Positions 1 through 64,000 of a stretch of DNA of 64,000 nt are shown one piece after another. Below the pieces are notes generated by a model. It had not been told where the DNA came from. It ran no database searches and worked only from the letters and a program-made list of their open reading frames with translations. Within the stretch, counting starts at the first letter, position 1. The number at the start of each line of letters is the position of its first letter. This stretch comes from a virus: the IMG/VR virus record IMGVR_UViG_3300004369_000643, positions 38,595 through 102,594 of that record; one strand, 5' to 3'. Made by a program: the position numbers and the translations under genes.

Positions 1-426
1 CATTACTTGGCTGTATGGATAGCACTAGATGACATCCATGAGGATTCAGGCCCGTTTGAGTTTGTTCGTGGTTCTCATGTTCTTCCTATTATCACACAAG
101 ATCAAACTTTGTCTAGGCTGGAAGTCGCAGAGCGTACCGATCCTATGTGGCCTAAGTACTCTGAAAGATTTTTGACACCCATGTTTGAAGATTTATTGGA
201 TCGTGGTAATATGAGGACAGAAAAGTTTTTGGCTAAAAAGGGTGACGTACTTGTATGGCACGCTCGTTTAATGCACCGAGGTTCTCTTCCTAACAATCCT
301 GATTTGTGGAGAGAGACTGCTATCATACATTATTCAGGCATTAATCATAGGCCCGATATGCCGGTTGCTGAGCAGTTTGAAGACGGTGGCTGGTTTTTCC
401 CGATAAATCAAAACATTCCACTGTAG
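1..426 (+). CDS. Phytanoyl-CoA dioxygenase (PhyH)-like protein, C-terminal part
   Basis: The frame is open from base 1 (HYLAVWIALDD...), so the gene begins before the window and only the last about 141 residues are seen. The run WIALDD followed by GPFEFVRGSH, and later WHARLMHRG, are typical of the PhyH family of Fe(II)/2-oxoglutarate oxygenases; the second His (WHARLMHRG) would be the distal metal ligand, and the first HxD lies outside the window. PhyH-like enzymes hydroxylate small molecules or modified groups; the substrate cannot be told here. An HNH nuclease follows after one base. A modification role is possible because a methyltransferase and a ParB/PP-loop pair lie downstream, but that is inference. 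Confidence 0.75.
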   Translation, partial: HYLAVWIALDDIHEDSGPFEFVRGSHVLPIITQDQTLSRLEVAERTDPMWPKYSERFLTPMFEDLLDRGNMRTEKFLAKKGDVLVWHARLMHRGSLPNNPDLWRETAIIHYSGINHRPDMPVAEQFEDGGWFFPINQNIPL

Positions 427-427
427 T

Positions 428-808
428 ATGCCTGCGAAGTATGGGCATCAAGACAAGGCTAAAGCAACTAAGTTACATAGTTTGCTGGTGCGTACTAGAG
501 ATAACTTTACTTGTCGTTGGTGTGGTGCTTCTAAGAAAGACGGTAAGCAGATCCAGTGTGCGCATATTATTTCTCGTGGTGTTTCTGCGACTAGGACTGA
601 TGAGCGCAATGCGGTTGCATTATGTGCGTCATGCCATTGGAAGCAAAGTAAAAATCCTATAATCTGGGCTAGATGGATAGAGTGCGAGTTAGGTACTGAA
701 CATATAGATGATTTGATTGAAAGAGGGGTACCCGGTGTTTTGGTGGATTGGACATCAGAAGTATCCCGCCTACAATCTGCCCTTGACCGTTTAACTGACA
801 TAAGGTAA
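428..808 (+). CDS. HNH endonuclease
   Basis: A 126-residue protein with the full HNH layout: a CRWC zinc knuckle near residue 34, the CAHIISR core His near residue 50, an Asn in ERNAVALC and the closing CASCHW knuckle. It would cut or nick DNA with a beta-beta-alpha-metal active site. Free-standing HNH proteins of this size in phages are either homing-type nucleases or helpers of terminase in packaging; TerL lies about 5 kb away, so a packaging role is possible but unproven. The ATG directly follows the preceding stop codon and no strong ribosome binding site is seen. Confidence 0.85.
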   Translation: MPAKYGHQDKAKATKLHSLLVRTRDNFTCRWCGASKKDGKQIQCAHIISRGVSATRTDERNAVALCASCHWKQSKNPIIWARWIECELGTEHIDDLIERGVPGVLVDWTSEVSRLQSALDRLTDIR

Positions 809-811
809 AAT
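783..811 (+). promoter_or_regulatory. Leaderless-type promoter for the gene at 818
   Basis: TTGACC (783-788), 17 bp spacer, TAAAAT (806-811), then 6 nt before the ATG at 818. Transcription would begin at the A of the start codon. It lies inside the end of the HNH gene. Confidence 0.7.
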
Positions 812-817
812 AGAGTA

Positions 818-1168
818 ATGACTTATTCTCGTAGCGCACCTATTAGTTCAGTGGAAGTGGAATCTGAGTTAATTCGACTTACGGGTGAAATTGAGTCAGA
901 GACAGAGGCATTTGAAATGCTGGCAAAAGATCATGCCGTTAAGGAAGCAGAATATAAGAAGCAGTGGTTTAAAGAGTATCTTGCCGCTGAAGGCGCTGTG
1001 AAGCAAAAGGAAAGTTGGGCTGGATATAAGACTAGCGAGTTATATTACGACGCTCAAGTTGCGGATGCGTTAGTTAGGGCAAAGCGAGAGAAGTTACATT
1101 CTTTAAGAACTGCCTGTGACGCATTGAGAACAATTGCCGCAAACGTACGATCACAGGTTAAGTTTTAA
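818..1168 (+). CDS. Hypothetical charged coiled-coil protein
   Basis: A 116-residue protein I do not recognise. It is rich in Glu, Lys and Ala with heptad-like stretches (about residues 12-50 and 75-105), so it is probably a helical, coiled-coil protein. No catalytic motif, signal peptide or membrane segment is visible. The start is supported by a promoter placed exactly for a leaderless transcript, so this gene may begin its own transcription unit. The methyltransferase gene follows 9 bp later with its own ribosome binding site. Confidence 0.7.
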   Translation: MTYSRSAPISSVEVESELIRLTGEIESETEAFEMLAKDHAVKEAEYKKQWFKEYLAAEGAVKQKESWAGYKTSELYYDAQVADALVRAKREKLHSLRTACDALRTIAANVRSQVKF

Positions 1169-1177
1169 GGAGAATAT

Positions 1178-1786
1178 ATGGGTAACTATTTAAATGTTGG
1201 GTGCGGTACGCACTACGCTACAGGTTGGGTTAACACCGATGTATGGGAAGACCATGCTACTAAGCCCGATGTGCTGGTTGAGTCAGGAAAGCCATACCCC
1301 TTTGAAGACAATACTTTTGATGCCATTTTCTTAGGCCACGTTTTAGAGCACATGGATTGGAGCGAGGTTGGTGGATTTTTAGAAGACATGAATAGGATTG
1401 CTAAGCCTAATTCACCAATACTTGCTGTGGGGCCTGATGTCTATCGAACAATTAAACGTTGGCATAAAAATCAAGAGCCGTGGAGTATGGTTGAATCTGT
1501 AATGGAGCATCAAGATGTTTACGGCGGGTATACGTCTTTTATTAACTCTGATGCTTATACTGCTACGCCTCCTGACTGGTGGGATGGTGCGGCTCATCAC
1601 TGGAATTGCCACGAAGACCGCATGTTCAGCATTATGTCATCCGTCTTTACGGACTGTTCTGTTTACACTGACAAGATTACGTGCGATGGTACAATGACTA
1701 GTTGGTTAGACAATGAAAATAATATCACTTGGCCTGTTGTAGGCTACTGGCACTGGCAATGCGCCGTACTGGGGTACTCAACATGA
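1178..1786 (+). CDS. SAM-dependent class I methyltransferase
   Basis: A 202-residue protein. YLNVGCGTHY at residues 4-13 is the glycine-rich motif I that binds S-adenosylmethionine. PYPFEDNTFDAIFLGHVLEHM (about 46-66) gives the acidic and motif IV-like region of the Methyltransf_11 type. The tail holds several Trp, His and Tyr residues (PPDWWDGAAHHWNCHEDRMF). The substrate is unknown; there is no DNA-methyltransferase DPPY motif, so a small molecule, nucleotide or protein is as likely as DNA. An AAGGAGA ribosome binding site precedes the ATG. The stop overlaps the next start (ATGA at 1783-1786), indicating coupling to the ParB-like gene. Confidence 0.85.
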   Translation: MGNYLNVGCGTHYATGWVNTDVWEDHATKPDVLVESGKPYPFEDNTFDAIFLGHVLEHMDWSEVGGFLEDMNRIAKPNSPILAVGPDVYRTIKRWHKNQEPWSMVESVMEHQDVYGGYTSFINSDAYTATPPDWWDGAAHHWNCHEDRMFSIMSSVFTDCSVYTDKITCDGTMTSWLDNENNITWPVVGYWHWQCAVLGYST

Positions 1787-2571
1787 TTCATAATATTGCA
1801 GATAATCTTCAAAACCTTGCTGTAGATATTGATCTGTTACGCCCTTTGGAGAATAACGCACGACGAGGTAATGTCGATGCGATTATGGCATCTTACAGTA
1901 AGTTTGGTCAGGTAAAACCTATTGTGGCTATAGCAGATGACGCCGGTGACCTTACAGTTATCGCAGGTAACCACCAGTTAGAAGCGGCTAAAAGGTTAGG
2001 GTGGCAACAGATCGCAGTTTCTGTAGTTGATTTAGACAACGACGATGCACTTGCGTTTGCCTTGGCAGATAATCGTATTTCTGATCTAGGCACAACAGAT
2101 AATGAAATTCTGTATGAGTTGTTAACTGACGTAATTGGCGACGACGAAAACTTTTTTGAAGTTTTAGGCTGGGACGATTTCTCTGTGGCGGCTATAGAAA
2201 ACACTGTGATTACTGCCGAGTTGGCTAATGATAGCAATGCTGGATGGACTGCTCCTGAAATTGTTTTTAACGACGTGGGTGTTGACTCTCCGCCCCCCGC
2301 TGTACCTACTCAGAGTAGCGGCACCAATGAGCAGCCCGCCCGCAATCCACAACCGAATACGTCCACGATTGTAACACAGGGTAGCACAAGCACGGGATCG
2401 TCAGGTACAAGTAATGCATCTATTCAATTTACTCTAGTTTTTGATAGCGCAGAGCAACAATCTAAATGGTATGCTTTTATTAAGTGGCTTAGAGAAAGTC
2501 CTGTCTATGATGGCGATACAACTTCAGAGAGGTTGTTTGACTTTATTGCCCAGCATTCAGAAATGGGCTAA
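1783..2571 (+). CDS. ParB-like nuclease-fold protein (IbrB-like)
   Basis: A 262-residue protein. The N-terminal part has the ParB/sulfiredoxin-fold layout: LENNARRG, SKFGQVKPIVA, then VIAGNHQLEAAKRLGW and ALADNRISDLG. A Pro/Ser/Thr-rich linker (about residues 165-205) leads to a C-terminal block, FTLVFDSAEQQSKWYAFIKW. The ATG at 1783 is chosen over an upstream TTG because it overlaps the methyltransferase stop as ATGA. The PP-loop protein follows 2 bp later; ParB-like plus PAPS-reductase-like pairs are known from phages and from the IbrA/IbrB pair of E. coli. It probably binds DNA or nucleotide and acts with that partner; the chemistry is unknown. Confidence 0.8.
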   Translation: MIHNIADNLQNLAVDIDLLRPLENNARRGNVDAIMASYSKFGQVKPIVAIADDAGDLTVIAGNHQLEAAKRLGWQQIAVSVVDLDNDDALAFALADNRISDLGTTDNEILYELLTDVIGDDENFFEVLGWDDFSVAAIENTVITAELANDSNAGWTAPEIVFNDVGVDSPPPAVPTQSSGTNEQPARNPQPNTSTIVTQGSTSTGSSGTSNASIQFTLVFDSAEQQSKWYAFIKWLRESPVYDGDTTSERLFDFIAQHSEMG

Positions 2572-2573
2572 CT

Positions 2574-3746
2574 GTGGCTAGGCGTAGAATGTTTTTAGAC
2601 ATGAATTGTGTCGATGCTGCACGTGAGCGTATCCGTCATGTTTATGATACTTTCGATACTGTTTGTGTACAGTTTAGTGGCGGTAAAGACTCAACTGCTT
2701 GCTTGTACTTAGCGAAAGAAATACATGAGGAACGTGGTTTAGGGCCTGTTAAAGTTATTTTCCGTGATGAAGAGATGCTGTCTCCTGCGGTTGCTGATTA
2801 CGTTCAGCGTGTAAGCGAGTATGATTGGGTGGACATGGAGTGGTATTGTCTTCCTATGGGGCAAGAAGTTTGGGTTCTAGGTGCAAGAGAGTATGTTTTG
2901 CTATGGTCTAAGATGCGAGAAAGCGAAGGCCGCTTGTTTAGACCTTTTCCAAAGAACGCTATTAGGGCGGAGCACTTTGGGCTTGATCCGAGTAAGGCGA
3001 TTCCCCGGAAGGTCGATGAATACACTATGCAGGGAAAGAAGGGAAGAACAGCATTTATTACCGGTGTACGTGCAAATGAATCGATGATTCGGTATCGTAC
3101 AGTAACTCAAAAGTTACACGAGAATTATATTAATCGACCATTTAAGTTATCTAAGGCAATACCTCTGCGGTTTGCTAAAGTTATTTATGACTGGACATCT
3201 GATGATGTTTTAAAGTTTATTACTGAAGAGCATGGTGCCGATTATTGTGCATACTATGACTATGCTGCTATGAGTGGAGCAAATCAAAGGGTGGGCATCC
3301 CTCTTCATGCTGTAGCCTCAAGAAGACTTACTGATGTTCTTAGAACTGAGCCAGAGTTCTATGACGATCTTGTTAGATGTTTTCCTCAGATTGAAGCACA
3401 GCGTCAGTTGTGGTCTGAATTCAACATTGAAAGAGTTATTGATATGTACGAGAGCATGGGGTGGAAGGGCGTTAAGTACTGCGTTGAAGATAATATTTTA
3501 ACTCCGGGGCTTCGAAAAGCGGCCATGGTGTACAGTAATGACTTTAAGAAGAAACACGCCAAAGACCCTTATGGGTACCCGTTAGATCACTTGATTCGGA
3601 CATTGTTATTAAATTCATTTGTAGGTTCACCAAGTCCTGTAGGCCCTAAGACCAAAGCACACAACAAGCGCAGATCGCTACTAGAGCAAGATGATCAGAT
3701 TATCATGGATGCCAACAGCCTTGACTTGCACGACGATACACGGTAG
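2574..3746 (+). CDS. PAPS-reductase-like PP-loop protein (IbrA-like)
   Basis: A 390-residue protein. SGGKDST at residues 35-41 is the PP-loop that binds ATP or a PAPS-like ligand in the adenine nucleotide alpha-hydrolase fold. TGVRANESMIRYRT and YDWTSDDVLKFI are conserved positions of the PAPS reductase/DUF3440 family, and GIPLHAVASRRL follows. It lacks an obvious catalytic C-terminal Cys motif of true sulfate-assimilation PAPS reductases. The GTG start lies 2 bp after the ParB-like stop, so the two are translationally linked. Related PP-loop proteins act in sulfur or base-modification chemistry (DndC is one example), so DNA or nucleotide modification is the best guess. Confidence 0.85.
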   Translation: MARRRMFLDMNCVDAARERIRHVYDTFDTVCVQFSGGKDSTACLYLAKEIHEERGLGPVKVIFRDEEMLSPAVADYVQRVSEYDWVDMEWYCLPMGQEVWVLGAREYVLLWSKMRESEGRLFRPFPKNAIRAEHFGLDPSKAIPRKVDEYTMQGKKGRTAFITGVRANESMIRYRTVTQKLHENYINRPFKLSKAIPLRFAKVIYDWTSDDVLKFITEEHGADYCAYYDYAAMSGANQRVGIPLHAVASRRLTDVLRTEPEFYDDLVRCFPQIEAQRQLWSEFNIERVIDMYESMGWKGVKYCVEDNILTPGLRKAAMVYSNDFKKKHAKDPYGYPLDHLIRTLLLNSFVGSPSPVGPKTKAHNKRRSLLEQDDQIIMDANSLDLHDDTR

Positions 3747-3749
3747 TGT
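3721..3749 (+). promoter_or_regulatory. Leaderless-type promoter for the gene at 3756
   Basis: TTGACT (3721-3726), 17 bp, TAGTGT (3744-3749), 6 nt, ATG at 3756. It overlaps the last codons of the PP-loop gene. Confidence 0.7.
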
Positions 3750-3755
3750 AATCAC

Positions 3756-4277
3756 ATGGATTTAGCAAATATAAAAGATGTGCGTCCCCCTAAATGGACA
3801 TCTTCGTGTTATGTTGTTTCTCCTGACTATAAAAAACTTGAGAAGTCAATTAAGAAGTATGGTATTTTAAGTCCTATAGTAATTCAGCCTGACGGAACTA
3901 TTGTAGATGGTTTTCATCGATGGAAGGCTGCAAATGAATTGGGTTTAAGTAAGGTTCCTGTAGTTGTCGTTCAGGTTGACGACATTGAAGCCATGTTATT
4001 ACACATTGACCTAAATAGGTATCGTGGTATAGTTATAGCCAAGTACCTGTCTAATATGATTAGACGTATCCTTCAGTCTGGTAGATACGATCATGAATCG
4101 TTGCGAAGTAAAATGGGACTTACTTCTGAAGAGTTTGACGTTTTAGCAGAAGGCTCTTTGATTAAGATGCGTAAGATTAAGCAGCACACGTATTCACCTG
4201 CTTGGGTTCCCATTGAGTCAGCGACTGGCGAAGATATAAACGTTGAGCGTGTTACTGGACACGCAGAGCAGGTTTAA
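3756..4277 (+). CDS. Second ParB-like N-terminal-domain protein
   Basis: A 173-residue protein. YKKLEKSIKKYGILSPIVI, then GTIVDGFHRWKAANELG and NRYRGIVIAKYL, match the ParB N-terminal (ParBc) fold: the GFHRW position corresponds to the conserved GxHR box. The C-terminal half (about 90-173) is helical and may hold a helix-turn-helix (DHESLRSKMGLTSEEFDVL). It has no centromere-binding ParB arrangement and no ParA neighbour, so a role in plasmid-style partition is unlikely. It starts from its own leaderless-type promoter just after the first ParB/PP-loop pair, so it may be a regulator or a second component of the same system. Confidence 0.75.
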   Translation: MDLANIKDVRPPKWTSSCYVVSPDYKKLEKSIKKYGILSPIVIQPDGTIVDGFHRWKAANELGLSKVPVVVVQVDDIEAMLLHIDLNRYRGIVIAKYLSNMIRRILQSGRYDHESLRSKMGLTSEEFDVLAEGSLIKMRKIKQHTYSPAWVPIESATGEDINVERVTGHAEQV

Positions 4278-4292
4278 GAAAGGAATGTAATC

Positions 4293-4619
4293 ATGAAAAT
4301 TAATGCATATCAAGCCGCCGCAAAGGAAACGGCGGTATTTCCTCCCGACAAAGGTATAGAGTACACGACACTAGGTTTAGTAAGTGAGGCTGGTGAAGTA
4401 GCCGATAAGGTTAAGAAAGTTATTCGTGATAGCGGCGGAGAATTTTCAGAAGAAGCAAAGCAGGCGATCAAAAAGGAACTAGGGGATGTCTTGTGGTACG
4501 TTGCTGGTTTGGCTTGGGAGTTGGGTTTCACTTTAGAAGACGTTGCTGAAACAAATATTTTAAAGTTGTCTAGCCGCTATGACCGTGGTAAGATTGGTGG
4601 ATCTGGAGATGACAGGTAA
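4293..4619 (+). CDS. MazG-like nucleotide pyrophosphohydrolase
   Basis: A 108-residue single-domain all-alpha NTP pyrophosphatase. TLGLVSEAGEVADKVKK (about residues 26-42) and IKKELGDVLWYVAGLAWELG (about 61-80) supply the ExxE and ExxD metal-binding motifs of the MazG family. It would hydrolyse nucleoside triphosphates to monophosphates, for nucleotide-pool cleaning or control of stress alarmones; phage MazG proteins are common but their in vivo target is debated. An AAAGGAATG ribosome binding region precedes the ATG. The end overlaps the next gene by 11 bp. Confidence 0.9.
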   Translation: MKINAYQAAAKETAVFPPDKGIEYTTLGLVSEAGEVADKVKKVIRDSGGEFSEEAKQAIKKELGDVLWYVAGLAWELGFTLEDVAETNILKLSSRYDRGKIGGSGDDR

Positions 4620-5565
4620 CTCTTCGTGGCGTTCTCTGTCCACGCCAATCAATAATCTTTCCCCAGATGAAGCATTAATATTTAGTAAGTCTGATTATTC
4701 CGTTGTACTTAATCCCGTTTACGTTTGGGATACATTTCAGAAGAAGTTTGTAGAAGTTGAAGATCGTTACTGTACTGGTAGGTATGTAACTGACGCATTG
4801 GCTGATAGTGGTATGCGTCAAGAAAACTGGGAAGTTGTTAAAGATCGTTATGTTATCGTTCCAAACTCAGATATTTTAGAGCGAGCAACTACTATTGCAG
4901 ATGCGTTTAATGGCTCGGCTCATTTAGATAGTTGTGGCAGTCTAGATAACGGTAGAAAGTTTTTTGTTGCAATATTTACAGGGACTTTTGAGATTATAGG
5001 CTCTGGGGACAAAGATATGATTGATACTTATGTCATTGCTATGACTTCACATGACGGCTCGGTTCCCGTTTGTTATTACAATTTAGATGTCCGCAGGAGA
5101 AACAATTCTGTTTACAGGTTCTTTGATGAAAGTGCTGATTTTTGTATACGTAAGCGGCACACCCCTAATCATGCAGATCGGGATAGTGAGGTTACTGAAG
5201 TTTTAACCATGCGTCAAATGTGGAGTATGTCGTTTAAATCTACTTTAAATAAATTGCTTTCACCTTTATCAGAGTCGCAGTTTGAAACTGTTTTAAATTC
5301 TCAGTGGAACCCTAATACAGCATCTTCTAAAAGCAAACGTGATCACGCAGAAAATGTTATTGATACAATCAATTCGCTGTATAGGTCTGACTACAATTTC
5401 GGAATGTTTGGTCACAGCAAGTGGGCAGCGTTTAATGCTATTTGTGAATACATCGATTTCCACAGGGATATTCCCGGCTTGGAAGCGGCGCAGCATTCTT
5501 TAGAGATTGATAACTTTAGTCATCGTTTAAAGTTATCTCTGTATAAAGAGTTACGTTCTGTTTAG
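4609..5565 (+). CDS. DUF932-like phage/plasmid protein
   Basis: A 318-residue protein. The stretch VVKDRYVIVPNSDILERA, then SAHLDSCGSLDNGRKFFVA and VIAMTSHDGS resembles the DUF932 family found on plasmids and phages, whose biochemical function is unknown. The C-terminal third is helical. I chose ATG 4609 because GGTGGA lies upstream at a workable distance; an ATG at 4579 in the same frame has no ribosome binding site. It overlaps MazG by 11 bp and converges with the minus-strand ferredoxin, sharing 4 bp at the stop codons, so there is no room for a conventional terminator between them. Confidence 0.6.
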   Translation: MTGNSSWRSLSTPINNLSPDEALIFSKSDYSVVLNPVYVWDTFQKKFVEVEDRYCTGRYVTDALADSGMRQENWEVVKDRYVIVPNSDILERATTIADAFNGSAHLDSCGSLDNGRKFFVAIFTGTFEIIGSGDKDMIDTYVIAMTSHDGSVPVCYYNLDVRRRNNSVYRFFDESADFCIRKRHTPNHADRDSEVTEVLTMRQMWSMSFKSTLNKLLSPLSESQFETVLNSQWNPNTASSKSKRDHAENVIDTINSLYRSDYNFGMFGHSKWAAFNAICEYIDFHRDIPGLEAAQHSLEIDNFSHRLKLSLYKELRSV

Positions 5566-5828
5566 TCTAGTTCGATAAAGATGCACTCTCCGGGGCACTC
5601 CTCGGCTGATTCAATTACATCTTCAAGAATATTTTCTGGAACGTCAGCCATTCCTGTAGACATCTGGTAAACAGGCCCGTCTGCCTCACCGTTAGGCCCC
5701 TTTACATTAGGCCATGAGACTTCTTTAACGTATGCCAAGCCATCGTCATGCATTTCAAATACACTGGGGCATATTTCTGCGCACAAGCCATCTCCGGTAC
5801 AGAGGTCTTGATCAATCCAAACTTTCAT
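5562..5828 (-). CDS. Small ferredoxin, 3Fe-4S or Asp-ligated 4Fe-4S type
   Basis: An 88-residue acidic protein. CTGDGLCAEICP at residues 10-21 and AEECPGECI near the C terminus give the cluster ligands Cys-x2-Asp-x2-Cys-x3-Cys-Pro ... Cys-Pro. The second Cys of a classic 4Fe-4S motif is Asp, as in 3Fe-4S ferredoxins that feed cytochromes P450 in actinobacteria or in Asp-ligated clusters. It is an electron carrier with no obvious partner in the window. The start has an AGGAGA ribosome binding site, and the gene sits 8 bp after TerL on the same strand, so the two are co-transcribed. A ferredoxin coupled to a terminase gene is unusual. Confidence 0.9.
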   Translation of the reverse strand: MKVWIDQDLCTGDGLCAEICPSVFEMHDDGLAYVKEVSWPNVKGPNGEADGPVYQMSTGMADVPENILEDVIESAEECPGECIFIELD

Positions 5829-5836
5829 AATTTCTC

Positions 5837-7153
5837 CTAAATGATAATTTCTATTTTACGTCGCAACCCCATTCCCAGCCCTGCACAAATGTTAAAAGCG
5901 TGGGTTGCTGCGTCAACTTGGTCATCGTGTACTCGGGCTTCGGGAAAGGATGATAGTTCGTCAAGGAAGTCTGTGTTCCAGTCAGCCCTAACCATTCTTA
6001 CGTTTCCATTTGCTACTGCCGCCGCAAATGGTTTTGCTCGTGTCACTTTGTCACCTGTGGCTCTCTGACCTTTGAAGTCGTATCCGGGTAAAACGTAACG
6101 AGCATATTGATCGATTAGGTTTTTACCTGCTGATCCCGGCTCCTGCTCCATCTGTATTGGGATTTCAGGGCCATCTTCAATTGCTGTGTTACGAACAAAC
6201 TTTTCTACACGATCACCTTTTGCTCTAACCCTACGAACATCTATAATGTAAAATACACCATTGTCAAAAGCAGCCAAGCACCCTACTGTCCAGTCTGGAT
6301 CAGGGTTGCTGGATGTTGGCTCTGTTCCCGCCAAGTCCCAGAAGCGTACAATCTGAGTGTCTTTACTAAATGATGGAATTTCGGTAAATTCAATTACTTC
6401 CAAGTTGTTTCTATCGAACATTGATCCAAGCGTGGTCGCCCACCAGTCACCAAACTCCAGTCGGTTTCTTTCAATGGGGTCAAGTTCTTGAAGTACTGCA
6501 CGGTATGATTCAGGGTCAATGCCGGGGTTATCAGTAAGCATTGATGGAATGAATATGCGTCCGTTCTTTTCACCCTCCACGAGAAATCGTTGCCGCACCC
6601 AGTTAGGTGCTGGGTTGGTTGCTGCTCTCATTCGTAGCGGTACCTCTGCAAGAGGCCCACTGGCTGGTCGCCTTAAACGTGAGAACATATAGCGATAGTC
6701 AGATTCTCTAATTTCTGTAACCTCATCCATTCCGATGAATTGAAACTCTGAACCTTTGTACCGTAGATAGTCGTTGACGTTATTTAGGTAACCGAATGTT
6801 ATTCTAGCGCCAGATGGGAACGTTGCAGTGTATTGGTTGGCGTTCCAATGAACATCGTCGTATTGCATAATCCAGTCTTTGAAACGATCCATTAGGGCAC
6901 CGGGAAGCGCAAGGTCGGCATATGTACGACGGAAAAGGATGGCACTGTAACCGGGAACATCTATATACTGTAGTGCCGCCATAATTAATGCTGATGATTT
7001 ACCACCGCCTGCAGCACCTCCAAAGAGTACTTCCTGACCCATTGATTTAAGGAATACCTTCTGAGTTATTGATGGCTCTTCAACCCAGTAGTCTGAACGC
7101 TTCGGCTCTAGATACTTCCTAATTTTCTCCCAATCCTGAGTTTGCATCGACAT
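5837..7153 (-). CDS. terL: Terminase large subunit
   Basis: A 438-residue DNA-packaging motor. GGAAGGGKSS (residues 45-54) is the Walker A motif, FIGMDEVTEI the Walker B with catalytic Glu, and the C-terminal half has the RNase-H-like nuclease acids (FWDLAGTEP, MEQEPGSAGKNL, HDDQVDAATHA). ATG 7153 is preferred because AGGAGA lies 9 nt upstream; a GTG at 7180 in the same frame is an alternative that would suit a leaderless transcript. It lies on the minus strand, opposite to the portal and the rest of the head genes, which is uncommon. No small terminase subunit was recognised nearby. Confidence 0.95.
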   Translation of the reverse strand: MSMQTQDWEKIRKYLEPKRSDYWVEEPSITQKVFLKSMGQEVLFGGAAGGGKSSALIMAALQYIDVPGYSAILFRRTYADLALPGALMDRFKDWIMQYDDVHWNANQYTATFPSGARITFGYLNNVNDYLRYKGSEFQFIGMDEVTEIRESDYRYMFSRLRRPASGPLAEVPLRMRAATNPAPNWVRQRFLVEGEKNGRIFIPSMLTDNPGIDPESYRAVLQELDPIERNRLEFGDWWATTLGSMFDRNNLEVIEFTEIPSFSKDTQIVRFWDLAGTEPTSSNPDPDWTVGCLAAFDNGVFYIIDVRRVRAKGDRVEKFVRNTAIEDGPEIPIQMEQEPGSAGKNLIDQYARYVLPGYDFKGQRATGDKVTRAKPFAAAVANGNVRMVRADWNTDFLDELSSFPEARVHDDQVDAATHAFNICAGLGMGLRRKIEIII

Positions 7154-7159
7154 ATCTGC

Positions 7160-7188
7160 TTGTCTCCTAGACAATTTCACGGTAAAGT
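7160..7188 (+). promoter_or_regulatory. Leaderless-type promoter for the head operon
   Basis: TTGTCT (7160-7165), 17 bp, TAAAGT (7183-7188), 6 nt, ATG at 7195. It overlaps the TerL ribosome binding site and the minus-strand -10 element at 7186-7191. Confidence 0.6.
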
Positions 7189-7191
7189 ATA
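7186..7191 (-). promoter_or_regulatory. Minus-strand -10 element for terL and ferredoxin
   Basis: TATACT on the minus strand (7191 down to 7186). Transcription would start near 7180, at or next to an in-frame GTG and 27 nt before the ATG at 7153. I see no good -35 hexamer. It overlaps the plus-strand -10, so the two promoters should exclude each other. Confidence 0.45.
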
Positions 7192-7194
7192 CCT

Positions 7195-7353
7195 ATGAAG
7201 AAATTTCTGTCCCGTTCTTTCGCTGCTCACGCTTGTATGGGCGCAGGCATCGTTTTTATCGGCCTTGGTATTAGTATACTAAGTTTGGGGTGGGGTTTGG
7301 CAAGTGCTGGTCTTGCTTGTGGAATGTACGGGTATTTATTAGGGGCTGAATAA
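7195..7353 (+). CDS. Small membrane protein
   Basis: A 52-residue protein. After a short basic start (MKKFLSRSF) it is almost wholly hydrophobic and Gly-rich (GAGIVFIGLGISILSLGWG, then ASAGLACGMYGYLLG), giving two closely spaced membrane segments. I do not recognise the family. It is preceded by a leaderless-type promoter, and its stop overlaps the portal start (TAATG at 7351-7355), so it is the first gene of the head operon. It is too far from the endolysin to be called a holin. Confidence 0.6.
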   Translation: MKKFLSRSFAAHACMGAGIVFIGLGISILSLGWGLASAGLACGMYGYLLGAE

Positions 7354-8939
7354 TGGCATGGAACTCTAGTTCAAATAAATCACTTCAATCCGGTATTGAA
7401 GAAAAGCGTGCGCAGGTTTCTGTGGGCGCTCCGGTTGCGTATAGCCCAACTATTCAGGGAAACAATCGTGGTTACCATGATGGTTGGGATATTGTTAAGA
7501 CCTATAAAGAGGCCGTTGCTAAGGTAACATGGGTATATCGCTCCATTGATGTTATTGCTTCCAATCAAGCAAGCCTGCCCATGATTCTCCGCAGGGATAA
7601 CAACCCTTTTGGTGAAATTGTAACTGAAAATCCTATTCTAAAAATTTTCAATAACACTGCTAATATTGGTGAGAATGCTTGGGCATTCAGGTATCGGCTT
7701 AGTTCGCAGTTACTGATGAGCACTAGAGGTGTATTTGTTGAGATAGTGCGCTCTAGGGATGGTACACCGATTGCAATGCATTTGTTACCGCCTCAGAATA
7801 CATCACCAATTCCCGATGTTAAAAACTTTGTTAAGGGCTTTGAAGTCCAAATTACGGCCATGGAAAAGCGAGTCATCAAGCCTAGTGATGTAATTTGGGT
7901 GCGCCGCCCGCATCCCCTTGATCCGTACTTATCCATGACCCCTATGGAGGCGGCTGGTATTGCCATTGAGCAAGAGACTTTGGCTAAGTTGTACAATAGA
8001 AACTTTTTGATTAACGACGGTAGGCCGGGGGGACTACTAGTCTTGCGAAGTGAAATTTCTGAAGAAGACAAAGATGAACTGCGATCAAGATTTAGAGGCA
8101 ATATTGGTAGAGCAGGCGCTGTTGGTGTTATTTCATCAGATGATGGTGCTGATTTTGTAGATACTGCTGCTAGCCCTCGTGATGCTTCGTATCAGCAAAT
8201 GAGAACAATTACTAAGGAAGAAATTTTAGCATCGTTCGGTGTCCCAGAGTCTATTATTGGTAACTCAGCCAACAGAACATTCTCTAATGCTATGGAAGAG
8301 GGTAAGGTTTTCTGGATGGAAACTATGACTCCACATTTGAATCTTATTGCCCGTTCATTTGATGCTATTGATGAATCTTACTTTGTTGACTTTGATACGT
8401 CAAACGTTCCTATTTTGATTTTGTCGAAGCAGGAACGTGAGAAGCATTATTTGTCAGAATTCCAGCAAGGTTTGATTAGCACAAATGAGTATAGAGAATC
8501 CTCTGCTCGTAAGAAAGTTGAGTCTGAGTTGGCTGATTCACTCTTGGCAAATCCAAATCTTACACCTTTGGCTAATACTGAAAAGCCTATGCAGCCTGAA
8601 GGCCAAGAGCAAGGTATGGGTGGTGCTCCCGGTATGGGTGGAATGGATGACATGGCCGGTGGTATGGGGGGTATGGACGGCGGCACTCCTCCGGCTCCTC
8701 GTGATGCGGGCTTTGTTGAAAGTGGTGTACCTCTCCAGCAACAAGCCACCTCAGCATTACAGCAACAAGTCACTGAGTTTAGTCCAGAAGAAGGTGCATT
8801 TGTTCCACTTGGCAATGTTCAGGGGACACAGAGAATTGAAGCACCTGCTAGCGCAGTTCCTAGTGAATTAGATGTGGAGGGTGAGAAGAGCCTCCCTTTA
8901 GAACAAAGACTTCTATTATTGGAGAACCTCCTCTCGTAG
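7353..8939 (+). CDS. Portal protein (HK97-type)
   Basis: A 528-residue portal that forms the dodecameric ring at the capsid vertex. Family features include TWVYRSIDVIASNQASLPM near residue 53, the LLPPQNTSPIPD region, MTPMEAAGIAIEQE, FGVPESIIGNSANRTFSNA and KVFWMETMTPHLN. The last 120 residues are low in complexity (Gly/Met-rich GMGGAPGMGGMDDMAGG, Gln-rich LQQQATSALQQQ). Near the end, the zero frame contains the slippery heptamer CCCTTTA (8894-8900), and the -1 frame continues into a MuF-like protein that has no start codon of its own before an internal TTG. A minor portal-MuF fusion of about 787 residues is therefore likely. Confidence 0.95.
   Translation: MAWNSSSNKSLQSGIEEKRAQVSVGAPVAYSPTIQGNNRGYHDGWDIVKTYKEAVAKVTWVYRSIDVIASNQASLPMILRRDNNPFGEIVTENPILKIFNNTANIGENAWAFRYRLSSQLLMSTRGVFVEIVRSRDGTPIAMHLLPPQNTSPIPDVKNFVKGFEVQITAMEKRVIKPSDVIWVRRPHPLDPYLSMTPMEAAGIAIEQETLAKLYNRNFLINDGRPGGLLVLRSEISEEDKDELRSRFRGNIGRAGAVGVISSDDGADFVDTAASPRDASYQQMRTITKEEILASFGVPESIIGNSANRTFSNAMEEGKVFWMETMTPHLNLIARSFDAIDESYFVDFDTSNVPILILSKQEREKHYLSEFQQGLISTNEYRESSARKKVESELADSLLANPNLTPLANTEKPMQPEGQEQGMGGAPGMGGMDDMAGGMGGMDGGTPPAPRDAGFVESGVPLQQQATSALQQQVTEFSPEEGAFVPLGNVQGTQRIEAPASAVPSELDVEGEKSLPLEQRLLLLENLLS
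8894..8900 (+). promoter_or_regulatory. Candidate -1 ribosomal frameshift site, CCCTTTA
   Basis: C CCT TTA in the portal frame fits X XXY YYZ exactly: both tRNAs can re-pair after a -1 slip (CCC, TTT). The -1 frame opens at the TGA just upstream (about 8882-8884) and is open through to 9715. Two small stems lie downstream (GGAG AAC CTCC from 8921, and CTCG TAGA CGAG from 8932), but they are farther away than the usual 5-9 nt. Confidence 0.55.
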
Positions 8940-9715
8940 ACGAGTCCGAGTGGAGAACTAAAACACTATACACTGTCAATTCTTTAGAAGAACAATTAAA
9001 CACCGCATTAGACAAAGTTTTTGATGAGCAAGAGCGTGTTGTTCTAGAAGAGTTGAATAGTGACGCCGTTAAAGCCGCTATTGCTAGCGGTTCGGTGCCC
9101 TTAATTATGTCCGCAATTCCCACGACTTTGCTGACTCCCACAACTGTTGGATTAGTTGCTGCTATGCTTGCTTCATATAACAAAGCAGTCACAGATAATG
9201 TTGAAGAGGGATATGGTGCTCCTGTTAGTCAGCAGACGGCAGATGCGGCGGCTTCGGAGCATTTAGCATCAGTAAATAATTTTAATTCAACAACCCAGCA
9301 GGAGGTTGCGTCTGCTTTGGTTGCTGCGTCGCAGTTGTCTGATGAAACTGATGGCGATATTGATATCGCTTTAAAAATTGCTTTGGCTTACTCGCTGATT
9401 AAGGCAGTTTTCAATAAACTCAGAACAAAGCGTAGAAAGTTGATTGTAGATGCTGCCGTACTTGGTACGTATAACCAAGGATTGTATGATTCTGCAACTG
9501 CCGAAGAGCAAAGATCAGGTAGAATTGTTCAGAAGCAGTGGATTTCTTTAATGGATGAGAGAGTTAGGTCTACTCATAGACAGTTACATGGGGATAAAGT
9601 TGCTGTCGGTACGCCTTTTATTGTTGATGGCGTGTCCATTAGATTCCCTAAAGACCCTTTGGCTCCTCCCGGTTTGACTATTAACTGCCGTTGCGTTTTA
9701 CGCTTCAGCAGGTAG
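8900..9715 (+). CDS. MuF-like head morphogenesis domain, frameshift extension of portal
   Basis: The -1 frame after the slip reads RTKTSIIGEPPLVDESEW and continues to 9715 (271 residues). The C-terminal part, DERVRSTHRQLHGDKVAVG then PKDPLAPPGLTINCRC, is the signature of Phage_Mu_F/SPP1 gp7-like minor head proteins. No ATG, GTG or TTG occurs in this frame between the -1 stop at about 8882 and the TTG at 9053, and that TTG has no ribosome binding site, while the residues before it look like real protein. The simplest reading is expression by frameshifting from the portal; initiation at TTG 9053 (220 residues) is the alternative. MuF proteins sit inside the head and are delivered or help assembly. 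Confidence 0.7.
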   Translation, partial: RTKTSIIGEPPLVDESEWRTKTLYTVNSLEEQLNTALDKVFDEQERVVLEELNSDAVKAAIASGSVPLIMSAIPTTLLTPTTVGLVAAMLASYNKAVTDNVEEGYGAPVSQQTADAAASEHLASVNNFNSTTQQEVASALVAASQLSDETDGDIDIALKIALAYSLIKAVFNKLRTKRRKLIVDAAVLGTYNQGLYDSATAEEQRSGRIVQKQWISLMDERVRSTHRQLHGDKVAVGTPFIVDGVSIRFPKDPLAPPGLTINCRCVLRFSR

Positions 9716-9806
9716 TTTATATATAAGTATTTATATAAAGCAGAGACTGGGTACCCAATAGGGTTTGTACAATATGACATAGGAGACTAGTCCTTAGAGG
9801 AGAGTT

Positions 9807-11372
9807 ATGACTGTTGCAGAACTAAATGACACCGAGCAAGATACCAGATTTAAGGCTATTTCAGGTCAGATTGGTATTGACAAGGCTCAGGGGATCGTAG
9901 AAGCGTTTGTTTCTGGTATTGGCAATAAAGATTCTGTCGGAGATATCGTTGTTGCTGGTGCCTTCAATGGTTCGCTCAAGCGTCGCAAACCACGAGTTGT
10001 TTGGGGGCACGACTGGAATCAACCCATTGGTAAAGTTATAGAGATTTATGAAGTCCCAAAGACTGATCCGAGATTGCCTGATAAGATGAAGCAGGCTGGT
10101 GTTGGCGGTTTGTTTGCAAAGGTTCAGTTCAATCTCAATACTGAGCGTGGACGTGAAGCATTTGCTAACGTAGCGTTTTACGGTAATGAGCAAGAGTGGT
10201 CAATCGGTTATAAGACCATTACTGCAGATTTTGATGCAGTTAAGCAGGCTAACGTTCTCAGAGAAGTAGAGTTGTATGAGATTTCTCCTGTCCTGCACGG
10301 AGCAAACCAGTTAACTGCAACTATCTCAGTAAAGGATGATGAAAAGGGCAAGGAGTCCAAAGGTTGGCAATCAGGTGACGACGACAAAGACGGGCCTGCC
10401 AGCAATATGGATGCGATGTCAGAGCGGCTGGGGCGTATGCTATCTCAGGCGCTAGGTAAGCCCGTTCAGATTATTCAAGCAGACGGAAATAATGTTGTAT
10501 TTCAAACAGGCGAAGACATGACATGGAGTGCTACCATTTCAGTAGAAAATGGGCAAGTTCAAGTCGGTCGGCCTACACGTGTAAAGCCCACTACAAGTTA
10601 TACCCCTGTTGGGGAGGAAGCGCCACCTTCAATGATGATTAAAGATACTGATGAAAAAAATGCCGAAGAGCCTGCTGGCGTTAGAAACGCTGACAACGAG
10701 CAAGGCTCGTGGGCAACTCCAGATATTGCTTTGGCTTGGTCAAAGACTCTGGGATGCTCAGGTTATCATTCCCACGGTGGAGGCTTTATGCCTTGTGAAA
10801 CCCACGAAGAATACTTAGAGGCTATTAAGAAGTTTGATGGTAATGCTAACATCAACTCCCACAATAATTACCTTGCTGGTGTTGAGGTTGAAGAAGCGAA
10901 AGACGCTGGATGTGGTTGCAGTACTTCCGAAAAGGGTCATGGCTACATGCGTAATGAAAAGCCTGAATATTTGAAAGATCCAATGGCGCTGCTGCTTATG
11001 GCCTATAACGAGATGCTTAAACTACGGGGTGCGGGCGAGTTGCGTGAGGCAACTCTCTCATTAATTGGTGCGGTTGAGAATTTTTTGACCGAAGCACCTA
11101 TGTCTCTTCCAAGTGAGCAGGGCGAGAAAGTAACCTCAGGTTTTGTTGTTCATGTTAAGTGTTCAGAACGTGAGGCTTTAAGTGTTAGTGGTGCTATGTC
11201 GTCACTTCCAGTATTCTCATTCAAGTCGGAAGATGGTGTTGATGTTCACTTCACTACCGAACTTGCGGAAGAAGAACTAATGGAAAAAGTTGCTATTTCG
11301 CTTGCCGGATTAGACTTTGATCCTGAGGTAACAGTAACCAGACCGATTGACACCGATGAAGGTGTTCAGTAA
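9807..11372 (+). CDS. Prohead protease (HK97 family) with C-terminal extension
   Basis: A 521-residue protein. Residues 1-180 hold the protease: VSGIGNKDSVGDIVVAGAF, VVWGHDWNQPIGKV with the catalytic His, EWSIGY with the catalytic Ser, and LYEISPVLHGANQLT. It would cleave scaffold and capsid delta domains during maturation. The remaining 340 residues are an extension that includes a C317-x3-H321-x8-C330 motif (LGCSGYH ... FMPC) also found in the two neighbouring head proteins, and a CGCSTSEKGHGYM segment. The extension may act as scaffold. A GAGGAGAG ribosome binding site precedes the ATG. Confidence 0.9.
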   Translation: MTVAELNDTEQDTRFKAISGQIGIDKAQGIVEAFVSGIGNKDSVGDIVVAGAFNGSLKRRKPRVVWGHDWNQPIGKVIEIYEVPKTDPRLPDKMKQAGVGGLFAKVQFNLNTERGREAFANVAFYGNEQEWSIGYKTITADFDAVKQANVLREVELYEISPVLHGANQLTATISVKDDEKGKESKGWQSGDDDKDGPASNMDAMSERLGRMLSQALGKPVQIIQADGNNVVFQTGEDMTWSATISVENGQVQVGRPTRVKPTTSYTPVGEEAPPSMMIKDTDEKNAEEPAGVRNADNEQGSWATPDIALAWSKTLGCSGYHSHGGGFMPCETHEEYLEAIKKFDGNANINSHNNYLAGVEVEEAKDAGCGCSTSEKGHGYMRNEKPEYLKDPMALLLMAYNEMLKLRGAGELREATLSLIGAVENFLTEAPMSLPSEQGEKVTSGFVVHVKCSEREALSVSGAMSSLPVFSFKSEDGVDVHFTTELAEEELMEKVAISLAGLDFDPEVTVTRPIDTDEGVQ

Positions 11373-11402
11373 GATATTCTCTATAAGGATACAGGAGTAA
11401 AA

Positions 11403-13205
11403 ATGAGTGATAACCTTAATGAAGACCTTCAGAAGATGGAAGCCCTGAGCGAAGTCATTGATTCTGGGGAAAGCATGTCTGCCGAAGAAAAGGGTATGCA
11501 TGATATGAAGAAGAATGCGCCATCAGTTTTTATGACTGATATTCGTTTCAAGGAGTCCATGGAGGCCGGTGATTTGCTTACCGAAGAAGCCTATATGTCT
11601 TTGGATGCGGATGATCAGAAGGGCTATGAAATGGTTCAAGTAATGGATGAAAAGACCAAAGAGCCTATGGGTTGGGTTTTCCGCTTTAAGTCTGATGAAG
11701 ATGATGGCGAAGAGGCTGTTGAAGAGGCTGTCGAAGAGGCTGTCGAAGAGGCTGTTGAAGAGAAGTCAGAGACTTCAGATATTTCTGAAAAAGCGGCTGC
11801 TCTCATGGCACAAATGCGTTCAACTGATGATGATAAACCATCAATGTTCTTAACTGATGCTCGGTTTAAGGAAATGATGGAAGACGGAGAACTAGTTTCC
11901 TCTGAAGATTATGACGGTCTTGATGAAGACGCTAAGGGTGCTTACGAGGCTGTTGAAGTTTACGAAGAGGGTACCGGCAAGGGTTATGGTATGCGTTACC
12001 GCCGCCGCAGTCCTCTTGAGTTGACTTCAATGCGTAAGGGTCAGCACATGGACGAGAAGGCTGATGACGGTATGGAAGACATGTTTGATTCAGAAGAAGA
12101 AGCACTTGAGCGTGCGGCTACTCTGGGTTGTGAAGGCGTTCATCGTGCCGGTGAGAAGTTTATGCCTTGTGCATCACACGATGATTGGATGAAGTTGAGC
12201 AAGCCTGCAGAAGAAGAAGCACCCGCTCCTGCTGCCCCTGCTGCTCCTTCTGCTCCTGCTGCTCCTGCAGACGCTGGCATGAAGTCAGAAGAAGAGTTCC
12301 TTTGTGGATTCCAGCGTAAGTCAGTTACGCAATCATGTGAATTTTGCTCAGGTGGTTGCGCACCGCAAGACGGTCTACCCGGATTGGCTGATATTGAGAA
12401 TCAAGTTAAGTCAGATTATGAGGGTTCTGAGATCATTAGTTCAGGATACTCTGCAGGTGACGACGTTTTCGTTGTAGACGTTAAGCGTGCTGATGGATCA
12501 TTCATTGAAGTGTTCTTGACCGGTGAAGGTGAAGAACTAGGATGGTTGCGTTTAGATGAGAGTGCAATTGAGGGCAAGTCCGCTGAAGCAATTGAAGTTG
12601 TTTCTAAGTCAGACGCTGAATTGACAGCATCAAAAGCCATTAGCGACATGGGAATTAAGGCTGAAGTCATGAGTGTTACCGTTGACATCTTCGCAGACGA
12701 AGATGTTTATGTTGTGGAACTTGATGCGGAAGAGAAGAGTTACGATGTGTTCATTTCAGCAGACGGCAAGGTTCTAGGCTACGATGAATATGAGTACGAC
12801 ACTCCTGCCTCATATGAACTTTCTGAAGAGGAAGAGATTAAGGCAATTGAAGCCGAACTAGAAATTAAGCGGATGTACTCTCGTGAACAGCGTGAGGCTA
12901 TGGCTGAATCTGGTGAGGCTCTTCCCGACGGATCATTCCCCATTGCGGACGAAGCCGACCTTAGTAATGCTATCCAAGCACTCGGACGTGCGTCTGATCC
13001 AGAAGCGGCTAAGGCACACATTATGAAGCGTGCTACAGAACTTAAGTTAGAGGATATGATCCCTTCAGATTGGAGCGATGGTGATTCACCTGCTCCAGCA
13101 TCTGCACCAAAAGAAACAGACGCAGAAGAGAAGGGTTTGGACGAAGATATCCTTAAAGCAATGGAAGAGTTCAATAGCCTTTTGGAAAGTGACGAACTTT
13201 CTTGA
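11403..13205 (+). CDS. Acidic scaffold-like head protein
   Basis: A 600-residue, strongly acidic protein. A segment of about 60 residues occurs twice (PSVFMTDIRFKESMEAGDL near residue 40 and PSMFLTDARFKEMMEDGEL near 140). Between them is an EEAV repeat (residues about 103-119). A Cys motif C243-x3-H247-x8-C256 and a Pro/Ala linker follow, and residues about 491-560 carry the ALPDGSFPI ... HIMKRATELKLEDMIPSDW module known from actinophage head and protease proteins. The position after the protease and the acidic composition suggest a scaffold or assembly protein; this is inferred from context. A CAGGAGT ribosome binding site precedes the ATG. Confidence 0.7.
   Translation: MSDNLNEDLQKMEALSEVIDSGESMSAEEKGMHDMKKNAPSVFMTDIRFKESMEAGDLLTEEAYMSLDADDQKGYEMVQVMDEKTKEPMGWVFRFKSDEDDGEEAVEEAVEEAVEEAVEEKSETSDISEKAAALMAQMRSTDDDKPSMFLTDARFKEMMEDGELVSSEDYDGLDEDAKGAYEAVEVYEEGTGKGYGMRYRRRSPLELTSMRKGQHMDEKADDGMEDMFDSEEEALERAATLGCEGVHRAGEKFMPCASHDDWMKLSKPAEEEAPAPAAPAAPSAPAAPADAGMKSEEEFLCGFQRKSVTQSCEFCSGGCAPQDGLPGLADIENQVKSDYEGSEIISSGYSAGDDVFVVDVKRADGSFIEVFLTGEGEELGWLRLDESAIEGKSAEAIEVVSKSDAELTASKAISDMGIKAEVMSVTVDIFADEDVYVVELDAEEKSYDVFISADGKVLGYDEYEYDTPASYELSEEEEIKAIEAELEIKRMYSREQREAMAESGEALPDGSFPIADEADLSNAIQALGRASDPEAAKAHIMKRATELKLEDMIPSDWSDGDSPAPASAPKETDAEEKGLDEDILKAMEEFNSLLESDELS
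11709..11762 (+). repeat. 12-bp tandem repeat encoding EEAV
   Basis: Four and a half copies of the unit GAAGAGGCTGTT/C lie inside the scaffold-like gene. The copies are in frame and nearly identical at DNA level, so copy number could vary between relatives. Confidence 0.9.
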
Positions 13206-13223
13206 TACTCTAGGAGGCATAAA

Positions 13224-13403
13224 ATGCAGCCTAGCCAAGTGATACAGAGAATTGCTGCCGCTAACCAAACTTTAGCAGAATTAGGAGCATATGCTGTTCT
13301 TGGTGACCACGTTAGAGATAACGAGGTAGAATATCTGTATAGAGACGGATTAGAGCATGTCTTTAGTCCCTTAGAAACCACTGGGGATTCGGATGACGAT
13401 TGA
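13224..13403 (+). CDS. Small hypothetical head-region protein
   Basis: A 59-residue acidic protein (starts MQPSQVIQRIAAANQTLAEL, ends in an Asp-rich tail). A TAGGAGG ribosome binding site lies 6 nt before the ATG. It overlaps the start of the giant gene by 11 bp, which suggests translational coupling. I do not recognise a family. It sits where some phages encode small head-assembly helpers. Confidence 0.65.
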   Translation: MQPSQVIQRIAAANQTLAELGAYAVLGDHVRDNEVEYLYRDGLEHVFSPLETTGDSDDD

Positions 13404-16400
13404 GTTTAAAGCGCCCGAAATAGGTCCAAATGCCGATGCGCTGACCAGCCTTACACGAGGCCGAGGGCCACGTAGAGGCAACTTAGAAGACCTACTGAAG
13501 TATTGGCGTCCTATCATGAAGAAGCCGGGTGGATTCCGTAGGTGTGTTGTCATTTTAATGGATAAGCCCCAGTTTGGTGGAAAGCCTCAGCGCATTTGTG
13601 CTTGGCTTCACCACGAACTTACAGGTAAGTGGCCAAATGAAGGTAAGGGCAAGAAGGGTAGCCGCAGTCGTAAGAAGCGCCGTGGGCGTTCAGTTACTCG
13701 TAGGGTAAGGTCTGCGGGTAAGAAGTCTTTGATGGGTATGTCACCTTTGACTGAGGTTACTTCTTTGCGTATGGCTATTCGTGAGTCTCGTGAGTTTGGC
13801 GGAATTTTGGTTCAACCAATTGCGGGTAGGCAGAATGCTGTAGAAATGAAAGCGGCTATGTTCCTGCGCCACTCAGAATCTTTACCTTTGTTTGCTGGAA
13901 ATGACGTTAAGCGGGTTGGTACTGTTGGTTCTTCTAGTGGTTTGGGGCAGGCCGCTCAGGCTGCGGGTAGTATTATTCTTCCGGGTGATTTGTCTGACAT
14001 TCGTAGTCCTATCCGTTCGCAAATTTATGAAACTTTAACTCCGGGCGGTGGTGGAAGCATTCGCCGTCCTAGTGCTCGTCGCTTATTGAGAGGTACGGGT
14101 CGTGGTGCTCGTAATAAGTTTAGGTGTCCTCCGGGTTTTGAAAAGGGCGGAACTTTTACTAATTCTGAGTTCTCTACTTGTGGTGCGCAGATTTTAGGTA
14201 TTGCTAGTTCAGGCCCCGGTTCGCCCACAGCAGAGGCAAACAATAGGCTTTCACGTTTAGCGAACACTGCTGGCTTGGTTAATGAGATTGGTGATCTCCG
14301 TAAGAATACTAATGCTGTAGATATTATCCGTGCTGCTCAAATTCCTGCTGCCCCCAAGAAGGGTAGCCCAACTCGTGCCCAGACTTCAATTGACTTAGTT
14401 CTTTCTCGTTACACTGAAGAAGATTTCCCAACTAAAGTTGTTAGGCGAGACGGTGTTATTTTGGAGCCTGTTGTTTCGGTTGAAGCGCTTGGACGCTTAA
14501 ATGAGTTTGACGACATGGCAGATGGTAGCCTTATTGAAAAGTATGAAGCAGGTCAGATTGGTGCGGCAACTGTTCCTGCATTTAGTGCTGGATTGCGCAA
14601 TGTGTTTGTTTCCGTTCCAGATGCTGGTGCTGTTAAGATTAGTCGTGTAGGCGGAGAAATTTCAGATCAGGAACGGGCAGGCTTGTTACGTTCGTTTTCT
14701 GCGGGTATATCTAGAAGCGCTGATTTACCTGATCCTTCCGCTGCTGTCCGTTCGTGGGCTGACGGCTCTGACGGTAGATTTACTGTTGAGTTTGGTGCGA
14801 TTACAGATAACGGTTTTAGTGTTCAAGATGATAAGAATGAGTTGATCATGGTATCCACTGCTGGTGGCAAATCTCAAACTGTTCCTCGCTGGGTTTATGA
14901 AACTTTCCTGTCTCGTTCTGCACCTCGCCGTGCAAAGGATGCCCCTATTTTTGAAATTGTTTCTGACGAAAGTCCTCTAGAAAAAAGTGTTTCACCATTT
15001 TATTTCTCGAAAAAGTCAGTAACTCCTACTAGTGATTTAAGTGATGTTTTAGATGCGCAGGATTATTACTTATCAATTAATAGTAAAGTTAAAGCATTTT
15101 CTTATTTGACTGAAGTTGAAGTTAAGGCTCCTAGGCGTGGAGGTTTGGGTCGTCGTCTTGGTCGTGGTGGTCGGGCTGTTGGTGGGCGTAGTCGTGCAGT
15201 ATTCGACGGCGCTTCAGGTAGGTATCGTTGTCCTCCGGGCACCCGTTATGGTGGTCGATTCTCAGATCAGTTTGGACGTAATTGCGGCTACTCACTTCCA
15301 CGAGGTGTAGTTAATAATCTTGTTGATTTCGGTATGCGGGTTGAGGACGCAATGGAACGTCGGCGTACCCGCCGAGGCGTAGACACTACTCCGGGTGACG
15401 GTCGCACAAATCTTAAGCCAGAGACTGTTACGCTTTTTGATGATGCCATTGGTAGAGTAGAAGCCGCTACAGGAGATTTAAGTAGAGTCTTTGAGAAGAC
15501 AGAGGGCGCTCAAGGTGGTACATTAGGCCGCACTATTGGTGAGGCTCGGCGTGATGTTGATTTAACTCCTGAAGAGCGTGAGTTACTTGAAGGTGAGGCA
15601 TTGGCCGATGCGTTAGAGAATCTACGTGATGTTTTAAATAACGAGGATTTAAACAACGCCAATATCGATGAAATCCGTAAGGCGTATAAGGCTGTTGAGA
15701 AGGCTGCTAACATCGAAGCGGGTCGTCTGACTGATAATCCTCCACGCACACCAGATCAACGTACATTGTCTCAAAAGATTTTAGACTTCTTGAAAGAAGT
15801 TCTCTTCCGTCTGTTGGGTATATGGAATGAAGATGATGAGCGTCGGCGCATTGGCGGCGGTGTAGACACTCGTCCCGGTGATGGTGATGCTGATGTGCCG
15901 GGAAGTCGTCCTCGTGTTCCGGGTGGAGGACAGAGCCGTCCTCGTATTCCTGTAGATAATGATCAAGGTCGTCCTCGGATTCCTCTAGATAATGATCAAC
16001 GGCGTCCTCGTATTCCTTTAAGTTTGGATGATGCTGTTCGCAGTGATTCAGATGATCGGGATTCTTTAGAGGCGATTTTGAATGAGTTTCGTGATCGTGC
16101 TGAAGAATACGAGGTTGCTGGCGGTGGAATGACTGCTGATTTTGTTGAGTCATTAGACGACAAAGATTTGGATAGATATACTCAAGCATTTGAAGATGCT
16201 GCAAGACTGTTAGCGGATGATCCAGCATTTGATGATATTAACGACGCTTTAAATCGTCTGCGTGGTGAGCGAGATCGTCGGGACAGGCAACGCAGTCTAG
16301 TTAATGCCGATCTTCGTGAACGCTTTGATTTAGATAGCGAAGATGGTCTTGCTGACGCTATTGAACACTTTGAAGACCTTGCCGATGAGTATGAGGCAGC

Positions 16401-19400
16401 AGATATCATGACTGCTGACTTCTTTGAACGTTTGAACGACGATGAAATTGCGTTCTTCCAAGACGTGTTTGATAGGGCTATAGATAACATTGGGGACAAT
16501 GAAGACGGCGCATTTGATGCGATTGCTCGACGTTTAGAAGATGAACGCTCACGCCGTGATCAATTGAATAGAGAAGATTTCAGTAAGGAAGATTACAATT
16601 TAGTTCTTAAAGAAATGAATGCACATATGAAGCGGTTTGAGGTTGCTGGCGGTGGAATGACCGCTGACTTCTTTGATGCCGTTTCAGATGATGACCTGAT
16701 TAAGTATCGTCGTGCTGTTCGTGATGGTTTAGATGCTGATGCTTTTGATGGTGAAAATCGTGAAGCATTACAGGAACTCTTAGGGCGTATGGACGGAGAG
16801 TTTGATCGTCGCTTTAAAGGCCCCGGCAAGCGTCCTCGTATTGAGTCAGAAGAAAACAAAATTGAAGATAAGTTTACTTTAGATGGTGATGCCGATCTTG
16901 CTGCTGCTATTAAAGAGTGGGAAAGGCGTGCCGCCGACTTTGAAGTTACTGGTGGTGGAATGACTCAAGATTTAGTTGAGTCACTAAGTAATGAAGAACT
17001 TATTTTCTTTGAAGATGCTCACATCCGCTTAAAGGAGCGTATGGGAGAATTTGATTCTTTCGATCCCGCTGATTTAGATGAGATAATTAATCGCCTTCGT
17101 GGTGAGCGTGAGCGTCGTGGATTTAATTCATGGGGGCAAGGATCAGAGCCTGATCAGCGTTCGCTGATAAATGTCAATAACCGCTTCCCACGAAACGGTT
17201 TACCTAATCGTGCTTATTGGCGGGATGACAATTATGACGGTGATGATGCTGCTGAGTTAGATCGACGGTTTGGTCGTTACTATGATGGTAACAATATGCT
17301 GAATGATAGGGGTCGCTCTGTTAATCGCCGTTTGGGTCGTGATAGTGATTCTAATGCACCTGACGTTGCGCCTGATGGCGATAGTCCTGACGATCCAGAT
17401 AATCTTAGCAGGTTCTCTGATGATGAACTTAGAGCATTACTTGCTGATGATAATGCTGAATTACCTTTCAATATCCAACGCATTTCTGATGATGACTTAA
17501 GGCGTATAGAGCAAATTGGTGACGAGTTTGGCTCATCAGAAGAGATTACAGCAACAAACGGAATATTTAGGCGTCCATTAAATAATGTCCGAATTGTTGC
17601 GGAGGAAGTAAATAGGGGGCTGAATGGTGAGCGAGATCCGAACCGTTTAGGTGCAGGTACACCTGATGCGTCTCGGCCTGACATTCCTTCACCGCTTTCC
17701 GATAATAACTTTAATTCTGGCCGTAGGCTACGTCAGCCTATAAGAGCAATTGATGATGCCGATGATAATCAGTTAAATAACTTGCGTGGCGCTATGCAGC
17801 GTGAGTTTGCAAATTCGTATAACGAGTGGGTTGCTGAGTTAGGGATTGCAGGTGTCGCTTCGGAAGATGTATCGTTTACTAGGATTAAAGAATATATTGA
17901 CGGTATTCAAGATGTTGATAGGCGTCGTCTATTAGAGATGAGATTGGCTGACTTACGAGAGTTGAATGAGGGTGTACGTAAGTTAAATCAGGGTGATGAT
18001 ACTCGTGAAGTTCTTAGAGATCATTTAGGCAGGATATCGGTTGTTCGTAGAGCGAGCGTTATGAATTTGATTGACAACGACGATGCTAACGTTCCTAATG
18101 TTCCTGATGAACCATTTGTTGAATCTTTGATTCCTAGTGATAATCCTCTTGAGGGTAGAAGACGGGTACGGGATGCTGGATTAAAGTATGATCAAGAAGG
18201 TAATTCTTTCTTAGCGAACATGGATTTTAATGATCTTGGTCAACTATTTGATGATATAAAAGCGGCAGAGATCGATGGCGAGGTTTTAGCGCCTAGGTTC
18301 CGTGATACTGTTAGAGCGGAATATAACTTTAGGCTGAGAACAAATGACGGGGATTACGATGCTTTAGTTGCCCGTTTGGAAGGAATGTCTGACGAAAGCC
18401 TAGAAGAAATGGCTACTCGTGACATAGACTTTAGAGTTATTAGACTACGTGGGGGTAATGACAATGGTAGTCCTCCGAGCCGTGCAGCCTTGGCTCAAGC
18501 AGATAGATTAATTGAGGCCAAAGAGCGACGTGAGAGAAATCTGCGTGAAAGAATTCCTACAGGCACTATAGATGTTCCTGAAGATGGCAGCATCCGTGAT
18601 CGGGTTGGTGCAGTTTTGGGTGAGGGTGCTGTTGATATGGATGACAGAGCAGCAGAAGCCTTCTTACGCAGCCTGTCTTTTGAAGAATTTACACGTTTGT
18701 TGGAACGTAAAATGAATATGATGCCAGCATTTGATGATATAGACGACGAAGATTATATCGTTCTTTCTCAGATTGGGCAGCGTATAACTCGTGAAAAAGA
18801 TAGGCGAGAGCACGTTCGAAGGTTCCAGTTAGACGTACCAATAAGCCAGCGTTCAAACGAGGCTTTAGATAAGTATGAAACCTATTTTAATGAGTTGCTT
18901 GGTAGGCTTCCTGACGGTAACGCAAATTTTGAGCGGGTGCGAGACGAGATTCGTCGTGAGAAGCGAGCGAGAATTTTTGCACAGTCACCTAGCGTTATTG
19001 ATTTAGAAGATGAGGGTAGTTCATTAGTAGATGCGTTCGTACCTGATGCGCCGGGTTCTGGAGATATCGAAGACCTTGAGAAGTTCTTTGCTAATCGTGC
19101 GCTTCACGACGTTATGTCTACTCGTGATATGTTGAGAGTAAGAGATAGGATTCAGAATAGCCCTAATCTTACTCAAGATGAGTCTACGGCCTTGTTGCGT
19201 ACTTGGGATGATCGTATGCGTAACAGAGGTTTGAATTTTGAAAGAAATCTGCCTATAGATCAGCGGTCGGCTGATGCGCTACAACGGCATATAGACTTTT
19301 TGAATACACGAATGGAAATCCGTGATGCAGATGGTAACAGGGATATTGCGGTGGTGCAGGCATATGAAAATGCTATTTCTCTTTTAAGTAAACAGCGTGA

Positions 19401-21783
19401 TATTCGTATCGCTGCTGATGAGGTAGCGGCTGCTGTCGATGCTAATCCTAGTTTGTCTGATAGGTGGCGTAATGTCGCTAAATGGAATTTCTTGAAGGCT
19501 CGTCGTATGCGTCAGCAGAAACGTGAACAGAAAATTCGTGAGATTGCAGAAAGACGTTATGCTAATCGGCGTTCACCTTGGAATATAGGCGGATTAGATG
19601 GCTTAAGCAACATGTCTGATTCACAGGTTAGGGCACGGATTAGAGATACATATTTGGTTGGAAGTTCGACTGATACTGGTACGGTAACAATTAATGGTGA
19701 AGTTTTTACAAAGCGTATAACTCCAACTAACTCAAGGATCGAAGTTAATCGTTCGGCTAATGGTAGAATTTACAAAATAGATTTCAGCGCACATATGAAG
19801 TTTGAGTTAGTAGATTCTAACGGGAATGTAGTCAAGAGTGAGACTCACCGATCAGCAGAGGGTTGGACTAGAGGTAGAATAGAGAGAAGCATTACTTATG
19901 ATAGTAACGGTGTTGGCACTGTTGAACACAAGTTTTTAGGTCTTGATAGGGTCATGTCTTATAATGGGCAGGACGTTCCGTTTAAAGGCGGGGGATATAC
20001 TGACGAGTTGTTTAATAACAACTTGCTTTTCTACAGAAACATGGGTATAGAAAAGGTTAGCGTTTCTGCTGCTAGCGATGGTAACATTGTTTGGCCTCGT
20101 ATTGGATTTAGAGAATACGACGGGAACAAAATCAAACGACTTAACACTAAAATGCTTGTAGTTTTAGAAGACTATAGGGGTTATAAGAGGGCTAAAGAAA
20201 CAGGAGTTCCGCCAACAGCAGAGCAAATTGCGGCTAAAGCCCTCGTTCAAGATGACGTTAGGATGGCAAGATTAGATGCCATGTTGGAGCCACATAGGCT
20301 CAACCCGCAAGACGTTGATGCTCTGCCGGGGTACCACGATTTCTTATTGGCTCTTGACGGTGAAAATCGTAGAAACTCTGTAGCCTTCCAGTTACTTAGA
20401 GGAAGTAACCGAAATTTGCGCCTTGCTAAAGGCGGAGAAGGGATCTCTGGATTAGATGAGGGTATGCTTGATGAGTTGTTTGCAGATGATCCCGATTTGG
20501 AGAATAGAGAAATTGCTAATCCGTTTGGGGGTATGAACTTTAGTAGTGGTGTTTGGGATATTAGCGATATTTTGGGTGATGCTGGTGGTGATCCTCGTCG
20601 GGTTAACAGTAATTTAATTGATCCATATGATGGCCCTGTTGATTCTGCTGTAAGCGCCCCTCGTCAAACGGTTGGCCCACTTTCACAGAAGATGAATCCA
20701 GAAGTTGGTAGAGACGTTCAACGCCCAGTTAATGGTGTTCCTGTAGGAACAAACAATATTAGCAATTCAAATGATGCTGTAGATTATTTGAATGGTGGTG
20801 GAGATGTTTCTGGGGTTCCTGACGAATTTGTAAATCAGGCGATTATAGGTTTGTCTGATTTACTTTCTGACGCTAATCGTTTAGGCGATATAAGGTTTAG
20901 AAACATTAAACCTAGCGATGCTAACGGCATTAATGACGGTTTAGATTTTAATGGTGCACAAATTTTAGAAGACACAGTAACTGGTCAAGTTTTTGTAATC
21001 AAGTACAATCAGGGTCGGGGTTACGGTCATGATGAGGCTGCAAACGAACTTGTTGGTCGTGCCATCATGATTCGTATGGGCTTCGCTCAAGGCCAAGTCA
21101 GACTTGATGGGCCGGGCGATCCGAATGAAAGCCGACCTGCACGTGGTTTGGTTGGTGAAGCGTTGCATAACTATCTGCCTGAAGGAGTTAACCGTTCAGA
21201 TATAAGTATGGGTAATAGTGGGGCGGACATATATCTTAATGATGCTGCCGAGTTGGACGATATGACACACCTTATGCTGGGAGATGCTTTACTTTTCAAT
21301 ACCGATAGACATTCCAAAAACTGGCTGCAGTACACTGATCCGAATACTGGTAAAATTAGAATTGTACCAATTGACATGGGTCTAGGTTTACGAGGCAGAT
21401 CCGCAAATGGTGATGATTTAAGGGCTGAAGGGCTAGACGCTCCTAACCAAATTGCCAAGTGGGCATTGTCAGGCAAGGGCGGCAGTCATAGTCTTAATGG
21501 TGTTCAGAAAGCACTTAAGATGCTTGCTACAGATGCGGATAAAAGGCGAGAAATTGCAGCATCGTTTGATCGTGCAATAGCAAGAATGCGTGCTGCTCAC
21601 CAGCAAGAAGACATTACTGGTGTATTGGAGACCATTGGGCGTGAACATGGGAATTTGGATAGCGATGGGTGGAAGCGAGCGCAGGCCATGTTTTTAGAAA
21701 GATATGGATGGTTAATGGAATCATCTGTTAATGGGGATCAACTTGTCAGATTGATTATAGACGCAAGGCCACCGAGATCATAA
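13393..21783 (+). CDS. Giant virion-type protein (2796 aa) with C-terminal kinase-like domain
   Basis: N terminus: YWRPIMKKPGGFRRC and ICAWLHHELTGKWPNEG, followed by a very basic stretch (about residues 78-115). Two Cys motifs, FRCPPGFEKGG (about 240) and YRCPPGTRYGG (about 613), each close with a later CG. RPRIP repeats lie at about 836-876 and four repeats of about 95 residues (EVAGGGMTADF type) at about 886-1242; long charged helical regions follow. About 2095-2340 holds a beta-rich domain with GNIVWPRIGFREYD. The C terminus (about 2500-2796) has a kinase-like layout: VFVIK (K2537), GHDEAANELVGRA, FNTDRHSKNW (D2638, N2643) and VPIDMGLGL (D2661). This matches PI3/PI4-kinase-like and HipA-like active sites. 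Location among head genes suggests an internal, injected protein; function unproven. Confidence 0.8.
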   Translation: MTIEFKAPEIGPNADALTSLTRGRGPRRGNLEDLLKYWRPIMKKPGGFRRCVVILMDKPQFGGKPQRICAWLHHELTGKWPNEGKGKKGSRSRKKRRGRSVTRRVRSAGKKSLMGMSPLTEVTSLRMAIRESREFGGILVQPIAGRQNAVEMKAAMFLRHSESLPLFAGNDVKRVGTVGSSSGLGQAAQAAGSIILPGDLSDIRSPIRSQIYETLTPGGGGSIRRPSARRLLRGTGRGARNKFRCPPGFEKGGTFTNSEFSTCGAQILGIASSGPGSPTAEANNRLSRLANTAGLVNEIGDLRKNTNAVDIIRAAQIPAAPKKGSPTRAQTSIDLVLSRYTEEDFPTKVVRRDGVILEPVVSVEALGRLNEFDDMADGSLIEKYEAGQIGAATVPAFSAGLRNVFVSVPDAGAVKISRVGGEISDQERAGLLRSFSAGISRSADLPDPSAAVRSWADGSDGRFTVEFGAITDNGFSVQDDKNELIMVSTAGGKSQTVPRWVYETFLSRSAPRRAKDAPIFEIVSDESPLEKSVSPFYFSKKSVTPTSDLSDVLDAQDYYLSINSKVKAFSYLTEVEVKAPRRGGLGRRLGRGGRAVGGRSRAVFDGASGRYRCPPGTRYGGRFSDQFGRNCGYSLPRGVVNNLVDFGMRVEDAMERRRTRRGVDTTPGDGRTNLKPETVTLFDDAIGRVEAATGDLSRVFEKTEGAQGGTLGRTIGEARRDVDLTPEERELLEGEALADALENLRDVLNNEDLNNANIDEIRKAYKAVEKAANIEAGRLTDNPPRTPDQRTLSQKILDFLKEVLFRLLGIWNEDDERRRIGGGVDTRPGDGDADVPGSRPRVPGGGQSRPRIPVDNDQGRPRIPLDNDQRRPRIPLSLDDAVRSDSDDRDSLEAILNEFRDRAEEYEVAGGGMTADFVESLDDKDLDRYTQAFEDAARLLADDPAFDDINDALNRLRGERDRRDRQRSLVNADLRERFDLDSEDGLADAIEHFEDLADEYEAADIMTADFFERLNDDEIAFFQDVFDRAIDNIGDNEDGAFDAIARRLEDERSRRDQLNREDFSKEDYNLVLKEMNAHMKRFEVAGGGMTADFFDAVSDDDLIKYRRAVRDGLDADAFDGENREALQELLGRMDGEFDRRFKGPGKRPRIESEENKIEDKFTLDGDADLAAAIKEWERRAADFEVTGGGMTQDLVESLSNEELIFFEDAHIRLKERMGEFDSFDPADLDEIINRLRGERERRGFNSWGQGSEPDQRSLINVNNRFPRNGLPNRAYWRDDNYDGDDAAELDRRFGRYYDGNNMLNDRGRSVNRRLGRDSDSNAPDVAPDGDSPDDPDNLSRFSDDELRALLADDNAELPFNIQRISDDDLRRIEQIGDEFGSSEEITATNGIFRRPLNNVRIVAEEVNRGLNGERDPNRLGAGTPDASRPDIPSPLSDNNFNSGRRLRQPIRAIDDADDNQLNNLRGAMQREFANSYNEWVAELGIAGVASEDVSFTRIKEYIDGIQDVDRRRLLEMRLADLRELNEGVRKLNQGDDTREVLRDHLGRISVVRRASVMNLIDNDDANVPNVPDEPFVESLIPSDNPLEGRRRVRDAGLKYDQEGNSFLANMDFNDLGQLFDDIKAAEIDGEVLAPRFRDTVRAEYNFRLRTNDGDYDALVARLEGMSDESLEEMATRDIDFRVIRLRGGNDNGSPPSRAALAQADRLIEAKERRERNLRERIPTGTIDVPEDGSIRDRVGAVLGEGAVDMDDRAAEAFLRSLSFEEFTRLLERKMNMMPAFDDIDDEDYIVLSQIGQRITREKDRREHVRRFQLDVPISQRSNEALDKYETYFNELLGRLPDGNANFERVRDEIRREKRARIFAQSPSVIDLEDEGSSLVDAFVPDAPGSGDIEDLEKFFANRALHDVMSTRDMLRVRDRIQNSPNLTQDESTALLRTWDDRMRNRGLNFERNLPIDQRSADALQRHIDFLNTRMEIRDADGNRDIAVVQAYENAISLLSKQRDIRIAADEVAAAVDANPSLSDRWRNVAKWNFLKARRMRQQKREQKIREIAERRYANRRSPWNIGGLDGLSNMSDSQVRARIRDTYLVGSSTDTGTVTINGEVFTKRITPTNSRIEVNRSANGRIYKIDFSAHMKFELVDSNGNVVKSETHRSAEGWTRGRIERSITYDSNGVGTVEHKFLGLDRVMSYNGQDVPFKGGGYTDELFNNNLLFYRNMGIEKVSVSAASDGNIVWPRIGFREYDGNKIKRLNTKMLVVLEDYRGYKRAKETGVPPTAEQIAAKALVQDDVRMARLDAMLEPHRLNPQDVDALPGYHDFLLALDGENRRNSVAFQLLRGSNRNLRLAKGGEGISGLDEGMLDELFADDPDLENREIANPFGGMNFSSGVWDISDILGDAGGDPRRVNSNLIDPYDGPVDSAVSAPRQTVGPLSQKMNPEVGRDVQRPVNGVPVGTNNISNSNDAVDYLNGGGDVSGVPDEFVNQAIIGLSDLLSDANRLGDIRFRNIKPSDANGINDGLDFNGAQILEDTVTGQVFVIKYNQGRGYGHDEAANELVGRAIMIRMGFAQGQVRLDGPGDPNESRPARGLVGEALHNYLPEGVNRSDISMGNSGADIYLNDAAELDDMTHLMLGDALLFNTDRHSKNWLQYTDPNTGKIRIVPIDMGLGLRGRSANGDDLRAEGLDAPNQIAKWALSGKGGSHSLNGVQKALKMLATDADKRREIAASFDRAIARMRAAHQQEDITGVLETIGREHGNLDSDGWKRAQAMFLERYGWLMESSVNGDQLVRLIIDARPPRS
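16050..17120 (+). repeat. Four tandem protein repeats of about 95 residues in the giant gene
   Basis: Repeat copies are marked by EVAGGGMTADFVESL, DIMTADFFERL, EVAGGGMTADFFDAV and EVTGGGMTQDLVESL, each followed by an acidic helix and an Arg/Glu-rich end (RGERDRRDR, EDERSRRDQ, MDGEFDRRF, RGERERRGF). The DNA has diverged between copies, so the repeats are old and kept by selection. Confidence 0.85.
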
Positions 21784-21785
21784 TT

Positions 21786-21814
21786 TTGCTATTTTTGTAA
21801 GATTGGGGTAGACT
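21786..21814 (+). promoter_or_regulatory. Leaderless-type promoter for the gene at 21821
   Basis: TTGCTA (21786-21791), 17 bp, TAGACT (21809-21814), 6 nt, ATG at 21821, directly after the giant gene. Confidence 0.65.
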
Positions 21815-21820
21815 AGGGAC

Positions 21821-22054
21821 ATGAAAAAATTTGAATTTTATGACATACAGGGAAAACTTGCAGGTATCGTTACTGAAAACGAAGATGGTTTAGTTGCTGA
21901 AAGTGCTGGTGACCCAGAGTTTAAAGAGTTTATTGAAGGGATGGCTGAGTTAGAGGAGGCCAAAACTGTACGTGAAGTAGTTAAGTCAGGTTTTTCGTAC
22001 ATGAGTATTGTGGAAGTACCAGTAACTGATGCGCCCACTGGAGAAGCATTATGA
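21821..22054 (+). CDS. Small acidic hypothetical protein
   Basis: A 77-residue protein (MKKFEFYDIQGKLAGIV...), acidic, with no membrane segment and no motif I can name. It has its own leaderless-type promoter, and its stop overlaps the next start as ATGA (22051-22054), so it is coupled to the following gene. Confidence 0.7.
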   Translation: MKKFEFYDIQGKLAGIVTENEDGLVAESAGDPEFKEFIEGMAELEEAKTVREVVKSGFSYMSIVEVPVTDAPTGEAL

Positions 22055-22656
22055 AATATTACATTCTGACTAATAATGCTACCATGCTATTGAGGGTTGC
22101 TGCCCCTAACTCTGGAGAGTTCATTGTTAAGCGTGGCTATGAAAAAGATGCAGACGCCGTTAAACTAGAGTTAGATGTTAGGGCTACGAATAATCCTGAT
22201 GTTGATGTGTATGCGCCCACGATGATTAGGAAACGGTTCCCTAACACTATTGAGGTTGATTCAGCAAAGTTTGAAGATGCTATTAAAAAGGTAGAACAGT
22301 TTAATGCCGAGTACGACGATAATGTTGCTGAGTTAGAAGCCATGTCTCTAGAGGATTTAAAAACATATATTTCTACGGCTCCTGCACGAATGCCAAAGTT
22401 AATCAACTACGCTCAAATAAATAAGTTGTGGCAAGTTTTGTATTCGACTAGTGAGTCAGGCTTTATGTCTATTGAAGAGGGCGAACGTAACGATGATGAG
22501 GTTAAGGAAGATATTCATGCTTTGTACACCATTATTAAAGATGCAGAAATTACAAACGATAATACTATGATTAAGAATGTTTTAAAGTTGGGGGAGAATA
22601 TCACCCCGGAGGCTTTAGGTATTAGTTTTGTGGAGGAGCCAACTGATAATGGCTAA
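22051..22656 (+). CDS. Hypothetical head-region protein
   Basis: A 201-residue protein. The N terminus (YYILTNNATMLLRVAAP ... FIVKRGYEK) looks like a small beta domain; the rest is helical and acidic, with LEAMSLEDLKTYISTAP near the middle. No family recognised. It is translationally coupled to the gene before and overlaps the Cys-motif protein after by 8 bp, so it is part of a head operon ending at the capsid gene. A head-tail or decoration role is possible from position only. Confidence 0.65.
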   Translation: MKYYILTNNATMLLRVAAPNSGEFIVKRGYEKDADAVKLELDVRATNNPDVDVYAPTMIRKRFPNTIEVDSAKFEDAIKKVEQFNAEYDDNVAELEAMSLEDLKTYISTAPARMPKLINYAQINKLWQVLYSTSESGFMSIEEGERNDDEVKEDIHALYTIIKDAEITNDNTMIKNVLKLGENITPEALGISFVEEPTDNG

Positions 22657-24163
22657 AGATCCACTTGCTGACCAGACTGTACCTACAAGAGAAATGGCTG
22701 AAAACCTTTCTAAAATTTTAGGTTGTTCGGGCGCTCACCGTGTTGGTGATGACGCTTGGGGGCCTTGCGAGTCTGCTGAAGATTTGCAGCAACTGATCAA
22801 GTTGGGTAATCCTGCATTCAGGGAGTGGAAAGAACAGCAAGGTAAGAAAAACGGCAGTAGGGAGATGCTTCGCTTGAAGGCGGCTAAAGGTAAAAGTGTT
22901 TTTTCTTCTAGGTCTGAAGCAGAGATGGCGGCTATCCGTTTAGGTTGTTCTGGCGCTCATCAAACTTCTCAGGGTAAGTGGGCACCTTGTGGTACACCTG
23001 AAGAGCATAATGCTGTTCATGGTAATGGTGCTAATGGTTCGGCTAGGGTTATCCGTGCTCAACGACCTGCCCGTAGAGTAGTGACCAATGAACGTCGATG
23101 GGAAAATCTCCGTGAACGTGGCCCTCGTGGTATTGAGACACTTCCCGGTGGCGGGCTAGTTTCAGGTAAGGCTGGTGTTTCAGATTCGTTCAAGCCCACT
23201 TCCGGTATGATTTCGGAAGCCAAAAAGGGTTTAGAGTGGCGTAAAGAGTTTGGGCGTGGCGGTACGATGGTAGGGGTTGCCCGTGCTAGAGATATCGCTA
23301 ATGGAAAGAATCTGCCTTACAGAACAGTTAAGAGAGTTAAAGCATTTTTTGATAGGCACCAGAGCGATTCTAAGGCTGAAGGCTACCGTCCGGGTGAAAA
23401 AGGTTTCCCTTCTAATGGTCGAATTGCTTGGGCATTGTGGGGCGGAGATGCTGGATACACTTGGGCGAAGTCAATTGTTCGCCGTGTAGAAGGCGGGGAA
23501 AAGGCTAATTTTGACACTATCGAAGAGAAACGTTTCTATACCGATAAACGTCGCCAAGAGTATGCCAAACGAGGTTGGGCATTACCTGACGGCTCTTACC
23601 CAATTAGAGATGTTGGTGATTTGCGGAATGCAATACAAGCCTATGGTTTAGGTAAAAATAGGGAAGCGGCCAAGCGCCATATCATGAAGCGTGCCCGTGC
23701 TCTAGGTAAGACTGATTTGATTCCAGATAACTGGAAGGTGCGTGGAAAGGCTGCTAGACGTTACGGCCCTAATGATCCTAAAACTCCTGCTAAGCCGTCA
23801 GAGCGGATAACCGGTTCAAGTAGAAATAAGCCGGGGTCTGCTTCAAATACTCGTGGTAAGATTGAGTTATCGGTGGCAGTAGAGAAGTCTCTAAAAGAGA
23901 AGGTCAAGGAACACAACGAGAAGATGGAGAAACGTAATAAAGATAGCCGTAAGGTTACTTTAGGTATGCTTAAGTCTGTTTGGCGTAGAGGTGCTGGTGC
24001 ATTCTCCCAGACGCATCGCCCCAAGATGACTAGACAGCAGTGGGCTATGGGTCGTGTCAATGCTTTCCTTAAGTTAACGTCTAGCGGAAAGCCATCAAAT
24101 CCTAAGTACACAACCGATAACGATTTGCTTCCTAAAGGTCATCCACGGTCTACCCGTAAGTAG
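22649..24163 (+). CDS. Basic head protein with two Cys-His motifs and ALPDGS module
   Basis: A 504-residue, strongly basic protein. Two Cys motifs, C26-x3-H30-x9-C40 and C100-x3-H104-x9-C114 (LGCSGAH ... PC), also occur singly in the prohead protease and the scaffold-like protein. About residues 195-285 hold a block (GVARARDIANGKNLPYRTVK, FFDRHQSD, GRIAWALWGGDAGYTWAKS) seen in phage head-assembly or protease-associated proteins. About 297-355 is the ALPDGSYPI ... HIMKRARALGKTDLIPDNW module. ATG 22649 is chosen because TGGAGGA lies upstream. The basic charge suggests DNA contact inside the capsid or pairing with the acidic scaffold. This is inference. Confidence 0.7.
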   Translation: MAKDPLADQTVPTREMAENLSKILGCSGAHRVGDDAWGPCESAEDLQQLIKLGNPAFREWKEQQGKKNGSREMLRLKAAKGKSVFSSRSEAEMAAIRLGCSGAHQTSQGKWAPCGTPEEHNAVHGNGANGSARVIRAQRPARRVVTNERRWENLRERGPRGIETLPGGGLVSGKAGVSDSFKPTSGMISEAKKGLEWRKEFGRGGTMVGVARARDIANGKNLPYRTVKRVKAFFDRHQSDSKAEGYRPGEKGFPSNGRIAWALWGGDAGYTWAKSIVRRVEGGEKANFDTIEEKRFYTDKRRQEYAKRGWALPDGSYPIRDVGDLRNAIQAYGLGKNREAAKRHIMKRARALGKTDLIPDNWKVRGKAARRYGPNDPKTPAKPSERITGSSRNKPGSASNTRGKIELSVAVEKSLKEKVKEHNEKMEKRNKDSRKVTLGMLKSVWRRGAGAFSQTHRPKMTRQQWAMGRVNAFLKLTSSGKPSNPKYTTDNDLLPKGHPRSTRK

Positions 24164-24206
24164 TATCGCTGGATTTGAGTTTAGGCTATACGCTAGAATA
24201 GTAGTA

Positions 24207-24362
24207 TTGCCTGTTGCAAGAGAATATTGGGAAAGTTCCCGTGAACCCCTTTACGTAGGTGATAGCATAATACTTGACTGGTGTCACCAGATTGTTGGGT
24301 CGCCTGTCATTAAAGTAAACATGTTAAACTCAAACCTTAAGGAGACTAAACATGAGTTTTGA
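24207..24362 (+). CDS. Possible small ORF before the capsid gene
   Basis: An open frame of 51 codons from TTG 24207, with protein-like composition (REYWESSREPLYVGDSIIL) and 11 bp overlap with the capsid start. A TAGAAT element ends 7 nt before the TTG. There is no ribosome binding site and no good -35. It could be a leaderless short gene or chance in a 188-bp leader region. Confidence 0.25.
   Translation: MPVAREYWESSREPLYVGDSIILDWCHQIVGSPVIKVNMLNSNLKETKHEF
24278..24290. promoter_or_regulatory. Inverted repeat in the capsid gene leader
   Basis: CTGGTG T CACCAG, perfect 6-bp arms with one central base, beginning within TTGACT at 24274-24279 and about 60 bp before the capsid ATG. It could be an operator; no matching -10 at 17 bp was found. 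Confidence 0.35.
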
Positions 24363-25638
24363 TGAAAGCCGACTCAACGAACTGAAGTCTGCTCTTACCG
24401 CTAAGATGGATGAGCAGAAGCAGATCGCTGATTCGATGCAATTTGAGGGCACAACCCTCATCGCTGATGACGAGAAGAAGTCAGCATTCCAGAATAACAT
24501 GACCCAAATTCGTGAGATTAAGGGTCTTATTGACGACATGAGCACACTTCGTGACGTGGCGGCTTGGTCTTCAGAGGCCGAATACAAGTCAGTTGCTGCC
24601 GAGGTTGCTGCTGGCGTTGAGGCAGAGGTTTCTCGCCACCGTTCAGTCGGTGACGCTTTCCTCGCTTCGGATGAGTTCAAGTCACTTCAGGGCGGCAAGG
24701 CTGGCGTAAACATGCCTTCACCGTTCATGGCGAAGTCACTTCAGCAGAAAGACCTTTACTCAGGTCTTCCTACTGGAACTCCTAGCGCCTTCGGTGCTAT
24801 TGAGCGTGACGGTATTGTTCCGATTGCTCAGCGCCGCAGCCGTGTACGTGACCTTTTCCCGGCACGTACCACTAACTCAGCAGTGGTTGAGTACTTCCGT
24901 CAGACCGGCTTCACAAACAACGCTTCAGTTGTTCCTGAGTACTCCTCAGGCAACTTTGGTGCGAAGCCTCAGTCAACAATGACTTTCGTGGGTGAGCAGG
25001 CTCCTGTTCGCACGATTGCTCACTGGGAAGCCGCTCACCGCAACGTTCTCGCTGACGAGCCGCAATTGCGTTCGATCATCGACAACGAACTGTTGTACGG
25101 TCTTCGTCTGACCGAGGATGCTCAGATTCTTTCAGGTGCTGGCACCGGCGAGGATCTCACTGGTATCCTTAACACTTCAGGCATTCAGACCTACTCATGG
25201 TCAGCAGGCGCAACTACGCCTGTTGCTGACACCAAGGCGGACGCTCTCCGTCGTGCGGCCACGTTGGCATACCTCGCCTACTACGAGCCGACCGGCATCA
25301 TCGTTCACCCTGCAGACTGGGAAGACATCGAACTCACCAAGAACTCACAGGGCACGTATCTTCTTGCCATGTCTGTTGCTGGTGGTGCAGAGTCACGTGT
25401 CTGGCGGATTCCCGTCATTGACACTCCTGCCATCACTGAGGGCGTTGCTCTCGTCGGTGCGTTCGGTACTGGCGCTCAGTTGTATGACCGTGAGGCTGCT
25501 TCAATCCGTATTTCGGAACAGCACTCAGACTTCTTCGTTCGCAACGCCATCGTGGTGCTTGCTGAAGAGCGTCTTGCCCTCGCAGTCAAGCGTCCAGAGG
25601 CGTTCGTGAAGGTCACCTTCGACGCCGCTCCTTCCTGA
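24352..25638 (+). CDS. Major capsid protein (HK97 fold)
   Basis: A 428-residue protein. The first about 100 residues are a charged helical delta domain (LNELKSALTAKMDEQKQIAD), normally cut off by the prohead protease. The rest has the HK97 layout: VPIAQRRSRVRDLFPARTTN, a P-domain spine with LRSIIDNELLYGLRLTEDAQ, ILSGAGTGEDLTGILN, and the C-terminal WRIPVIDTPAI ... FFVRNAIVVLAEERLALAVK. An AAGGAG ribosome binding site precedes the ATG. Codon use is visibly richer in C-ending codons (CTC, TTC, AAC, GTC) than in neighbours, as expected for the most abundant phage protein. A strong terminator follows. Confidence 0.95.
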   Translation: MSFDESRLNELKSALTAKMDEQKQIADSMQFEGTTLIADDEKKSAFQNNMTQIREIKGLIDDMSTLRDVAAWSSEAEYKSVAAEVAAGVEAEVSRHRSVGDAFLASDEFKSLQGGKAGVNMPSPFMAKSLQQKDLYSGLPTGTPSAFGAIERDGIVPIAQRRSRVRDLFPARTTNSAVVEYFRQTGFTNNASVVPEYSSGNFGAKPQSTMTFVGEQAPVRTIAHWEAAHRNVLADEPQLRSIIDNELLYGLRLTEDAQILSGAGTGEDLTGILNTSGIQTYSWSAGATTPVADTKADALRRAATLAYLAYYEPTGIIVHPADWEDIELTKNSQGTYLLAMSVAGGAESRVWRIPVIDTPAITEGVALVGAFGTGAQLYDREAASIRISEQHSDFFVRNAIVVLAEERLALAVKRPEAFVKVTFDAAPS

Positions 25639-25687
25639 TCCTAGCGATTAGATGAGTGGTCGCTGAAATTTAGCGACTAGTTTAAAG

Positions 25688-25715
25688 GCCCCCCGGCTTC
25701 GGCTGGGGGGCTTTT
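25688..25715 (+). terminator. Rho-independent terminator after the capsid gene
   Basis: A 10-bp GC-rich stem (GCCCCCCGGC with its complement, one G-U pair) closed by a UUCG tetraloop, then CTTTT. A weaker hairpin (GTCGCT ... AGCGAC) lies just upstream at about 25659-25677. Confidence 0.9.
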
Positions 25716-25723
25716 GCTATAAT
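25715..25723 (+). promoter_or_regulatory. Extended -10 promoter for the gene at 25729
   Basis: TGC-TATAAT, with the hexamer at 25718-25723 and 5 nt to the ATG at 25729. The -35 position falls in the terminator hairpin, so the extended -10 TGn probably substitutes. Confidence 0.6.
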
Positions 25724-25728
25724 AAGGT

Positions 25729-26466
25729 ATGCCCATATTTGAAGAAGACTCAAATCTGCCGATACCTACATGGACGCTGGATGAAGTAGTCATTCTTGAG
25801 TCGATTGATGATTTTTATTCTGCGGGCATTATCAACATGCTTCAGTTCTTGGTTGCTGAAGAGGGTGCTGTTTTAGATGAAACAATCGACTTGACTTTGG
25901 TTATGCACTCAGTTGTCAATATTCATAATGATAAATATTCTTTTGAGCAGACTGATATTTTGTTAGCGCTGGCTAGCGAGTTTTGTTTAATTGATTCTGT
26001 TTATGATCGTCAAGTTCTAGGTGGTGTTGAGTTGTTAGACAACGCTGTCTTGTATTTGGCTATTCATGGGGAAGCGGACTACGCCTTAGAGGCCGCTGTG
26101 TGCCTTAGTAACAATAGTAAATCAATTATGCAAGTTTCTGCGGTCATGCCGTCTCTTTCTCTTTTTGGGCACTGGGAGGAATTTGCCGCCACTATTATTC
26201 ATTGTATGTTGACACACCACACTACATGTAGTAAAATGTCTATACTGTACTCTGCAATAGAGACTTTAGATGTAGGGGTTGACAGCGAAGTAGACTTTGT
26301 AGATTATATTAGAAAGTTGTGTGCGGTCAATTTGCTCTCTCTGGAAATGCCAAAATCATCTGATGACGAGGCATCAGTCCAATTAAATGTTCAAGCGGCT
26401 GGGTTGTTTCTGCTGTTTTCAAACAGAGTAGAGTTGGCTAAAAACTTAGCCGACCTGACAGTTTGA
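25729..26466 (+). CDS. Hypothetical helical protein
   Basis: A 245-residue acidic, mostly helical protein with several Cys and no recognisable motif. It has no ribosome binding site but an extended -10 promoter placed for a nearly leaderless transcript. It lies between the capsid terminator and the operator-bearing reductase promoter, so it appears to be a single-gene unit. Confidence 0.65.
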   Translation: MPIFEEDSNLPIPTWTLDEVVILESIDDFYSAGIINMLQFLVAEEGAVLDETIDLTLVMHSVVNIHNDKYSFEQTDILLALASEFCLIDSVYDRQVLGGVELLDNAVLYLAIHGEADYALEAAVCLSNNSKSIMQVSAVMPSLSLFGHWEEFAATIIHCMLTHHTTCSKMSILYSAIETLDVGVDSEVDFVDYIRKLCAVNLLSLEMPKSSDDEASVQLNVQAAGLFLLFSNRVELAKNLADLTV

Positions 26467-26491
26467 CATTATACCACGTTCGTGGTAGTAT
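26463..26491 (+). promoter_or_regulatory. Operator-bearing promoter upstream of ribonucleotide reductase
   Basis: TTGACA (26463-26468), 17 bp, TAGTAT (26486-26491). The spacer contains a perfect inverted repeat TACCACG-TT-CGTGGTA (26472-26487) that runs into the -10. A bound repressor there would block RNA polymerase. The transcript would start near 26498, leaving a leader of about 113 nt. A further TAGAAT element at 26553-26558 may be a second start. Confidence 0.65.
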
Positions 26492-26610
26492 TGTCCTACA
26501 AGTTTTCTTAACTCTCACAACGACTTGACGATTTGGTGACGTTGCGAGCAGTTAGAATAGTAAAACCATCATTTTTAAAACACACGTTCACAACCATAGG
26601 AGGATATAAA

Positions 26611-28566
26611 GTGAACCCCTTTTTCATTTCAGACGACCACGCCAATAAGTATGTAGACAAAATTCCCCCTTGGGGATTTAATGGCTTGGGTTACGTAACC
26701 TACAAGCGTACTTATGCACGACCCATTTTTCTAGGCGACACCGACGTTATTGAACGCACTGAAGAATGGCATGAGACTATTCAGCGTGTTGTTAACGGCG
26801 CACAGGGTATTGGTGCCCAGTTGACACAAGATGAGGCAGAGCGTCTGTATGATTACTTATTTAATTTGAAGGGGTCTGTCGCTGGCCGTATGCTGTGGCA
26901 GTTAGGAACTCCCAACAATCAGCGTCTAGGTGGAGACTCACTAGTTAACTGCTGGTTTGTTGACGTTCAAAAGCCTACAGACTTTTCGTGGGCAGTTGAA
27001 CGACTCATGCTTGGTGGCGGCGTCGGCTTCTCATGTGATAAGCCTGAGCGTCTAGGTGTCGTCCGTAATGCTTGGGTGTCACATCAGGATGCTAACGATT
27101 CAGATTTTATTGTTCCCGATACCCGTGAAGGGTGGGCTGAACTCATCCGCAAGGTGTTTGAATGCTACTTTGGTGACGACGACAATCCCCATTGGATGAC
27201 ATATGCCACCCACTTGATCCGCCCTGCAGGTGTACCTATTAAGACTTTTGGTGGGACTGCATCAGGCCCTGATATTCTAATCTCAGGTGTAGAGAAGATT
27301 TGCAAAGTCTTGGACGGTGCAGTCGGTCGTACTTTGACTTCAGTTGAAGTTTTAGACTGTATGAACATCATTGGTTCTATCGTGGTGGCTGGAAACGTCC
27401 GCCGTTCGGCAGAGATTGCTGTTGGCCGTCTTGATGATGAAGAATACTTGATGGCTAAGCGTTGGGACTTGGGCGACATTCCTATTGAGCGTGCCATGTC
27501 TAATAATACTGTATTTGTTTCACCCGAAGAAATGCAGAATATGCCTGACTTGATTTGGGAAGGTTACAAGGGTAATGGTGAGCCTTATGGTTTCTTTAAT
27601 CTTGAAGCATCACGCAAGTATGGACGTATGGGAGAAGAGCGCCCTGACCCTTCAATTGTGGGTGTCAATCCTTGTGCTGAGATTCCTTTGGCTAACAGAG
27701 AGTCATGCAACCTCTCAGAGATTTTCTTACCTATGATTGATTCTCCTGAGCAACTTAAAGATGTTGCCAAGTTGTTGTACAAGGTTCAGAAGGCAACAGC
27801 GGCTTTGTCGTATCTTGATCCCACGTCTGATAAGATCACTTCTCAAAATATGCGTTTGGGTCTAGGTATTACCGGTGTGGCTCAGGCTCTTGATAAGATC
27901 GATTGGCTTGATGAAGCGTATGTTGAACTTCGTGAGTTGGATACTGCTTGGTCGGCAGAGCGTGGTTGGCCTGAGTCTGTTCGATTGACAACTATTAAGC
28001 CCTCTGGTACTCTTAGCCTGCTTCCCGGCGTCACCCCCGGCGTTCATCCCGGCTTTAGTCAGTATTTTGTTAAGCGTATGCGTATGGCTTCTACTGATGT
28101 TCTAGTTAACTATTGCAGATCAAAGGGTTTCTATGTGGAGCCTCTTCGTAATTTCGATGGCTCCGAGGATCACCGCACAGTGGTTGTAGAGTTCCCCTGC
28201 GCTTTCCCTGAGGGAACTATTTTGGCGGAGAATATGACTGCTATTGAGCAGATGGACTTGGTTCGTCGTTTGCAGAAGGTTTGGGCAGATAACTCTATCT
28301 CTGTTACTGTCTACTATAAGAGCGATGAGTTGGATGACATTCGTGAATATTTAGCAAAGTATTGGCACGAAATGAAGTCGGTTTCATTCTTGCTTCACAG
28401 CGAGCACGGCTTCGATCAGGCACCTATGGGTGAAATAACTAAGGACGAGTACGAGACTGTTCTACAAACAACTTCACCTCTTGGGGAGAAGTTGTCAGGT
28501 TCGACTATCATGTCTGACGATGAGTTTGATGCTGAGTGCGCTACAGGAGCGTGCCCTATCAGATAG
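26611..28566 (+). CDS. nrdJ: Adenosylcobalamin-dependent ribonucleoside-triphosphate reductase (class II)
   Basis: A 651-residue monomeric RTPR-type enzyme that reduces NTPs to dNTPs using adenosylcobalamin to make the thiyl radical. NCWFVDVQ holds one active-site Cys; NPCAEIPLANRESCNLSEIF holds the radical Cys with the flanking Asn and Glu and the second redox Cys; KPSGTLSLLPGVTPGVHPG is the phosphate-binding loop. The C-terminal CATGACPIR is the swinging dithiol. GTG 26611 is chosen because TAGGAGG lies 7 nt upstream. It supplies dNTPs for phage replication and depends on host B12. A palindromic operator sits in the promoter; no NrdR box or B12 riboswitch was seen. Confidence 0.95.
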   Translation: MNPFFISDDHANKYVDKIPPWGFNGLGYVTYKRTYARPIFLGDTDVIERTEEWHETIQRVVNGAQGIGAQLTQDEAERLYDYLFNLKGSVAGRMLWQLGTPNNQRLGGDSLVNCWFVDVQKPTDFSWAVERLMLGGGVGFSCDKPERLGVVRNAWVSHQDANDSDFIVPDTREGWAELIRKVFECYFGDDDNPHWMTYATHLIRPAGVPIKTFGGTASGPDILISGVEKICKVLDGAVGRTLTSVEVLDCMNIIGSIVVAGNVRRSAEIAVGRLDDEEYLMAKRWDLGDIPIERAMSNNTVFVSPEEMQNMPDLIWEGYKGNGEPYGFFNLEASRKYGRMGEERPDPSIVGVNPCAEIPLANRESCNLSEIFLPMIDSPEQLKDVAKLLYKVQKATAALSYLDPTSDKITSQNMRLGLGITGVAQALDKIDWLDEAYVELRELDTAWSAERGWPESVRLTTIKPSGTLSLLPGVTPGVHPGFSQYFVKRMRMASTDVLVNYCRSKGFYVEPLRNFDGSEDHRTVVVEFPCAFPEGTILAENMTAIEQMDLVRRLQKVWADNSISVTVYYKSDELDDIREYLAKYWHEMKSVSFLLHSEHGFDQAPMGEITKDEYETVLQTTSPLGEKLSGSTIMSDDEFDAECATGACPIR

Positions 28567-28567
28567 T

Positions 28568-28596
28568 TTGACTTAAGCCGCAGGGGCGGATATAAT
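28568..28596 (+). promoter_or_regulatory. Leaderless-type promoter for the peroxiredoxin
   Basis: TTGACT (28568-28573), 17 bp, TATAAT (28591-28596), 6 nt, ATG at 28603. It begins 2 nt after the reductase gene and is one of the closest to consensus in the window. Confidence 0.8.
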
Positions 28597-28602
28597 ATAC
28601 TC

Positions 28603-29115
28603 ATGATTGGAGTAAATGAACAATTTCCCCCCTTCGGCATGGTAGGAGTTACAGCGTCTAATGAATTTACTGATGTAATCTTAGATGACTTTGACGGTCG
28701 CTGGAAAGTATTCTATTTCTACCCCAAGGACTTCACATTTATTTGTCCTACGGAAATTAAAGAGATGGATCGAATTATCGATGAGGACGCTGACGTTGTT
28801 GGCTTTAGTGGTGACAACGAGTTTTGTAAGTTGAACTGGAAGCATTCTAATGATCTTATCAGGGATATTCGCCATACCCTTGCTGCTGATACAGGATTGT
28901 ATCTAGCAGAGCACCTAGGAATCGTTGATCATATAGAGGGCGTCGCCTTACGTGCCACGTTCATTGTTGACCCCACTAATGTTATTAGGTCTATTACTGT
29001 TAATGACTTGGATACAGGACGAAACGTGGATGAGACTATTCGGACTCTTAACGCTTTGCGTGCGGGTGGGTTAACTGGCTGTTCTTGGAATATCGGTGAT
29101 TCTTTTGTTGGGTGA
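28603..29115 (+). CDS. ahpC: AhpC/TSA-family peroxiredoxin
   Basis: A 170-residue thiol peroxidase. FYPKDFTFICPTE (C48 in ICPTE) is the peroxidatic site; C160 in GLTGCSWNIG occupies the place of a resolving Cys near the C terminus, as in actinobacterial AhpC, which has a Cys pair there. It would reduce hydrogen or organic peroxides, or peroxynitrite, in the cytoplasm. It has no ribosome binding site and a near-consensus leaderless promoter. Its place right after the oxygen-tolerant class II reductase suggests protection of infected-cell redox chemistry; no dedicated reductase (AhpF or AhpD) is seen. Confidence 0.92.
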   Translation: MIGVNEQFPPFGMVGVTASNEFTDVILDDFDGRWKVFYFYPKDFTFICPTEIKEMDRIIDEDADVVGFSGDNEFCKLNWKHSNDLIRDIRHTLAADTGLYLAEHLGIVDHIEGVALRATFIVDPTNVIRSITVNDLDTGRNVDETIRTLNALRAGGLTGCSWNIGDSFVG

Positions 29116-29135
29116 TTGGGTATTATAATAGGCAA

Positions 29136-29300
29136 ACTTGCATTTTTGTGCAACTTGAAGGGGTAGATTATTTCTTGTACCGGCAAGAATGACTAACCCC
29201 AAGGAGGTTGATTGTGGATATCGGTTAACAAGCCGGTAACCGATATGCGATCAAGTATCTGGGCGGGGTTCGGTCATGGTACCGAACCCCGTTCTTTGTT
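29136..29300 (+). ncRNA. Candidate structured non-coding RNA
   Basis: A 197-bp gap without a real gene folds into four successive hairpins. A: TTGCA/TGCAA (about 29133-29157). B: GGGGTAG with CTAACCCC enclosing TTCTTG/CAAGAA and loop TACCGG (29160-29200). C: a perfect 10-bp stem ATATCGGTTA/TAACCGATAT (29218-29246). D: the terminator. A -10-like TATAAT at 29124-29129 would start it. Loops of B and C both hold CCGG and could kiss. AAGGAGG (29201-29207) followed by a five-codon frame (GTG to TAA, 29214-29228) lies between B and C. No known RNA family is recognised; a leader or attenuator is possible. Confidence 0.5.
29264..29300 (+). terminator. Rho-independent terminator
   Basis: An 11-bp stem CGGGGTTCGGT/ACCGAACCCCG with a 6-nt loop, then TTCTTTGTTT. 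It closes the candidate RNA and separates it from the next gene. Confidence 0.75.
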
Positions 29301-29306
29301 TATAAT
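29301..29306 (+). promoter_or_regulatory. -10 element for the gene at 29313
   Basis: TATAAT with exactly 6 nt to the ATG at 29313. There is no -35 at 17 bp because that position is inside the terminator stem. Confidence 0.5.
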
Positions 29307-29312
29307 ATTAGT

Positions 29313-29678
29313 ATGTCTTCACTTCAAGAGTTTCATGAGCATAAGTTGAATGTTGACTTAATGTACTTGGCTGACTTGGTAGAAGAAGCCGGAATTTCTA
29401 GAACGGTTCCGATTGATGCCGACGGAGCAATTTCTTTGTCCTATGCAATTGCTATGTTGTGTGGAGCCGTTTCATATCCACATGTAGACGACTTTGCCCA
29501 TTTGTTAGACATTATACCTGCGGTTAATCGCCGCAGGTTTATTTATTGTTGGGATGCTTTAGAGTTTGAGTTTGGTAGCGATATTGTGTCTTGGTCGGAA
29601 TATCTTGGTACGGAAGAAACAGTGCGTGGTATTCGGCGTTTAGCGAAGGAAATTCAGCATTTCAAAGTTTCCCCTTGA
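29313..29678 (+). CDS. Hypothetical protein
   Basis: A 121-residue protein with no recognised family; mainly helical, with aromatic residues and a GISRTVPIDADGAISLSYAI stretch in the first half. It has no ribosome binding site but a consensus -10 at leaderless distance. It is followed at once by a strong promoter for the next gene, so it is likely a single-gene unit. Confidence 0.65.
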   Translation: MSSLQEFHEHKLNVDLMYLADLVEEAGISRTVPIDADGAISLSYAIAMLCGAVSYPHVDDFAHLLDIIPAVNRRRFIYCWDALEFEFGSDIVSWSEYLGTEETVRGIRRLAKEIQHFKVSP

Positions 29679-29703
29679 CAGAGTTGGCTGTATTCATTAT
29701 TAT
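29675..29703 (+). promoter_or_regulatory. Leaderless-type promoter for the gene at 29710
   Basis: TTGACA (29675-29680), 17 bp, TATTAT (29698-29703), 6 nt, ATG at 29710. The -35 overlaps the stop region of the preceding gene. Confidence 0.8.
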
Positions 29704-29709
29704 ATTCCT

Positions 29710-30099
29710 ATGAATCACGATGCTAGATGGCAAAAGTACTATGATGCTCTTCTTCAATATACTGAACGATATGGAGACGCACTAGTTCCAAGTGGGCATG
29801 TTGAGTTTTTAGACTCTGGAGTAGAGTTAAACTTGGGTAACTGGGTAAGTTACATGCGTACACGGTATCGACAAAAGGCTCTACCAGAGCAGCGAATACT
29901 ACTACTGGAATCAATCCCATCATGGCAGTGGGGGCCTGTTAGACCGGGGCCGAAGTCAAGAGATGTTGTAATGGTTAGAAACAATGAAATTCTGTCAAGA
30001 CATATTGCTGGCGGTGTGTCTTTGTCCACTTTAGCCCGAGAGTATGGTTTGTCTCGTCAAAGAATTCATCAAATAATTAAGGAGAATACAAATGCGTAA
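29710..30099 (+). CDS. Helicase-associated-domain protein with C-terminal helix-turn-helix
   Basis: A 129-residue protein. Residues about 6-75 match the helicase-associated (HA) repeat: W..YYDALLQYTERYGDALVP, LGNWVSYMRTRYRQ, LPEQRILLLESIPSWQWG. Residues about 103-125 (SLSTLAREYGLSRQRIHQII) form a sigma-region-4-like helix-turn-helix. HA repeats are DNA-binding modules usually attached to actinobacterial helicases; here one stands alone with an HTH and no helicase, which suggests a small DNA-binding regulator. It is transcribed from a near-consensus leaderless promoter, and the next gene overlaps by 8 bp. Confidence 0.75.
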   Translation: MNHDARWQKYYDALLQYTERYGDALVPSGHVEFLDSGVELNLGNWVSYMRTRYRQKALPEQRILLLESIPSWQWGPVRPGPKSRDVVMVRNNEILSRHIAGGVSLSTLAREYGLSRQRIHQIIKENTNA

Positions 30100-30391
30100 T
30101 TCAGAAGAATGGGAAAAAGTTTTAAATCAGTTGACCGAAAACAATAAACCTAAGTCAAATGTTACAGTTGGTAATATTATTGCCGCTTTAATTTCACTTG
30201 CATCTATTAGTGCGTTTGGAGGCACGGCTATCATGCTACTGAATATGGTAATTAATGAAGCGTGGCCTAACTTAACTTTGTTTCAACCCGGAATTGGTTA
30301 TCGCCATGGTGCAGCAATTTTTGCTTTGTGGTTGGTTTGGTTTGGTTTTAAGAATGTTATTACAAATGCAAGCAACAAAGTAGATGACTGA
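30092..30391 (+). CDS. Small membrane protein, two transmembrane segments
   Basis: A 99-residue protein. A polar N terminus (about 30 residues) precedes IIAALISLASISAFGGTAIM (about 31-50) and a second segment AAIFALWLVWFGF (about 72-84), ending in a short polar tail. No family recognised. An AAGGAG ribosome binding site lies 7-8 nt before the ATG. It overlaps the HA/HTH gene and abuts the next gene with no spacing, so the three form one operon. It is far from the endolysin, so I do not call it a holin. Confidence 0.65.
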   Translation: MRNSEEWEKVLNQLTENNKPKSNVTVGNIIAALISLASISAFGGTAIMLLNMVINEAWPNLTLFQPGIGYRHGAAIFALWLVWFGFKNVITNASNKVDD

Positions 30392-30895
30392 ATGTCCGCA
30401 GTATCTGAAATAGCAACTTGGGACGCCGCCGCAAAAGAACGTGTTAGGGATGTCTGGGTTTTCCATAATGCCACGGTTCTGCAGGGTGAAGGTTCTTTGG
30501 GGCAAATACAGCAGAACATACGAACACACTTAGACAATTTGATCGATGCTTACTTCGGTAAGAATGGTGCTCCCGAGAAGCACGAATGGGTCGTGATGTG
30601 TAAATACGCAATTTTGGCTGACAACTCCCTTACGGAAGATGAGATGTGGCGGACTCTTTGTGCAAAGCAGAATGATTACGGCCCTAATAATATTGCTAGG
30701 TTTGGTCAGTCTGGCGTTCTTTTACGTATGCACGATAAAGTTGCCCGCATGGAGAATTTAATTAGCAACGGAAGGACGGCTGAAAACGAATCGTTGCACG
30801 ATACATATTTAGATATTGTTGGATATTCGATTATCGGGATGATGCTTGATGACAGTAGTTTCTTTTTACCTATGGGAGACGACTGGCGGAAGTAA
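30392..30895 (+). CDS. DUF1599 (nucleotide modification-associated domain 1)-like protein
   Basis: A 167-residue protein. The second half, CAKQNDYGPNNIARFGQSG then LLRMHDKVARMENLI and ESLHDTYLDIVGYSIIGMM, matches DUF1599: a YG pair, an RxxDKxxR segment and an acidic DTxxDxxGY segment. The family was linked by genome context to nucleotide or DNA base modification, and its fold is considered close to MazG-like all-alpha NTP hydrolases. The start directly follows the previous stop codon. Together with MazG and the ParB/PP-loop block it adds to the nucleotide-chemistry theme. Confidence 0.8.
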   Translation: MSAVSEIATWDAAAKERVRDVWVFHNATVLQGEGSLGQIQQNIRTHLDNLIDAYFGKNGAPEKHEWVVMCKYAILADNSLTEDEMWRTLCAKQNDYGPNNIARFGQSGVLLRMHDKVARMENLISNGRTAENESLHDTYLDIVGYSIIGMMLDDSSFFLPMGDDWRK

Positions 30896-30960
30896 TACTC
30901 GTATACCTCTTAGTTACGGTATTATAGTAATAATGTAAGTTTCGATTAAGGAGATGGGGT

Positions 30961-31077
30961 ATGCCCGAACCAACTGCTGTGCCAGATACTGAGAGGTCAA
31001 GACCTAGAGGTCTGATTGAAAGAGTGCGAGAGGCTATTGGCGACGCCCGCAATCGGGGCGCTTTACGTAATCGTTAA
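30961..31077 (+). CDS. Small basic hypothetical protein
   Basis: A 38-residue Arg-rich protein (MPEPTAVPDTERSRPRGLIE ...). AAGGAGATGGGGT gives a clear ribosome binding site before the ATG. It sits just before the head-tail connector. No family recognised; the clear start signal is the main support. Confidence 0.55.
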   Translation: MPEPTAVPDTERSRPRGLIERVREAIGDARNRGALRNR

Positions 31078-31113
31078 TGAGTTATTTAATTTAGTATTTT
31101 TGGCAGGTCCCTG

Positions 31114-31755
31114 ATGGCACTTATTACCGTTTCTGACATTACAACATATATGGATATCACGCTTAGTAACGTGCAAGAAGATGCTGCCGGAATTGTCATT
31201 GAAGGGCTACAGGCAGAGTTAGAAGCATATCTGCGGCGACCCATTGAGCAACAGTCGTTCACTGAAACGTATCGTATACCTGATGTTGGTCGTGGCGTAG
31301 TTAATCAACAGTACTACTATAATTACACTACTGATCCTTCCACGACTTTAACTTCTCCGGGCATTATCTATACACCGATGTACACTTTATATTTAGACAA
31401 TAGTCCTGTTGTTTCTGTTTCTTCCGTTTCTATTACTCCTGCTTCAGCATCGGCCACTTCGACTGATCAGGTTGCGGAGAGAGATTATATTACCCGTGAT
31501 TACGGAATCGATCTGTTCAATGCTTTCGCCAATGATCGTGTTACTGTAACTTACACTGCTGGCTTGGATGGTCAAAATATTAAAGTTTTCAAGTTACTAC
31601 TGCTTAGAGCGGCGACCCGAGAAATGCAGAATATGCATGATGACGTTGTGGGATTGAAAGATTTAACTACTAGAAACGTTGCCCCCTTGGAGACAGGTTT
31701 TTCTGAACGTGAACTTCTTAGTATTAAGAAGTACCGCAGAGTTAGGGTGGCCTAA
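31114..31755 (+). CDS. Head-tail connector/adaptor protein
   Basis: A 213-residue protein. The N terminus (ITVSDITTYMDITLSNVQED then GLQAELEAYLRRPIE) is the helical DNA-packaging/connector fold (gp6/gp15-like). A beta insertion follows, then DRVTVTYTAGLDG and a helical end LLLLRAATREMQNMHDDVVG. It would sit below the portal and join head to tail. Position just before the Mu gpG-like and tail-terminator genes agrees. There is no clear ribosome binding site. Confidence 0.75.
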   Translation: MALITVSDITTYMDITLSNVQEDAAGIVIEGLQAELEAYLRRPIEQQSFTETYRIPDVGRGVVNQQYYYNYTTDPSTTLTSPGIIYTPMYTLYLDNSPVVSVSSVSITPASASATSTDQVAERDYITRDYGIDLFNAFANDRVTVTYTAGLDGQNIKVFKLLLLRAATREMQNMHDDVVGLKDLTTRNVAPLETGFSERELLSIKKYRRVRVA

Positions 31756-31756
31756 C

Positions 31757-32266
31757 ATGGCGGCTAAGGTACGTATCAAAAAAGTTAAAACAGGCCCTCT
31801 GAAAAGAAGATTCGCCACTATGGTGCGCAGGTCTAATAACTTTAAACCTGTTTTTCGTTGGGCGATGCGAGAACTCGCTAATTCTCACGAGCAGTTGTTT
31901 GCTAGTGAAGGTGTTCCGGCGGGTGGACGTTGGGAACGTCTTAACGAGGAGTATGCTTCTTGGAAGTTAGAGAACTATGGTGCTAACGGTATTTTAGTTG
32001 CTGATGGTTCTTTACGTAAGTCTTTGACTGCTATTAACTCAGGACGTGGGGTTGTGCGTGACATCGGTGCCACAAAAGCACAGTTTGGTACATCGCTTCC
32101 TTATGCCGACTATCATTTTACAGGAACCCGCAATATGCCTGAACGTAAACCTATTTTTGTACCTAGAACATTTTCCGACAGAACAGCGTTTGTTGTGGGG
32201 CGATATATTATGGACGGGCAAAAAGGTATTGATGCTGCAGCAGCGGCAGCGAAGGTGACGATCTAA
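31757..32266 (+). CDS. Virion morphogenesis protein (Mu gpG/tail-completion-like)
   Basis: A 169-residue protein. The pattern GGRWERLNEEYASWKLENYG, ILVADGSLRKSLTA and a FGTSLPYADYHFTGT segment with ERKPIF near the end is typical of phage virion morphogenesis proteins (Mu gpG-like), which complete the tail or head-tail neck. ATG 31757 begins one base after the previous stop; the longer frame from 31679 is only an overlap with the connector gene. Confidence 0.75.
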   Translation: MAAKVRIKKVKTGPLKRRFATMVRRSNNFKPVFRWAMRELANSHEQLFASEGVPAGGRWERLNEEYASWKLENYGANGILVADGSLRKSLTAINSGRGVVRDIGATKAQFGTSLPYADYHFTGTRNMPERKPIFVPRTFSDRTAFVVGRYIMDGQKGIDAAAAAAKVTI

Positions 32267-32267
32267 A

Positions 32268-33140
32268 ATGATGTCAGGGCCTAGACTAGCAAAATCATAT
32301 GTCTCTAATTACCTTGTTAACGATATTCCGGGCAGACTGCTGACCTATAAAAATCATTGGGGTCTGAGTTCTTCTCAGTTACCTGAGCCACGTAAGTATT
32401 TATCGTATGAGCCGTTTGCTTTAGACGCTTGGCCAACTTTGATTACGTTGGCTATAAGTACAGGTAATATTGAGCGCACAGACTATGCTGTGGATGCTGA
32501 TCCTATTTTCCGGGTTACATATCAGATGCGTACATATATTTGGGTACGTGATTCTGGTGGTCAGATTGTTACGGATCAGCGAGATAATCTTGTAGCAGTT
32601 GTGCGTGAGGCTCTAATGGACAGCCCTTCATTATCCGCCTATGATTCGTCTGTTCCGTGTTACCCCAAGATTGATGAGTCTTCAATTCGGGAAGAGTTTT
32701 CCGATTTAACTTTGATTAAAGGTGAGCGCTTGCTGGCTGGTGCTTTTGTTGGGTATGATCTGTCTTTGGAAGAGCGTGTTGACCACGAGCCACTCGGAGT
32801 GTTGCAGTCTAAGGAAGCAATTGTAAGTAAAATCGCTCTTACCGCCAATGCCCCTACGAATGTTATCGCTATAACAGGGGATACAGAGGTAACTTTATCG
32901 TGGACTGATTCTACTTGGAATGGCGGAGTCTACGATATTACCGGCTACAATATTCAGCAGTCCTCTGACTCTGGTGCTACGTGGACAACTGTTGTGAGCG
33001 ACACCGGCTCATTAGATAGAGTTTATACTGTAAGCGGTTTGACTAATGGTCTAAAGTATCAGTTTAGAGTTGCTTCTGTAAATCAGGCTGGAGTAGGAGC
33101 ATATTCGGCTAGTAGCCTTGCTAAAACACCTACTGCATGA
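32268..33140 (+). CDS. Tail terminator-like protein with C-terminal fibronectin type III domain
   Basis: A 290-residue protein. The N-terminal about 195 residues (DAWPTLITLAIS, FRVTYQMRTYIWVRD, VVREALMDSPSL) look like a tail-terminator or neck protein by content and position. Residues about 200-290 form a fibronectin type III domain: APTNVIAITGDTEVTLSWTD, YNIQQSSDSGATWT and TVSGLTNGLKYQFRVASVN. Such Ig-like domains decorate the outside of many virions and bind surface sugars weakly. Two ATG codons stand side by side; AAGGTGAC lies upstream. Confidence 0.7.
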   Translation: MMSGPRLAKSYVSNYLVNDIPGRLLTYKNHWGLSSSQLPEPRKYLSYEPFALDAWPTLITLAISTGNIERTDYAVDADPIFRVTYQMRTYIWVRDSGGQIVTDQRDNLVAVVREALMDSPSLSAYDSSVPCYPKIDESSIREEFSDLTLIKGERLLAGAFVGYDLSLEERVDHEPLGVLQSKEAIVSKIALTANAPTNVIAITGDTEVTLSWTDSTWNGGVYDITGYNIQQSSDSGATWTTVVSDTGSLDRVYTVSGLTNGLKYQFRVASVNQAGVGAYSASSLAKTPTA

Positions 33141-33146
33141 TAGGAT
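33118..33146 (+). promoter_or_regulatory. Leaderless-type promoter for the gene at 33153
   Basis: TTGCTA (33118-33123), 17 bp, TAGGAT (33141-33146), 6 nt, ATG at 33153. Confidence 0.65.
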
Positions 33147-33152
33147 AGTATT

Positions 33153-36100
33153 ATGGCTATTGGTAGTGGTAGATGGGGTGGTTTGCGTCAAGAGCCGTAC
33201 AATCCTGACCCTAAAGATGCTGACAACGACGGCATCGTTCAGGAAGGCACACCTTTTGAGCGACCTATTGGTACTCGGTATCTGACTGCTGCTGGTGAAG
33301 AAATATCGAGCCTGTTAGATGGTTCTAACGTTTCCCAGTTGGATGGTTTACGGCTTGTTGATGCTAACGGTAATGATGTTTCATATAATCAGTCGTGGCG
33401 TAGTGAAAGTTTGTCTCTGGGTGAACGTCAGCAGTCTATTGGCGAGTCGTTGGGTACTGTTGGACAGTCTTTAGGAACTATTGATAAGGTTCCGGCTACT
33501 GGTGATTATCGTATGGAGCATCGTCCACCCGGACTTGGTGAAGGCGGGCCTTTACATGCTATGGATCAAATTTATCCTGCTGACGTGTATTCTTCTGACG
33601 CTATGAGATTGTATGGTTCTGGTTTGCGGGAAGATGCTGCTAAAGACCGTGAAATGTTTGAGATTATGCGTCGTGTTCGTGGTAATCCTAATGCTGAAGT
33701 TATCATGTATCGTGCCGTTCCGGTAGAGGGAGTAGATACGATTAATCCGGGGGATTGGGTTACTCCTTCTCGGCTGTATGCTGTTGAGCATGGTGAAGGC
33801 CCTATGCGTGGTCAGTATAGGATACTTGAGATGCGTGTGCGTGCAGGTGATTTGCATACAGATGGTAACTATATTTACGAGTTTGGTTATGATCCTATGC
33901 CGGTGGAGAAGCCTGTTGATAATAGGCGTTTGAGTCCTGCCGCTAAAGAGTTGCATGAAGATGTGATTCCTTCGTGGAGTTCGGGGGATGAGGCTTGGGC
34001 GGATTTCCCCGATTTAGAGGAGCGTGGATCACAGGTATGGGAAGCGTATTCAAACGGAGAGATTGACGGTATTGAATATGAAGAAATTTATTTCGAGGTA
34101 GTTAATGAGGGTTTACAGCGCCGATTGAGTGAGATTAGTCGTGTGTATGGGGATGAAACTGGTGATATTTTAGATGCTTGGGTTCGTGGTGACATTGGTG
34201 TTACTGAAGGAGTGCGTAATGATATTTCTAATGGGAGATATCAGGGTTTAATTGAGTTAATTCAGGATTCGCCCCCTAAAGAAACTTTGTGGCGTGGCAT
34301 GATGATCGACCCAGAAACTCAGCAACGTATGGAAGCGGCGGGTGTTATTAATATGCCGGTTGGGGCAACTTCAACTAATGAAAGAGCCGCAGGAGAATAT
34401 GCTGGCCTTTCTGGTGGAATGGGCGGGCCGTCATCTATTATGATTAAAGTTGAGGGGGCAAATGCGTTTCCTGCTAGAACTGTGTCACCTGTAGATTCTG
34501 ATGATGAGTGGCTAGTCACTGGAGATTTTGATATTGTTTCTGTTGATGAGTATGTTGGGTCGGGTCGGTTGCCGGGTGGTACACGTGCAAAGCAATGGAC
34601 TGTTCGTCCACGTACATCACCAGATTCAGATGCTGATGCTCCTGCTATTCGTGATGGTTCTGATGTTATTCAGCAAAGAAATATAGAGGTAGTAAACGGT
34701 ATTAAGGAAGCGGGTGGTTTGTTTAGACGTGGTGATATGACTCCTGATGAGCGTGCAGCGTTTATTGCCGGTGAGCCGACAGGAACTAGTCAGTATAGAT
34801 ATTCTACTGATACCCCCGCAGAACAGTTAGATGCTTTGATTGATCGCAGGTTGTCTACTGAGTTTGATGACAAACCAGCGGGAGTTTATAACCCTAGTTT
34901 ACAACGCCAGATAGAAAAGATAGAACAAGATAGGATTGAGTTTATCGAGCGTTTTGGTGACAGCGATCCTAATAATCGTTCCACTATTGATCAGTATGAT
35001 AAGAATATAGAGCGTTTAAGAGCACATCAGGATTATTTATCGAATACGCCTAGAGAGCAAATTAGGGAAGACATTTTAACGTTTCTAAGAACTGCGGTGG
35101 AAGACGAGGATACTCGTGTTGCGGTTACCGTACCAACAGGTAGATTAGATCAGATTATTTCTGGGGGCGGTAGGTATAAGACAACTCACGAGGTAGTTAG
35201 TAATCATTCTGGGTCAGAAGCACGACGACAGTATGAGGCGGCACTAGGCTTACCTATGTCTACCCCTGATGAATTACGTCCTGCGTCTGGGTATGTGTTG
35301 TATGGGGATCGAATGCGTAAATTGAATGAGGCTGCTGCTAAACGTGCCGAAGAACTTGGTGCAGATATGGATTTGTTTGATCCTTTGGCTTCTATACCCC
35401 GCTTAGAAGATTCAATAGGTGGAACACGGGTGTATGGTGATATTCAGTTCATTTTACGCCCCGAAGTTAAGGATCGCACTAAGTTTGGTATTGGCGATAG
35501 TTACAATAATACGATAGATGGTGCTCCGATGGTTGGTGCTACTGATGACGAGTTACTTGGTCAAGCATTTCAAAACATGGGTGGAAAGGGGGCACAAACG
35601 AACAAGAATAATAAAACACTTGCACATATTTTAGATCACATGTTGACTGGACGGGGAGATATGATGGGCGCTGGCCCAGAGGGAGATAAACTTTTACCGC
35701 AGCACGCATATGGTAAAGGTATAACAACAGATTACCACGAAGCGTTAATTATGGGGTCTTTTGATCTTTCTGAGGTTGAAAGAATCGTCATGCCGGTTGC
35801 TTCCCCAGAGGGGGTTTCTATTTCAGATGTTGAAACCATTAAATCAGAACCTACATTTATGAAAAATGTCTCCCCTGAAGACCTTGCTTTTTTTGAACGT
35901 TATTTCAGCGAAGGAAGTTCTAGGGCACAAGACGAAGTACGGTCTTTAATGCTGTCAACTGAGTTAACGGCTACATTGTCTCGCACCAAAGCAGATAAGA
36001 AGAGAGAAGAGTTTGCCGAAAAGATTCGTTCGCTCGCTCCAAATATACAAATTTCGTGGGTTAATACGTATGGTGTAGATTTTGATAAGGAACTTCAATC

Positions 36101-36248
36101 TATAGCGGATGCTGATGGGGTTGCGGTTGAAGACCTGTTGTCTACTAATTTCAGTAAGCGGTGGCCAAATTTTATTGCGGAGTTAAGGGCTGCTGAAATT
36201 CCTCTGGATTATGCATATGATTTTTCGACAACTGGCTCTGTAGTGTAA
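33153..36248 (+). CDS. Large multidomain ADP-ribosyltransferase-like protein
   Basis: A 1031-residue protein. The N terminus has DADNDGIVQEGT, a DxDxDG calcium-loop-like motif. About residues 184-250, MYRAVPVEG, INPGDWVTPSRLYAVEHGEG and LHTDGNYIYEFGYDP form one putative domain. About 330-465 shows the R-S-E layout of ADP-ribosyltransferases: LWRG (R381), GATSTN (S407) and SDDEWLV (E452). A third region (about 660-885), VPTGRLDQIISGG, YGDIQFILRPEV and YHEALIMGSFDLSEVERIV, resembles DUF3626-type proteins. It lies between neck and sheath genes and has its own leaderless promoter. A virion-delivered effector is likely, but the enzyme activity is inferred. Confidence 0.65.
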   Translation: MAIGSGRWGGLRQEPYNPDPKDADNDGIVQEGTPFERPIGTRYLTAAGEEISSLLDGSNVSQLDGLRLVDANGNDVSYNQSWRSESLSLGERQQSIGESLGTVGQSLGTIDKVPATGDYRMEHRPPGLGEGGPLHAMDQIYPADVYSSDAMRLYGSGLREDAAKDREMFEIMRRVRGNPNAEVIMYRAVPVEGVDTINPGDWVTPSRLYAVEHGEGPMRGQYRILEMRVRAGDLHTDGNYIYEFGYDPMPVEKPVDNRRLSPAAKELHEDVIPSWSSGDEAWADFPDLEERGSQVWEAYSNGEIDGIEYEEIYFEVVNEGLQRRLSEISRVYGDETGDILDAWVRGDIGVTEGVRNDISNGRYQGLIELIQDSPPKETLWRGMMIDPETQQRMEAAGVINMPVGATSTNERAAGEYAGLSGGMGGPSSIMIKVEGANAFPARTVSPVDSDDEWLVTGDFDIVSVDEYVGSGRLPGGTRAKQWTVRPRTSPDSDADAPAIRDGSDVIQQRNIEVVNGIKEAGGLFRRGDMTPDERAAFIAGEPTGTSQYRYSTDTPAEQLDALIDRRLSTEFDDKPAGVYNPSLQRQIEKIEQDRIEFIERFGDSDPNNRSTIDQYDKNIERLRAHQDYLSNTPREQIREDILTFLRTAVEDEDTRVAVTVPTGRLDQIISGGGRYKTTHEVVSNHSGSEARRQYEAALGLPMSTPDELRPASGYVLYGDRMRKLNEAAAKRAEELGADMDLFDPLASIPRLEDSIGGTRVYGDIQFILRPEVKDRTKFGIGDSYNNTIDGAPMVGATDDELLGQAFQNMGGKGAQTNKNNKTLAHILDHMLTGRGDMMGAGPEGDKLLPQHAYGKGITTDYHEALIMGSFDLSEVERIVMPVASPEGVSISDVETIKSEPTFMKNVSPEDLAFFERYFSEGSSRAQDEVRSLMLSTELTATLSRTKADKKREEFAEKIRSLAPNIQISWVNTYGVDFDKELQSIADADGVAVEDLLSTNFSKRWPNFIAELRAAEIPLDYAYDFSTTGSVV

Positions 36249-36257
36249 AGGAAAAAT

Positions 36258-36617
36258 ATGAAAAATAAAGTTAAGTACTACCCCATAGGTGTATCTTCAG
36301 ATTTTGTTTTATTTTACAATTCTGAGTATTCACTTAATGGTGAAGAATTAAACGGATATGTTGTAACGAGGAACACTGCTGATCCTGTCGATTTAATGGC
36401 TTTCTTACTTCGATCTAATGACATTAGAAAAGTTCCATCTGGGCTAGCAGACTATGTTTTCACTATGAGAGAAAGTTTTGCTATAGAAAATAAGCCTGCC
36501 CCTGATAATCTTATACCTAAAACGGTAAAGCCTATCCCATTGTTTGACTCTAGCGAGTTTATGGAAGAAACTTTAACGAAGTTAAACATTCCGTTTGCTT
36601 CATTATCACCACAGTAG
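36258..36617 (+). CDS. Hypothetical protein
   Basis: A 119-residue protein (MKNKVKYYPIGVSSDFVLFY ...) with no recognised family. An AAGGAAAA ribosome binding site lies before the ATG, 9 bp after the large ART-like gene, so it is probably co-transcribed with it and might be a partner or immunity-type protein; this is speculative. Confidence 0.65.
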   Translation: MKNKVKYYPIGVSSDFVLFYNSEYSLNGEELNGYVVTRNTADPVDLMAFLLRSNDIRKVPSGLADYVFTMRESFAIENKPAPDNLIPKTVKPIPLFDSSEFMEETLTKLNIPFASLSPQ

Positions 36618-36622
36618 TTACG

Positions 36623-36653
36623 TTGGCAGGCAGGTGCTGGGTGGTAATATAAT
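36623..36653 (+). promoter_or_regulatory. Promoter for the tail sheath operon
   Basis: TTGGCA (36623-36628) with either TAATAT (36645-36650, 16 bp) or TATAAT (36648-36653, 19 bp). The start would fall about 75 nt before the sheath ATG, so unlike many others this transcript has a leader and a ribosome binding site. Confidence 0.5.
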
Positions 36654-36733
36654 ACTTGACAGAGCAGACGCTACGTCTAGCCCTCAGGGCAAGTCAATAC
36701 GGTATTGAACGACAAAGAAATTGGAGGCTAAAA

Positions 36734-38242
36734 ATGCCGGGAGTTAATGTCACCACTGCAGTGCGCACTGGTCCTGTGGGTACTACAGATGTCGTGGCAG
36801 GTCAAGTTTTTATGGTTGGTGAGGCTGAGCGGGGGCCTACAGACGTACCCACGCTTCTTCGGTCTTTCAACGACTACACGACCTACTACGGAAACTACGA
36901 ATCAGGATCACTTTACAGCCATGTGAAAACTTTCTTCGATGAGGGCGGTTCACGTTGTTATGTTCAGCGTGTTGTGGCCAGCGATGCTGCTGCCGCTACT
37001 CTCACTTTGAACGACGCTTCTGGCTCAGCCACAATGGTGGCAACTGCAAAGAACGTTGGCGATTGGGCTGATAATCTTGATATTGAGATTGCTGCTGCTG
37101 ACGTTTCTGGCTTCAAGGTTAAGGTTTATCTGGATGACGCTTTGCTGCTTTCGACTCGTGACCTCACATCTGTTTCGGATGCGATTAACGTGGTGAACAG
37201 TTCAGCGGTTTCACATTTAATTGCATTGTCTGATGATGTAACTGCAGGTACCAACCCTGCTACTACAGCGGCTACTGCTTTGAGTGGTGGTACTGACAGT
37301 GCAGGCGCTACCCCTGTTGATGCGGACGATATTGTTGCCGCTCTTGCTGCAGCAACTACCAATCTTACACCTAATCTGGGTACAGGCGCTGTTTGCGCTC
37401 CGGGGTGGTCAACCACTGGTGTTTGGGAAGCACTTCGTGACCATGCAAAAGAGTACAACCGTATTGCGATTCTGTCGTTTGCTTCTGGCACTTCAGCATC
37501 GTCGGCTCGCTCTTCAGCAGCAGGCTACTATGCCGATGCGAAGGCAAGTTACATGGGCTTCTACTGGCCGCACATCAAGGTTCCTGCACCGAATGCTGCA
37601 GAGTTGGCAACAAATCAGGCATCAGTTGCTGGTTCAACGGTAACCATTTCGCCTGAGTCGTTTGTTGCTGGTGCTCGTGCTAGAGCCATTCAGCAGAGTG
37701 GAGGCCCTTGGCGTGCAGGTGCTGGACAGATTTCTCAGGCTAAGACTGTTTCCGCTTTGGCGCAGGATGTTACTGCTGCTACCGGTGAGACAATGGACGC
37801 TGCCCGAGTGAACGTGCTCCGTAAGATTGGTAACGGAATCCGTGTTTACGGTGCCCGCTCAGTATCGAACGATGAGGCTAACTGGCGCTATATCACAATG
37901 CGTGACACGATGAACTACATTGTGGCTGGCGTTGAGGCCCGCATGGAAGAGTACGTGTTTGAGACGGTTGACGCACGAGGAAACTTGTTCGGACGAATCC
38001 GTGGCTCAATTAAGGCTTTCTTGGAGCCTATTCGTGCCGCTGGCGGTCTCTACGAAGCGTTTGATGACGATGGTGTCATGATTGATCCCGGCTTCAATGT
38101 CGTGGTTGATAGCACTATCAATCCAGCGACGCAACTCGCCAACGGTCTGGTTAAGGCTCAAGTTGGTGTCCGGGTCTCCGGGGTTGCGGATTTAATTGAT
38201 ATAGTAATCACTAAGAGCAATCTTTCGGCTCCCGTAATCTAA
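36734..38242 (+). CDS. Tail sheath protein
   Basis: A 502-residue contractile sheath subunit. The N terminus (GVNVTTAVRTGPVG, GQVFMVGEAERGPTDVPTLL) and the C-terminal block (YGARSVSNDEANWRYITMRD, YIVAGVEARMEEYVFETVD, FGRIRGSIKAFLEPIRAAGG, ATQLANGLVKAQVGVRVS) are characteristic. It polymerises round the tail tube and contracts on infection, which defines this phage as a myovirus. ATG 36734 is chosen for the TTGGAGGC ribosome binding site. The tube gene follows 10 bp later. Confidence 0.92.
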   Translation: MPGVNVTTAVRTGPVGTTDVVAGQVFMVGEAERGPTDVPTLLRSFNDYTTYYGNYESGSLYSHVKTFFDEGGSRCYVQRVVASDAAAATLTLNDASGSATMVATAKNVGDWADNLDIEIAAADVSGFKVKVYLDDALLLSTRDLTSVSDAINVVNSSAVSHLIALSDDVTAGTNPATTAATALSGGTDSAGATPVDADDIVAALAAATTNLTPNLGTGAVCAPGWSTTGVWEALRDHAKEYNRIAILSFASGTSASSARSSAAGYYADAKASYMGFYWPHIKVPAPNAAELATNQASVAGSTVTISPESFVAGARARAIQQSGGPWRAGAGQISQAKTVSALAQDVTAATGETMDAARVNVLRKIGNGIRVYGARSVSNDEANWRYITMRDTMNYIVAGVEARMEEYVFETVDARGNLFGRIRGSIKAFLEPIRAAGGLYEAFDDDGVMIDPGFNVVVDSTINPATQLANGLVKAQVGVRVSGVADLIDIVITKSNLSAPVI

Positions 38243-38252
38243 GGAGATATAA

Positions 38253-38702
38253 ATGGCTAAGGCAACCCAGAGGCAAATTGTTGCAGAGATTTCAGCGGTT
38301 AGAGATGTTCCCGGCCATATTCCGGGGCCTTCTTTCTCCACGTACTTTGCTACGGTTAGCGGCGGCGAAATCAGTGCCGCAGTAGAAAAGGTGTATGATG
38401 GCGGGGCTTCGTTCCCTGAGGTTCTTTGTGCTCCTTCAGAAATTGGTGACATCACGCTGAGCAGGTTCTATGATCCTGATGACGATGCTACTAGATTGAA
38501 TAACCTTCGTCAGTTGGTTGGTTCAACGTACTACGATGTCAAGATTTACACTCTTAACTGCGATCTTGCTGAGCCGGGTTCTGAGCGAATTTACCCAAGA
38601 TGCTTACTTGTAGGGCTTACAGAGCCTGATGGTGATGCTTCTTCAGGTGCTCCGGCTTCGTTCTCGCTCACTTTCTCAGTGAGCCGAGTCAGCGCTATCT
38701 GA
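38253..38702 (+). CDS. Tail tube protein
   Basis: A 149-residue protein immediately after the sheath. It has the beta-sandwich composition of myovirus tube proteins: YFATVSGGEISAAVEKVYDG, GDITLSRFYDPDDDATRLNNL and a final FSLTFSVSRVSAI. It stacks in hexamers to form the inner tube through which DNA passes. An AAGGAGAT ribosome binding site is present. A strong terminator follows. Confidence 0.85.
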   Translation: MAKATQRQIVAEISAVRDVPGHIPGPSFSTYFATVSGGEISAAVEKVYDGGASFPEVLCAPSEIGDITLSRFYDPDDDATRLNNLRQLVGSTYYDVKIYTLNCDLAEPGSERIYPRCLLVGLTEPDGDASSGAPASFSLTFSVSRVSAI

Positions 38703-38734
38703 TCCTCACACTTTTAAAAATTTAATAAAGATTT

Positions 38735-38764
38735 GGCGCTGCTTCGGTAGCGCCTTTTCTTTTT
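38735..38764 (+). terminator. Rho-independent terminator after the tail tube gene
   Basis: An 8-bp stem GGCGCTGC/GTAGCGCC (one G-U pair) with a UUCG tetraloop, followed by TTTTCTTTTT. Confidence 0.92.
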
Positions 38765-38771
38765 ACACTAG

Positions 38772-38800
38772 TTGACATGTGCATATGAAAAGAATAGTAT
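38772..38800 (+). promoter_or_regulatory. Leaderless-type promoter for the tail assembly chaperone
   Basis: TTGACA (38772-38777), 17 bp, TAGTAT (38795-38800), 6 nt, ATG at 38807. It lies just after the tube terminator. Confidence 0.8.
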
Positions 38801-38806
38801 ATAAAC

Positions 38807-39322
38807 ATGAGTACAGAAGAAAATGACATCATTGAGGTTGCAGGTTCCGCACCTGCCGCCGCACAAAAGAAGGCTAGTAAGGTTACCCTGCTGGATCAGT
38901 TGAAGTCGGAAATTTCTAAGGAAGTTACACGTCCTGAAATTGAGATTCCTATTCCTGAGCGTAGGGGCGTTACTGTTCGTTACTCCCCTAACATTACTAA
39001 TGAGCAGTTGAAGGCTTGGCGGCGCAACTCTACCAACAGAAAGACTGAGGAACTTGATTCTATTAAGTTCTCTTGTTATGTTGTCGGTCAGACGGTGACT
39101 GGTATTTACTTTAACGGCGAGTTGGTTTTGGATGACGATGGTAATGCAATTACTTTCGCATCTGGCGTTGTTATGGAGATGACTGAAACTGATCGTCCTT
39201 TGCCTGACGCCATTCGGGCGTTCTTCGCTGTTGACCCTCACCTTGAGAGCACCGCTCTTAAGATTCTTGACCATGCTGGTTATGGTGATGAAGTTGACAT
39301 GGAGGACCCTACGAAGGGCTAG
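38807..39322 (+). CDS. Tail assembly chaperone, zero-frame product
   Basis: A 171-residue acidic protein in the usual place between tube and tape measure. The middle (RGVTVRYSPNITNEQLKAWR, DSIKFSCYVVGQTVTGIYFN) is beta-rich and the end is helical. It should bind the tape measure during tail assembly. The -1 frame is open across the stop (TAG 39320-39322) and continues to 39513, so a longer frameshift form is expected, as in most long-tailed phages. No ribosome binding site; a near-consensus leaderless promoter. Confidence 0.75.
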   Translation: MSTEENDIIEVAGSAPAAAQKKASKVTLLDQLKSEISKEVTRPEIEIPIPERRGVTVRYSPNITNEQLKAWRRNSTNRKTEELDSIKFSCYVVGQTVTGIYFNGELVLDDDGNAITFASGVVMEMTETDRPLPDAIRAFFAVDPHLESTALKILDHAGYGDEVDMEDPTKG

Positions 39323-39513
39323 TTGATAGTCTTTCGGAAGATGTCCGAATTAAATCAGCAGCCCGTCTAGGAGAGACGTTTCACGTTGATCCGATTCAGT
39401 TATTGGACTCTACGAACGATGAGTGGTTGATTCGTATGGCGTGTGCCCAAGCGTTGGCTAGGGATCATGCGGAACGAGAAAGACAAAGAAAAGCAGCGCA
39501 GGGTGGCTACTGA
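39316..39513 (+). CDS. Tail assembly chaperone, -1 frameshift extension
   Basis: The -1 frame reads GLVDSLSEDVRIKSAARLGE and on for 65 residues, ending at 39513. It opens after a TGA at 39295-39297 and has no ATG, GTG or TTG before the middle of the segment, so independent initiation is unlikely. No classic X XXY YYZ heptamer exists in the window; the best slip is G GGC TAG (39316-39322), where the Gly tRNA can re-pair from GGC to GGG with the stop in the A site. Frameshifted chaperones at this gene position are standard, so the fusion is well supported although the exact slip base is not. Confidence 0.65.
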   Translation, partial: GLVDSLSEDVRIKSAARLGETFHVDPIQLLDSTNDEWLIRMACAQALARDHAERERQRKAAQGGY

Positions 39514-39516
39514 GTG

Positions 39517-39553
39517 CCGGGGATTTCTATAGAATATCTATAGGAATTCCCGG
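39517..39553 (+). promoter_or_regulatory. Long RNA hairpin before the tape measure gene
   Basis: Arms 39517-39532 and 39538-39553 pair over 16 bp with a 5-nt loop AATAT. Two positions are G-U pairs, so pairing is complete in RNA but not in DNA. TTCTCTATTT follows. It could be an attenuating terminator, an RNase processing site or a stabiliser of the tape measure mRNA. Confidence 0.6.
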
Positions 39554-39573
39554 TTCTCTATTTGGGGGCAGTT

Positions 39574-42500
39574 ATGGCTGAGGCAAGAGAAAAAGTTGTA
39601 ATTGAGGTTGAGATCGATGCTGATATCAGTAACGATCTTGCTGGTATTGAGCGTAGACTGAAAGCGTTGGAGGATCGTCAGAGGGCGTTGAATCGTGCGA
39701 CTCGTGGTGCTTCTGATGCTAATCGTGATTTTGATGCCAGTGGCCGAAGTTTAAGAAAAACTGTTGATTCCAAGACTCAAAGGTTTCAACGTTTTGAAAG
39801 TGTATTAAAGCGTTTTGGTCGTGGACTTCAGAAGGTTACAGGCTTTTTACAAAAGTTTTTGATGACTTTTTCAAAGTTGTCGTTTATTGCTATTGCTGCT
39901 GAAGTTGCTTTGTTTACTGCAGGCTTGCTGGCTGTTAAAGCGTTGCTTGTAACGGGTAGGGTTGCAGTAAAGGGTTATAATTTAGCGCTTAAAGGTTTGT
40001 CTGTTACTGCTACGGCTGTTGCTACAGGTTTGGCTGTTGCTGCTGCGGCTATTAGAGAATTTCAGGAAGTTCAACTTTCTCCGTTCTTTGGTGGAGGTCG
40101 TCAGGGTGCTCGTGGTGCCCGCCAGTTGAATCGTAGTATTACTTCACAGACTCGTTCTTTGTTGGGTGAGTCAACTGGTGCTATTGCTGGGTCTTTAGGT
40201 CAGGCCGGTGTTGCACGTGGTAATGCACTAGCAACGCAGTTGTTTAATCTTACTGGTGGCGACGCTAAGGCGGCACAGTCGTTGGCTGCTGCGTTTGCTT
40301 CTGCTAAAAAGTCAGGTAATACTGCTGGTCTTGTCACTTCGTTGCAGGGTGCTCAGGGATTCCGTAAAGATTCTATTTCCAGTGGGGCGACGCTTTCTAG
40401 CATTATTGGTACTGTTTCATCCGGCGGTGCTACTGCTGACGCATTTCAGGGTGTGGCGCAAGATATGGCGGCAACGTTTATTGGTACGTTGAAGTCTGAG
40501 GCGGAGTCTTTTAAAACTATTTTTGCTACTATTGGTGAGCCGTTGCTTGCACCTTTCCGTGATTCGTTTGTACAGATTAGCCGTATCATTAAGAATGATG
40601 TGTTGGGCATTGCTCAGATTATGCGTGATTTTGGCCCTGATTCTATGGCTCCGGCGTTGGTTGGTTTTGTTGATGCTATCGGTGAGTTTGTGCGTTCTAA
40701 TATCGTTAATAATGTCAGTGATATTGCTGGGGCTGCTGATAAGTTTATTGATTTCTTTAGGTCTGTCGGTAATTTCTTCACTGGTTTTGGTGATTGGTTG
40801 CGTAGTTATGAGGGTGCCGCTAATGTAGTTATTGACATGTTGAAGGCCATGTTTGGTAGGTCGGCTGGTGGGCTGTTTCGTGATTTTGCTAATTTGATTG
40901 AAGATAATAGAGAAACTTTTGTTGGTTTTGGTGATGCTATTGGTAACGTGCTTAATGCTATTAAGAATGGCTTTCTTTCGGGGCAGCGTGGATTTTTTGC
41001 TTCGCTTCCTAGGTTGACGAATACCCTTAATGTGGTTGCCACTAGTGTGTTACCTAATCTATTCGAGGTGTTTGGTGCTATTGCTCCGCTGTTTGAGAGT
41101 TTCCCTGAATTAATTCGTAATGTTTCTGAAAAGTTAGGGCCTATGCTTGTCCGTATCTTTGAGGCGATGAAACCTATTTTTGATAAGTTACCTGAAGCGT
41201 TTAGCGGCTTGATGAAGGTTTTATCTGCTCTTGAGCCTGTCATCATGTTGTTGATTAAAGCAGTTGATCTGCTTATGTCTGCTTTAGGTTCAATTCCGCT
41301 TATCGGAAATATGCTGATGGGTGGCGGTATGGTTTATATGCTTGGCGGTAAAACGGGTGGAGCCTTTTTAAACAAGTTTGGTGGCCGTACTGGTAGGGCT
41401 GTTGCTTCTACTAGTCGTAATATTCGTTCCTCTGCAGAGGCTGGTGCCGGTAGATTAGCAGCCAGTGGCCGTATGGGTAGAGCGGGCGCAGCCGCAGATG
41501 ACATTATTTTGCGTATGGCTGAATCACGTAATCCTGCTATTCGTGGTATGGGTAATACACTCTTAAACAACTTCAGAACCACTGCTTCGGGTTCGGGTTT
41601 AACCGGCGCACTTCAAAAATATTTGACTACTGGTGAAGCAGGATCAGTTTCGCTTCGTGGTTTCTTATCTGGTCAATCAGATAAGATTTTTAAAACAAAC
41701 GGGTTTAGCAGATTGCAACAATTTGGTTTTAATGCTCGTTTAACCAATGGTAGAGCATTTATGCCACTGTCATTTCGTGGTAATCCTTTAACCTACCCGA
41801 TTACAGGTAATCAAGTACATGCATTTAGGATTCCTCAAATGACTATGCCGGGTCAAAGAATGAACCAAACCATGTTAAGCGGAATTCAAAAATATAATGC
41901 TGCTAAGGGCAGGTTCCCACGTGTATCCGCAGGTAACGTTGCTAGTAAGGCTTTTGGTGGAATTGCTGCCTATCAGACTATTGGCGATTTGATGGACGGC
42001 CAATTATATAATAAGGCTGCTGAGAATCCGTTGGGTGCTGCACTTCAATATGGTGGTGCTGCGTCTTTAGTTGGTGGCGGAGCGTTAGTTGGTGGTGCTA
42101 CGGCAGCAGTTGGTTCTGTTGCTAACATTAATAGATATGGTGCTAGTATTGGTAATGTTGGTACCGGTTTGTTAGGTGCCGCCGTTGCTGGTGGCTCGCT
42201 GTTAGGCCCTGCTGGAGCGATTGGTGCAGTTCTTGTTACTGGTATAAGCATGGCGATTTCTAGTTATGCTAGGGGTAAAAGGATTAGGAAAAATGCGGAA
42301 GAAATGGGTGATTCACTTTTGTCCGGCATTGCTGATGCATTTAAAGGCGGTGAAATTAAAAATGGTCTTACGGATGTTCAACGAAACACTTTTTCTAGCC
42401 TATTTGAAGCGGGTATGGCTGCTCAGCAGGCCGGTACAAATGATAAATTAGAAATGACTGAGGGCGACACTCGGGCTATGCGTGAGTTTATTTTAGAGGC

Positions 42501-43647
42501 GCAGGCGTCAGGGTTGCTGGCAGGTACAGAGTTTGAGAACATGGCTCTCTCAGAATTTCATTTGGATGATTTCTTTACTAAAGTATTTCCAAAAATAATG
42601 CAAGACCTTGAGAATCGCTTAGATTCTGATATGCGTCGGCGTCAGCGTGAAGAAGAGTTACGTATACAACGAATTGACAGTGCTGTAGGTAAGTTGGCTA
42701 GTACTTTAGAGGTTTCTCGTAAAGAAATTGAAAGGTTTGTGGCTGACTTCGGTATTGCTTTAGATACAGCGAACTTGGCTGGCGTTGAGGCTCTTTTCGG
42801 ACTGTACAACTCGCCTATCATTGATTTGGCTCAAGGCTTTCTGCCAGATTTATCTCAAACTACTGCTGCTGGGCTTGAGGCTAAAGCGGGCGTTAATGCT
42901 GCGTTAAATGTTTTGGCGGATGCCGATAAAACAGGTCAATATAACACTGCTGATCTTTCTTCTTTTATAGAGAATTATACTGCCGCTGAAGTGTCGATGG
43001 GTGGTAACGCTGCTGTTTCTGGCCTTTCAGCCATTATGGAGTTGCAACGTCAGGTGTCTACTGGTGCATTAAGCGGTAATTTTGCTACAATGTTTAACCT
43101 TGATCAGTTGCTAGGAAGCACTGCTCAGGAAATGGCTACATCATTTGGTGTTCCAGTTGAAGCAATTATGGCTGCAATTGGTACTGGTGATGTGGATAAT
43201 GTTACAGCGTATCTTGAAGACGTTGGTGCTTCAAGAGAAATTGCTCGGGCAGGTGTGTTCGGTACAGGTACCGCTGAACAGCGCACAGCATATCTAAATC
43301 AGAACGCTGCTTCTTTAGTTGAGGATGATGCTTTCAAGGCTATTCTTAGAGATACAATTGGTCTTGATCTGGCAACAGAGGGCGCAAGTGTTCGTGGCTC
43401 TATGGATTATGAGGCAATTCTGCGTAATCAAGCAGAGCAAGGCAATCTACCTGAAATTATGCAACGTTACCTGACAGAAGTGGGCGATGGCAATGATAAG
43501 AGTTACGCTGCGTTGTTGGACATTAAGACTGCTATTGATGGTGTTTCACCAATGGTTTCTATCGAAGGTAAACCGGGAACACGTGCAGGACAGGACGGCG
43601 CAACATTTGATTACACTGTAACAGTTACAGCGGCACCGACATCGTGA
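39574..43647 (+). CDS. Tape measure protein
   Basis: A 1357-residue protein that sets tail length. The N terminus is a charged coiled coil (LAGIERRLKALEDRQRALNR). Several hydrophobic segments follow (LSFIAIAAEVALFTAGLLAV, VIMLLIKAVDLLMSALGSIP, AAVAGGSLLGPAGAIGAVLV), separated by helical, Ala/Gly-rich regions, as is usual for tape measure proteins that may enter the host membrane. The C terminus is acidic. ATG 39574 follows GGGGGC; a TTG at 39562 in frame is less likely. It comes after the chaperone pair and a 16-bp RNA hairpin. Confidence 0.9.
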   Translation: MAEAREKVVIEVEIDADISNDLAGIERRLKALEDRQRALNRATRGASDANRDFDASGRSLRKTVDSKTQRFQRFESVLKRFGRGLQKVTGFLQKFLMTFSKLSFIAIAAEVALFTAGLLAVKALLVTGRVAVKGYNLALKGLSVTATAVATGLAVAAAAIREFQEVQLSPFFGGGRQGARGARQLNRSITSQTRSLLGESTGAIAGSLGQAGVARGNALATQLFNLTGGDAKAAQSLAAAFASAKKSGNTAGLVTSLQGAQGFRKDSISSGATLSSIIGTVSSGGATADAFQGVAQDMAATFIGTLKSEAESFKTIFATIGEPLLAPFRDSFVQISRIIKNDVLGIAQIMRDFGPDSMAPALVGFVDAIGEFVRSNIVNNVSDIAGAADKFIDFFRSVGNFFTGFGDWLRSYEGAANVVIDMLKAMFGRSAGGLFRDFANLIEDNRETFVGFGDAIGNVLNAIKNGFLSGQRGFFASLPRLTNTLNVVATSVLPNLFEVFGAIAPLFESFPELIRNVSEKLGPMLVRIFEAMKPIFDKLPEAFSGLMKVLSALEPVIMLLIKAVDLLMSALGSIPLIGNMLMGGGMVYMLGGKTGGAFLNKFGGRTGRAVASTSRNIRSSAEAGAGRLAASGRMGRAGAAADDIILRMAESRNPAIRGMGNTLLNNFRTTASGSGLTGALQKYLTTGEAGSVSLRGFLSGQSDKIFKTNGFSRLQQFGFNARLTNGRAFMPLSFRGNPLTYPITGNQVHAFRIPQMTMPGQRMNQTMLSGIQKYNAAKGRFPRVSAGNVASKAFGGIAAYQTIGDLMDGQLYNKAAENPLGAALQYGGAASLVGGGALVGGATAAVGSVANINRYGASIGNVGTGLLGAAVAGGSLLGPAGAIGAVLVTGISMAISSYARGKRIRKNAEEMGDSLLSGIADAFKGGEIKNGLTDVQRNTFSSLFEAGMAAQQAGTNDKLEMTEGDTRAMREFILEAQASGLLAGTEFENMALSEFHLDDFFTKVFPKIMQDLENRLDSDMRRRQREEELRIQRIDSAVGKLASTLEVSRKEIERFVADFGIALDTANLAGVEALFGLYNSPIIDLAQGFLPDLSQTTAAGLEAKAGVNAALNVLADADKTGQYNTADLSSFIENYTAAEVSMGGNAAVSGLSAIMELQRQVSTGALSGNFATMFNLDQLLGSTAQEMATSFGVPVEAIMAAIGTGDVDNVTAYLEDVGASREIARAGVFGTGTAEQRTAYLNQNAASLVEDDAFKAILRDTIGLDLATEGASVRGSMDYEAILRNQAEQGNLPEIMQRYLTEVGDGNDKSYAALLDIKTAIDGVSPMVSIEGKPGTRAGQDGATFDYTVTVTAAPTS

Positions 43648-43664
43648 GCAAAGGTTAAAAATTT

Positions 43665-44417
43665 ATGGCACAGTTACGACAAGCAATCACAACAATAGCA
43701 GGTAACCAGATCAGATACCCTGACTGGACATCTGTCGATATTAAACGAGCAGTGCTGCGTGCAACCGGCCCTAACCCTGACAGTAGCGCAAAAACCCCTT
43801 TAGTTGACTACGAGATAGAGTTCCCATTTGGGCCTAAAGATTTGAGTCATCAAAACTATGGTGGAACATACCAACAGATTCAAAGACCGTATTTGAAGCC
43901 ACTAAATGTCTTCTCTGCTCCACGCTTACGCACCGTAACGTTTGAGGCTATCATTGTTCATCGTCCAAGCGGCGGCATGGAAGTTGGCCCTATGAATGAG
44001 AATGGGGAGTCTGTTCAAGATGTGTTAGATAATTTGGAGTTGATTTCTGCTACTGGTGCTGTGTGTGAGTTTTCGTATGGGACTCAGGTGCTTCCTTTTA
44101 CGTCTTACTTGACTCAGTTTTCGTATACTGTAAAATATAGAAATAAAGATGGTGAACCTTTGCGTGCTCAGGCAAGCATACAGTTAACAGAAAAATCAGT
44201 TTATGATCCGTTCTTGACTTTACTTCCCATGATTGAAAGACCTCCGAAAGAGATTGAAATTTCAACTAGAGACGATGACAAAGATGAAATTGATCCTGCT
44301 TTAGCGGCTCAGTTTGGTCAGAGTGCGGCAGAGGCAAAGGCTAGTGTGCTTGAACTTCAACAAACGTACGGTATAGATCAAGCGACTGCATATCAGATAC
44401 AATTCCCCTTATACTAA
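43665..44417 (+). CDS. Baseplate/tail protein (XkdP position)
   Basis: A 250-residue protein between tape measure and hub, the place of XkdP or gp53-like proteins in myoviruses. Features are YEIEFPFGPKDLSHQNYGG, RTVTFEAIIVHRPSGG and FTSYLTQFSYTVKYRNKDGE, then an acidic tail. I could not see a clear LysM motif. It probably links the tube end to the hub; the assignment rests mainly on gene order. Confidence 0.6.
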   Translation: MAQLRQAITTIAGNQIRYPDWTSVDIKRAVLRATGPNPDSSAKTPLVDYEIEFPFGPKDLSHQNYGGTYQQIQRPYLKPLNVFSAPRLRTVTFEAIIVHRPSGGMEVGPMNENGESVQDVLDNLELISATGAVCEFSYGTQVLPFTSYLTQFSYTVKYRNKDGEPLRAQASIQLTEKSVYDPFLTLLPMIERPPKEIEISTRDDDKDEIDPALAAQFGQSAAEAKASVLELQQTYGIDQATAYQIQFPLY

Positions 44418-44426
44418 GGATGATAT

Positions 44427-45698
44427 ATGTTACCTTTAGACAGTTTAATAATTGGGGAAATAGAAGACAGTGAACTTATCGAAATCAAAGAAAGTATAAC
44501 TACTCTTTCTATTGATTTGACTAGTAATATGGTTAGTGAATTAAAGTTCACGGTGTATGACGACAACTTCAACATGTTCACCAACAACTATTTCGTTATT
44601 GGTCGTAGAGTTTCATATTTGTTTGAAGAGTATGAAATCGCTGAAGCATCAGCAAACTTTAGCGCACAAAGCAGACAGATTACGATACGTGCAAGATCAC
44701 GTGCAACTGAGCGTATGCGAAAAGACAAAGGTGCAAAGTCTTTTGGAAACATTTCTCCTTCTGTTTTCGCAGCAAACATGGCATCTAAATTTGGCTTACG
44801 TATATTTGCGGAAGACAGTGCTGCTACAGCAATAAAGCGTGAAAGTTCCGAAAATAAAGACGAGTCAACGTGGGACGTTCTAGTAAGACTTGCTAAAGAT
44901 TTAGAGTTTATGTGCTTTGAGGCACGAGGAACACTATTTTATGCGTCTCAAGATTTCATAGCCGACAATGCACCAACTATAGACATTTATAGTCCACCAT
45001 TTGAACTTAACGAGTTTGGTGAAATTAATTATGCAAGGGTTCCTGCAGATAATGCTTTTGAGGCAACTTCGATTGATTTTAAAACTTCTCAAGATGAGAA
45101 GAAGCCGTATACCGCTTCGTTGTCGTTGTTGAATAATGCTAGTAGTATGACAATTTATCCGGGTGTGATTGTTAAGTTACCAAACTTATCTTTCCGTTAC
45201 GGTTCTCCACGTATGATGGTTGAACGTGTTGGTGTTGAAGCGGGTGCAGAAAAACTTGTTCGGGTGACCTGTTCATCTATTGATACTTTAGAGGAACTAC
45301 AATGCACTTTACAAACATATGCGAATGGTTCTTCTGGTGATTGTGTTAAACGGATTCAGCGTGTGGTTAAAACAAAAGTTGATGGTAAGTTTGGCCCTGT
45401 TACTGAATCCGCAGTTAAACGTTTCCAATCCTACGTTGGTTTACCGCAAACAGGTGTGGTTGACTCTGCAACGTGGGCTAAGATTGAGAACACAACTGTT
45501 GATTTCGCACTTATGAATACTAGTAACATTACTGGTAGCGCTCCTGATCCTAATGCAATTAAAGAAGCACAAGAAAAAGCATACTATCAGTCTATTGCTG
45601 AATTTACAGAAATATTGGCTGCGCATTATGCAGCGTATGGTGGCGTTGCTATATCGCCGCCTGCAGAGATAACGCCGTGGCCAGCGGAGGTTTTGTGA
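44427..45698 (+). CDS. Baseplate hub protein with peptidoglycan-binding domain
   Basis: A 423-residue protein. Residues 1-290 look like a gpD/XkdQ/gp27-type hub: VSELKFTVYDDNFNMF, RQITIRARSRATERMRKDKG, SPSVFAANMASKFGLRIF, WDVLVRLAKDLEFMCFEARG. About 300-350 (GDCVKRIQRVVKTKVDGKFG, ESAVKRFQSYVGLPQTGVVD) is a PG_binding_1 domain, which would dock the tail tip to the cell wall during penetration. A helical tail of about 60 residues follows. AAGGATG precedes the ATG. The spike gene starts one base after its stop. Confidence 0.8.
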   Translation: MLPLDSLIIGEIEDSELIEIKESITTLSIDLTSNMVSELKFTVYDDNFNMFTNNYFVIGRRVSYLFEEYEIAEASANFSAQSRQITIRARSRATERMRKDKGAKSFGNISPSVFAANMASKFGLRIFAEDSAATAIKRESSENKDESTWDVLVRLAKDLEFMCFEARGTLFYASQDFIADNAPTIDIYSPPFELNEFGEINYARVPADNAFEATSIDFKTSQDEKKPYTASLSLLNNASSMTIYPGVIVKLPNLSFRYGSPRMMVERVGVEAGAEKLVRVTCSSIDTLEELQCTLQTYANGSSGDCVKRIQRVVKTKVDGKFGPVTESAVKRFQSYVGLPQTGVVDSATWAKIENTTVDFALMNTSNITGSAPDPNAIKEAQEKAYYQSIAEFTEILAAHYAAYGGVAISPPAEITPWPAEVL

Positions 45699-45699
45699 T

Positions 45700-48411
45700 A
45701 TGGTTTCTAAAGCGGTAAACACGGCTTATTCTACGGGTGGCGGCGCTAATGGTATTTGGCGTGCTATTGTACAGGAAGTTAATGGCTCTCTCCTAAATGT
45801 GACTATTCCACGTTTGGGTCAAAATAATTTGTATGAGAACGTTCCTTTTATTGGTTTCACTCCTGAGGTGGGTGACCGTATTTGGGTTGGATTTATTGAG
45901 GGTCGGTCGTTTGAGCCTGTAGCGTTTGTTGGTGCTAGCGATACGTCTACAGATATTACCGAGATTGTTGCCGGAACCAATTTGAATGGTGGTGGTACGG
46001 GTGGGTCTATCACAGTTAATCTTGATGATGATATTACTTTGTCTACTGTAACTGCAGATTTTTATGGTAATTTGCACGGCGCTCTTCATTTAAGGGTAAA
46101 GAATGTTGATAGCGTTGCTTTATCGCAGGGTGATCCCGTGTATGCTACTGGCGCTGTTGGGGCTTCTGGGGCTGTTGAGGTTGAGGGGTCGTTCGCCAAG
46201 TTTGCTGGCACTATGCCTGCTATGGGCTTGTTGGATCAGGATTTGGCTGTTAATGGTGAGGGTCATGTTGTTGTTTCTGGTGTTTTCAAGAACTTTGATA
46301 CAGATACTCCGGGATATAGCGTTGGGGACGAGTTGTACGTTGCTCCGTCTGGGGGTTTGACTACGACCCGTCCTACTGACCCGACCCATTTGGTTCAGAA
46401 GATTGCTAAGGTTATTCGTGTTCAGCAGACCACTGGTGAACTTTTGATTCAGGGTGCTGGTCGTACTAATGATATTCCCAACTCGTTTAGTACTAGTGGT
46501 GATGTCACTGTTGGTGGTGATTTTTCAGTTACAGGTAATTCGACATTTACAGGCAACTTGACTGTTAATGGTACTACGACTACTTTAAATACTCAGACTT
46601 TAACTGTTGAAGATAACATTATTATGCTTAATTCTAATGTTACTGGTGCTCCGTCGTTGAATGCGGGTATTGAGGTTGAGCGTGGTACGTCTTCTAATAG
46701 AAGTTTTTTGTGGGATGAGAGTATTGATGCGTGGACGATTGATACCGCTGTTGACGGTAATCTGTTAAGGCTTACTGGGGCGAATGATAGTTTAAATATT
46801 TCTGTAAGTGGTGGTGACTTCAGCATTCTAAATAGCCAGCAGTCAAACGGCATTGTTATTTATGACGACACTGGCGGTGTTGAGATTTGGTATAACGGTG
46901 CATCTGTTTTTGAGGCTGATAGCGGCGGAGTTAAAGTAGGCGGATCACGGATTCTTACTGTTGCGGATGAAGGTACAAACAATGGTCTTGATGCTGACAC
47001 TGTAGATGGAATTCAAGCATCTTCTTTCTTGCGGTCAGATGCTGCGGATACTGCAACTGGACAGATTACTTTTACCGGAAATGTAGTAATTGATAATAGT
47101 ACAGTCAATACTATTACTTTGTACACTGAAGCGCCGGGAGCAAAAATTGCGGATACCTTCACTGACAACACTACGTACAAGTCGTACATTAGGTTTAGTG
47201 CTGGTTCAAACTCTAACGACCCCGGATATATCATGCATGAAACGTCGGACTTGACTTCGCCTAATGAAACAAATGAGGGCGTTCTACATCTAGTCCCCTC
47301 AGATGATAACTTATACGGCGACTACGTTTCTATCCACGGAGCAAATAATCCAGACTCTGTAAAGATTCACACAGACGGATCATTTGAGGGTGTTGCATCT
47401 ATTAACGGGCTAGGTATTCACAGCGGGCGTAACAACGAAGCCAACAAAATTGTTCGGACTGATGGTACTGGCTACATCCAAGCAGGCTGGATTAACACCA
47501 CCAGTGGCAGTCATTCAGGTACGGTTAATCGTATTTATGCTTCCGACGACGATTATATCCGTTACATGACGCCCGTAAACTTCAGGGCGTCTGTTACAGA
47601 CGGTGTGTATGCTACTTCTGTGCACGTGCACCCTTATTTATCTACTTCTGGCGGCACTATTAATGGTGATTTAACTGTTACTGGTGCTATTTATGGTGCC
47701 TCAGGTAATGGTGACTACGTGCTAAAAGTGGGAGACGACGCTTGGATTGGTGACACTGACGCATTAAACACTATAGCATTTTTTGGTAACTCCAACGATG
47801 ACAGATGCACCTTACAGTTTGGCCGTCTTGGCGGTGCGTCTATTGATGGCAATGCAAACGACATTAATTTTAATGGACGTATGTATGGTAAACAAGTTTT
47901 GGTGGCGAGCGGTGGATTTACTCTCAGAATTGACGGCAACAGTAAAGAGTTTATTTACAGCACTTCAACGGTTAAAGTAAAAAAAGATATCATCAAAACG
48001 GAAGACTTGCTAGGCTATCTGAATGAAAGATCACCAATTTACTACTTGGACCCAATTTTGTATCATCTCAAGGAATTAACGGATTCTAAGGGTGAGACAT
48101 ATAAAGGTGATCACGACGAGTATATCCATGGGTTTATAGCGGAAGATGTAGCGGATGTTATTCCAGAGGCTGCGCTGTTAGATGCAGATGGAGAAATCGC
48201 AATGTACCAAGAAACACCAATTCTGGCGTTGCTGGTTGCGGAGGTTAAGCGACTTGGTGCTATGGTTGAAGAAATGTATGCTAAGCATAATCCTTCTTGG
48301 GTAGCGCCTGTAGATCGATCAGAGTCTAGCAAAGAGAAAGAGCATGAAATCTTGACTCAATGGTCTGAAGCCATTAAAATTCAGAATGGGCTTACCATCG
48401 AAGAGCAATAA
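45700..48411 (+). CDS. Baseplate spike/tail fibre with C-terminal S74 chaperone domain
   Basis: A 903-residue protein. The N terminus (about 10-85: GIWRAIVQEVNGSLLNVTIP, GDRIWVGFIEGRSFEPVAFV) is a gp5/gpV-like OB fold of the central spike. The middle is Gly/Thr/Ser/Asp-rich beta structure (TVGGDFSVTGNSTFTGNLTV, DTVDGIQASSFLRSDAADT) typical of fibres. The C terminus (about 750-870: STSTVKVKKDI with the likely self-cleavage Ser near 752, HGFIAEDVADVIPEAALLD, PILALLVAEVKRL) is a peptidase S74 intramolecular chaperone that trims itself after trimer folding. Spike and fibre parts are thus fused in one chain. Confidence 0.85.
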   Translation: MVSKAVNTAYSTGGGANGIWRAIVQEVNGSLLNVTIPRLGQNNLYENVPFIGFTPEVGDRIWVGFIEGRSFEPVAFVGASDTSTDITEIVAGTNLNGGGTGGSITVNLDDDITLSTVTADFYGNLHGALHLRVKNVDSVALSQGDPVYATGAVGASGAVEVEGSFAKFAGTMPAMGLLDQDLAVNGEGHVVVSGVFKNFDTDTPGYSVGDELYVAPSGGLTTTRPTDPTHLVQKIAKVIRVQQTTGELLIQGAGRTNDIPNSFSTSGDVTVGGDFSVTGNSTFTGNLTVNGTTTTLNTQTLTVEDNIIMLNSNVTGAPSLNAGIEVERGTSSNRSFLWDESIDAWTIDTAVDGNLLRLTGANDSLNISVSGGDFSILNSQQSNGIVIYDDTGGVEIWYNGASVFEADSGGVKVGGSRILTVADEGTNNGLDADTVDGIQASSFLRSDAADTATGQITFTGNVVIDNSTVNTITLYTEAPGAKIADTFTDNTTYKSYIRFSAGSNSNDPGYIMHETSDLTSPNETNEGVLHLVPSDDNLYGDYVSIHGANNPDSVKIHTDGSFEGVASINGLGIHSGRNNEANKIVRTDGTGYIQAGWINTTSGSHSGTVNRIYASDDDYIRYMTPVNFRASVTDGVYATSVHVHPYLSTSGGTINGDLTVTGAIYGASGNGDYVLKVGDDAWIGDTDALNTIAFFGNSNDDRCTLQFGRLGGASIDGNANDINFNGRMYGKQVLVASGGFTLRIDGNSKEFIYSTSTVKVKKDIIKTEDLLGYLNERSPIYYLDPILYHLKELTDSKGETYKGDHDEYIHGFIAEDVADVIPEAALLDADGEIAMYQETPILALLVAEVKRLGAMVEEMYAKHNPSWVAPVDRSESSKEKEHEILTQWSEAIKIQNGLTIEEQ

Positions 48412-48428
48412 AAGTTTAGTTAAACTTT
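48411..48428. repeat. Inverted repeat after the spike gene
   Basis: AAAGTTTA GT TAAACTTT, perfect 8-bp arms. AT-rich with no U-tract, so it is a poor terminator; it may be an operator next to the lysis promoter. Confidence 0.4.
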
Positions 48429-48441
48429 ATATAATGCGGGG

Positions 48442-48469
48442 TTGACATTTACTCCCATTCTGGTAGAAT
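48442..48469 (+). promoter_or_regulatory. Promoter of the lysis genes
   Basis: TTGACA (48442-48447), 16 bp, TAGAAT (48464-48469). The start would be near 48476, about 30 nt before the ATG at 48506, leaving room for the AAGGAGGT ribosome binding site. Confidence 0.7.
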
Positions 48470-48505
48470 AGTAAGACATGTTTATAACTGATGAAGGAGG
48501 TAGAC

Positions 48506-49105
48506 ATGTCAAACAAAAATCCACTGGGGTTATTCGCTATTTTTACAACTCTTCTAGTTTGCTCGTCATTTGTGGCTGAAGCACTAGAAGCACCTAAGAT
48601 GGATAGTTCTGTAGAAAACTATTCTGCCTACAGTCATCTTGTCGATGTAAAATTTACTGAAGCAGCAGTATTAGAAACAGATACACCCCCTACAACTAGT
48701 GTTGTCGAAATTACTGGCACTACTACCACAAGCACAGTCGTTGCTACCCCCTATGAAGGGGAAGGCGGTGCTGAACCTCAACTACCCACGGGTAAATGCG
48801 ACGAATGGTACATTACAGCGCTAGATGCAGGATGGGAAATGGGGCAACTCACAAAATTAGGGCAAATAATGTGGGCAGAAAGTCGCTGTCTCCACGATGT
48901 ATCTAATTGTTGTTCCTATGGTTTAGCACAAATGGAATGGAGTGCCCATAAACACTGGCTTAAATCAGACTTTGGTATTACAGACAAATACGAATTGTAT
49001 GATCCACTGCTTAACCTCCAGACCGCAAAATGGCTGTTTGACTATGCTGAAGAGCACTACGGCTGTGGTTGGCAACCTTGGTATATGAGTGGTGACTGGT
49101 GTTAA
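48506..49105 (+). CDS. Exported lytic transglycosylase-like protein
   Basis: A 199-residue protein. Residues 1-27 (NPLGLFAIFTTLLVCSSFVA) form a signal peptide or membrane anchor. A Thr/Val-rich linker (about 60-90) leads to an SLT/lysozyme-like domain: LGQIMWAESRC with the likely catalytic Glu, CCSYGLAQMEWSAHKHWLK, and LYDPLLNLQTAKWLFDYAEE. Six Cys residues fit an extracytoplasmic protein. It would cut cell-wall glycan, in lysis or superinfection control. ATG 48506 has a perfect AAGGAGGT; an in-frame ATG at 48491 is less likely. Confidence 0.8.
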   Translation: MSNKNPLGLFAIFTTLLVCSSFVAEALEAPKMDSSVENYSAYSHLVDVKFTEAAVLETDTPPTTSVVEITGTTTTSTVVATPYEGEGGAEPQLPTGKCDEWYITALDAGWEMGQLTKLGQIMWAESRCLHDVSNCCSYGLAQMEWSAHKHWLKSDFGITDKYELYDPLLNLQTAKWLFDYAEEHYGCGWQPWYMSGDWC

Positions 49106-49114
49106 TCATAGATG

Positions 49115-49123
49115 TGTTATAAT
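49115..49123 (+). promoter_or_regulatory. Extended -10 promoter before the endolysin
   Basis: TGT-TATAAT with the hexamer at 49118-49123, about 36 nt before the endolysin ATG. No -35 was recognised. Confidence 0.5.
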
Positions 49124-49158
49124 ATTATTGTAACATCCAGTTTGAAAGGAATCATATA

Positions 49159-50130
49159 ATGGCAAAACGCCCTTACACCGGTTATGATAGTACTGCATCA
49201 GGAAAGCGTGCAGGGTTTGAGACCCTCATTGATTTACTGGAAGCACATTTCGGCTTGTGGAATAATGGTACTTACGGAGTACGTCCAAAGCGTGGAAAGT
49301 CTTCGATGTCTGTCCACGCAACTGGTAGGGCAGGGGACCTGAGTTGGCGTGGTGCCCCTTATCGTGGTACTGGCAACTATGATGATGCTGTCAAAATGAT
49401 GGACTGGTTAACTGAGCACGCTGACGCTTTAGAAATTGAGGCAATTTTTGACTACTATCCAGCGCCGTGGGGGCGTGGATACAAATGTGACAGAGATGCT
49501 TGGAATGTTTATGATAAGAAAGCGTTTTCTGGTGCTCCGGGCGGGGACTGGGTCCACATTGAAGTGTCTAACCGGTATGCCGATGATCCTCAGTTCTACA
49601 TTGACTATTTCAAAGAGCATCTAGGTGACGCCGATGTTAAGCCCGCTCCCGCAAAGAAAACTCCTTCCAAGCCTGCTGGCAAAGACCCGTGGCTTCAGGT
49701 CGGCTCAAAGGGCGCTAAGGTCAAGGAAGTTCAGGGTATTGTTGGTGCGACTCAGGATGGTGATTTTGGCTCTAAGACGGAGGCGGCTGTAAAGAAATGG
49801 CAGGCAGAACACGATCAGCATGTCGATGGTATTTGGGGGCCGGGTTCGCAGAAGCATTACGAGTCCTGCGATCACAATAAGGATGAATCACCCGCTCCCG
49901 CTCCAGCGTCTGAAAAAGCAGACGATGATTCACCGAAGTATCCGGGTACCCCTTTGAAGAACGGTTCACGGAATGATTCAGTTGGTTACGTTCAGGCTAA
50001 GGTGGGCGCAACAGTGGACTGTTGGTATGGTCGTAAAACAACTCAGGCTGTGCGAAAGTATCAGGTGCGTAACAAACTGTATAACGATGGCATTGTCGGC
50101 TCTAAGACATGGAAGCACATGTTTGGCTGA
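49159..50130 (+). CDS. Endolysin: M15-type peptidase with two peptidoglycan-binding domains
   Basis: A 323-residue protein. The N-terminal domain has the zinc peptidase M15 pattern: SVHATGRAGD (H53, D60) and GDWVHIEV (H133), as in VanY/endolysin-type peptidases that cut stem peptides. A Pro/Lys linker leads to PG_binding_1 repeats at about 175-232 (KVKEVQGIVGATQDGDFGSK) and about 270-323 (VGYVQAKVGATVDCWYGRKT). This build is common in phages of actinobacteria. An AAAGGAA ribosome binding site precedes the ATG. The stop overlaps the holin start (TGATG). Confidence 0.9.
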   Translation: MAKRPYTGYDSTASGKRAGFETLIDLLEAHFGLWNNGTYGVRPKRGKSSMSVHATGRAGDLSWRGAPYRGTGNYDDAVKMMDWLTEHADALEIEAIFDYYPAPWGRGYKCDRDAWNVYDKKAFSGAPGGDWVHIEVSNRYADDPQFYIDYFKEHLGDADVKPAPAKKTPSKPAGKDPWLQVGSKGAKVKEVQGIVGATQDGDFGSKTEAAVKKWQAEHDQHVDGIWGPGSQKHYESCDHNKDESPAPAPASEKADDDSPKYPGTPLKNGSRNDSVGYVQAKVGATVDCWYGRKTTQAVRKYQVRNKLYNDGIVGSKTWKHMFG

Positions 50131-50345
50131 TGAAAGAGAAAATTATGTACGTTCTGGCTGTAGGTGTGATGTGTTGCATCATGCTGGCCATTGTCGGTGA
50201 CTATGTGGTCGCTTCGTTTGAGACATTTGAGACGGGCGAGCCTGTCGATGTTTCCTCGGACGTTATGACACTTGTTCAGACTGCTCTTGGTGGGGTTATT
50301 GGTATTATTGGCGGCTATTTTGGGGCTAAGGGTTCAAAGGATTGA
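50130..50345 (+). CDS. Holin-like membrane protein
   Basis: A 71-residue protein. A short charged start (MKEK) is followed by a membrane segment (MYVLAVGVMCCIMLAIVGDY), a polar loop, a second Gly-rich hydrophobic segment (ALGGVIGIIGGYFGA) and a basic tail (KGSKD). Size, topology and translational coupling to the endolysin (TGATG) make it a holin. ATG 50130 is chosen for this overlap. Its own stop overlaps the next start in the same way. Confidence 0.75.
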   Translation: MKEKIMYVLAVGVMCCIMLAIVGDYVVASFETFETGEPVDVSSDVMTLVQTALGGVIGIIGGYFGAKGSKD

Positions 50346-50704
50346 TGCGGTTTTTCTATCAAGCCAAAGTAGATCGTGTTGTTGACGGTGATACAGTTGA
50401 CTTGGTTATTGACTTAGGTTTTGACGTGCTTCACAAAGTGCGTGTTCGTCTTCACGGGGTAAACACACCAGAATCACGAACACGTGATCTAGAAGAGAAA
50501 GCGCTAGGACTGGCCGCTAAAGACTATGTTTCAAACTGGCTGGCAGAATCAGATGCTGTGTATGTTAAAACTCTTAAAGACGGCACCGGAAAGTTCGGTC
50601 GCATTTTGGGTTACATATACGGCGATGAACACATGAGTAAATGCTTAAACGATGACATCATTGATTCAGGTCACGGTGTGCCCTATTATGGAGGAAAGCG
50701 TTAG
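50345..50704 (+). CDS. Staphylococcal nuclease-like (SNase) protein
   Basis: A 119-residue thermonuclease-fold protein. VVDGDTVDLVID (residues 12-23) supplies the Ca-binding acids, VRLHGVNTPES has catalytic R35 and E43, and KFGRILG has R86, so all active-site positions of the family are kept. It has no signal peptide. It could degrade host nucleic acid after lysis begins or recycle nucleotides. ATG 50345 overlaps the holin stop (TGATG), so it is expressed with the lysis genes, which is an unusual partner. Confidence 0.88.
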   Translation: MRFFYQAKVDRVVDGDTVDLVIDLGFDVLHKVRVRLHGVNTPESRTRDLEEKALGLAAKDYVSNWLAESDAVYVKTLKDGTGKFGRILGYIYGDEHMSKCLNDDIIDSGHGVPYYGGKR

Positions 50705-50706
50705 GC

Positions 50707-50735
50707 TTGACATACTAACCCGCTTTGGGTAAACT
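50707..50735 (+). promoter_or_regulatory. Leaderless-type promoter for the gene at 50742
   Basis: TTGACA (50707-50712), 17 bp, TAAACT (50730-50735), 6 nt, ATG at 50742, directly after the lysis operon. Confidence 0.8.
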
Positions 50736-50741
50736 ACACCT

Positions 50742-51257
50742 ATGGATAAAAAGATTGTCAGAGAAGCGGTATCTCCTGTACCTATTCCTTCGCTATCAGA
50801 AAAAACCCACCGTGCTGTTGAACTGTTGATTGCTAAAGAAGGTGTTTTTAGGACTAACGAGTCGTGGGTGCACACCGCTTTACAACCATTAATCAAAAGT
50901 GGTCACGTTAATGTAGACGGTAACATTATTTCAATTGGTAAGAACTTTGAGTTTTTCCTTTTGGATATGTCCAACACTTCTGCAAGTTATAACAGTACTT
51001 TAAAGAAATATAGAGAATTGGTTGCGTCCAATGTCGAAAAGTATGATGTAACTAATTTTGACGTTATGGACAAAGTTGCTTCTATAAAGAGCACTGACGA
51101 GAAGATTGTGTACTTAACCAGCGTGTTGGCTGATACGTTCGGTAAACTTGAAGAGGCTTTAAATAGAACTTCACATTTAGAAAACCTTTGTAGAGAGATG
51201 GATATCTCATTATCTGTCATGGAGTCTATAACATTTGATGAGAGTTCTGACAGTTAA
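50742..51257 (+). CDS. Hypothetical protein with possible winged-helix N terminus
   Basis: A 171-residue protein. Residues about 20-62 (KTHRAVELLIAKEGVFRTNE then ALQPLIKSGHVNVDGNII) have the length and pattern of a winged helix; the rest is helical with a coiled-coil end. No named family. It is the first gene of the DNA-metabolism operon, from a near-consensus leaderless promoter, and overlaps the next HTH gene by 20 bp. Confidence 0.65.
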   Translation: MDKKIVREAVSPVPIPSLSEKTHRAVELLIAKEGVFRTNESWVHTALQPLIKSGHVNVDGNIISIGKNFEFFLLDMSNTSASYNSTLKKYRELVASNVEKYDVTNFDVMDKVASIKSTDEKIVYLTSVLADTFGKLEEALNRTSHLENLCREMDISLSVMESITFDESSDS

Positions 51258-51498
51258 TGCACGAGTTTTGCTCGCCGTGCTAGAAAACCCCGATATGACT
51301 CAGAAGCAAATCGCTGACGAGTTAGGTATGCGTTATCAGCACGTGTGGCGAGCATTAGACCGACTAGTTAAGGAAGGAATACTACGTAAGGAACGTCAAA
51401 ACAGACGAACCTACTTTTTTGCAGATAAAGGTTTTTATAACCTAGATGACATTCGCCGCTTACAGGCTTGCATGTCTCTGCAAGATATGGTAAACTGA
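51238..51498 (+). CDS. Small winged helix-turn-helix regulator
   Basis: An 86-residue protein. ARVLLAVLENPDMTQKQIAD then ELGMRYQHVWRALDRLVKEG is a MarR-like helix-turn-helix, followed by a wing (ILRKERQNRRTYFFADKGF). It would bind DNA as a dimer and could be the repressor for one of the palindromic operators seen in the window. The ATG at 51238 is preferred to the TTG at 51235. It overlaps the preceding gene by 20 bp. Confidence 0.8.
   Translation: MRVLTVNARVLLAVLENPDMTQKQIADELGMRYQHVWRALDRLVKEGILRKERQNRRTYFFADKGFYNLDDIRRLQACMSLQDMVN
51468..51496 (+). promoter_or_regulatory. Promoter for the exonuclease gene
   Basis: TTGCAT (51468-51473), 17 bp, TAAACT (51491-51496), 8 nt, ATG at 51505; nearly leaderless. 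Confidence 0.55.
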
Positions 51499-51504
51499 TA
51501 TATT

Positions 51505-52263
51505 ATGGCAAAGATACTATACTACGACATTGAAACAGCACCCAACATGAGTTATGTTTGGGGTCAGTACGAGCAGAACGTAATTGAGCATGAACGAGAA
51601 TGGTACATGCTCTGCGTATCTTATAGGTGGGAAGGAGAAAAGTCCACTAAGGTCACATCTCTAGTTGACTTCCCCGCTGAGTACAAGAAAGACCCCGAGA
51701 ATGACTACCACGTCGTAAAGAAGTTGTGGGAGTTGTTAGATGAGGCTGACATTGTTGTAGCACACAACGGTGACAGGTTTGATATGCGCAAGGCTAATGC
51801 CCGCTTCGTGGCACATGGCCTAGGCCCTATTTCTCCTGTAAAGCAGATTGACACTTTAAAGGTTGCCAAGCGTTACTTCATGTTTAACAGCAACAAACTT
51901 GACCACCTAGGTCAACATTTAGGCTTAGGCCGAAAGGTTGCTACTGGCGGCTTTGAGACGTGGGCTGGATGTATGCGTGGCGACATGAAGTTTTGGAAGT
52001 TGATGGTAAAGTACGCTAAGCAAGATGTGGACTTGTTACGTAATGTTTATATGAAGTTGCGGCCTTGGATGACTAATCACCCCAATCTAAATGTTTACGA
52101 TGGTGGCAGTAATTGTCCCACCTGTGGTTCTTCTAACTTGCAGAGGCGTGGTCAGCGGTACACGCAAGTAGCGACGTACCAGCAGTGGTATTGTAATGAT
52201 TGCAGTGCTTGGTCACGTACTCGTGTGGCTGAGAAGTCTCAGCGCCCCGTCGTTACACCTTGA
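51505..52263 (+). CDS. DnaQ-like 3'-5' exonuclease with C-terminal zinc ribbon
   Basis: A 252-residue protein. YYDIETAP (D8, E10) is Exo I, VVAHNGDRFDMRKANAR is Exo II and MVKYAKQDVDLLRNVY is the Exo III YxxxD type, so all DEDDy metal ligands are present. Residues about 204-240 hold CPTCGSSNLQRRG and WYCNDC, a four-Cys zinc ribbon that likely binds DNA. It may proofread, process ends or degrade host DNA. It is separate from the polymerase, which has its own exonuclease domain. Confidence 0.88.
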   Translation: MAKILYYDIETAPNMSYVWGQYEQNVIEHEREWYMLCVSYRWEGEKSTKVTSLVDFPAEYKKDPENDYHVVKKLWELLDEADIVVAHNGDRFDMRKANARFVAHGLGPISPVKQIDTLKVAKRYFMFNSNKLDHLGQHLGLGRKVATGGFETWAGCMRGDMKFWKLMVKYAKQDVDLLRNVYMKLRPWMTNHPNLNVYDGGSNCPTCGSSNLQRRGQRYTQVATYQQWYCNDCSAWSRTRVAEKSQRPVVTP

Positions 52264-52267
52264 TTAA

Positions 52268-52513
52268 ATGAACACTGAAATAGCAAAAACTTTATACGCT
52301 AGGGTTCCTGACAGGCTGTACTGGCACAGCAATAGAGAAGCGTGGTATGCTTGCTACGACTCAGAGTTGTGCATTTTGACTAATGCTTCTAGTAAATTGG
52401 AAGCATACTGTTATACGACTAAGCCTGAATATCGTGATGCCCGAAGCAAAATTGTAGACGAATACAATTTGAGAAAAGGAAAGGTACATTCTTTCAATGA
52501 TGAGAATCGCTGA
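52268..52513 (+). CDS. Hypothetical protein
   Basis: An 81-residue protein with many Tyr and Arg residues (VPDRLYWHSNREAWYACYDS). No family recognised. It follows the exonuclease by 4 bp and overlaps the IMPDH-like gene by 17 bp, so it is within the same operon. No ribosome binding site is evident. Confidence 0.6.
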   Translation: MNTEIAKTLYARVPDRLYWHSNREAWYACYDSELCILTNASSKLEAYCYTTKPEYRDARSKIVDEYNLRKGKVHSFNDENR

Positions 52514-53501
52514 TTCCAACGGGTTATCATTTGACGACGTTTTAATTAAACCCACGTATTCGGAAGTTCGTAGCAGGTCTAATGTAGATTTAAGTACGTC
52601 TGTAGGTAGCCTAAATCTTAAACTTCCTTTTATTGCAGCAAACATGGCAACCGTGTGTGAGTACACTATGGCAAGTGCGATGGATAGGCTTGGCGGTTTG
52701 GGTGTTGTTCATAGAAACGTTCCTTTGCTTGAACGATTTAGTAGTGTTGCTGGTCGCACAACAAATGCCGCTGTTGCTTTCGGTGTAAACGAAGACTTGG
52801 GTGCAGTTATAGATTTTGCTAACAGGTTTCGCACTCCCATGCTTGTCCTAGACATTGCACATGGACATAGTAAACATGCTTTAGACGCTTTAACTAAGGT
52901 TAAGGGCGGTTTAACTTATCCTGCTAATATGGTTGGTGGGAATATTGCGACATCCGAAGGCGTTAAAGCCTTTGTGGATGCGGGTGCAGACGCAGTGAAA
53001 GTTGGCATCGGCCCTGGTAGTGTTTGTTCAACACGAGTTGTAACCGGAGTTGGTGTACCCCAGTTGAGCGCTATTTCAGAGTGTGTTGATGCTGCAGATG
53101 TGCTAGGTGTTCAGGTTATTGCTGATGGCGGAATTAAGAGTGCCGGTGATGCCGCTAAAGCACTAGCGGTTGGCGCTGACGCTGTAATGTTAGGCAACAT
53201 GCTTGCTGGTACTAAAGAAGCCCCCGGTGATATGGTTGAGCATGACGGTAAGATGTATAAGGCTCATTATGGTATGGCTTCCGAGCAGGCTGGCTCAGCG
53301 TACGCTGAAGGCGTTTCGGGTTTCGTTCCTTATCGTGGATCTGTAGAAAACATTATAAATGCACTAGTTAAGGGTGTGTCTTCGACATGTAGTTACGTAA
53401 ATGCGCACACCCTTGCCGAATTGCACAGAAACACAGAGTTTATTCAGATAACTTCTGCGGGTTTGCAGGAGTCGGTACCTCATGATATAATGGAGATATG
53501 A
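52497..53501 (+). CDS. IMP dehydrogenase/GMP reductase-like enzyme without CBS domains
   Basis: A 334-residue TIM-barrel protein. [20 protein letters not shown] is the usual start; [20 protein letters not shown] carries the catalytic Cys (about C177); [20 protein letters not shown] and [17 protein letters not shown] bind phosphate. The flap region reads [20 protein letters not shown], closer to GMP reductase (YGMSS) than to IMPDH (RGMGS), and no CBS pair is present. It would act on guanine nucleotide supply in either direction. It overlaps the polymerase start as ATGA (53498-53501), linking nucleotide supply with replication. Confidence 0.85.
53463..53491 (+). promoter_or_regulatory. Leaderless-type promoter for the DNA polymerase
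   Basis: TTGCAG (53463-53468), 17 bp, TATAAT (53486-53491) with an upstream TGA (extended -10), 6 nt, ATG at 53498. It lies inside the preceding gene. Confidence 0.65.
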
Positions 53502-55432
53502 TTAGCGAAGATTCAATTACACTGTTTGACGACTGGCTTCACAAGACTGAGCACGGAGACAATACTCTAGGTGAGGTTGTTCTTGTTCGTTCAGATGACG
53601 ACTTCAGAGATTTCAGCGAGTGGTTATTTGAACGCAAGCGTCCTCTAGCGTACGACATTGAGGCCAGTGGTCTAGATACATATTCTCCCGAGTGGGTAAT
53701 TAAAAGTATTCAGTGGGGCGATCAAGAAAAAGCGTTTGTGTTTATCTGGCAAGAGCCTTGGTTTCAGAAGTCTATTGACATCGTTATGAATGAAACCGAT
53801 TATAGGTTACTGGCTCATAACGCTGCATTCGATGCCATAGGACTAGATCGACATAACCACGTGGACGCTCTAGAGTTATTAGCAAGAACATATGATACGA
53901 AGATTTTGGCGCATTTGGCTGATCCTCGTAGCCGTCAAGAAGGTGGTGTAGGGCATGGTTTGAAGAACTTGTCGGCGCATCATGTTGATAAGTCTGCGCC
54001 TGACTCGGATTCAGCGCTTAAAGACGTTTTTAAGCAGAATAAATGGTCTATTCAAGAGGGATGGAAAAACATTCCCGCCACACACCCTACGTTAGTACAG
54101 TACGCCGGTATAGATGTAATTTTAACTGCTAGACTTTTCCCTAAGTTGCGGCAAGAAATAAAACGTCAAACAATGGATCATTTAGTCAAGTATGAACATC
54201 AAATTTTAATTCTGGTTGCAGATATGGAGCGACGTGGTATGCGTATTGACGTTGAGTACGCAAAACGTCTAGTTGACGAGATGACAAACGAAGAGCAACG
54301 CAATATTGATATTGTTAAGAGTTTCGGTGTCGCAAACCACAACGCTACTAAAGATGTTGCTGCAGGTCTTCAGGCTTTAGGGGTTAAGTTGTTAGAGACT
54401 ACTGCTTCCGGGGCGTTAAAGGTAGATAAAACTATTTTAAATGCTATTTGCGATGATGAGGAGGCTGGTAATGCTAGAGTGCTTGCTCAGGCAGTTATGG
54501 GCGCTAAAAACAACGCAAAATGGCGAGATTCGTATGTTACTGCTTCTTTAGCCACAATGGACGCTAACGGTAGGGTTCATCCTAAGATTAATAGTTTACA
54601 GGCTAGGACTGGTCGTATGTCTATTAATAACCCTCCTCTCCAACAGTTACCCTCTGGTGGAGATGCTATACGTCGAATGTTCTTAGCGGAAGAGGGGTGC
54701 CAGATGGCATCTATCGACTTTTCTGGAGTTGAGTTGCGGGTATTAGCCGCTTTGTCACAAGACCCTGTTATGTTGAAAGTTTTTAAGGATGGTGATGATC
54801 TGCATCAAACTACTGCCGATAATACTGGGGTCACTCGCAAGGTTGCTAAGACTGTAAACTTTGGTAAAGTGTATGGTGCAGGCCCTAAGACTTTGGCTCG
54901 CCAGTCAGGATTGACAGTTGAAGAAGCCCAAAAAGTGTGCGATCTATTCGACAGCACCTATCAAGGTGTAACAAAGTTTTCGCATCAATTAGCGTTCCCT
55001 ATCAAAAAGGGTCAGCGTAGTTATGTGGTTACACATACTGGACGCAAACTTCCTGTAGATGAGGAGCGCCCCTATGCGGCCTTAAACTATTGTATTCAGT
55101 CCACGGCTAGAGATGTTTTAGGAAGAGCCATGATAAAGGTGCATGATGCTGGCTTATGGGAGTATGCTATGCTTCCCATTCACGATGAAATCTTATTTAG
55201 TTTCCCTAAGGATAATGCCGAAGAACTGTGTCGTGAAGCAGGCGTAGTTATGGAGATGATTCTTAAAGACGTGCATATTTCAACAGAGCCTGATTTGGGT
55301 GGCGACTCTTGGGGCACGCTATATACAGAAGGTGAACATGCTGTTGTTGAGTTGAATGATGATGACCGAAGAAAGTACGGTGACGAACATCTTATAAAGC
55401 ACTTGTTTGAGGCTAAGACGTTTGAGTTTTAG
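53498..55432 (+). CDS. polA: Family A DNA polymerase
   Basis: A 644-residue replicative polymerase. The N-terminal 3'-5' exonuclease has LAYDIEASGLDTYS (Exo I), LLAHNAAFDAIGLD (Exo II) and VQYAGIDVILTARL (Exo III). The polymerase part has the RTGRMSINNPPLQQLP primer region, motif A MASIDFSGVELRVLAALSQD, motif B TRKVAKTVNFGKVYGAG (Phe at the position of E. coli Pol I 762) and motif C PIHDEILFS. No 5'-3' exonuclease domain is present. It replicates the phage genome; helicase and primase were not found in this window. Confidence 0.95.
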   Translation: MISEDSITLFDDWLHKTEHGDNTLGEVVLVRSDDDFRDFSEWLFERKRPLAYDIEASGLDTYSPEWVIKSIQWGDQEKAFVFIWQEPWFQKSIDIVMNETDYRLLAHNAAFDAIGLDRHNHVDALELLARTYDTKILAHLADPRSRQEGGVGHGLKNLSAHHVDKSAPDSDSALKDVFKQNKWSIQEGWKNIPATHPTLVQYAGIDVILTARLFPKLRQEIKRQTMDHLVKYEHQILILVADMERRGMRIDVEYAKRLVDEMTNEEQRNIDIVKSFGVANHNATKDVAAGLQALGVKLLETTASGALKVDKTILNAICDDEEAGNARVLAQAVMGAKNNAKWRDSYVTASLATMDANGRVHPKINSLQARTGRMSINNPPLQQLPSGGDAIRRMFLAEEGCQMASIDFSGVELRVLAALSQDPVMLKVFKDGDDLHQTTADNTGVTRKVAKTVNFGKVYGAGPKTLARQSGLTVEEAQKVCDLFDSTYQGVTKFSHQLAFPIKKGQRSYVVTHTGRKLPVDEERPYAALNYCIQSTARDVLGRAMIKVHDAGLWEYAMLPIHDEILFSFPKDNAEELCREAGVVMEMILKDVHISTEPDLGGDSWGTLYTEGEHAVVELNDDDRRKYGDEHLIKHLFEAKTFEF

Positions 55433-55484
55433 GCCAAAATTAGAAGCAAAACTGTGAGATTACTGACAAAGTTTCATTTTTACT

Positions 55485-55498
55485 CGCAAAAGTTTGCG
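55485..55498. promoter_or_regulatory. Inverted repeat upstream of the sigma factor promoter
   Basis: CGCAAA AG TTTGCG, perfect 6-bp arms, ending 7 bp before the -35 element. A likely regulator site in a 187-bp gap. Confidence 0.45.
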
Positions 55499-55505
55499 GT
55501 CAGAC

Positions 55506-55534
55506 TTGATTTAAACGCCGCTATGGTGTATAAT
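55506..55534 (+). promoter_or_regulatory. Promoter of the sigma factor gene
   Basis: TTGATT (55506-55511), 17 bp, TATAAT (55529-55534). The transcript would start near 55541 with a leader of about 80 nt that holds a GGCC ATTTC GGCC hairpin (about 55589-55601) and the AAAGGAG ribosome binding site. Confidence 0.65.
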
Positions 55535-55619
55535 TGGGTTCTAATAGACATGGGATACACACAAACACACCTTATCCCTATATATACGGCCATTTCGGCC
55601 AAAGAAAGGAGTACGACAT

Positions 55620-56543
55620 ATGTCAGGATATAAGAGAAGTTCTAGGCACAAGATTCTCACCCGAGAGGAAGAAGTTATCTTGGGGCGTGCTGTTGTTGAA
55701 GGACAGCAGGCCGCTAAGGAGTTAAACGACGCCCACATTGAAGGTACTACGTTAGATTTTGCTGAACGCCGCAAACTTAATGCTGCTGTTCGTGAAGGTA
55801 AGCGTGCAAAAGACACATTTGTGGAGCATAACCTTCGACTCGCTATGGACACCGCTTCCAAGTATGCTAGGTCTCAAACCCGTATGGAATACGAAGACCT
55901 GATTCAAGAAGCAACTATCGGGCTTATGCGTGCTGTAGACAAGTTTGATCCCGAGCGTGGATTCAAGTTCTCCACGTATGCCACGTGGTGGTGCCGTCAG
56001 GCATGTCAGCGAGCAATTGCTAATTACGGTCGTGCTATACGCTTACCTATGCACGTTGAAGCAGATGTACGTAAGTTGGTGGCTGTTATTGACGAGTTCT
56101 CCACACATCAGGACGATATATCTAGAGAACAGGTTGCAGACTTTTTAGATTGGGACTTTGACTACTTAGAAGAAATTTGGCAACATATGGAAACTTCTAG
56201 GCTAGAATCTTTAGATAATCCTTTATCTGAAGATAGTGGTGTTACTTACGCTGACACTCTTGTTGATGGTAATCAAACACCTGTCGATGAAGTTGGAACA
56301 GAATCTTCATTTGCTAGCGATATCCTTAAGGCGTTGTCGATTTTACCCGAGCGAGAATACAACGTACTAGTAATGCACCACGGTCTTGCAGGTTTACAGG
56401 AGCCTATGACACTTCAGGATATTGGCAATCAGATGGGTTTGACTCGTGAACGTGTTAGGCAATTAGAGGCTAAGGCTATTGCCAGACTTAGGCACCCTTC
56501 GTCTGGCGTTGCGTGGGCGTTTACACAAGACGACGAAAACTAA
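55620..56543 (+). CDS. RNA polymerase sigma-70 family factor
   Basis: A 307-residue sigma factor. Region 1.2/2.1 is VEHNLRLAMDTASKYARSQT, 2.2 EYEDLIQEATIGLMRAVDKF, 2.3-2.4 FKFSTYATWWCRQACQRAIA then RAIRLPMHV, region 3 about 155-200 and region 4.2 MTLQDIGNQMGLTRERVRQL. The layout is that of primary-type (group 1/2) factors without the acidic region 1.1. It should direct host core polymerase to -35/-10 promoters of TTGACN/TANNNT type, which is the very pattern that repeats in this window. AAAGGAG precedes the ATG. Confidence 0.93.
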   Translation: MSGYKRSSRHKILTREEEVILGRAVVEGQQAAKELNDAHIEGTTLDFAERRKLNAAVREGKRAKDTFVEHNLRLAMDTASKYARSQTRMEYEDLIQEATIGLMRAVDKFDPERGFKFSTYATWWCRQACQRAIANYGRAIRLPMHVEADVRKLVAVIDEFSTHQDDISREQVADFLDWDFDYLEEIWQHMETSRLESLDNPLSEDSGVTYADTLVDGNQTPVDEVGTESSFASDILKALSILPEREYNVLVMHHGLAGLQEPMTLQDIGNQMGLTRERVRQLEAKAIARLRHPSSGVAWAFTQDDEN

Positions 56544-56546
56544 TAT

Positions 56547-56575
56547 TTGCGTTACTGTTCAAATAGTGCTATACT
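56547..56575 (+). promoter_or_regulatory. Promoter of the tRNA gene
   Basis: TTGCGT (56547-56552), 17 bp, TATACT (56570-56575), then 10 nt to the tRNA. Confidence 0.65.
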
Positions 56576-56585
56576 TGTAGCCCTA

Positions 56586-56669
56586 GCCCCCGTGGCGGAA
56601 TAGGCATACGCAGGAGACTTAAAATCTCTGGCCCGTAAGGGCTTGTGGGTTCAAATCCCACCGGGGGTA
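56586..56669 (+). tRNA. tRNA-Leu, anticodon UAA
   Basis: An 84-nt cloverleaf: acceptor GCCCCCG with CGGGGGT, D-arm with GGCGGAATAGGCATACGC, anticodon stem GGAGA/TCTCT with loop CTTAAAA, long variable arm typical of Leu tRNA, T-arm GTGGG TTCAAAT CCCAC and discriminator A. CCA is not encoded. It reads UUA (and UUG by wobble), codons that are frequent in this phage and rare in GC-rich hosts. Confidence 0.92.
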
Positions 56670-56689
56670 CTGTTACTGAAAGGAGTATT

Positions 56690-57232
56690 ATGAACATATT
56701 TGTAGTAGATCAAGACCCTGTTACAGCGGCTAATTCGTTGTGTGATAAGCACGTACCTAAGATGATCGTAGAAACAACCCAAATGCTTGTTTCCGCTTTG
56801 CGTCGCCACGGTGCATCAGATGACGATGTTCCTTTAACTAAGTCAGGTACCCCTCACAAGGGCGGTTATCCTAATCATCCTGCTACCCGCTGGGTTGGCG
56901 ATTCTCGTACCAACGCCGAATGGCTAGTGGAGCATGGGTTTGGATTGTGTTCCCAGTTTGAAATGCGTTTCAATAAAGAACATGCCTGCTTTTCACAATT
57001 GCTAAAAATTGTAGACAACCTAGATTTCATTCCCGACTATGGCCTAACTGATGTTGCGCTGTGTGTTGGTGAAGAACTTCAGAATGGTCGTACACATGCG
57101 CCTATTTCTGATGCTGTACAGGTCTATAGAAATTTCTATAGAATAGACAAGGCTGAGTTTGCCAAGTGGGACAAGGGTGTTAGCGCTCCTGTCTGGTGGC
57201 AAACTAGCGAATTAGTTGACACACGAATTTAA
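56690..57232 (+). CDS. Conserved phage protein of unknown function
   Basis: A 180-residue protein. The opening MNIFVVDQDPVTAANSLCDK then HVPKMIVETTQMLVSA, and later HPATRWVGDSRTNAEWLVEH and a YRNFYRIDKAEFAKW end, resemble a family widespread in aquatic phages without known function. His, Cys and Asp residues near the start could bind metal. ATG 56690 has an AAAGGAG ribosome binding site; it may be read from the tRNA promoter. Confidence 0.65.
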   Translation: MNIFVVDQDPVTAANSLCDKHVPKMIVETTQMLVSALRRHGASDDDVPLTKSGTPHKGGYPNHPATRWVGDSRTNAEWLVEHGFGLCSQFEMRFNKEHACFSQLLKIVDNLDFIPDYGLTDVALCVGEELQNGRTHAPISDAVQVYRNFYRIDKAEFAKWDKGVSAPVWWQTSELVDTRI

Positions 57233-57250
57233 GAAAGGTATTATATATCC

Positions 57251-57421
57251 ATGAATGAAATTAACATTGACCCTAATTTAGTAATTGCCGACTTACTTGA
57301 GCAGATTAAGAAGTTGTCAGGAGACAACGCTGTTTTGCGTGTCGCCATGAATCAACTTCAGAGTCAAAATCAAGTTAGTGAGTTACCTGATACTGTTGTC
57401 TCAAATCCCACCGAAGACTGA
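57251..57421 (+). CDS. Small coiled-coil protein
   Basis: A 56-residue protein: IADLLEQIKKLSGDNAVLRV then AMNQLQSQNQ forms heptads of a short coiled coil. GAAAGG lies 15 nt upstream, so the ribosome binding site is weak. It sits between the conserved phage protein and the tail genes. Confidence 0.5.
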   Translation: MNEINIDPNLVIADLLEQIKKLSGDNAVLRVAMNQLQSQNQVSELPDTVVSNPTED

Positions 57422-57458
57422 TAATTTCTTCAGTATAATATAACTGAGGAGGTTTGTT

Positions 57459-57803
57459 ATGTCTGCTGGTTCTTATAATATTACGTGTGAGCAAGGTGCT
57501 ACGTTTAGTAGAACTTTGACTATTAAAGACAGTAATGGTGATGCACGTGATCTAAGTGATTATACTGCTCGGATGCAGGTACGTAGGCGTGTATCTGATA
57601 CAGCAACTCTAATTGAGTTGACTACTGAGAATAGCCGAATTACACTCAACGAAAATGGGCAGATTGCCTTAAATCTAAGCGCCACTGTAACATCTGGCAT
57701 AACTGATGATGGCGTATACGATTTAGAAATCATTGCATCTGACGGCACCGTAGAAAGAGTAGTTGAAGGATCTTTCGTACTTTCTAGGGAAGTGACAAGA
57801 TAA
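57459..57803 (+). CDS. Tail/baseplate Ig-like structural protein
   Basis: A 114-residue beta-rich protein: YNITCEQGATFSRTLTIKDS then LSDYTARMQVRRRVSD, and YDLEIIASDGTVERVVEGSF. The 'EQGATF ... DLSDYTARMQVR' pattern is common in structural proteins of marine and freshwater phages, near the BppU-type N terminus. GAGGAGGT gives a strong ribosome binding site. The stop overlaps the next start (TAATG). Confidence 0.65.
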   Translation: MSAGSYNITCEQGATFSRTLTIKDSNGDARDLSDYTARMQVRRRVSDTATLIELTTENSRITLNENGQIALNLSATVTSGITDDGVYDLEIIASDGTVERVVEGSFVLSREVTR

Positions 57804-58024
57804 TGTTTTCGTATAATCACGATATTCTTGCAGACGTTGTTTGGAGTGAGTATATTGCTGTCAAAAAAGAAAACTTTGATCTACTGTGTCAGTTAGAAAC
57901 CGCCAAACAGACTGTTGAATTTCTACGTGGAGAAATCCGTGGGCTGTCGGAGACTATTAAAGATTTGCAGTCTGATGCTGATGGAAGTGTAGGCGGGCAT
58001 GAAGAACCTGAACTGGAACGTTGA
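57803..58024 (+). CDS. Small coiled-coil protein
   Basis: A 73-residue protein whose centre (LLCQLETAKQTVEFLRGEIR then GLSETIKDLQSD) is a coiled coil. It is coupled to the preceding gene by TAATG and overlaps the following gene by 26 bp. Function unknown. Confidence 0.6.
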   Translation: MFSYNHDILADVVWSEYIAVKKENFDLLCQLETAKQTVEFLRGEIRGLSETIKDLQSDADGSVGGHEEPELER

Positions 58025-58331
58025 CGGGCATAGAGTTGTTTTAAACATAACTAAAAGCACTGTTGACATTGCCCCCGGAATCTGCCCCAATGGCGCAGTA
58101 GAGGGGGCTTCTTGTTATCATGCCGGTGTCGGTGGTTGCTTAGTTAACTACTTTATTAATGTTTTTGGCTTAGAGACAAACACCGGTACTGTGCCTGCTT
58201 CCCCCTATATTGAAGTTGCGTGGTGCTCTGAGGGTAGCGAGTGGGATATTGATCTAGTTGAATTTATTATGATACCGGTGGACGATCCTTATTTTAAAGA
58301 TTGGCTAGATTCTCAACAAAGTAGTGCTTGA
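57999..58331 (+). CDS. Hypothetical protein with Cys-rich centre
   Basis: A 110-residue protein, beta-rich at the start (NVDGHRVVLNITKSTVDIAP), with a Cys-rich segment ICPNGAVEGASCYHAGVGGC and a C-terminal acidic, aromatic part. No family recognised. It overlaps the previous gene by 26 bp; an internal start cannot be excluded. Confidence 0.5.
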   Translation: MKNLNWNVDGHRVVLNITKSTVDIAPGICPNGAVEGASCYHAGVGGCLVNYFINVFGLETNTGTVPASPYIEVAWCSEGSEWDIDLVEFIMIPVDDPYFKDWLDSQQSSA

Positions 58332-58357
58332 GAAGACCCATTATTTTTCGGTAGAAT
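58328..58357 (+). promoter_or_regulatory. Promoter of the second baseplate operon
   Basis: TTGAGA (58328-58333), 18 bp, TAGAAT (58352-58357). The start near 58364 leaves a short leader with GGAGGAG before the ATG at 58387. Confidence 0.55.
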
Positions 58358-58386
58358 GATAGTAGAAGTTTTATTGGAGGAGTACC

Positions 58387-58692
58387 ATGTCACATGTAGG
58401 GCTGTCATACCCGTTTAGAGTCGATCACGCCAACAGGCGATTTGGTACTGTGTCAAGCACTACCGATACATATAAGGCTGAACAAATTCAGGCTTTTATT
58501 CGGACACATAAAAACGAAAGACTAATGTTTCCATCATTCGGTATTGTTGACCCCACGTTTGACAGGTTTGATGTTAGTAGGTTCTCTGAAGGCTTCAACA
58601 ATTTCTATAAGAGTAGCGATATTAAAATTACGAGAATCAGTACATCTTCCTTTCAGGGTGCTGTCACTGACGTGTTAATTGATTTCGAGTGA
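58387..58692 (+). CDS. Baseplate wedge protein, gp25/gpW-like
   Basis: A 101-residue protein. SYPFRVDHANRRFGTVSSTT, then KAEQIQAFIRTHKNERLMFP and SFGIVDPTF, match the GPW/gp25 family (the q-I-x-x-h-T-x-x-x-E-R-x-M-x-P-x-F-G core). It joins the tail tube and sheath to the wedge. A GGAGGAG ribosome binding site is present. The gpJ-like gene follows 7 bp later. Confidence 0.85.
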   Translation: MSHVGLSYPFRVDHANRRFGTVSSTTDTYKAEQIQAFIRTHKNERLMFPSFGIVDPTFDRFDVSRFSEGFNNFYKSSDIKITRISTSSFQGAVTDVLIDFE

Positions 58693-58699
58693 GGGTATA

Positions 58700-60325
58700 A
58701 TGGCTGATTCACCTGACGTTAAAAAGTATGTAGACTTAACAGTTTTTGATGAGAACCCTACTACAATCCTAAACGATATTCTTACTACTGGTCGTGGACT
58801 CATGCCCGAGTGGCAACCTCAGGTCGGCCAGATTGAGTTAGTTCTAGCGGAAGCGTTTGCTGTGCGTTCAGCAGAGGTTGCTAATGCTATCAACCGTGTG
58901 CCCGCTGCTACGACTGAAGTTCTGTTACAGTTGTTTGGTCTTACTCGTTCTGACGGTGTTAAGGCTTCGGCTACTCTTAGCCTTACTTTTACTGAGACTG
59001 CAACTTTGCCTGCTGGGACTGAATTTTTGTATGTTAATGCCGTGACTGGTGTTTCTTATATTTTCACACTAGACGAGGATGCTACACTGACTTTGGTTTC
59101 TCCTGCAGAGACTGTAACTGGCACTTTTGCTGTGACCGCCCAAACGGTTGGAACTGCTTACAACTTTTCTGCCGATGATGCATCAGTTGTACTTCTGGCA
59201 CGGACAGCATCTTTCTTAGAGTCAGCGTCTTTTGCTACAAGTCCTTCAGGTGGTACTGACGCAGAGTCTGACACCGCTTATTTCAGTCGTGGCGTTAACC
59301 TTCTAGCAAGTTACACTTCCGCCACTACTACCGCTAGCCAAGTTAAATACTATGTTTCTGCAAACAAAACTTACGCTAATCGTGTTGGCGTGTTCAACCG
59401 TCGCCGTTACCGTGACCGTGATACGACTGCCACGGCATACGGCTTTCATGACGGTGCCGTTCTGGTAGCGGTTGGTCAAACTGTTTCCAATGCTGCTTCT
59501 GCTTCGCAGGAACTTTCCGTGTCTGCAAGCAATTTAAATGATTTATACAACTCTTTAGATGAGCGCACTCCGTCGGGCTTGACGATTGACGTGATGTCGG
59601 CTGAGTTGGCTGAGGTTGATGTTACTGCCACTGTTCAGAAAAAGACTGGGTATACGGGAAGTACGGTTCAAACTGCTATAACTAACGCATTAAAATCCTA
59701 TCTTGATCCCAACTTGTGGGATTTTGATCACCTCACGGTTCGGCGTAATGAAATTATCTCTTTGATTGACAGCGTTGAGGGTGTAGATTACGTATCGTCC
59801 CTAACGATGAACGGTAAAACTTTATCTGGTTCCGATAATGTGGGGTATTTCACAGACAGTGGTGGCTCTAAGGCTTCCTTTACCATTGATGTTGCGAGCG
59901 CAGCCGCAACGACTACCTACGTTGAGGGTGCGGCATCTATTTTTTATGTTGATTCTTCTGGCCCGACAGTTACTCCAGTTATCTATTTGTTTTCGAATGC
60001 AGAGTTTACTACAGACGGCTCTGGTGCCGCAACAGGCGTGACATACACTGCTGTGGCTAATGGTCTTAATTATAACGATCAAACTCGTGGAGGCGCTATT
60101 GTAGACGGAACCACATCGTTTACGGCTGTTACAGGAGACTGGTCTGGTTCTACTCATTCTAGCATTACATTCAGTAATACTTCTACTATCAGCGGAGGTA
60201 GTGCAGACATATCAACTTTCACTCCGTTAAATTCAGACTCAGATTCAGCAGTGTCTACGGATATTGCTTTAAGAAATCTGGGCACACTGGTAGTATACGG
60301 TGAACTTTCTATAACAGTGGTGTAA
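58700..60325 (+). CDS. Baseplate J-like (wedge) protein
   Basis: A 541-residue protein. The first about 380 residues follow the gpJ/XkdT pattern: NDILTTGRGLMPEWQPQVGQ, NRVPAATTEVLLQLFGLTRS, LPAGTEFLYVNAVTG, AESDTAYFSRGVNLLASYTS, YANRVGVFNRRRYRD and DFDHLTVRRNEIISLIDSVE. The last about 140 residues are an added beta module (FSNAEFTTDGSGAATGVTYT ... TFSNTSTISGG) that recurs at the N terminus of the next protein. ATG 58700 is preferred because GAGG lies upstream. Confidence 0.85.
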   Translation: MADSPDVKKYVDLTVFDENPTTILNDILTTGRGLMPEWQPQVGQIELVLAEAFAVRSAEVANAINRVPAATTEVLLQLFGLTRSDGVKASATLSLTFTETATLPAGTEFLYVNAVTGVSYIFTLDEDATLTLVSPAETVTGTFAVTAQTVGTAYNFSADDASVVLLARTASFLESASFATSPSGGTDAESDTAYFSRGVNLLASYTSATTTASQVKYYVSANKTYANRVGVFNRRRYRDRDTTATAYGFHDGAVLVAVGQTVSNAASASQELSVSASNLNDLYNSLDERTPSGLTIDVMSAELAEVDVTATVQKKTGYTGSTVQTAITNALKSYLDPNLWDFDHLTVRRNEIISLIDSVEGVDYVSSLTMNGKTLSGSDNVGYFTDSGGSKASFTIDVASAAATTTYVEGAASIFYVDSSGPTVTPVIYLFSNAEFTTDGSGAATGVTYTAVANGLNYNDQTRGGAIVDGTTSFTAVTGDWSGSTHSSITFSNTSTISGGSADISTFTPLNSDSDSAVSTDIALRNLGTLVVYGELSITVV

Positions 60326-60334
60326 GGCGGAACT

Positions 60335-63300
60335 ATGTCCCATAGAATTATAAACGCCTTTTCCAGAAAAAACCGTAACTTTGATGATAACAATAATTTT
60401 GTTTCAACTTATGCTTCTTTCAAGGTTGACGTAGACACTGATCTGACATCCGAGACAACTTTTGCTGCCGGTGATGCTAGCATTTCATTTACGGACTCTG
60501 GCACCGGTGTTGTTTACTATTACGATAACGCTGAGTTCACTACTGACTCTTCTGGTGATGCAACTGGTGTGATGTACACTGCTACTGTTGCCGGTGCAAC
60601 CGAGAATGACACCAACTATGGTGGTTATGTCACAGCGGGCACGACCAACTGGGACAGAGTTTCAGGTGACTGGTCGGGTGTATCTACTACCACGTTCTCT
60701 AATACTTCTGCTATTTCGGGCGGTGCTATTGGAAACGGTGAATGGAAGATGCTTGGCGGCAATCGTGGTAATTCTATTAAAGTTGTTGATTTGCCTCTGT
60801 ATCCAACGTACATTCCTACTAATGCTGCACCATACACGTTGAACACTTTTCTGGTGGGTGCCTACGATGCATCACCTTCTAATGATATTGTTATAGTTTC
60901 TCCCTTTGTTGCTGTTGAGGATGGGAAAGATTTTTATGCGGGAATTGCGACAGTTGCAGTTAACGCCGATTTTGACTTTACTGTAGATGTTGAGTTTTCG
61001 GCTAATACCTCAGGCTCAGTAGAAGAAGTTTTAACACATACAACTACTCCAGCGGCTTCTAGAGTTGTAGAGGGAAAAGCCGTTCCACTTTATCGCTATT
61101 TTAAATCACCGATTGGCACCCAGTTTGCTCGCTTAAAAGTTACTATTAGTGGTGCTTCTTCTTTGTCTTCAGGCGATCTGTGCGGCTTGTTTGATCCCTT
61201 TATTACTTCGATTGGTGCTGGCGAGATGGGCGACTTTTCGTATAGTTTTTATAATTCTTTACCGTCGTTCATGCTACTTGATGATTTAAACATTAACGAT
61301 ATTTTGTCGTCTTCGGCAGGAAATTCAGTACAGGGTCATCAACCTTTACGTAGATTTGTTGAGACACTATCAACAACAGTGGAAGAAATAAATGAAGAAG
61401 TAAAAGAATTCAGGTATGATCGTGCTGTCGATGGAGTTGTACACAAGTCTAAACTAACTAACCCAGATACTGCTAAAGCGGCATATTTGTTTTGGCTTTC
61501 TCAGGTTACCGGTTCTTCACTGTTGATTAACTCTAGCGGTTTTTCACCTTGGGCGGCTCTTGAGGAATACGAGGGTGCCCCCGTTTCTGGTGATCCCGGT
61601 GAATGGGAAGATTTAGAAACTTTAGACGACTGGTTGACCTTACAAGATGTTGACCCTGACTTTTTTGACACTACTCAAAGTTTTAGAAACCAACTTCGCA
61701 CAGGTTTCAGTGGATTAAATGGTGGTCGCCCTGACACTATTGAAGCGTTTGTTCGCACAATGCTTCAGTCCGAAACTTCAGCAACCGATGTGGTTGTTGT
61801 CAGAAACGAAGATATGGATAACCCGTTTAGAGTTGAAGTGTTGGTTAATCCAGACTCTGACCCTGATCCAACTGGCACACTAGTAGCAGACGCTGTTAAT
61901 AACGGACTATCTGCAGGAACTTATGGAACTACAACTGGTGAAGTTATGCAGTCAGGGCGGGGTACCTACAACTTCTCTGAAGTTGTGTACCCAAATACAG
62001 AGTCTGATGAGAATGCTGCTGGCTCTGTTATATATGGTCAGCCCCTTATTTCCGATTATGACAACCACGCCAGACACATAAAGTTAAATACTACTTCAGC
62101 GTCAGCAACTATACCTGATCTTGGTGGTGGTGTCGCTGACAGTCACTTTAGCAATAATTCTGCATATTTTTATGGTGATGTAAGTTCTTCAACTCCGGGT
62201 TCTGTAACTACAGCGTCAAGCAGCCTTGCAGATTTGGGTGCCGCTACGTCTTACGATGTGATTGCTATTCTTAGTGACGTTACTCCACCAACAGCAGGGG
62301 TTTATACCGCCGACACGGTTGGAGCACTAAACGCTCCTGAGCCTTTCTTTTTTAGAGAAAAGCGATTAATAGTTTCAGGTACAGATTCTTCTGGCTCAGA
62401 TAATGACTGGGCATTATATATGGTTTCCGGTAGAACCGCTTCATCAGATAATTCTGCACGACTGCTGTTTGTTGACGGATTTAATGATGAAATCTTAACC
62501 AACCTTGCTTATTCTGATCCCATTGACGGAACAATATTTACACAGCATAAAGATATTTGTATTAGGTTCACAAAAGACTCTTCCGACAACTACACTTTCG
62601 CTATTCAAAATTCCCTACACGATGATTGGTCCGACAATACCATTGGTACCGGTTCTTTTATTCCCAGTTCATCTGCGGGTGCATCCGATTCAGGGGTTCA
62701 AGTTCTAGGTGAACTAGATAACAGTTTGTGGTCTGACGCTACCCCGTTATCATGTTCAGTAAAAAGAGTTATGATTTTTAACTCAGAAATAGTGTTCCCC
62801 GGAGAAAGTGACACCTCGTCGGCTGACCACGCTGTTGTAAACGGTGATGCTGTAGATGACTACGGGTTGTTTAAGTATACACCAACTATAGATATTGATT
62901 TTAGGTCTGTATCAAAGTATGCTTCATCGTTTAATGCAACCACATACGATTCAGGCAATACTTCAAGTTTGACTACGACTGTTAATTCTGCCACGTCTAA
63001 CGATATTGATGTATTAGCAATGCGTAGACACCAAACATATGGGTCGCTGTGGCATTTTGGTAACACATATGGTACCGGAAACGGTGACGAGTTAGTTGTT
63101 TCAGGGTTGACTTCCGGCACATATGACTGGACGGTTTTCAAGATTACTCCAAGCACCGGCGCTATCGACAGTACTAGTACAGGCACTACTGGTGCAGGAG
63201 TGACTTCGATAACGTTTAGCGCCGATGACTATAGTGGCGACACTATTTTGTCTATTGAAGTTGTTGCAACTGGCGACTCATTCGGTACCGGCGTGTCTGC

Positions 63301-63964
63301 AGGCTCTAACCCTGTAGCATTTTTCCAGTATAACACTATTGATACTATTGACAGCGATACAGAATCTAGCGGTACGGACGATCATGGTGGAACTTGGGCT
63401 TTAACACGTGGGTGGCCTACAGGCGGCACGTATTCCCCAAGTCAGCCTATCGATAAGGATATGATTCATATGTACGAATCGTCTCCTGAAATTGCCAACT
63501 CCCCCAAGTTGGAGCATTGGTCTCCGTTTTCAGTAGCAATGCAAATTAGGAGATTCTGGACAGGTACTGAAGGTGTAGACACTTTTGATATCTTAAAAAT
63601 TCAGAACGAGGATGGGCATGGTTTGCACGTATACTACGATGGCGCTAAACTAAAAGCGGACTACACTGATGGGACTCAAACTGAATCTGTGGAGTGGACT
63701 GAATCAACGCCTGACTATGGGGCGTGGCATAGGGTTGTTGTTCGTAGAAATGGTTCTCATTTAAGTTTGGTGATTGATGGAACTAGTGCGGATACTGCAG
63801 ATATTGCTCTAAGTTCTCCTTTTTCAACAGAGACTAGTTTAGCATCTTTAAATGAGGGGGCGCTAAATTCATGGGTACCACGGTTTGGTTTAGCCCATTT
63901 TGGTTTCTTCTCTAGGTACCTTGAAGATAATGAAATAACGCTTCTTGAGAGCGAAATTTCGTAG
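60335..63964 (+). CDS. Tail-tip/fibre protein with LamG-like C-terminal domain
   Basis: A 1209-residue protein in the gpI/XkdU place. Residues about 28-140 repeat the module found at the end of the gpJ-like protein (YDNAEFTTDSSGDATGVMYT ... TFSNTSAISGG). About 300-560 contains the wedge-type part (LRRFVETLSTTVEEINEEVK, RNQLRTGFSGLNGGRPDTIE). The rest is beta-rich; the C terminus (about 1055-1205: VAMQIRRFWTGTEGVDTFDI, YDGAKLKADYTDG, WHRVVVRRNGSHLSLVIDGT) is laminin-G/concanavalin-like and could bind host glycans. It is a candidate for receptor recognition. Confidence 0.75.
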   Translation: MSHRIINAFSRKNRNFDDNNNFVSTYASFKVDVDTDLTSETTFAAGDASISFTDSGTGVVYYYDNAEFTTDSSGDATGVMYTATVAGATENDTNYGGYVTAGTTNWDRVSGDWSGVSTTTFSNTSAISGGAIGNGEWKMLGGNRGNSIKVVDLPLYPTYIPTNAAPYTLNTFLVGAYDASPSNDIVIVSPFVAVEDGKDFYAGIATVAVNADFDFTVDVEFSANTSGSVEEVLTHTTTPAASRVVEGKAVPLYRYFKSPIGTQFARLKVTISGASSLSSGDLCGLFDPFITSIGAGEMGDFSYSFYNSLPSFMLLDDLNINDILSSSAGNSVQGHQPLRRFVETLSTTVEEINEEVKEFRYDRAVDGVVHKSKLTNPDTAKAAYLFWLSQVTGSSLLINSSGFSPWAALEEYEGAPVSGDPGEWEDLETLDDWLTLQDVDPDFFDTTQSFRNQLRTGFSGLNGGRPDTIEAFVRTMLQSETSATDVVVVRNEDMDNPFRVEVLVNPDSDPDPTGTLVADAVNNGLSAGTYGTTTGEVMQSGRGTYNFSEVVYPNTESDENAAGSVIYGQPLISDYDNHARHIKLNTTSASATIPDLGGGVADSHFSNNSAYFYGDVSSSTPGSVTTASSSLADLGAATSYDVIAILSDVTPPTAGVYTADTVGALNAPEPFFFREKRLIVSGTDSSGSDNDWALYMVSGRTASSDNSARLLFVDGFNDEILTNLAYSDPIDGTIFTQHKDICIRFTKDSSDNYTFAIQNSLHDDWSDNTIGTGSFIPSSSAGASDSGVQVLGELDNSLWSDATPLSCSVKRVMIFNSEIVFPGESDTSSADHAVVNGDAVDDYGLFKYTPTIDIDFRSVSKYASSFNATTYDSGNTSSLTTTVNSATSNDIDVLAMRRHQTYGSLWHFGNTYGTGNGDELVVSGLTSGTYDWTVFKITPSTGAIDSTSTGTTGAGVTSITFSADDYSGDTILSIEVVATGDSFGTGVSAGSNPVAFFQYNTIDTIDSDTESSGTDDHGGTWALTRGWPTGGTYSPSQPIDKDMIHMYESSPEIANSPKLEHWSPFSVAMQIRRFWTGTEGVDTFDILKIQNEDGHGLHVYYDGAKLKADYTDGTQTESVEWTESTPDYGAWHRVVVRRNGSHLSLVIDGTSADTADIALSSPFSTETSLASLNEGALNSWVPRFGLAHFGFFSRYLEDNEITLLESEIS

Positions 63965-63993
63965 TAGAATATTTGTAGGAAAGGACTACTCTC

Positions 63994-64000
63994 ATGGCTG
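63994..64000 (+). CDS. Start of a further gene, cut by the window end
   Basis: ATGGCTG at the last bases, 9 nt after AAAGGA. Only two codons are visible. Confidence 0.5.

Follow-up and report, generated by a model that had tools for sequence, protein, structure and literature searches.

The portal gene of the phage described here very probably uses programmed -1 ribosomal frameshifting, by which a plain portal protein and, in the minority, a portal-MuF fusion would be produced from one gene, the fusion being carried into the portal ring. The slippery signal, its conservation, the coding character of the -1 frame and the architecture of the fusion emerge from comparative evidence on related loci, which is presented below. 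The analyzed stretch of DNA (the window, 64,000 nt) constitutes the right-hand 64 kb of IMG/VR virus record IMGVR_UViG_3300004369_000643, which comprises 102,594 bases in all. It belongs to a contractile-tailed phage, with a tail sheath gene at 36656-38242 and a tube gene at 38253-38702. Portal and capsid proteins are closest to those of actinobacterial phages and an actinobacterial host is therefore presumed; a host search for relatives among the GTDB genomes found none.

The portal ORF (7353-8939, plus strand) matches Pfam PF04860 (E=1e-48) as well as the portal families phrog_2662 and phrog_12. It ends with a TAG codon at 8937-8939 and encodes 528 aa, the 0-frame product without MuF. The next gene of the head module (9807-11372, plus strand) encodes the S78 head maturation protease (PF04586, E=1.1e-12), and the MuF sequence is placed between these two genes, in the -1 frame with respect to the portal. 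The large terminase gene (5837-7180) is located on the opposite strand to the adjoining portal and head genes, which is unusual in a packaging module. The head-module ORF at 13393-21783 (2796 aa) contains repeated acidic and charged segments and shows weak matches only, to families of unknown role.

The slippery heptamer C CCT TTA is located at 8894-8900 on the plus strand, in the phase X XXY YYZ of the portal frame and at the overlap of the 0 and -1 frames, with 12 sense codons separating it from the portal TAG. In the -1 frame, an open stretch extends from 8885 to 9712, with its stop codon at 9713-9715, and yields MuF matches to PF04233 (E=1.3e-10, above the curated cut-off) and to the head morphogenesis family phrog_2468 (4.5e-25). 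Counted from the slip, the MuF extension comprises 273 codons (8894-9715, plus strand) and the predicted trans-frame portal-MuF protein has a length of 787 aa. An earlier, sequence-only reading had described a perfect C CCT TTA in the portal frame near its stop, a -1 frame open from about 8885 to 9715 without ATG, GTG or TTG before 9053, and the continuation of this frame into a MuF-like domain; the heptamer proved exact on checking, and the two other statements were likewise confirmed. CCCTTT is common, with 24 occurrences in the window versus 30 expected, so the heptamer alone proves nothing and it is its conservation that exceeds chance.

A search of IMG/VR with the portal as query yielded 80 loci, 57 of which have MuF in the -1 frame. 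In all 57, CCCTTT[A/T/C] is found shortly 5' of the portal stop and in the same phase, so that the conservation of CCCTTTA in relatives, which had been proposed as a check, holds for CCCTTT throughout, with A, T or C as the last base. The position of the portal stop varies among the relatives, between 2 and 14 codons past the slip, and is always 3' of the heptamer. For the analysis of selection, 28 divergent representatives (MuF less than 95% identical) with 458 complete portal codon columns were used. CCCTTT is invariant in these 28, the last base being T in 23, A in four and C in one. In E. coli, C_CC.U_UU.Y is among the efficient slip heptamers and C_CC.U_UU.A slips at more than 0.1% without stimulators (PMC4066793); the three last bases found in the representatives correspond to forms that slip in E. 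coli (PMC4066793). A point against slippage in the window is the A-site codon UUA, the tRNA of which would re-pair on UUU less well than tRNA-Phe. As a side observation, the UUA codon of the slip site is read by a tRNA that the phage itself encodes, tRNA-Leu(UAA) at 56586-56670. Among the few contigs compared, L148, likewise with CCCTTTA, carries the same tRNA-Leu(UAA), and L076 (CCCTTTT) carries tRNA-Glu instead.

The heptamer is part of a near-invariant element, GAGGGT-(GA/AG/AA)G-AAG-AGY-NN-CCCTTT, which is common to the relatives with MuF in the -1 frame. This 23-nt element occurs a single time in the window (0 expected) and has exact matches in 60 viral contigs. In 257 Gb of prokaryote contigs one match was found, in a Prevotellaceae MAG without portal or MuF similarity; it is regarded as an unrelated chance match, about the number expected by our own estimate. 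Within the portal gene, the third base is invariant in just 6 of the 458 codon columns, and all six lie within the 8 codons that end with the heptamer. In the 81 columns with an invariant four-fold degenerate residue, a single codon is kept only at the Gly (GGT) and the Pro (CCT) of the element. The heptamer takes its first C from a codon that specifies any of six residues (L, A, V, D, R or H), yet the third base of this codon is always C. Synonymous variability is thus reduced at the frameshift signal, and this third-base conservation rules out a chance heptamer. Just 5' of the slip site, the -1 frame contains a stop codon (TGA at 8882-8884, plus strand). All 28 representatives have a TGA, TAG or TAA at exactly this distance, 10-12 nt 5' of the heptamer, though the portal residue at this site varies (E, R or K), and the fourth purine combination, GG, which gives no stop, is found in none of the 28. 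This conserved stop may insulate MuF from stray -1 translation.

A Shine-Dalgarno-like (SD-like) GAGGG at 8877-8881 on the plus strand is the probable upstream stimulator, as it is conserved in 28 of 28 representatives and suitably spaced. GAGG itself is invariant, and the 14 nt between it and the second base of the slippery motif fall inside the range of 6-17 nt used for stimulatory SD sequences (PMC4066793). In the window, SD-like motifs stand at the start of 16 of 29 ORFs, compared with a background of 14%. No conserved downstream stem-loop or pseudoknot was detected over the 28 representatives (mean z -0.2 to -0.4), and the frameshift region had no family match in Rfam; downstream structures of this kind are optional for bacterial -1 frameshift signals. 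Upstream, AGGG and CCCT could pair to form a stem (mean z -1.2 for -30 to +10, with no covariation available as a test), which was rejected as a stimulator because a ribosome at the slip site would melt it. Slippage of the RNA polymerase instead of the ribosome would yield the same fusion protein. It normally requires a long homopolymer run, however, which CCCTTT does not provide, and the conserved SD-like element speaks for slippage of the ribosome, so that a transcriptional origin of the -1 product appears highly improbable.

MuF might also be made as a separate protein, from TTG 9053 or from another downstream or non-canonical start, in which case the heptamer would be fortuitous. A TTG is indeed present at 9053-9055 (plus strand) as the first possible in-frame start, and one clade of relatives (L040-L042, L046-L048) begins MuF with its own ATG. 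However, the first possible MuF starts are scattered between +26 and +212 nt past the portal stop and none of them, including the TTG of the window, is conserved; no conserved start codon follows the SD-like element, while CCCTTT is invariant. Moreover, the sequence 5' of the starts bears the marks of a protein. From the portal stop to the first potential start codon, dN/dS is 0.15, versus 0.09 in the rest of MuF (pooled pairwise values from non-independent pairs, which serve as a description and not as a test), and the differences in this start-less stretch are concentrated at third positions. Judged by these substitutions, the -1 frame 5' of any start codon appears to evolve as protein under purifying selection. 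In the window, the stretch extends from 8901 to 9052 on the plus strand and covers the linker and the first MuF helix. An AlphaFold2 model of MuF (mean pLDDT 82) contains a disordered linker at residues 1-15 and a confident helix at residues 17-53. TTG 9053 corresponds to residue 54, directly beyond this helix, and according to the model a start there would truncate MuF by its first long helix. Relatives of the window MuF with solved structures were found neither by sequence nor by fold. In view of the scattered starts and of the constraint upstream of them, a separately initiated MuF is very unlikely.

Programmed frameshifting is further consistent with the architecture of homologous proteins. 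A profile scan reached the nearest outgroup (L165-L193), the portals of which are about 63-67% identical; here a single ORF of about 728-771 aa contains both portal and MuF. A single ORF likewise covers portal and MuF in the isolated phages Cantare, GMA6, DalanDe, FlyingTortilla and Gilgamesh (portals about 37-42% identical) and in mu1/6, which is more distant, in line with the earlier statement that portal-MuF fusions are known in some phages. Cantare is a Brevibacterium phage, GMA6 a Gordonia phage, and the annotation of the Streptomyces phage Gilgamesh reads 'portal and MuF-like fusion protein'. When the Cantare portal served as the query of a scan, no viral contig was retrieved. Over their entire length, the predicted trans-frame proteins (741-827 aa, with 787 aa for the window) can be aligned with the single-ORF fusions. 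The slip site falls in the linker of this alignment, with EGEKS opposite EGQLS and WEEK opposite WDTK. The window differs from the phrog_2662 fusions, which occupy one reading frame, in having MuF in the -1 frame and the portal stop in between. As the nearest outgroup has the fusion in one frame, this break could in principle be a sequencing or assembly error or the sign of a decaying gene, the true gene being an in-frame fusion. However, 57 relatives from many metagenomes share both the break and the heptamer, both frames are constrained, and the portal stop varies in position yet never precedes the heptamer. This independent conservation rules out an assembly error, and the probability left to error and decay together is negligible.

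Two clades of relatives lack the heptamer. In the clade L040-L042, L046-L048, the MuF gene with its own ATG overlaps the portal end. In the clade L052, L058-L069, L074-L075, the portal is directly followed by the protease, and a search of six records for MuF found none; this clade represents a natural deletion in which MuF is dispensable. The portal-MuF fusion is therefore not universally needed. The sequence-only reading had named relatives that start MuF in the normal way and lack the heptamer as a refutation of frameshifting. Such relatives do exist, in the form of one subclade, but they read as an alternative mode of expression and not as a refutation. In a tree of the portal core, a branch with strong support separates all three non-fused states from the single-ORF fusions. 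In the simplest history, the ancestor would have had MuF on all subunits, frameshifting would have arisen once, and two departures would have followed; the rooting of the tree is doubtful because of long branches.

A -1 frameshift to portal-MuF is the only reading that fits the third-base conservation of the slip site together with the upstream SD-like motif, the purifying selection on the -1 frame 5' of every start codon, the full-length alignment between the trans-frame protein and natural fusions encoded by one ORF, and the fact that clades with a separate MuF ATG or no MuF lack the heptamer. The comparative data thus support the frameshift at the heptamer as it had originally been suggested. 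In the proposed mechanism, most ribosomes would read CCU UUA through and stop at 8937, giving the plain portal of 528 aa. In a minority, the tRNAs in the P- and A-site would slip in tandem by one base, from C CCU UUA to CCC UUU, aided by the upstream GAGGG as it pairs with the 16S rRNA 3' end, and these ribosomes would go on in the -1 frame to complete the 787-aa portal-MuF. The portal part would then take the fusion into the dodecameric ring during procapsid assembly, and a few MuF domains would thereby be placed at the portal vertex. Slippage in the host, its efficiency and a mixed ring are what we infer from the signal, and going by the usual behaviour of such signals, MuF is probably present on just a fraction of the 12 portal subunits.

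Frameshifting could be real and nevertheless be just another route to the usual high-level fusion, without a dosing role. The closest outgroup has MuF fused to every portal subunit, and some frameshift signals slip efficiently. On the other hand, no strong downstream stimulator was found, which argues for modest efficiency, and the stop of the free portal is situated just 2-14 codons past the slip, so we consider such an undosed fusion unlikely. With moderate confidence, we favor a wider proposal consisting of three joint parts: that slip efficiency sets the number of MuF copies among the 12 subunits, giving a chemically asymmetric ring with about 1-3 arms; that the lineage has shifted from an all-subunit fusion to a dosed one; and that the conserved -1-frame stop keeps stray -1 ribosomes out of MuF.

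Among known systems, the single-ORF portal-MuF fusions (Gilgamesh, mu1/6, Cantare, GMA6; phrog_2662) are direct homologues with the same two domains, order and place of the linker. They are read in one frame and have MuF on every portal subunit, whereas a stop and a slip site separate the domains in the window. The SPP1 gp6/gp7 type, a portal gene followed by a separate MuF gene, is alike in having MuF at the portal, but gp7 is a separate polypeptide recruited non-covalently and the MuF of the window would be a covalent part of the portal subunit. Programmed frameshifting is known for phage tail chaperones and major capsid proteins (PMC5009743). In lambda gpG/gpGT, a -1 slip near the 3' end of the gene likewise extends the C-terminus of a minority of the protein, in a fixed ratio (PMC5009743); these proteins, however, act in tail assembly, are absent from the virion and are unrelated to portal-MuF. 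The window itself contains a likely tail assembly chaperone pair at 38807-39322 (171-aa ORF) and 39298-39513. The -1 frame of the 171-aa ORF, just 5' of a tape-measure-like ORF (39562-43647), is open for 71 codons, and GGAGG is found near the overlap; a perfect X_XXY_YYZ heptamer is absent. In T7/T3 10A/10B, Lactobacillus A2 and Listeria PSA, frameshifting produces a minority of an extended head structural protein (PMC5009743), which is the major capsid protein with a decoration or Ig-like extension and other signals, in contrast to the 12-subunit portal of the window. The dnaX and IS911 signals likewise have an internal SD-like motif 5' of an X XXY YYZ heptamer, but also a downstream stem-loop, of which none was found at the site in the window. 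In the PRFect study (PMC10885494), MuF-like genes are listed solely with the 'false positives' that are known to be fusions. Neither frameshifting nor the portal-MuF fusion is new by itself, and the new part is the link between them: a frameshift joining portal and MuF was not found in the open-access literature searched, in agreement with the initial view that low-ratio portal-MuF frameshifting is not a standard strategy.

The portal is the sole symmetry-breaking vertex of tailed phage heads, and MuF/gp7 proteins are present there in low copy number. Homologous phages offer four natural states, namely MuF on all subunits, frameshift-dosed MuF, MuF from a separate gene, and no MuF, so that a direct test can be made of whether MuF has to be dosed and covalently attached. 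In genomes of this kind, standard gene callers will give MuF as truncated or wrongly started. If the proposed mechanism is true, the portal would join the short list of head proteins that are diversified by recoding.
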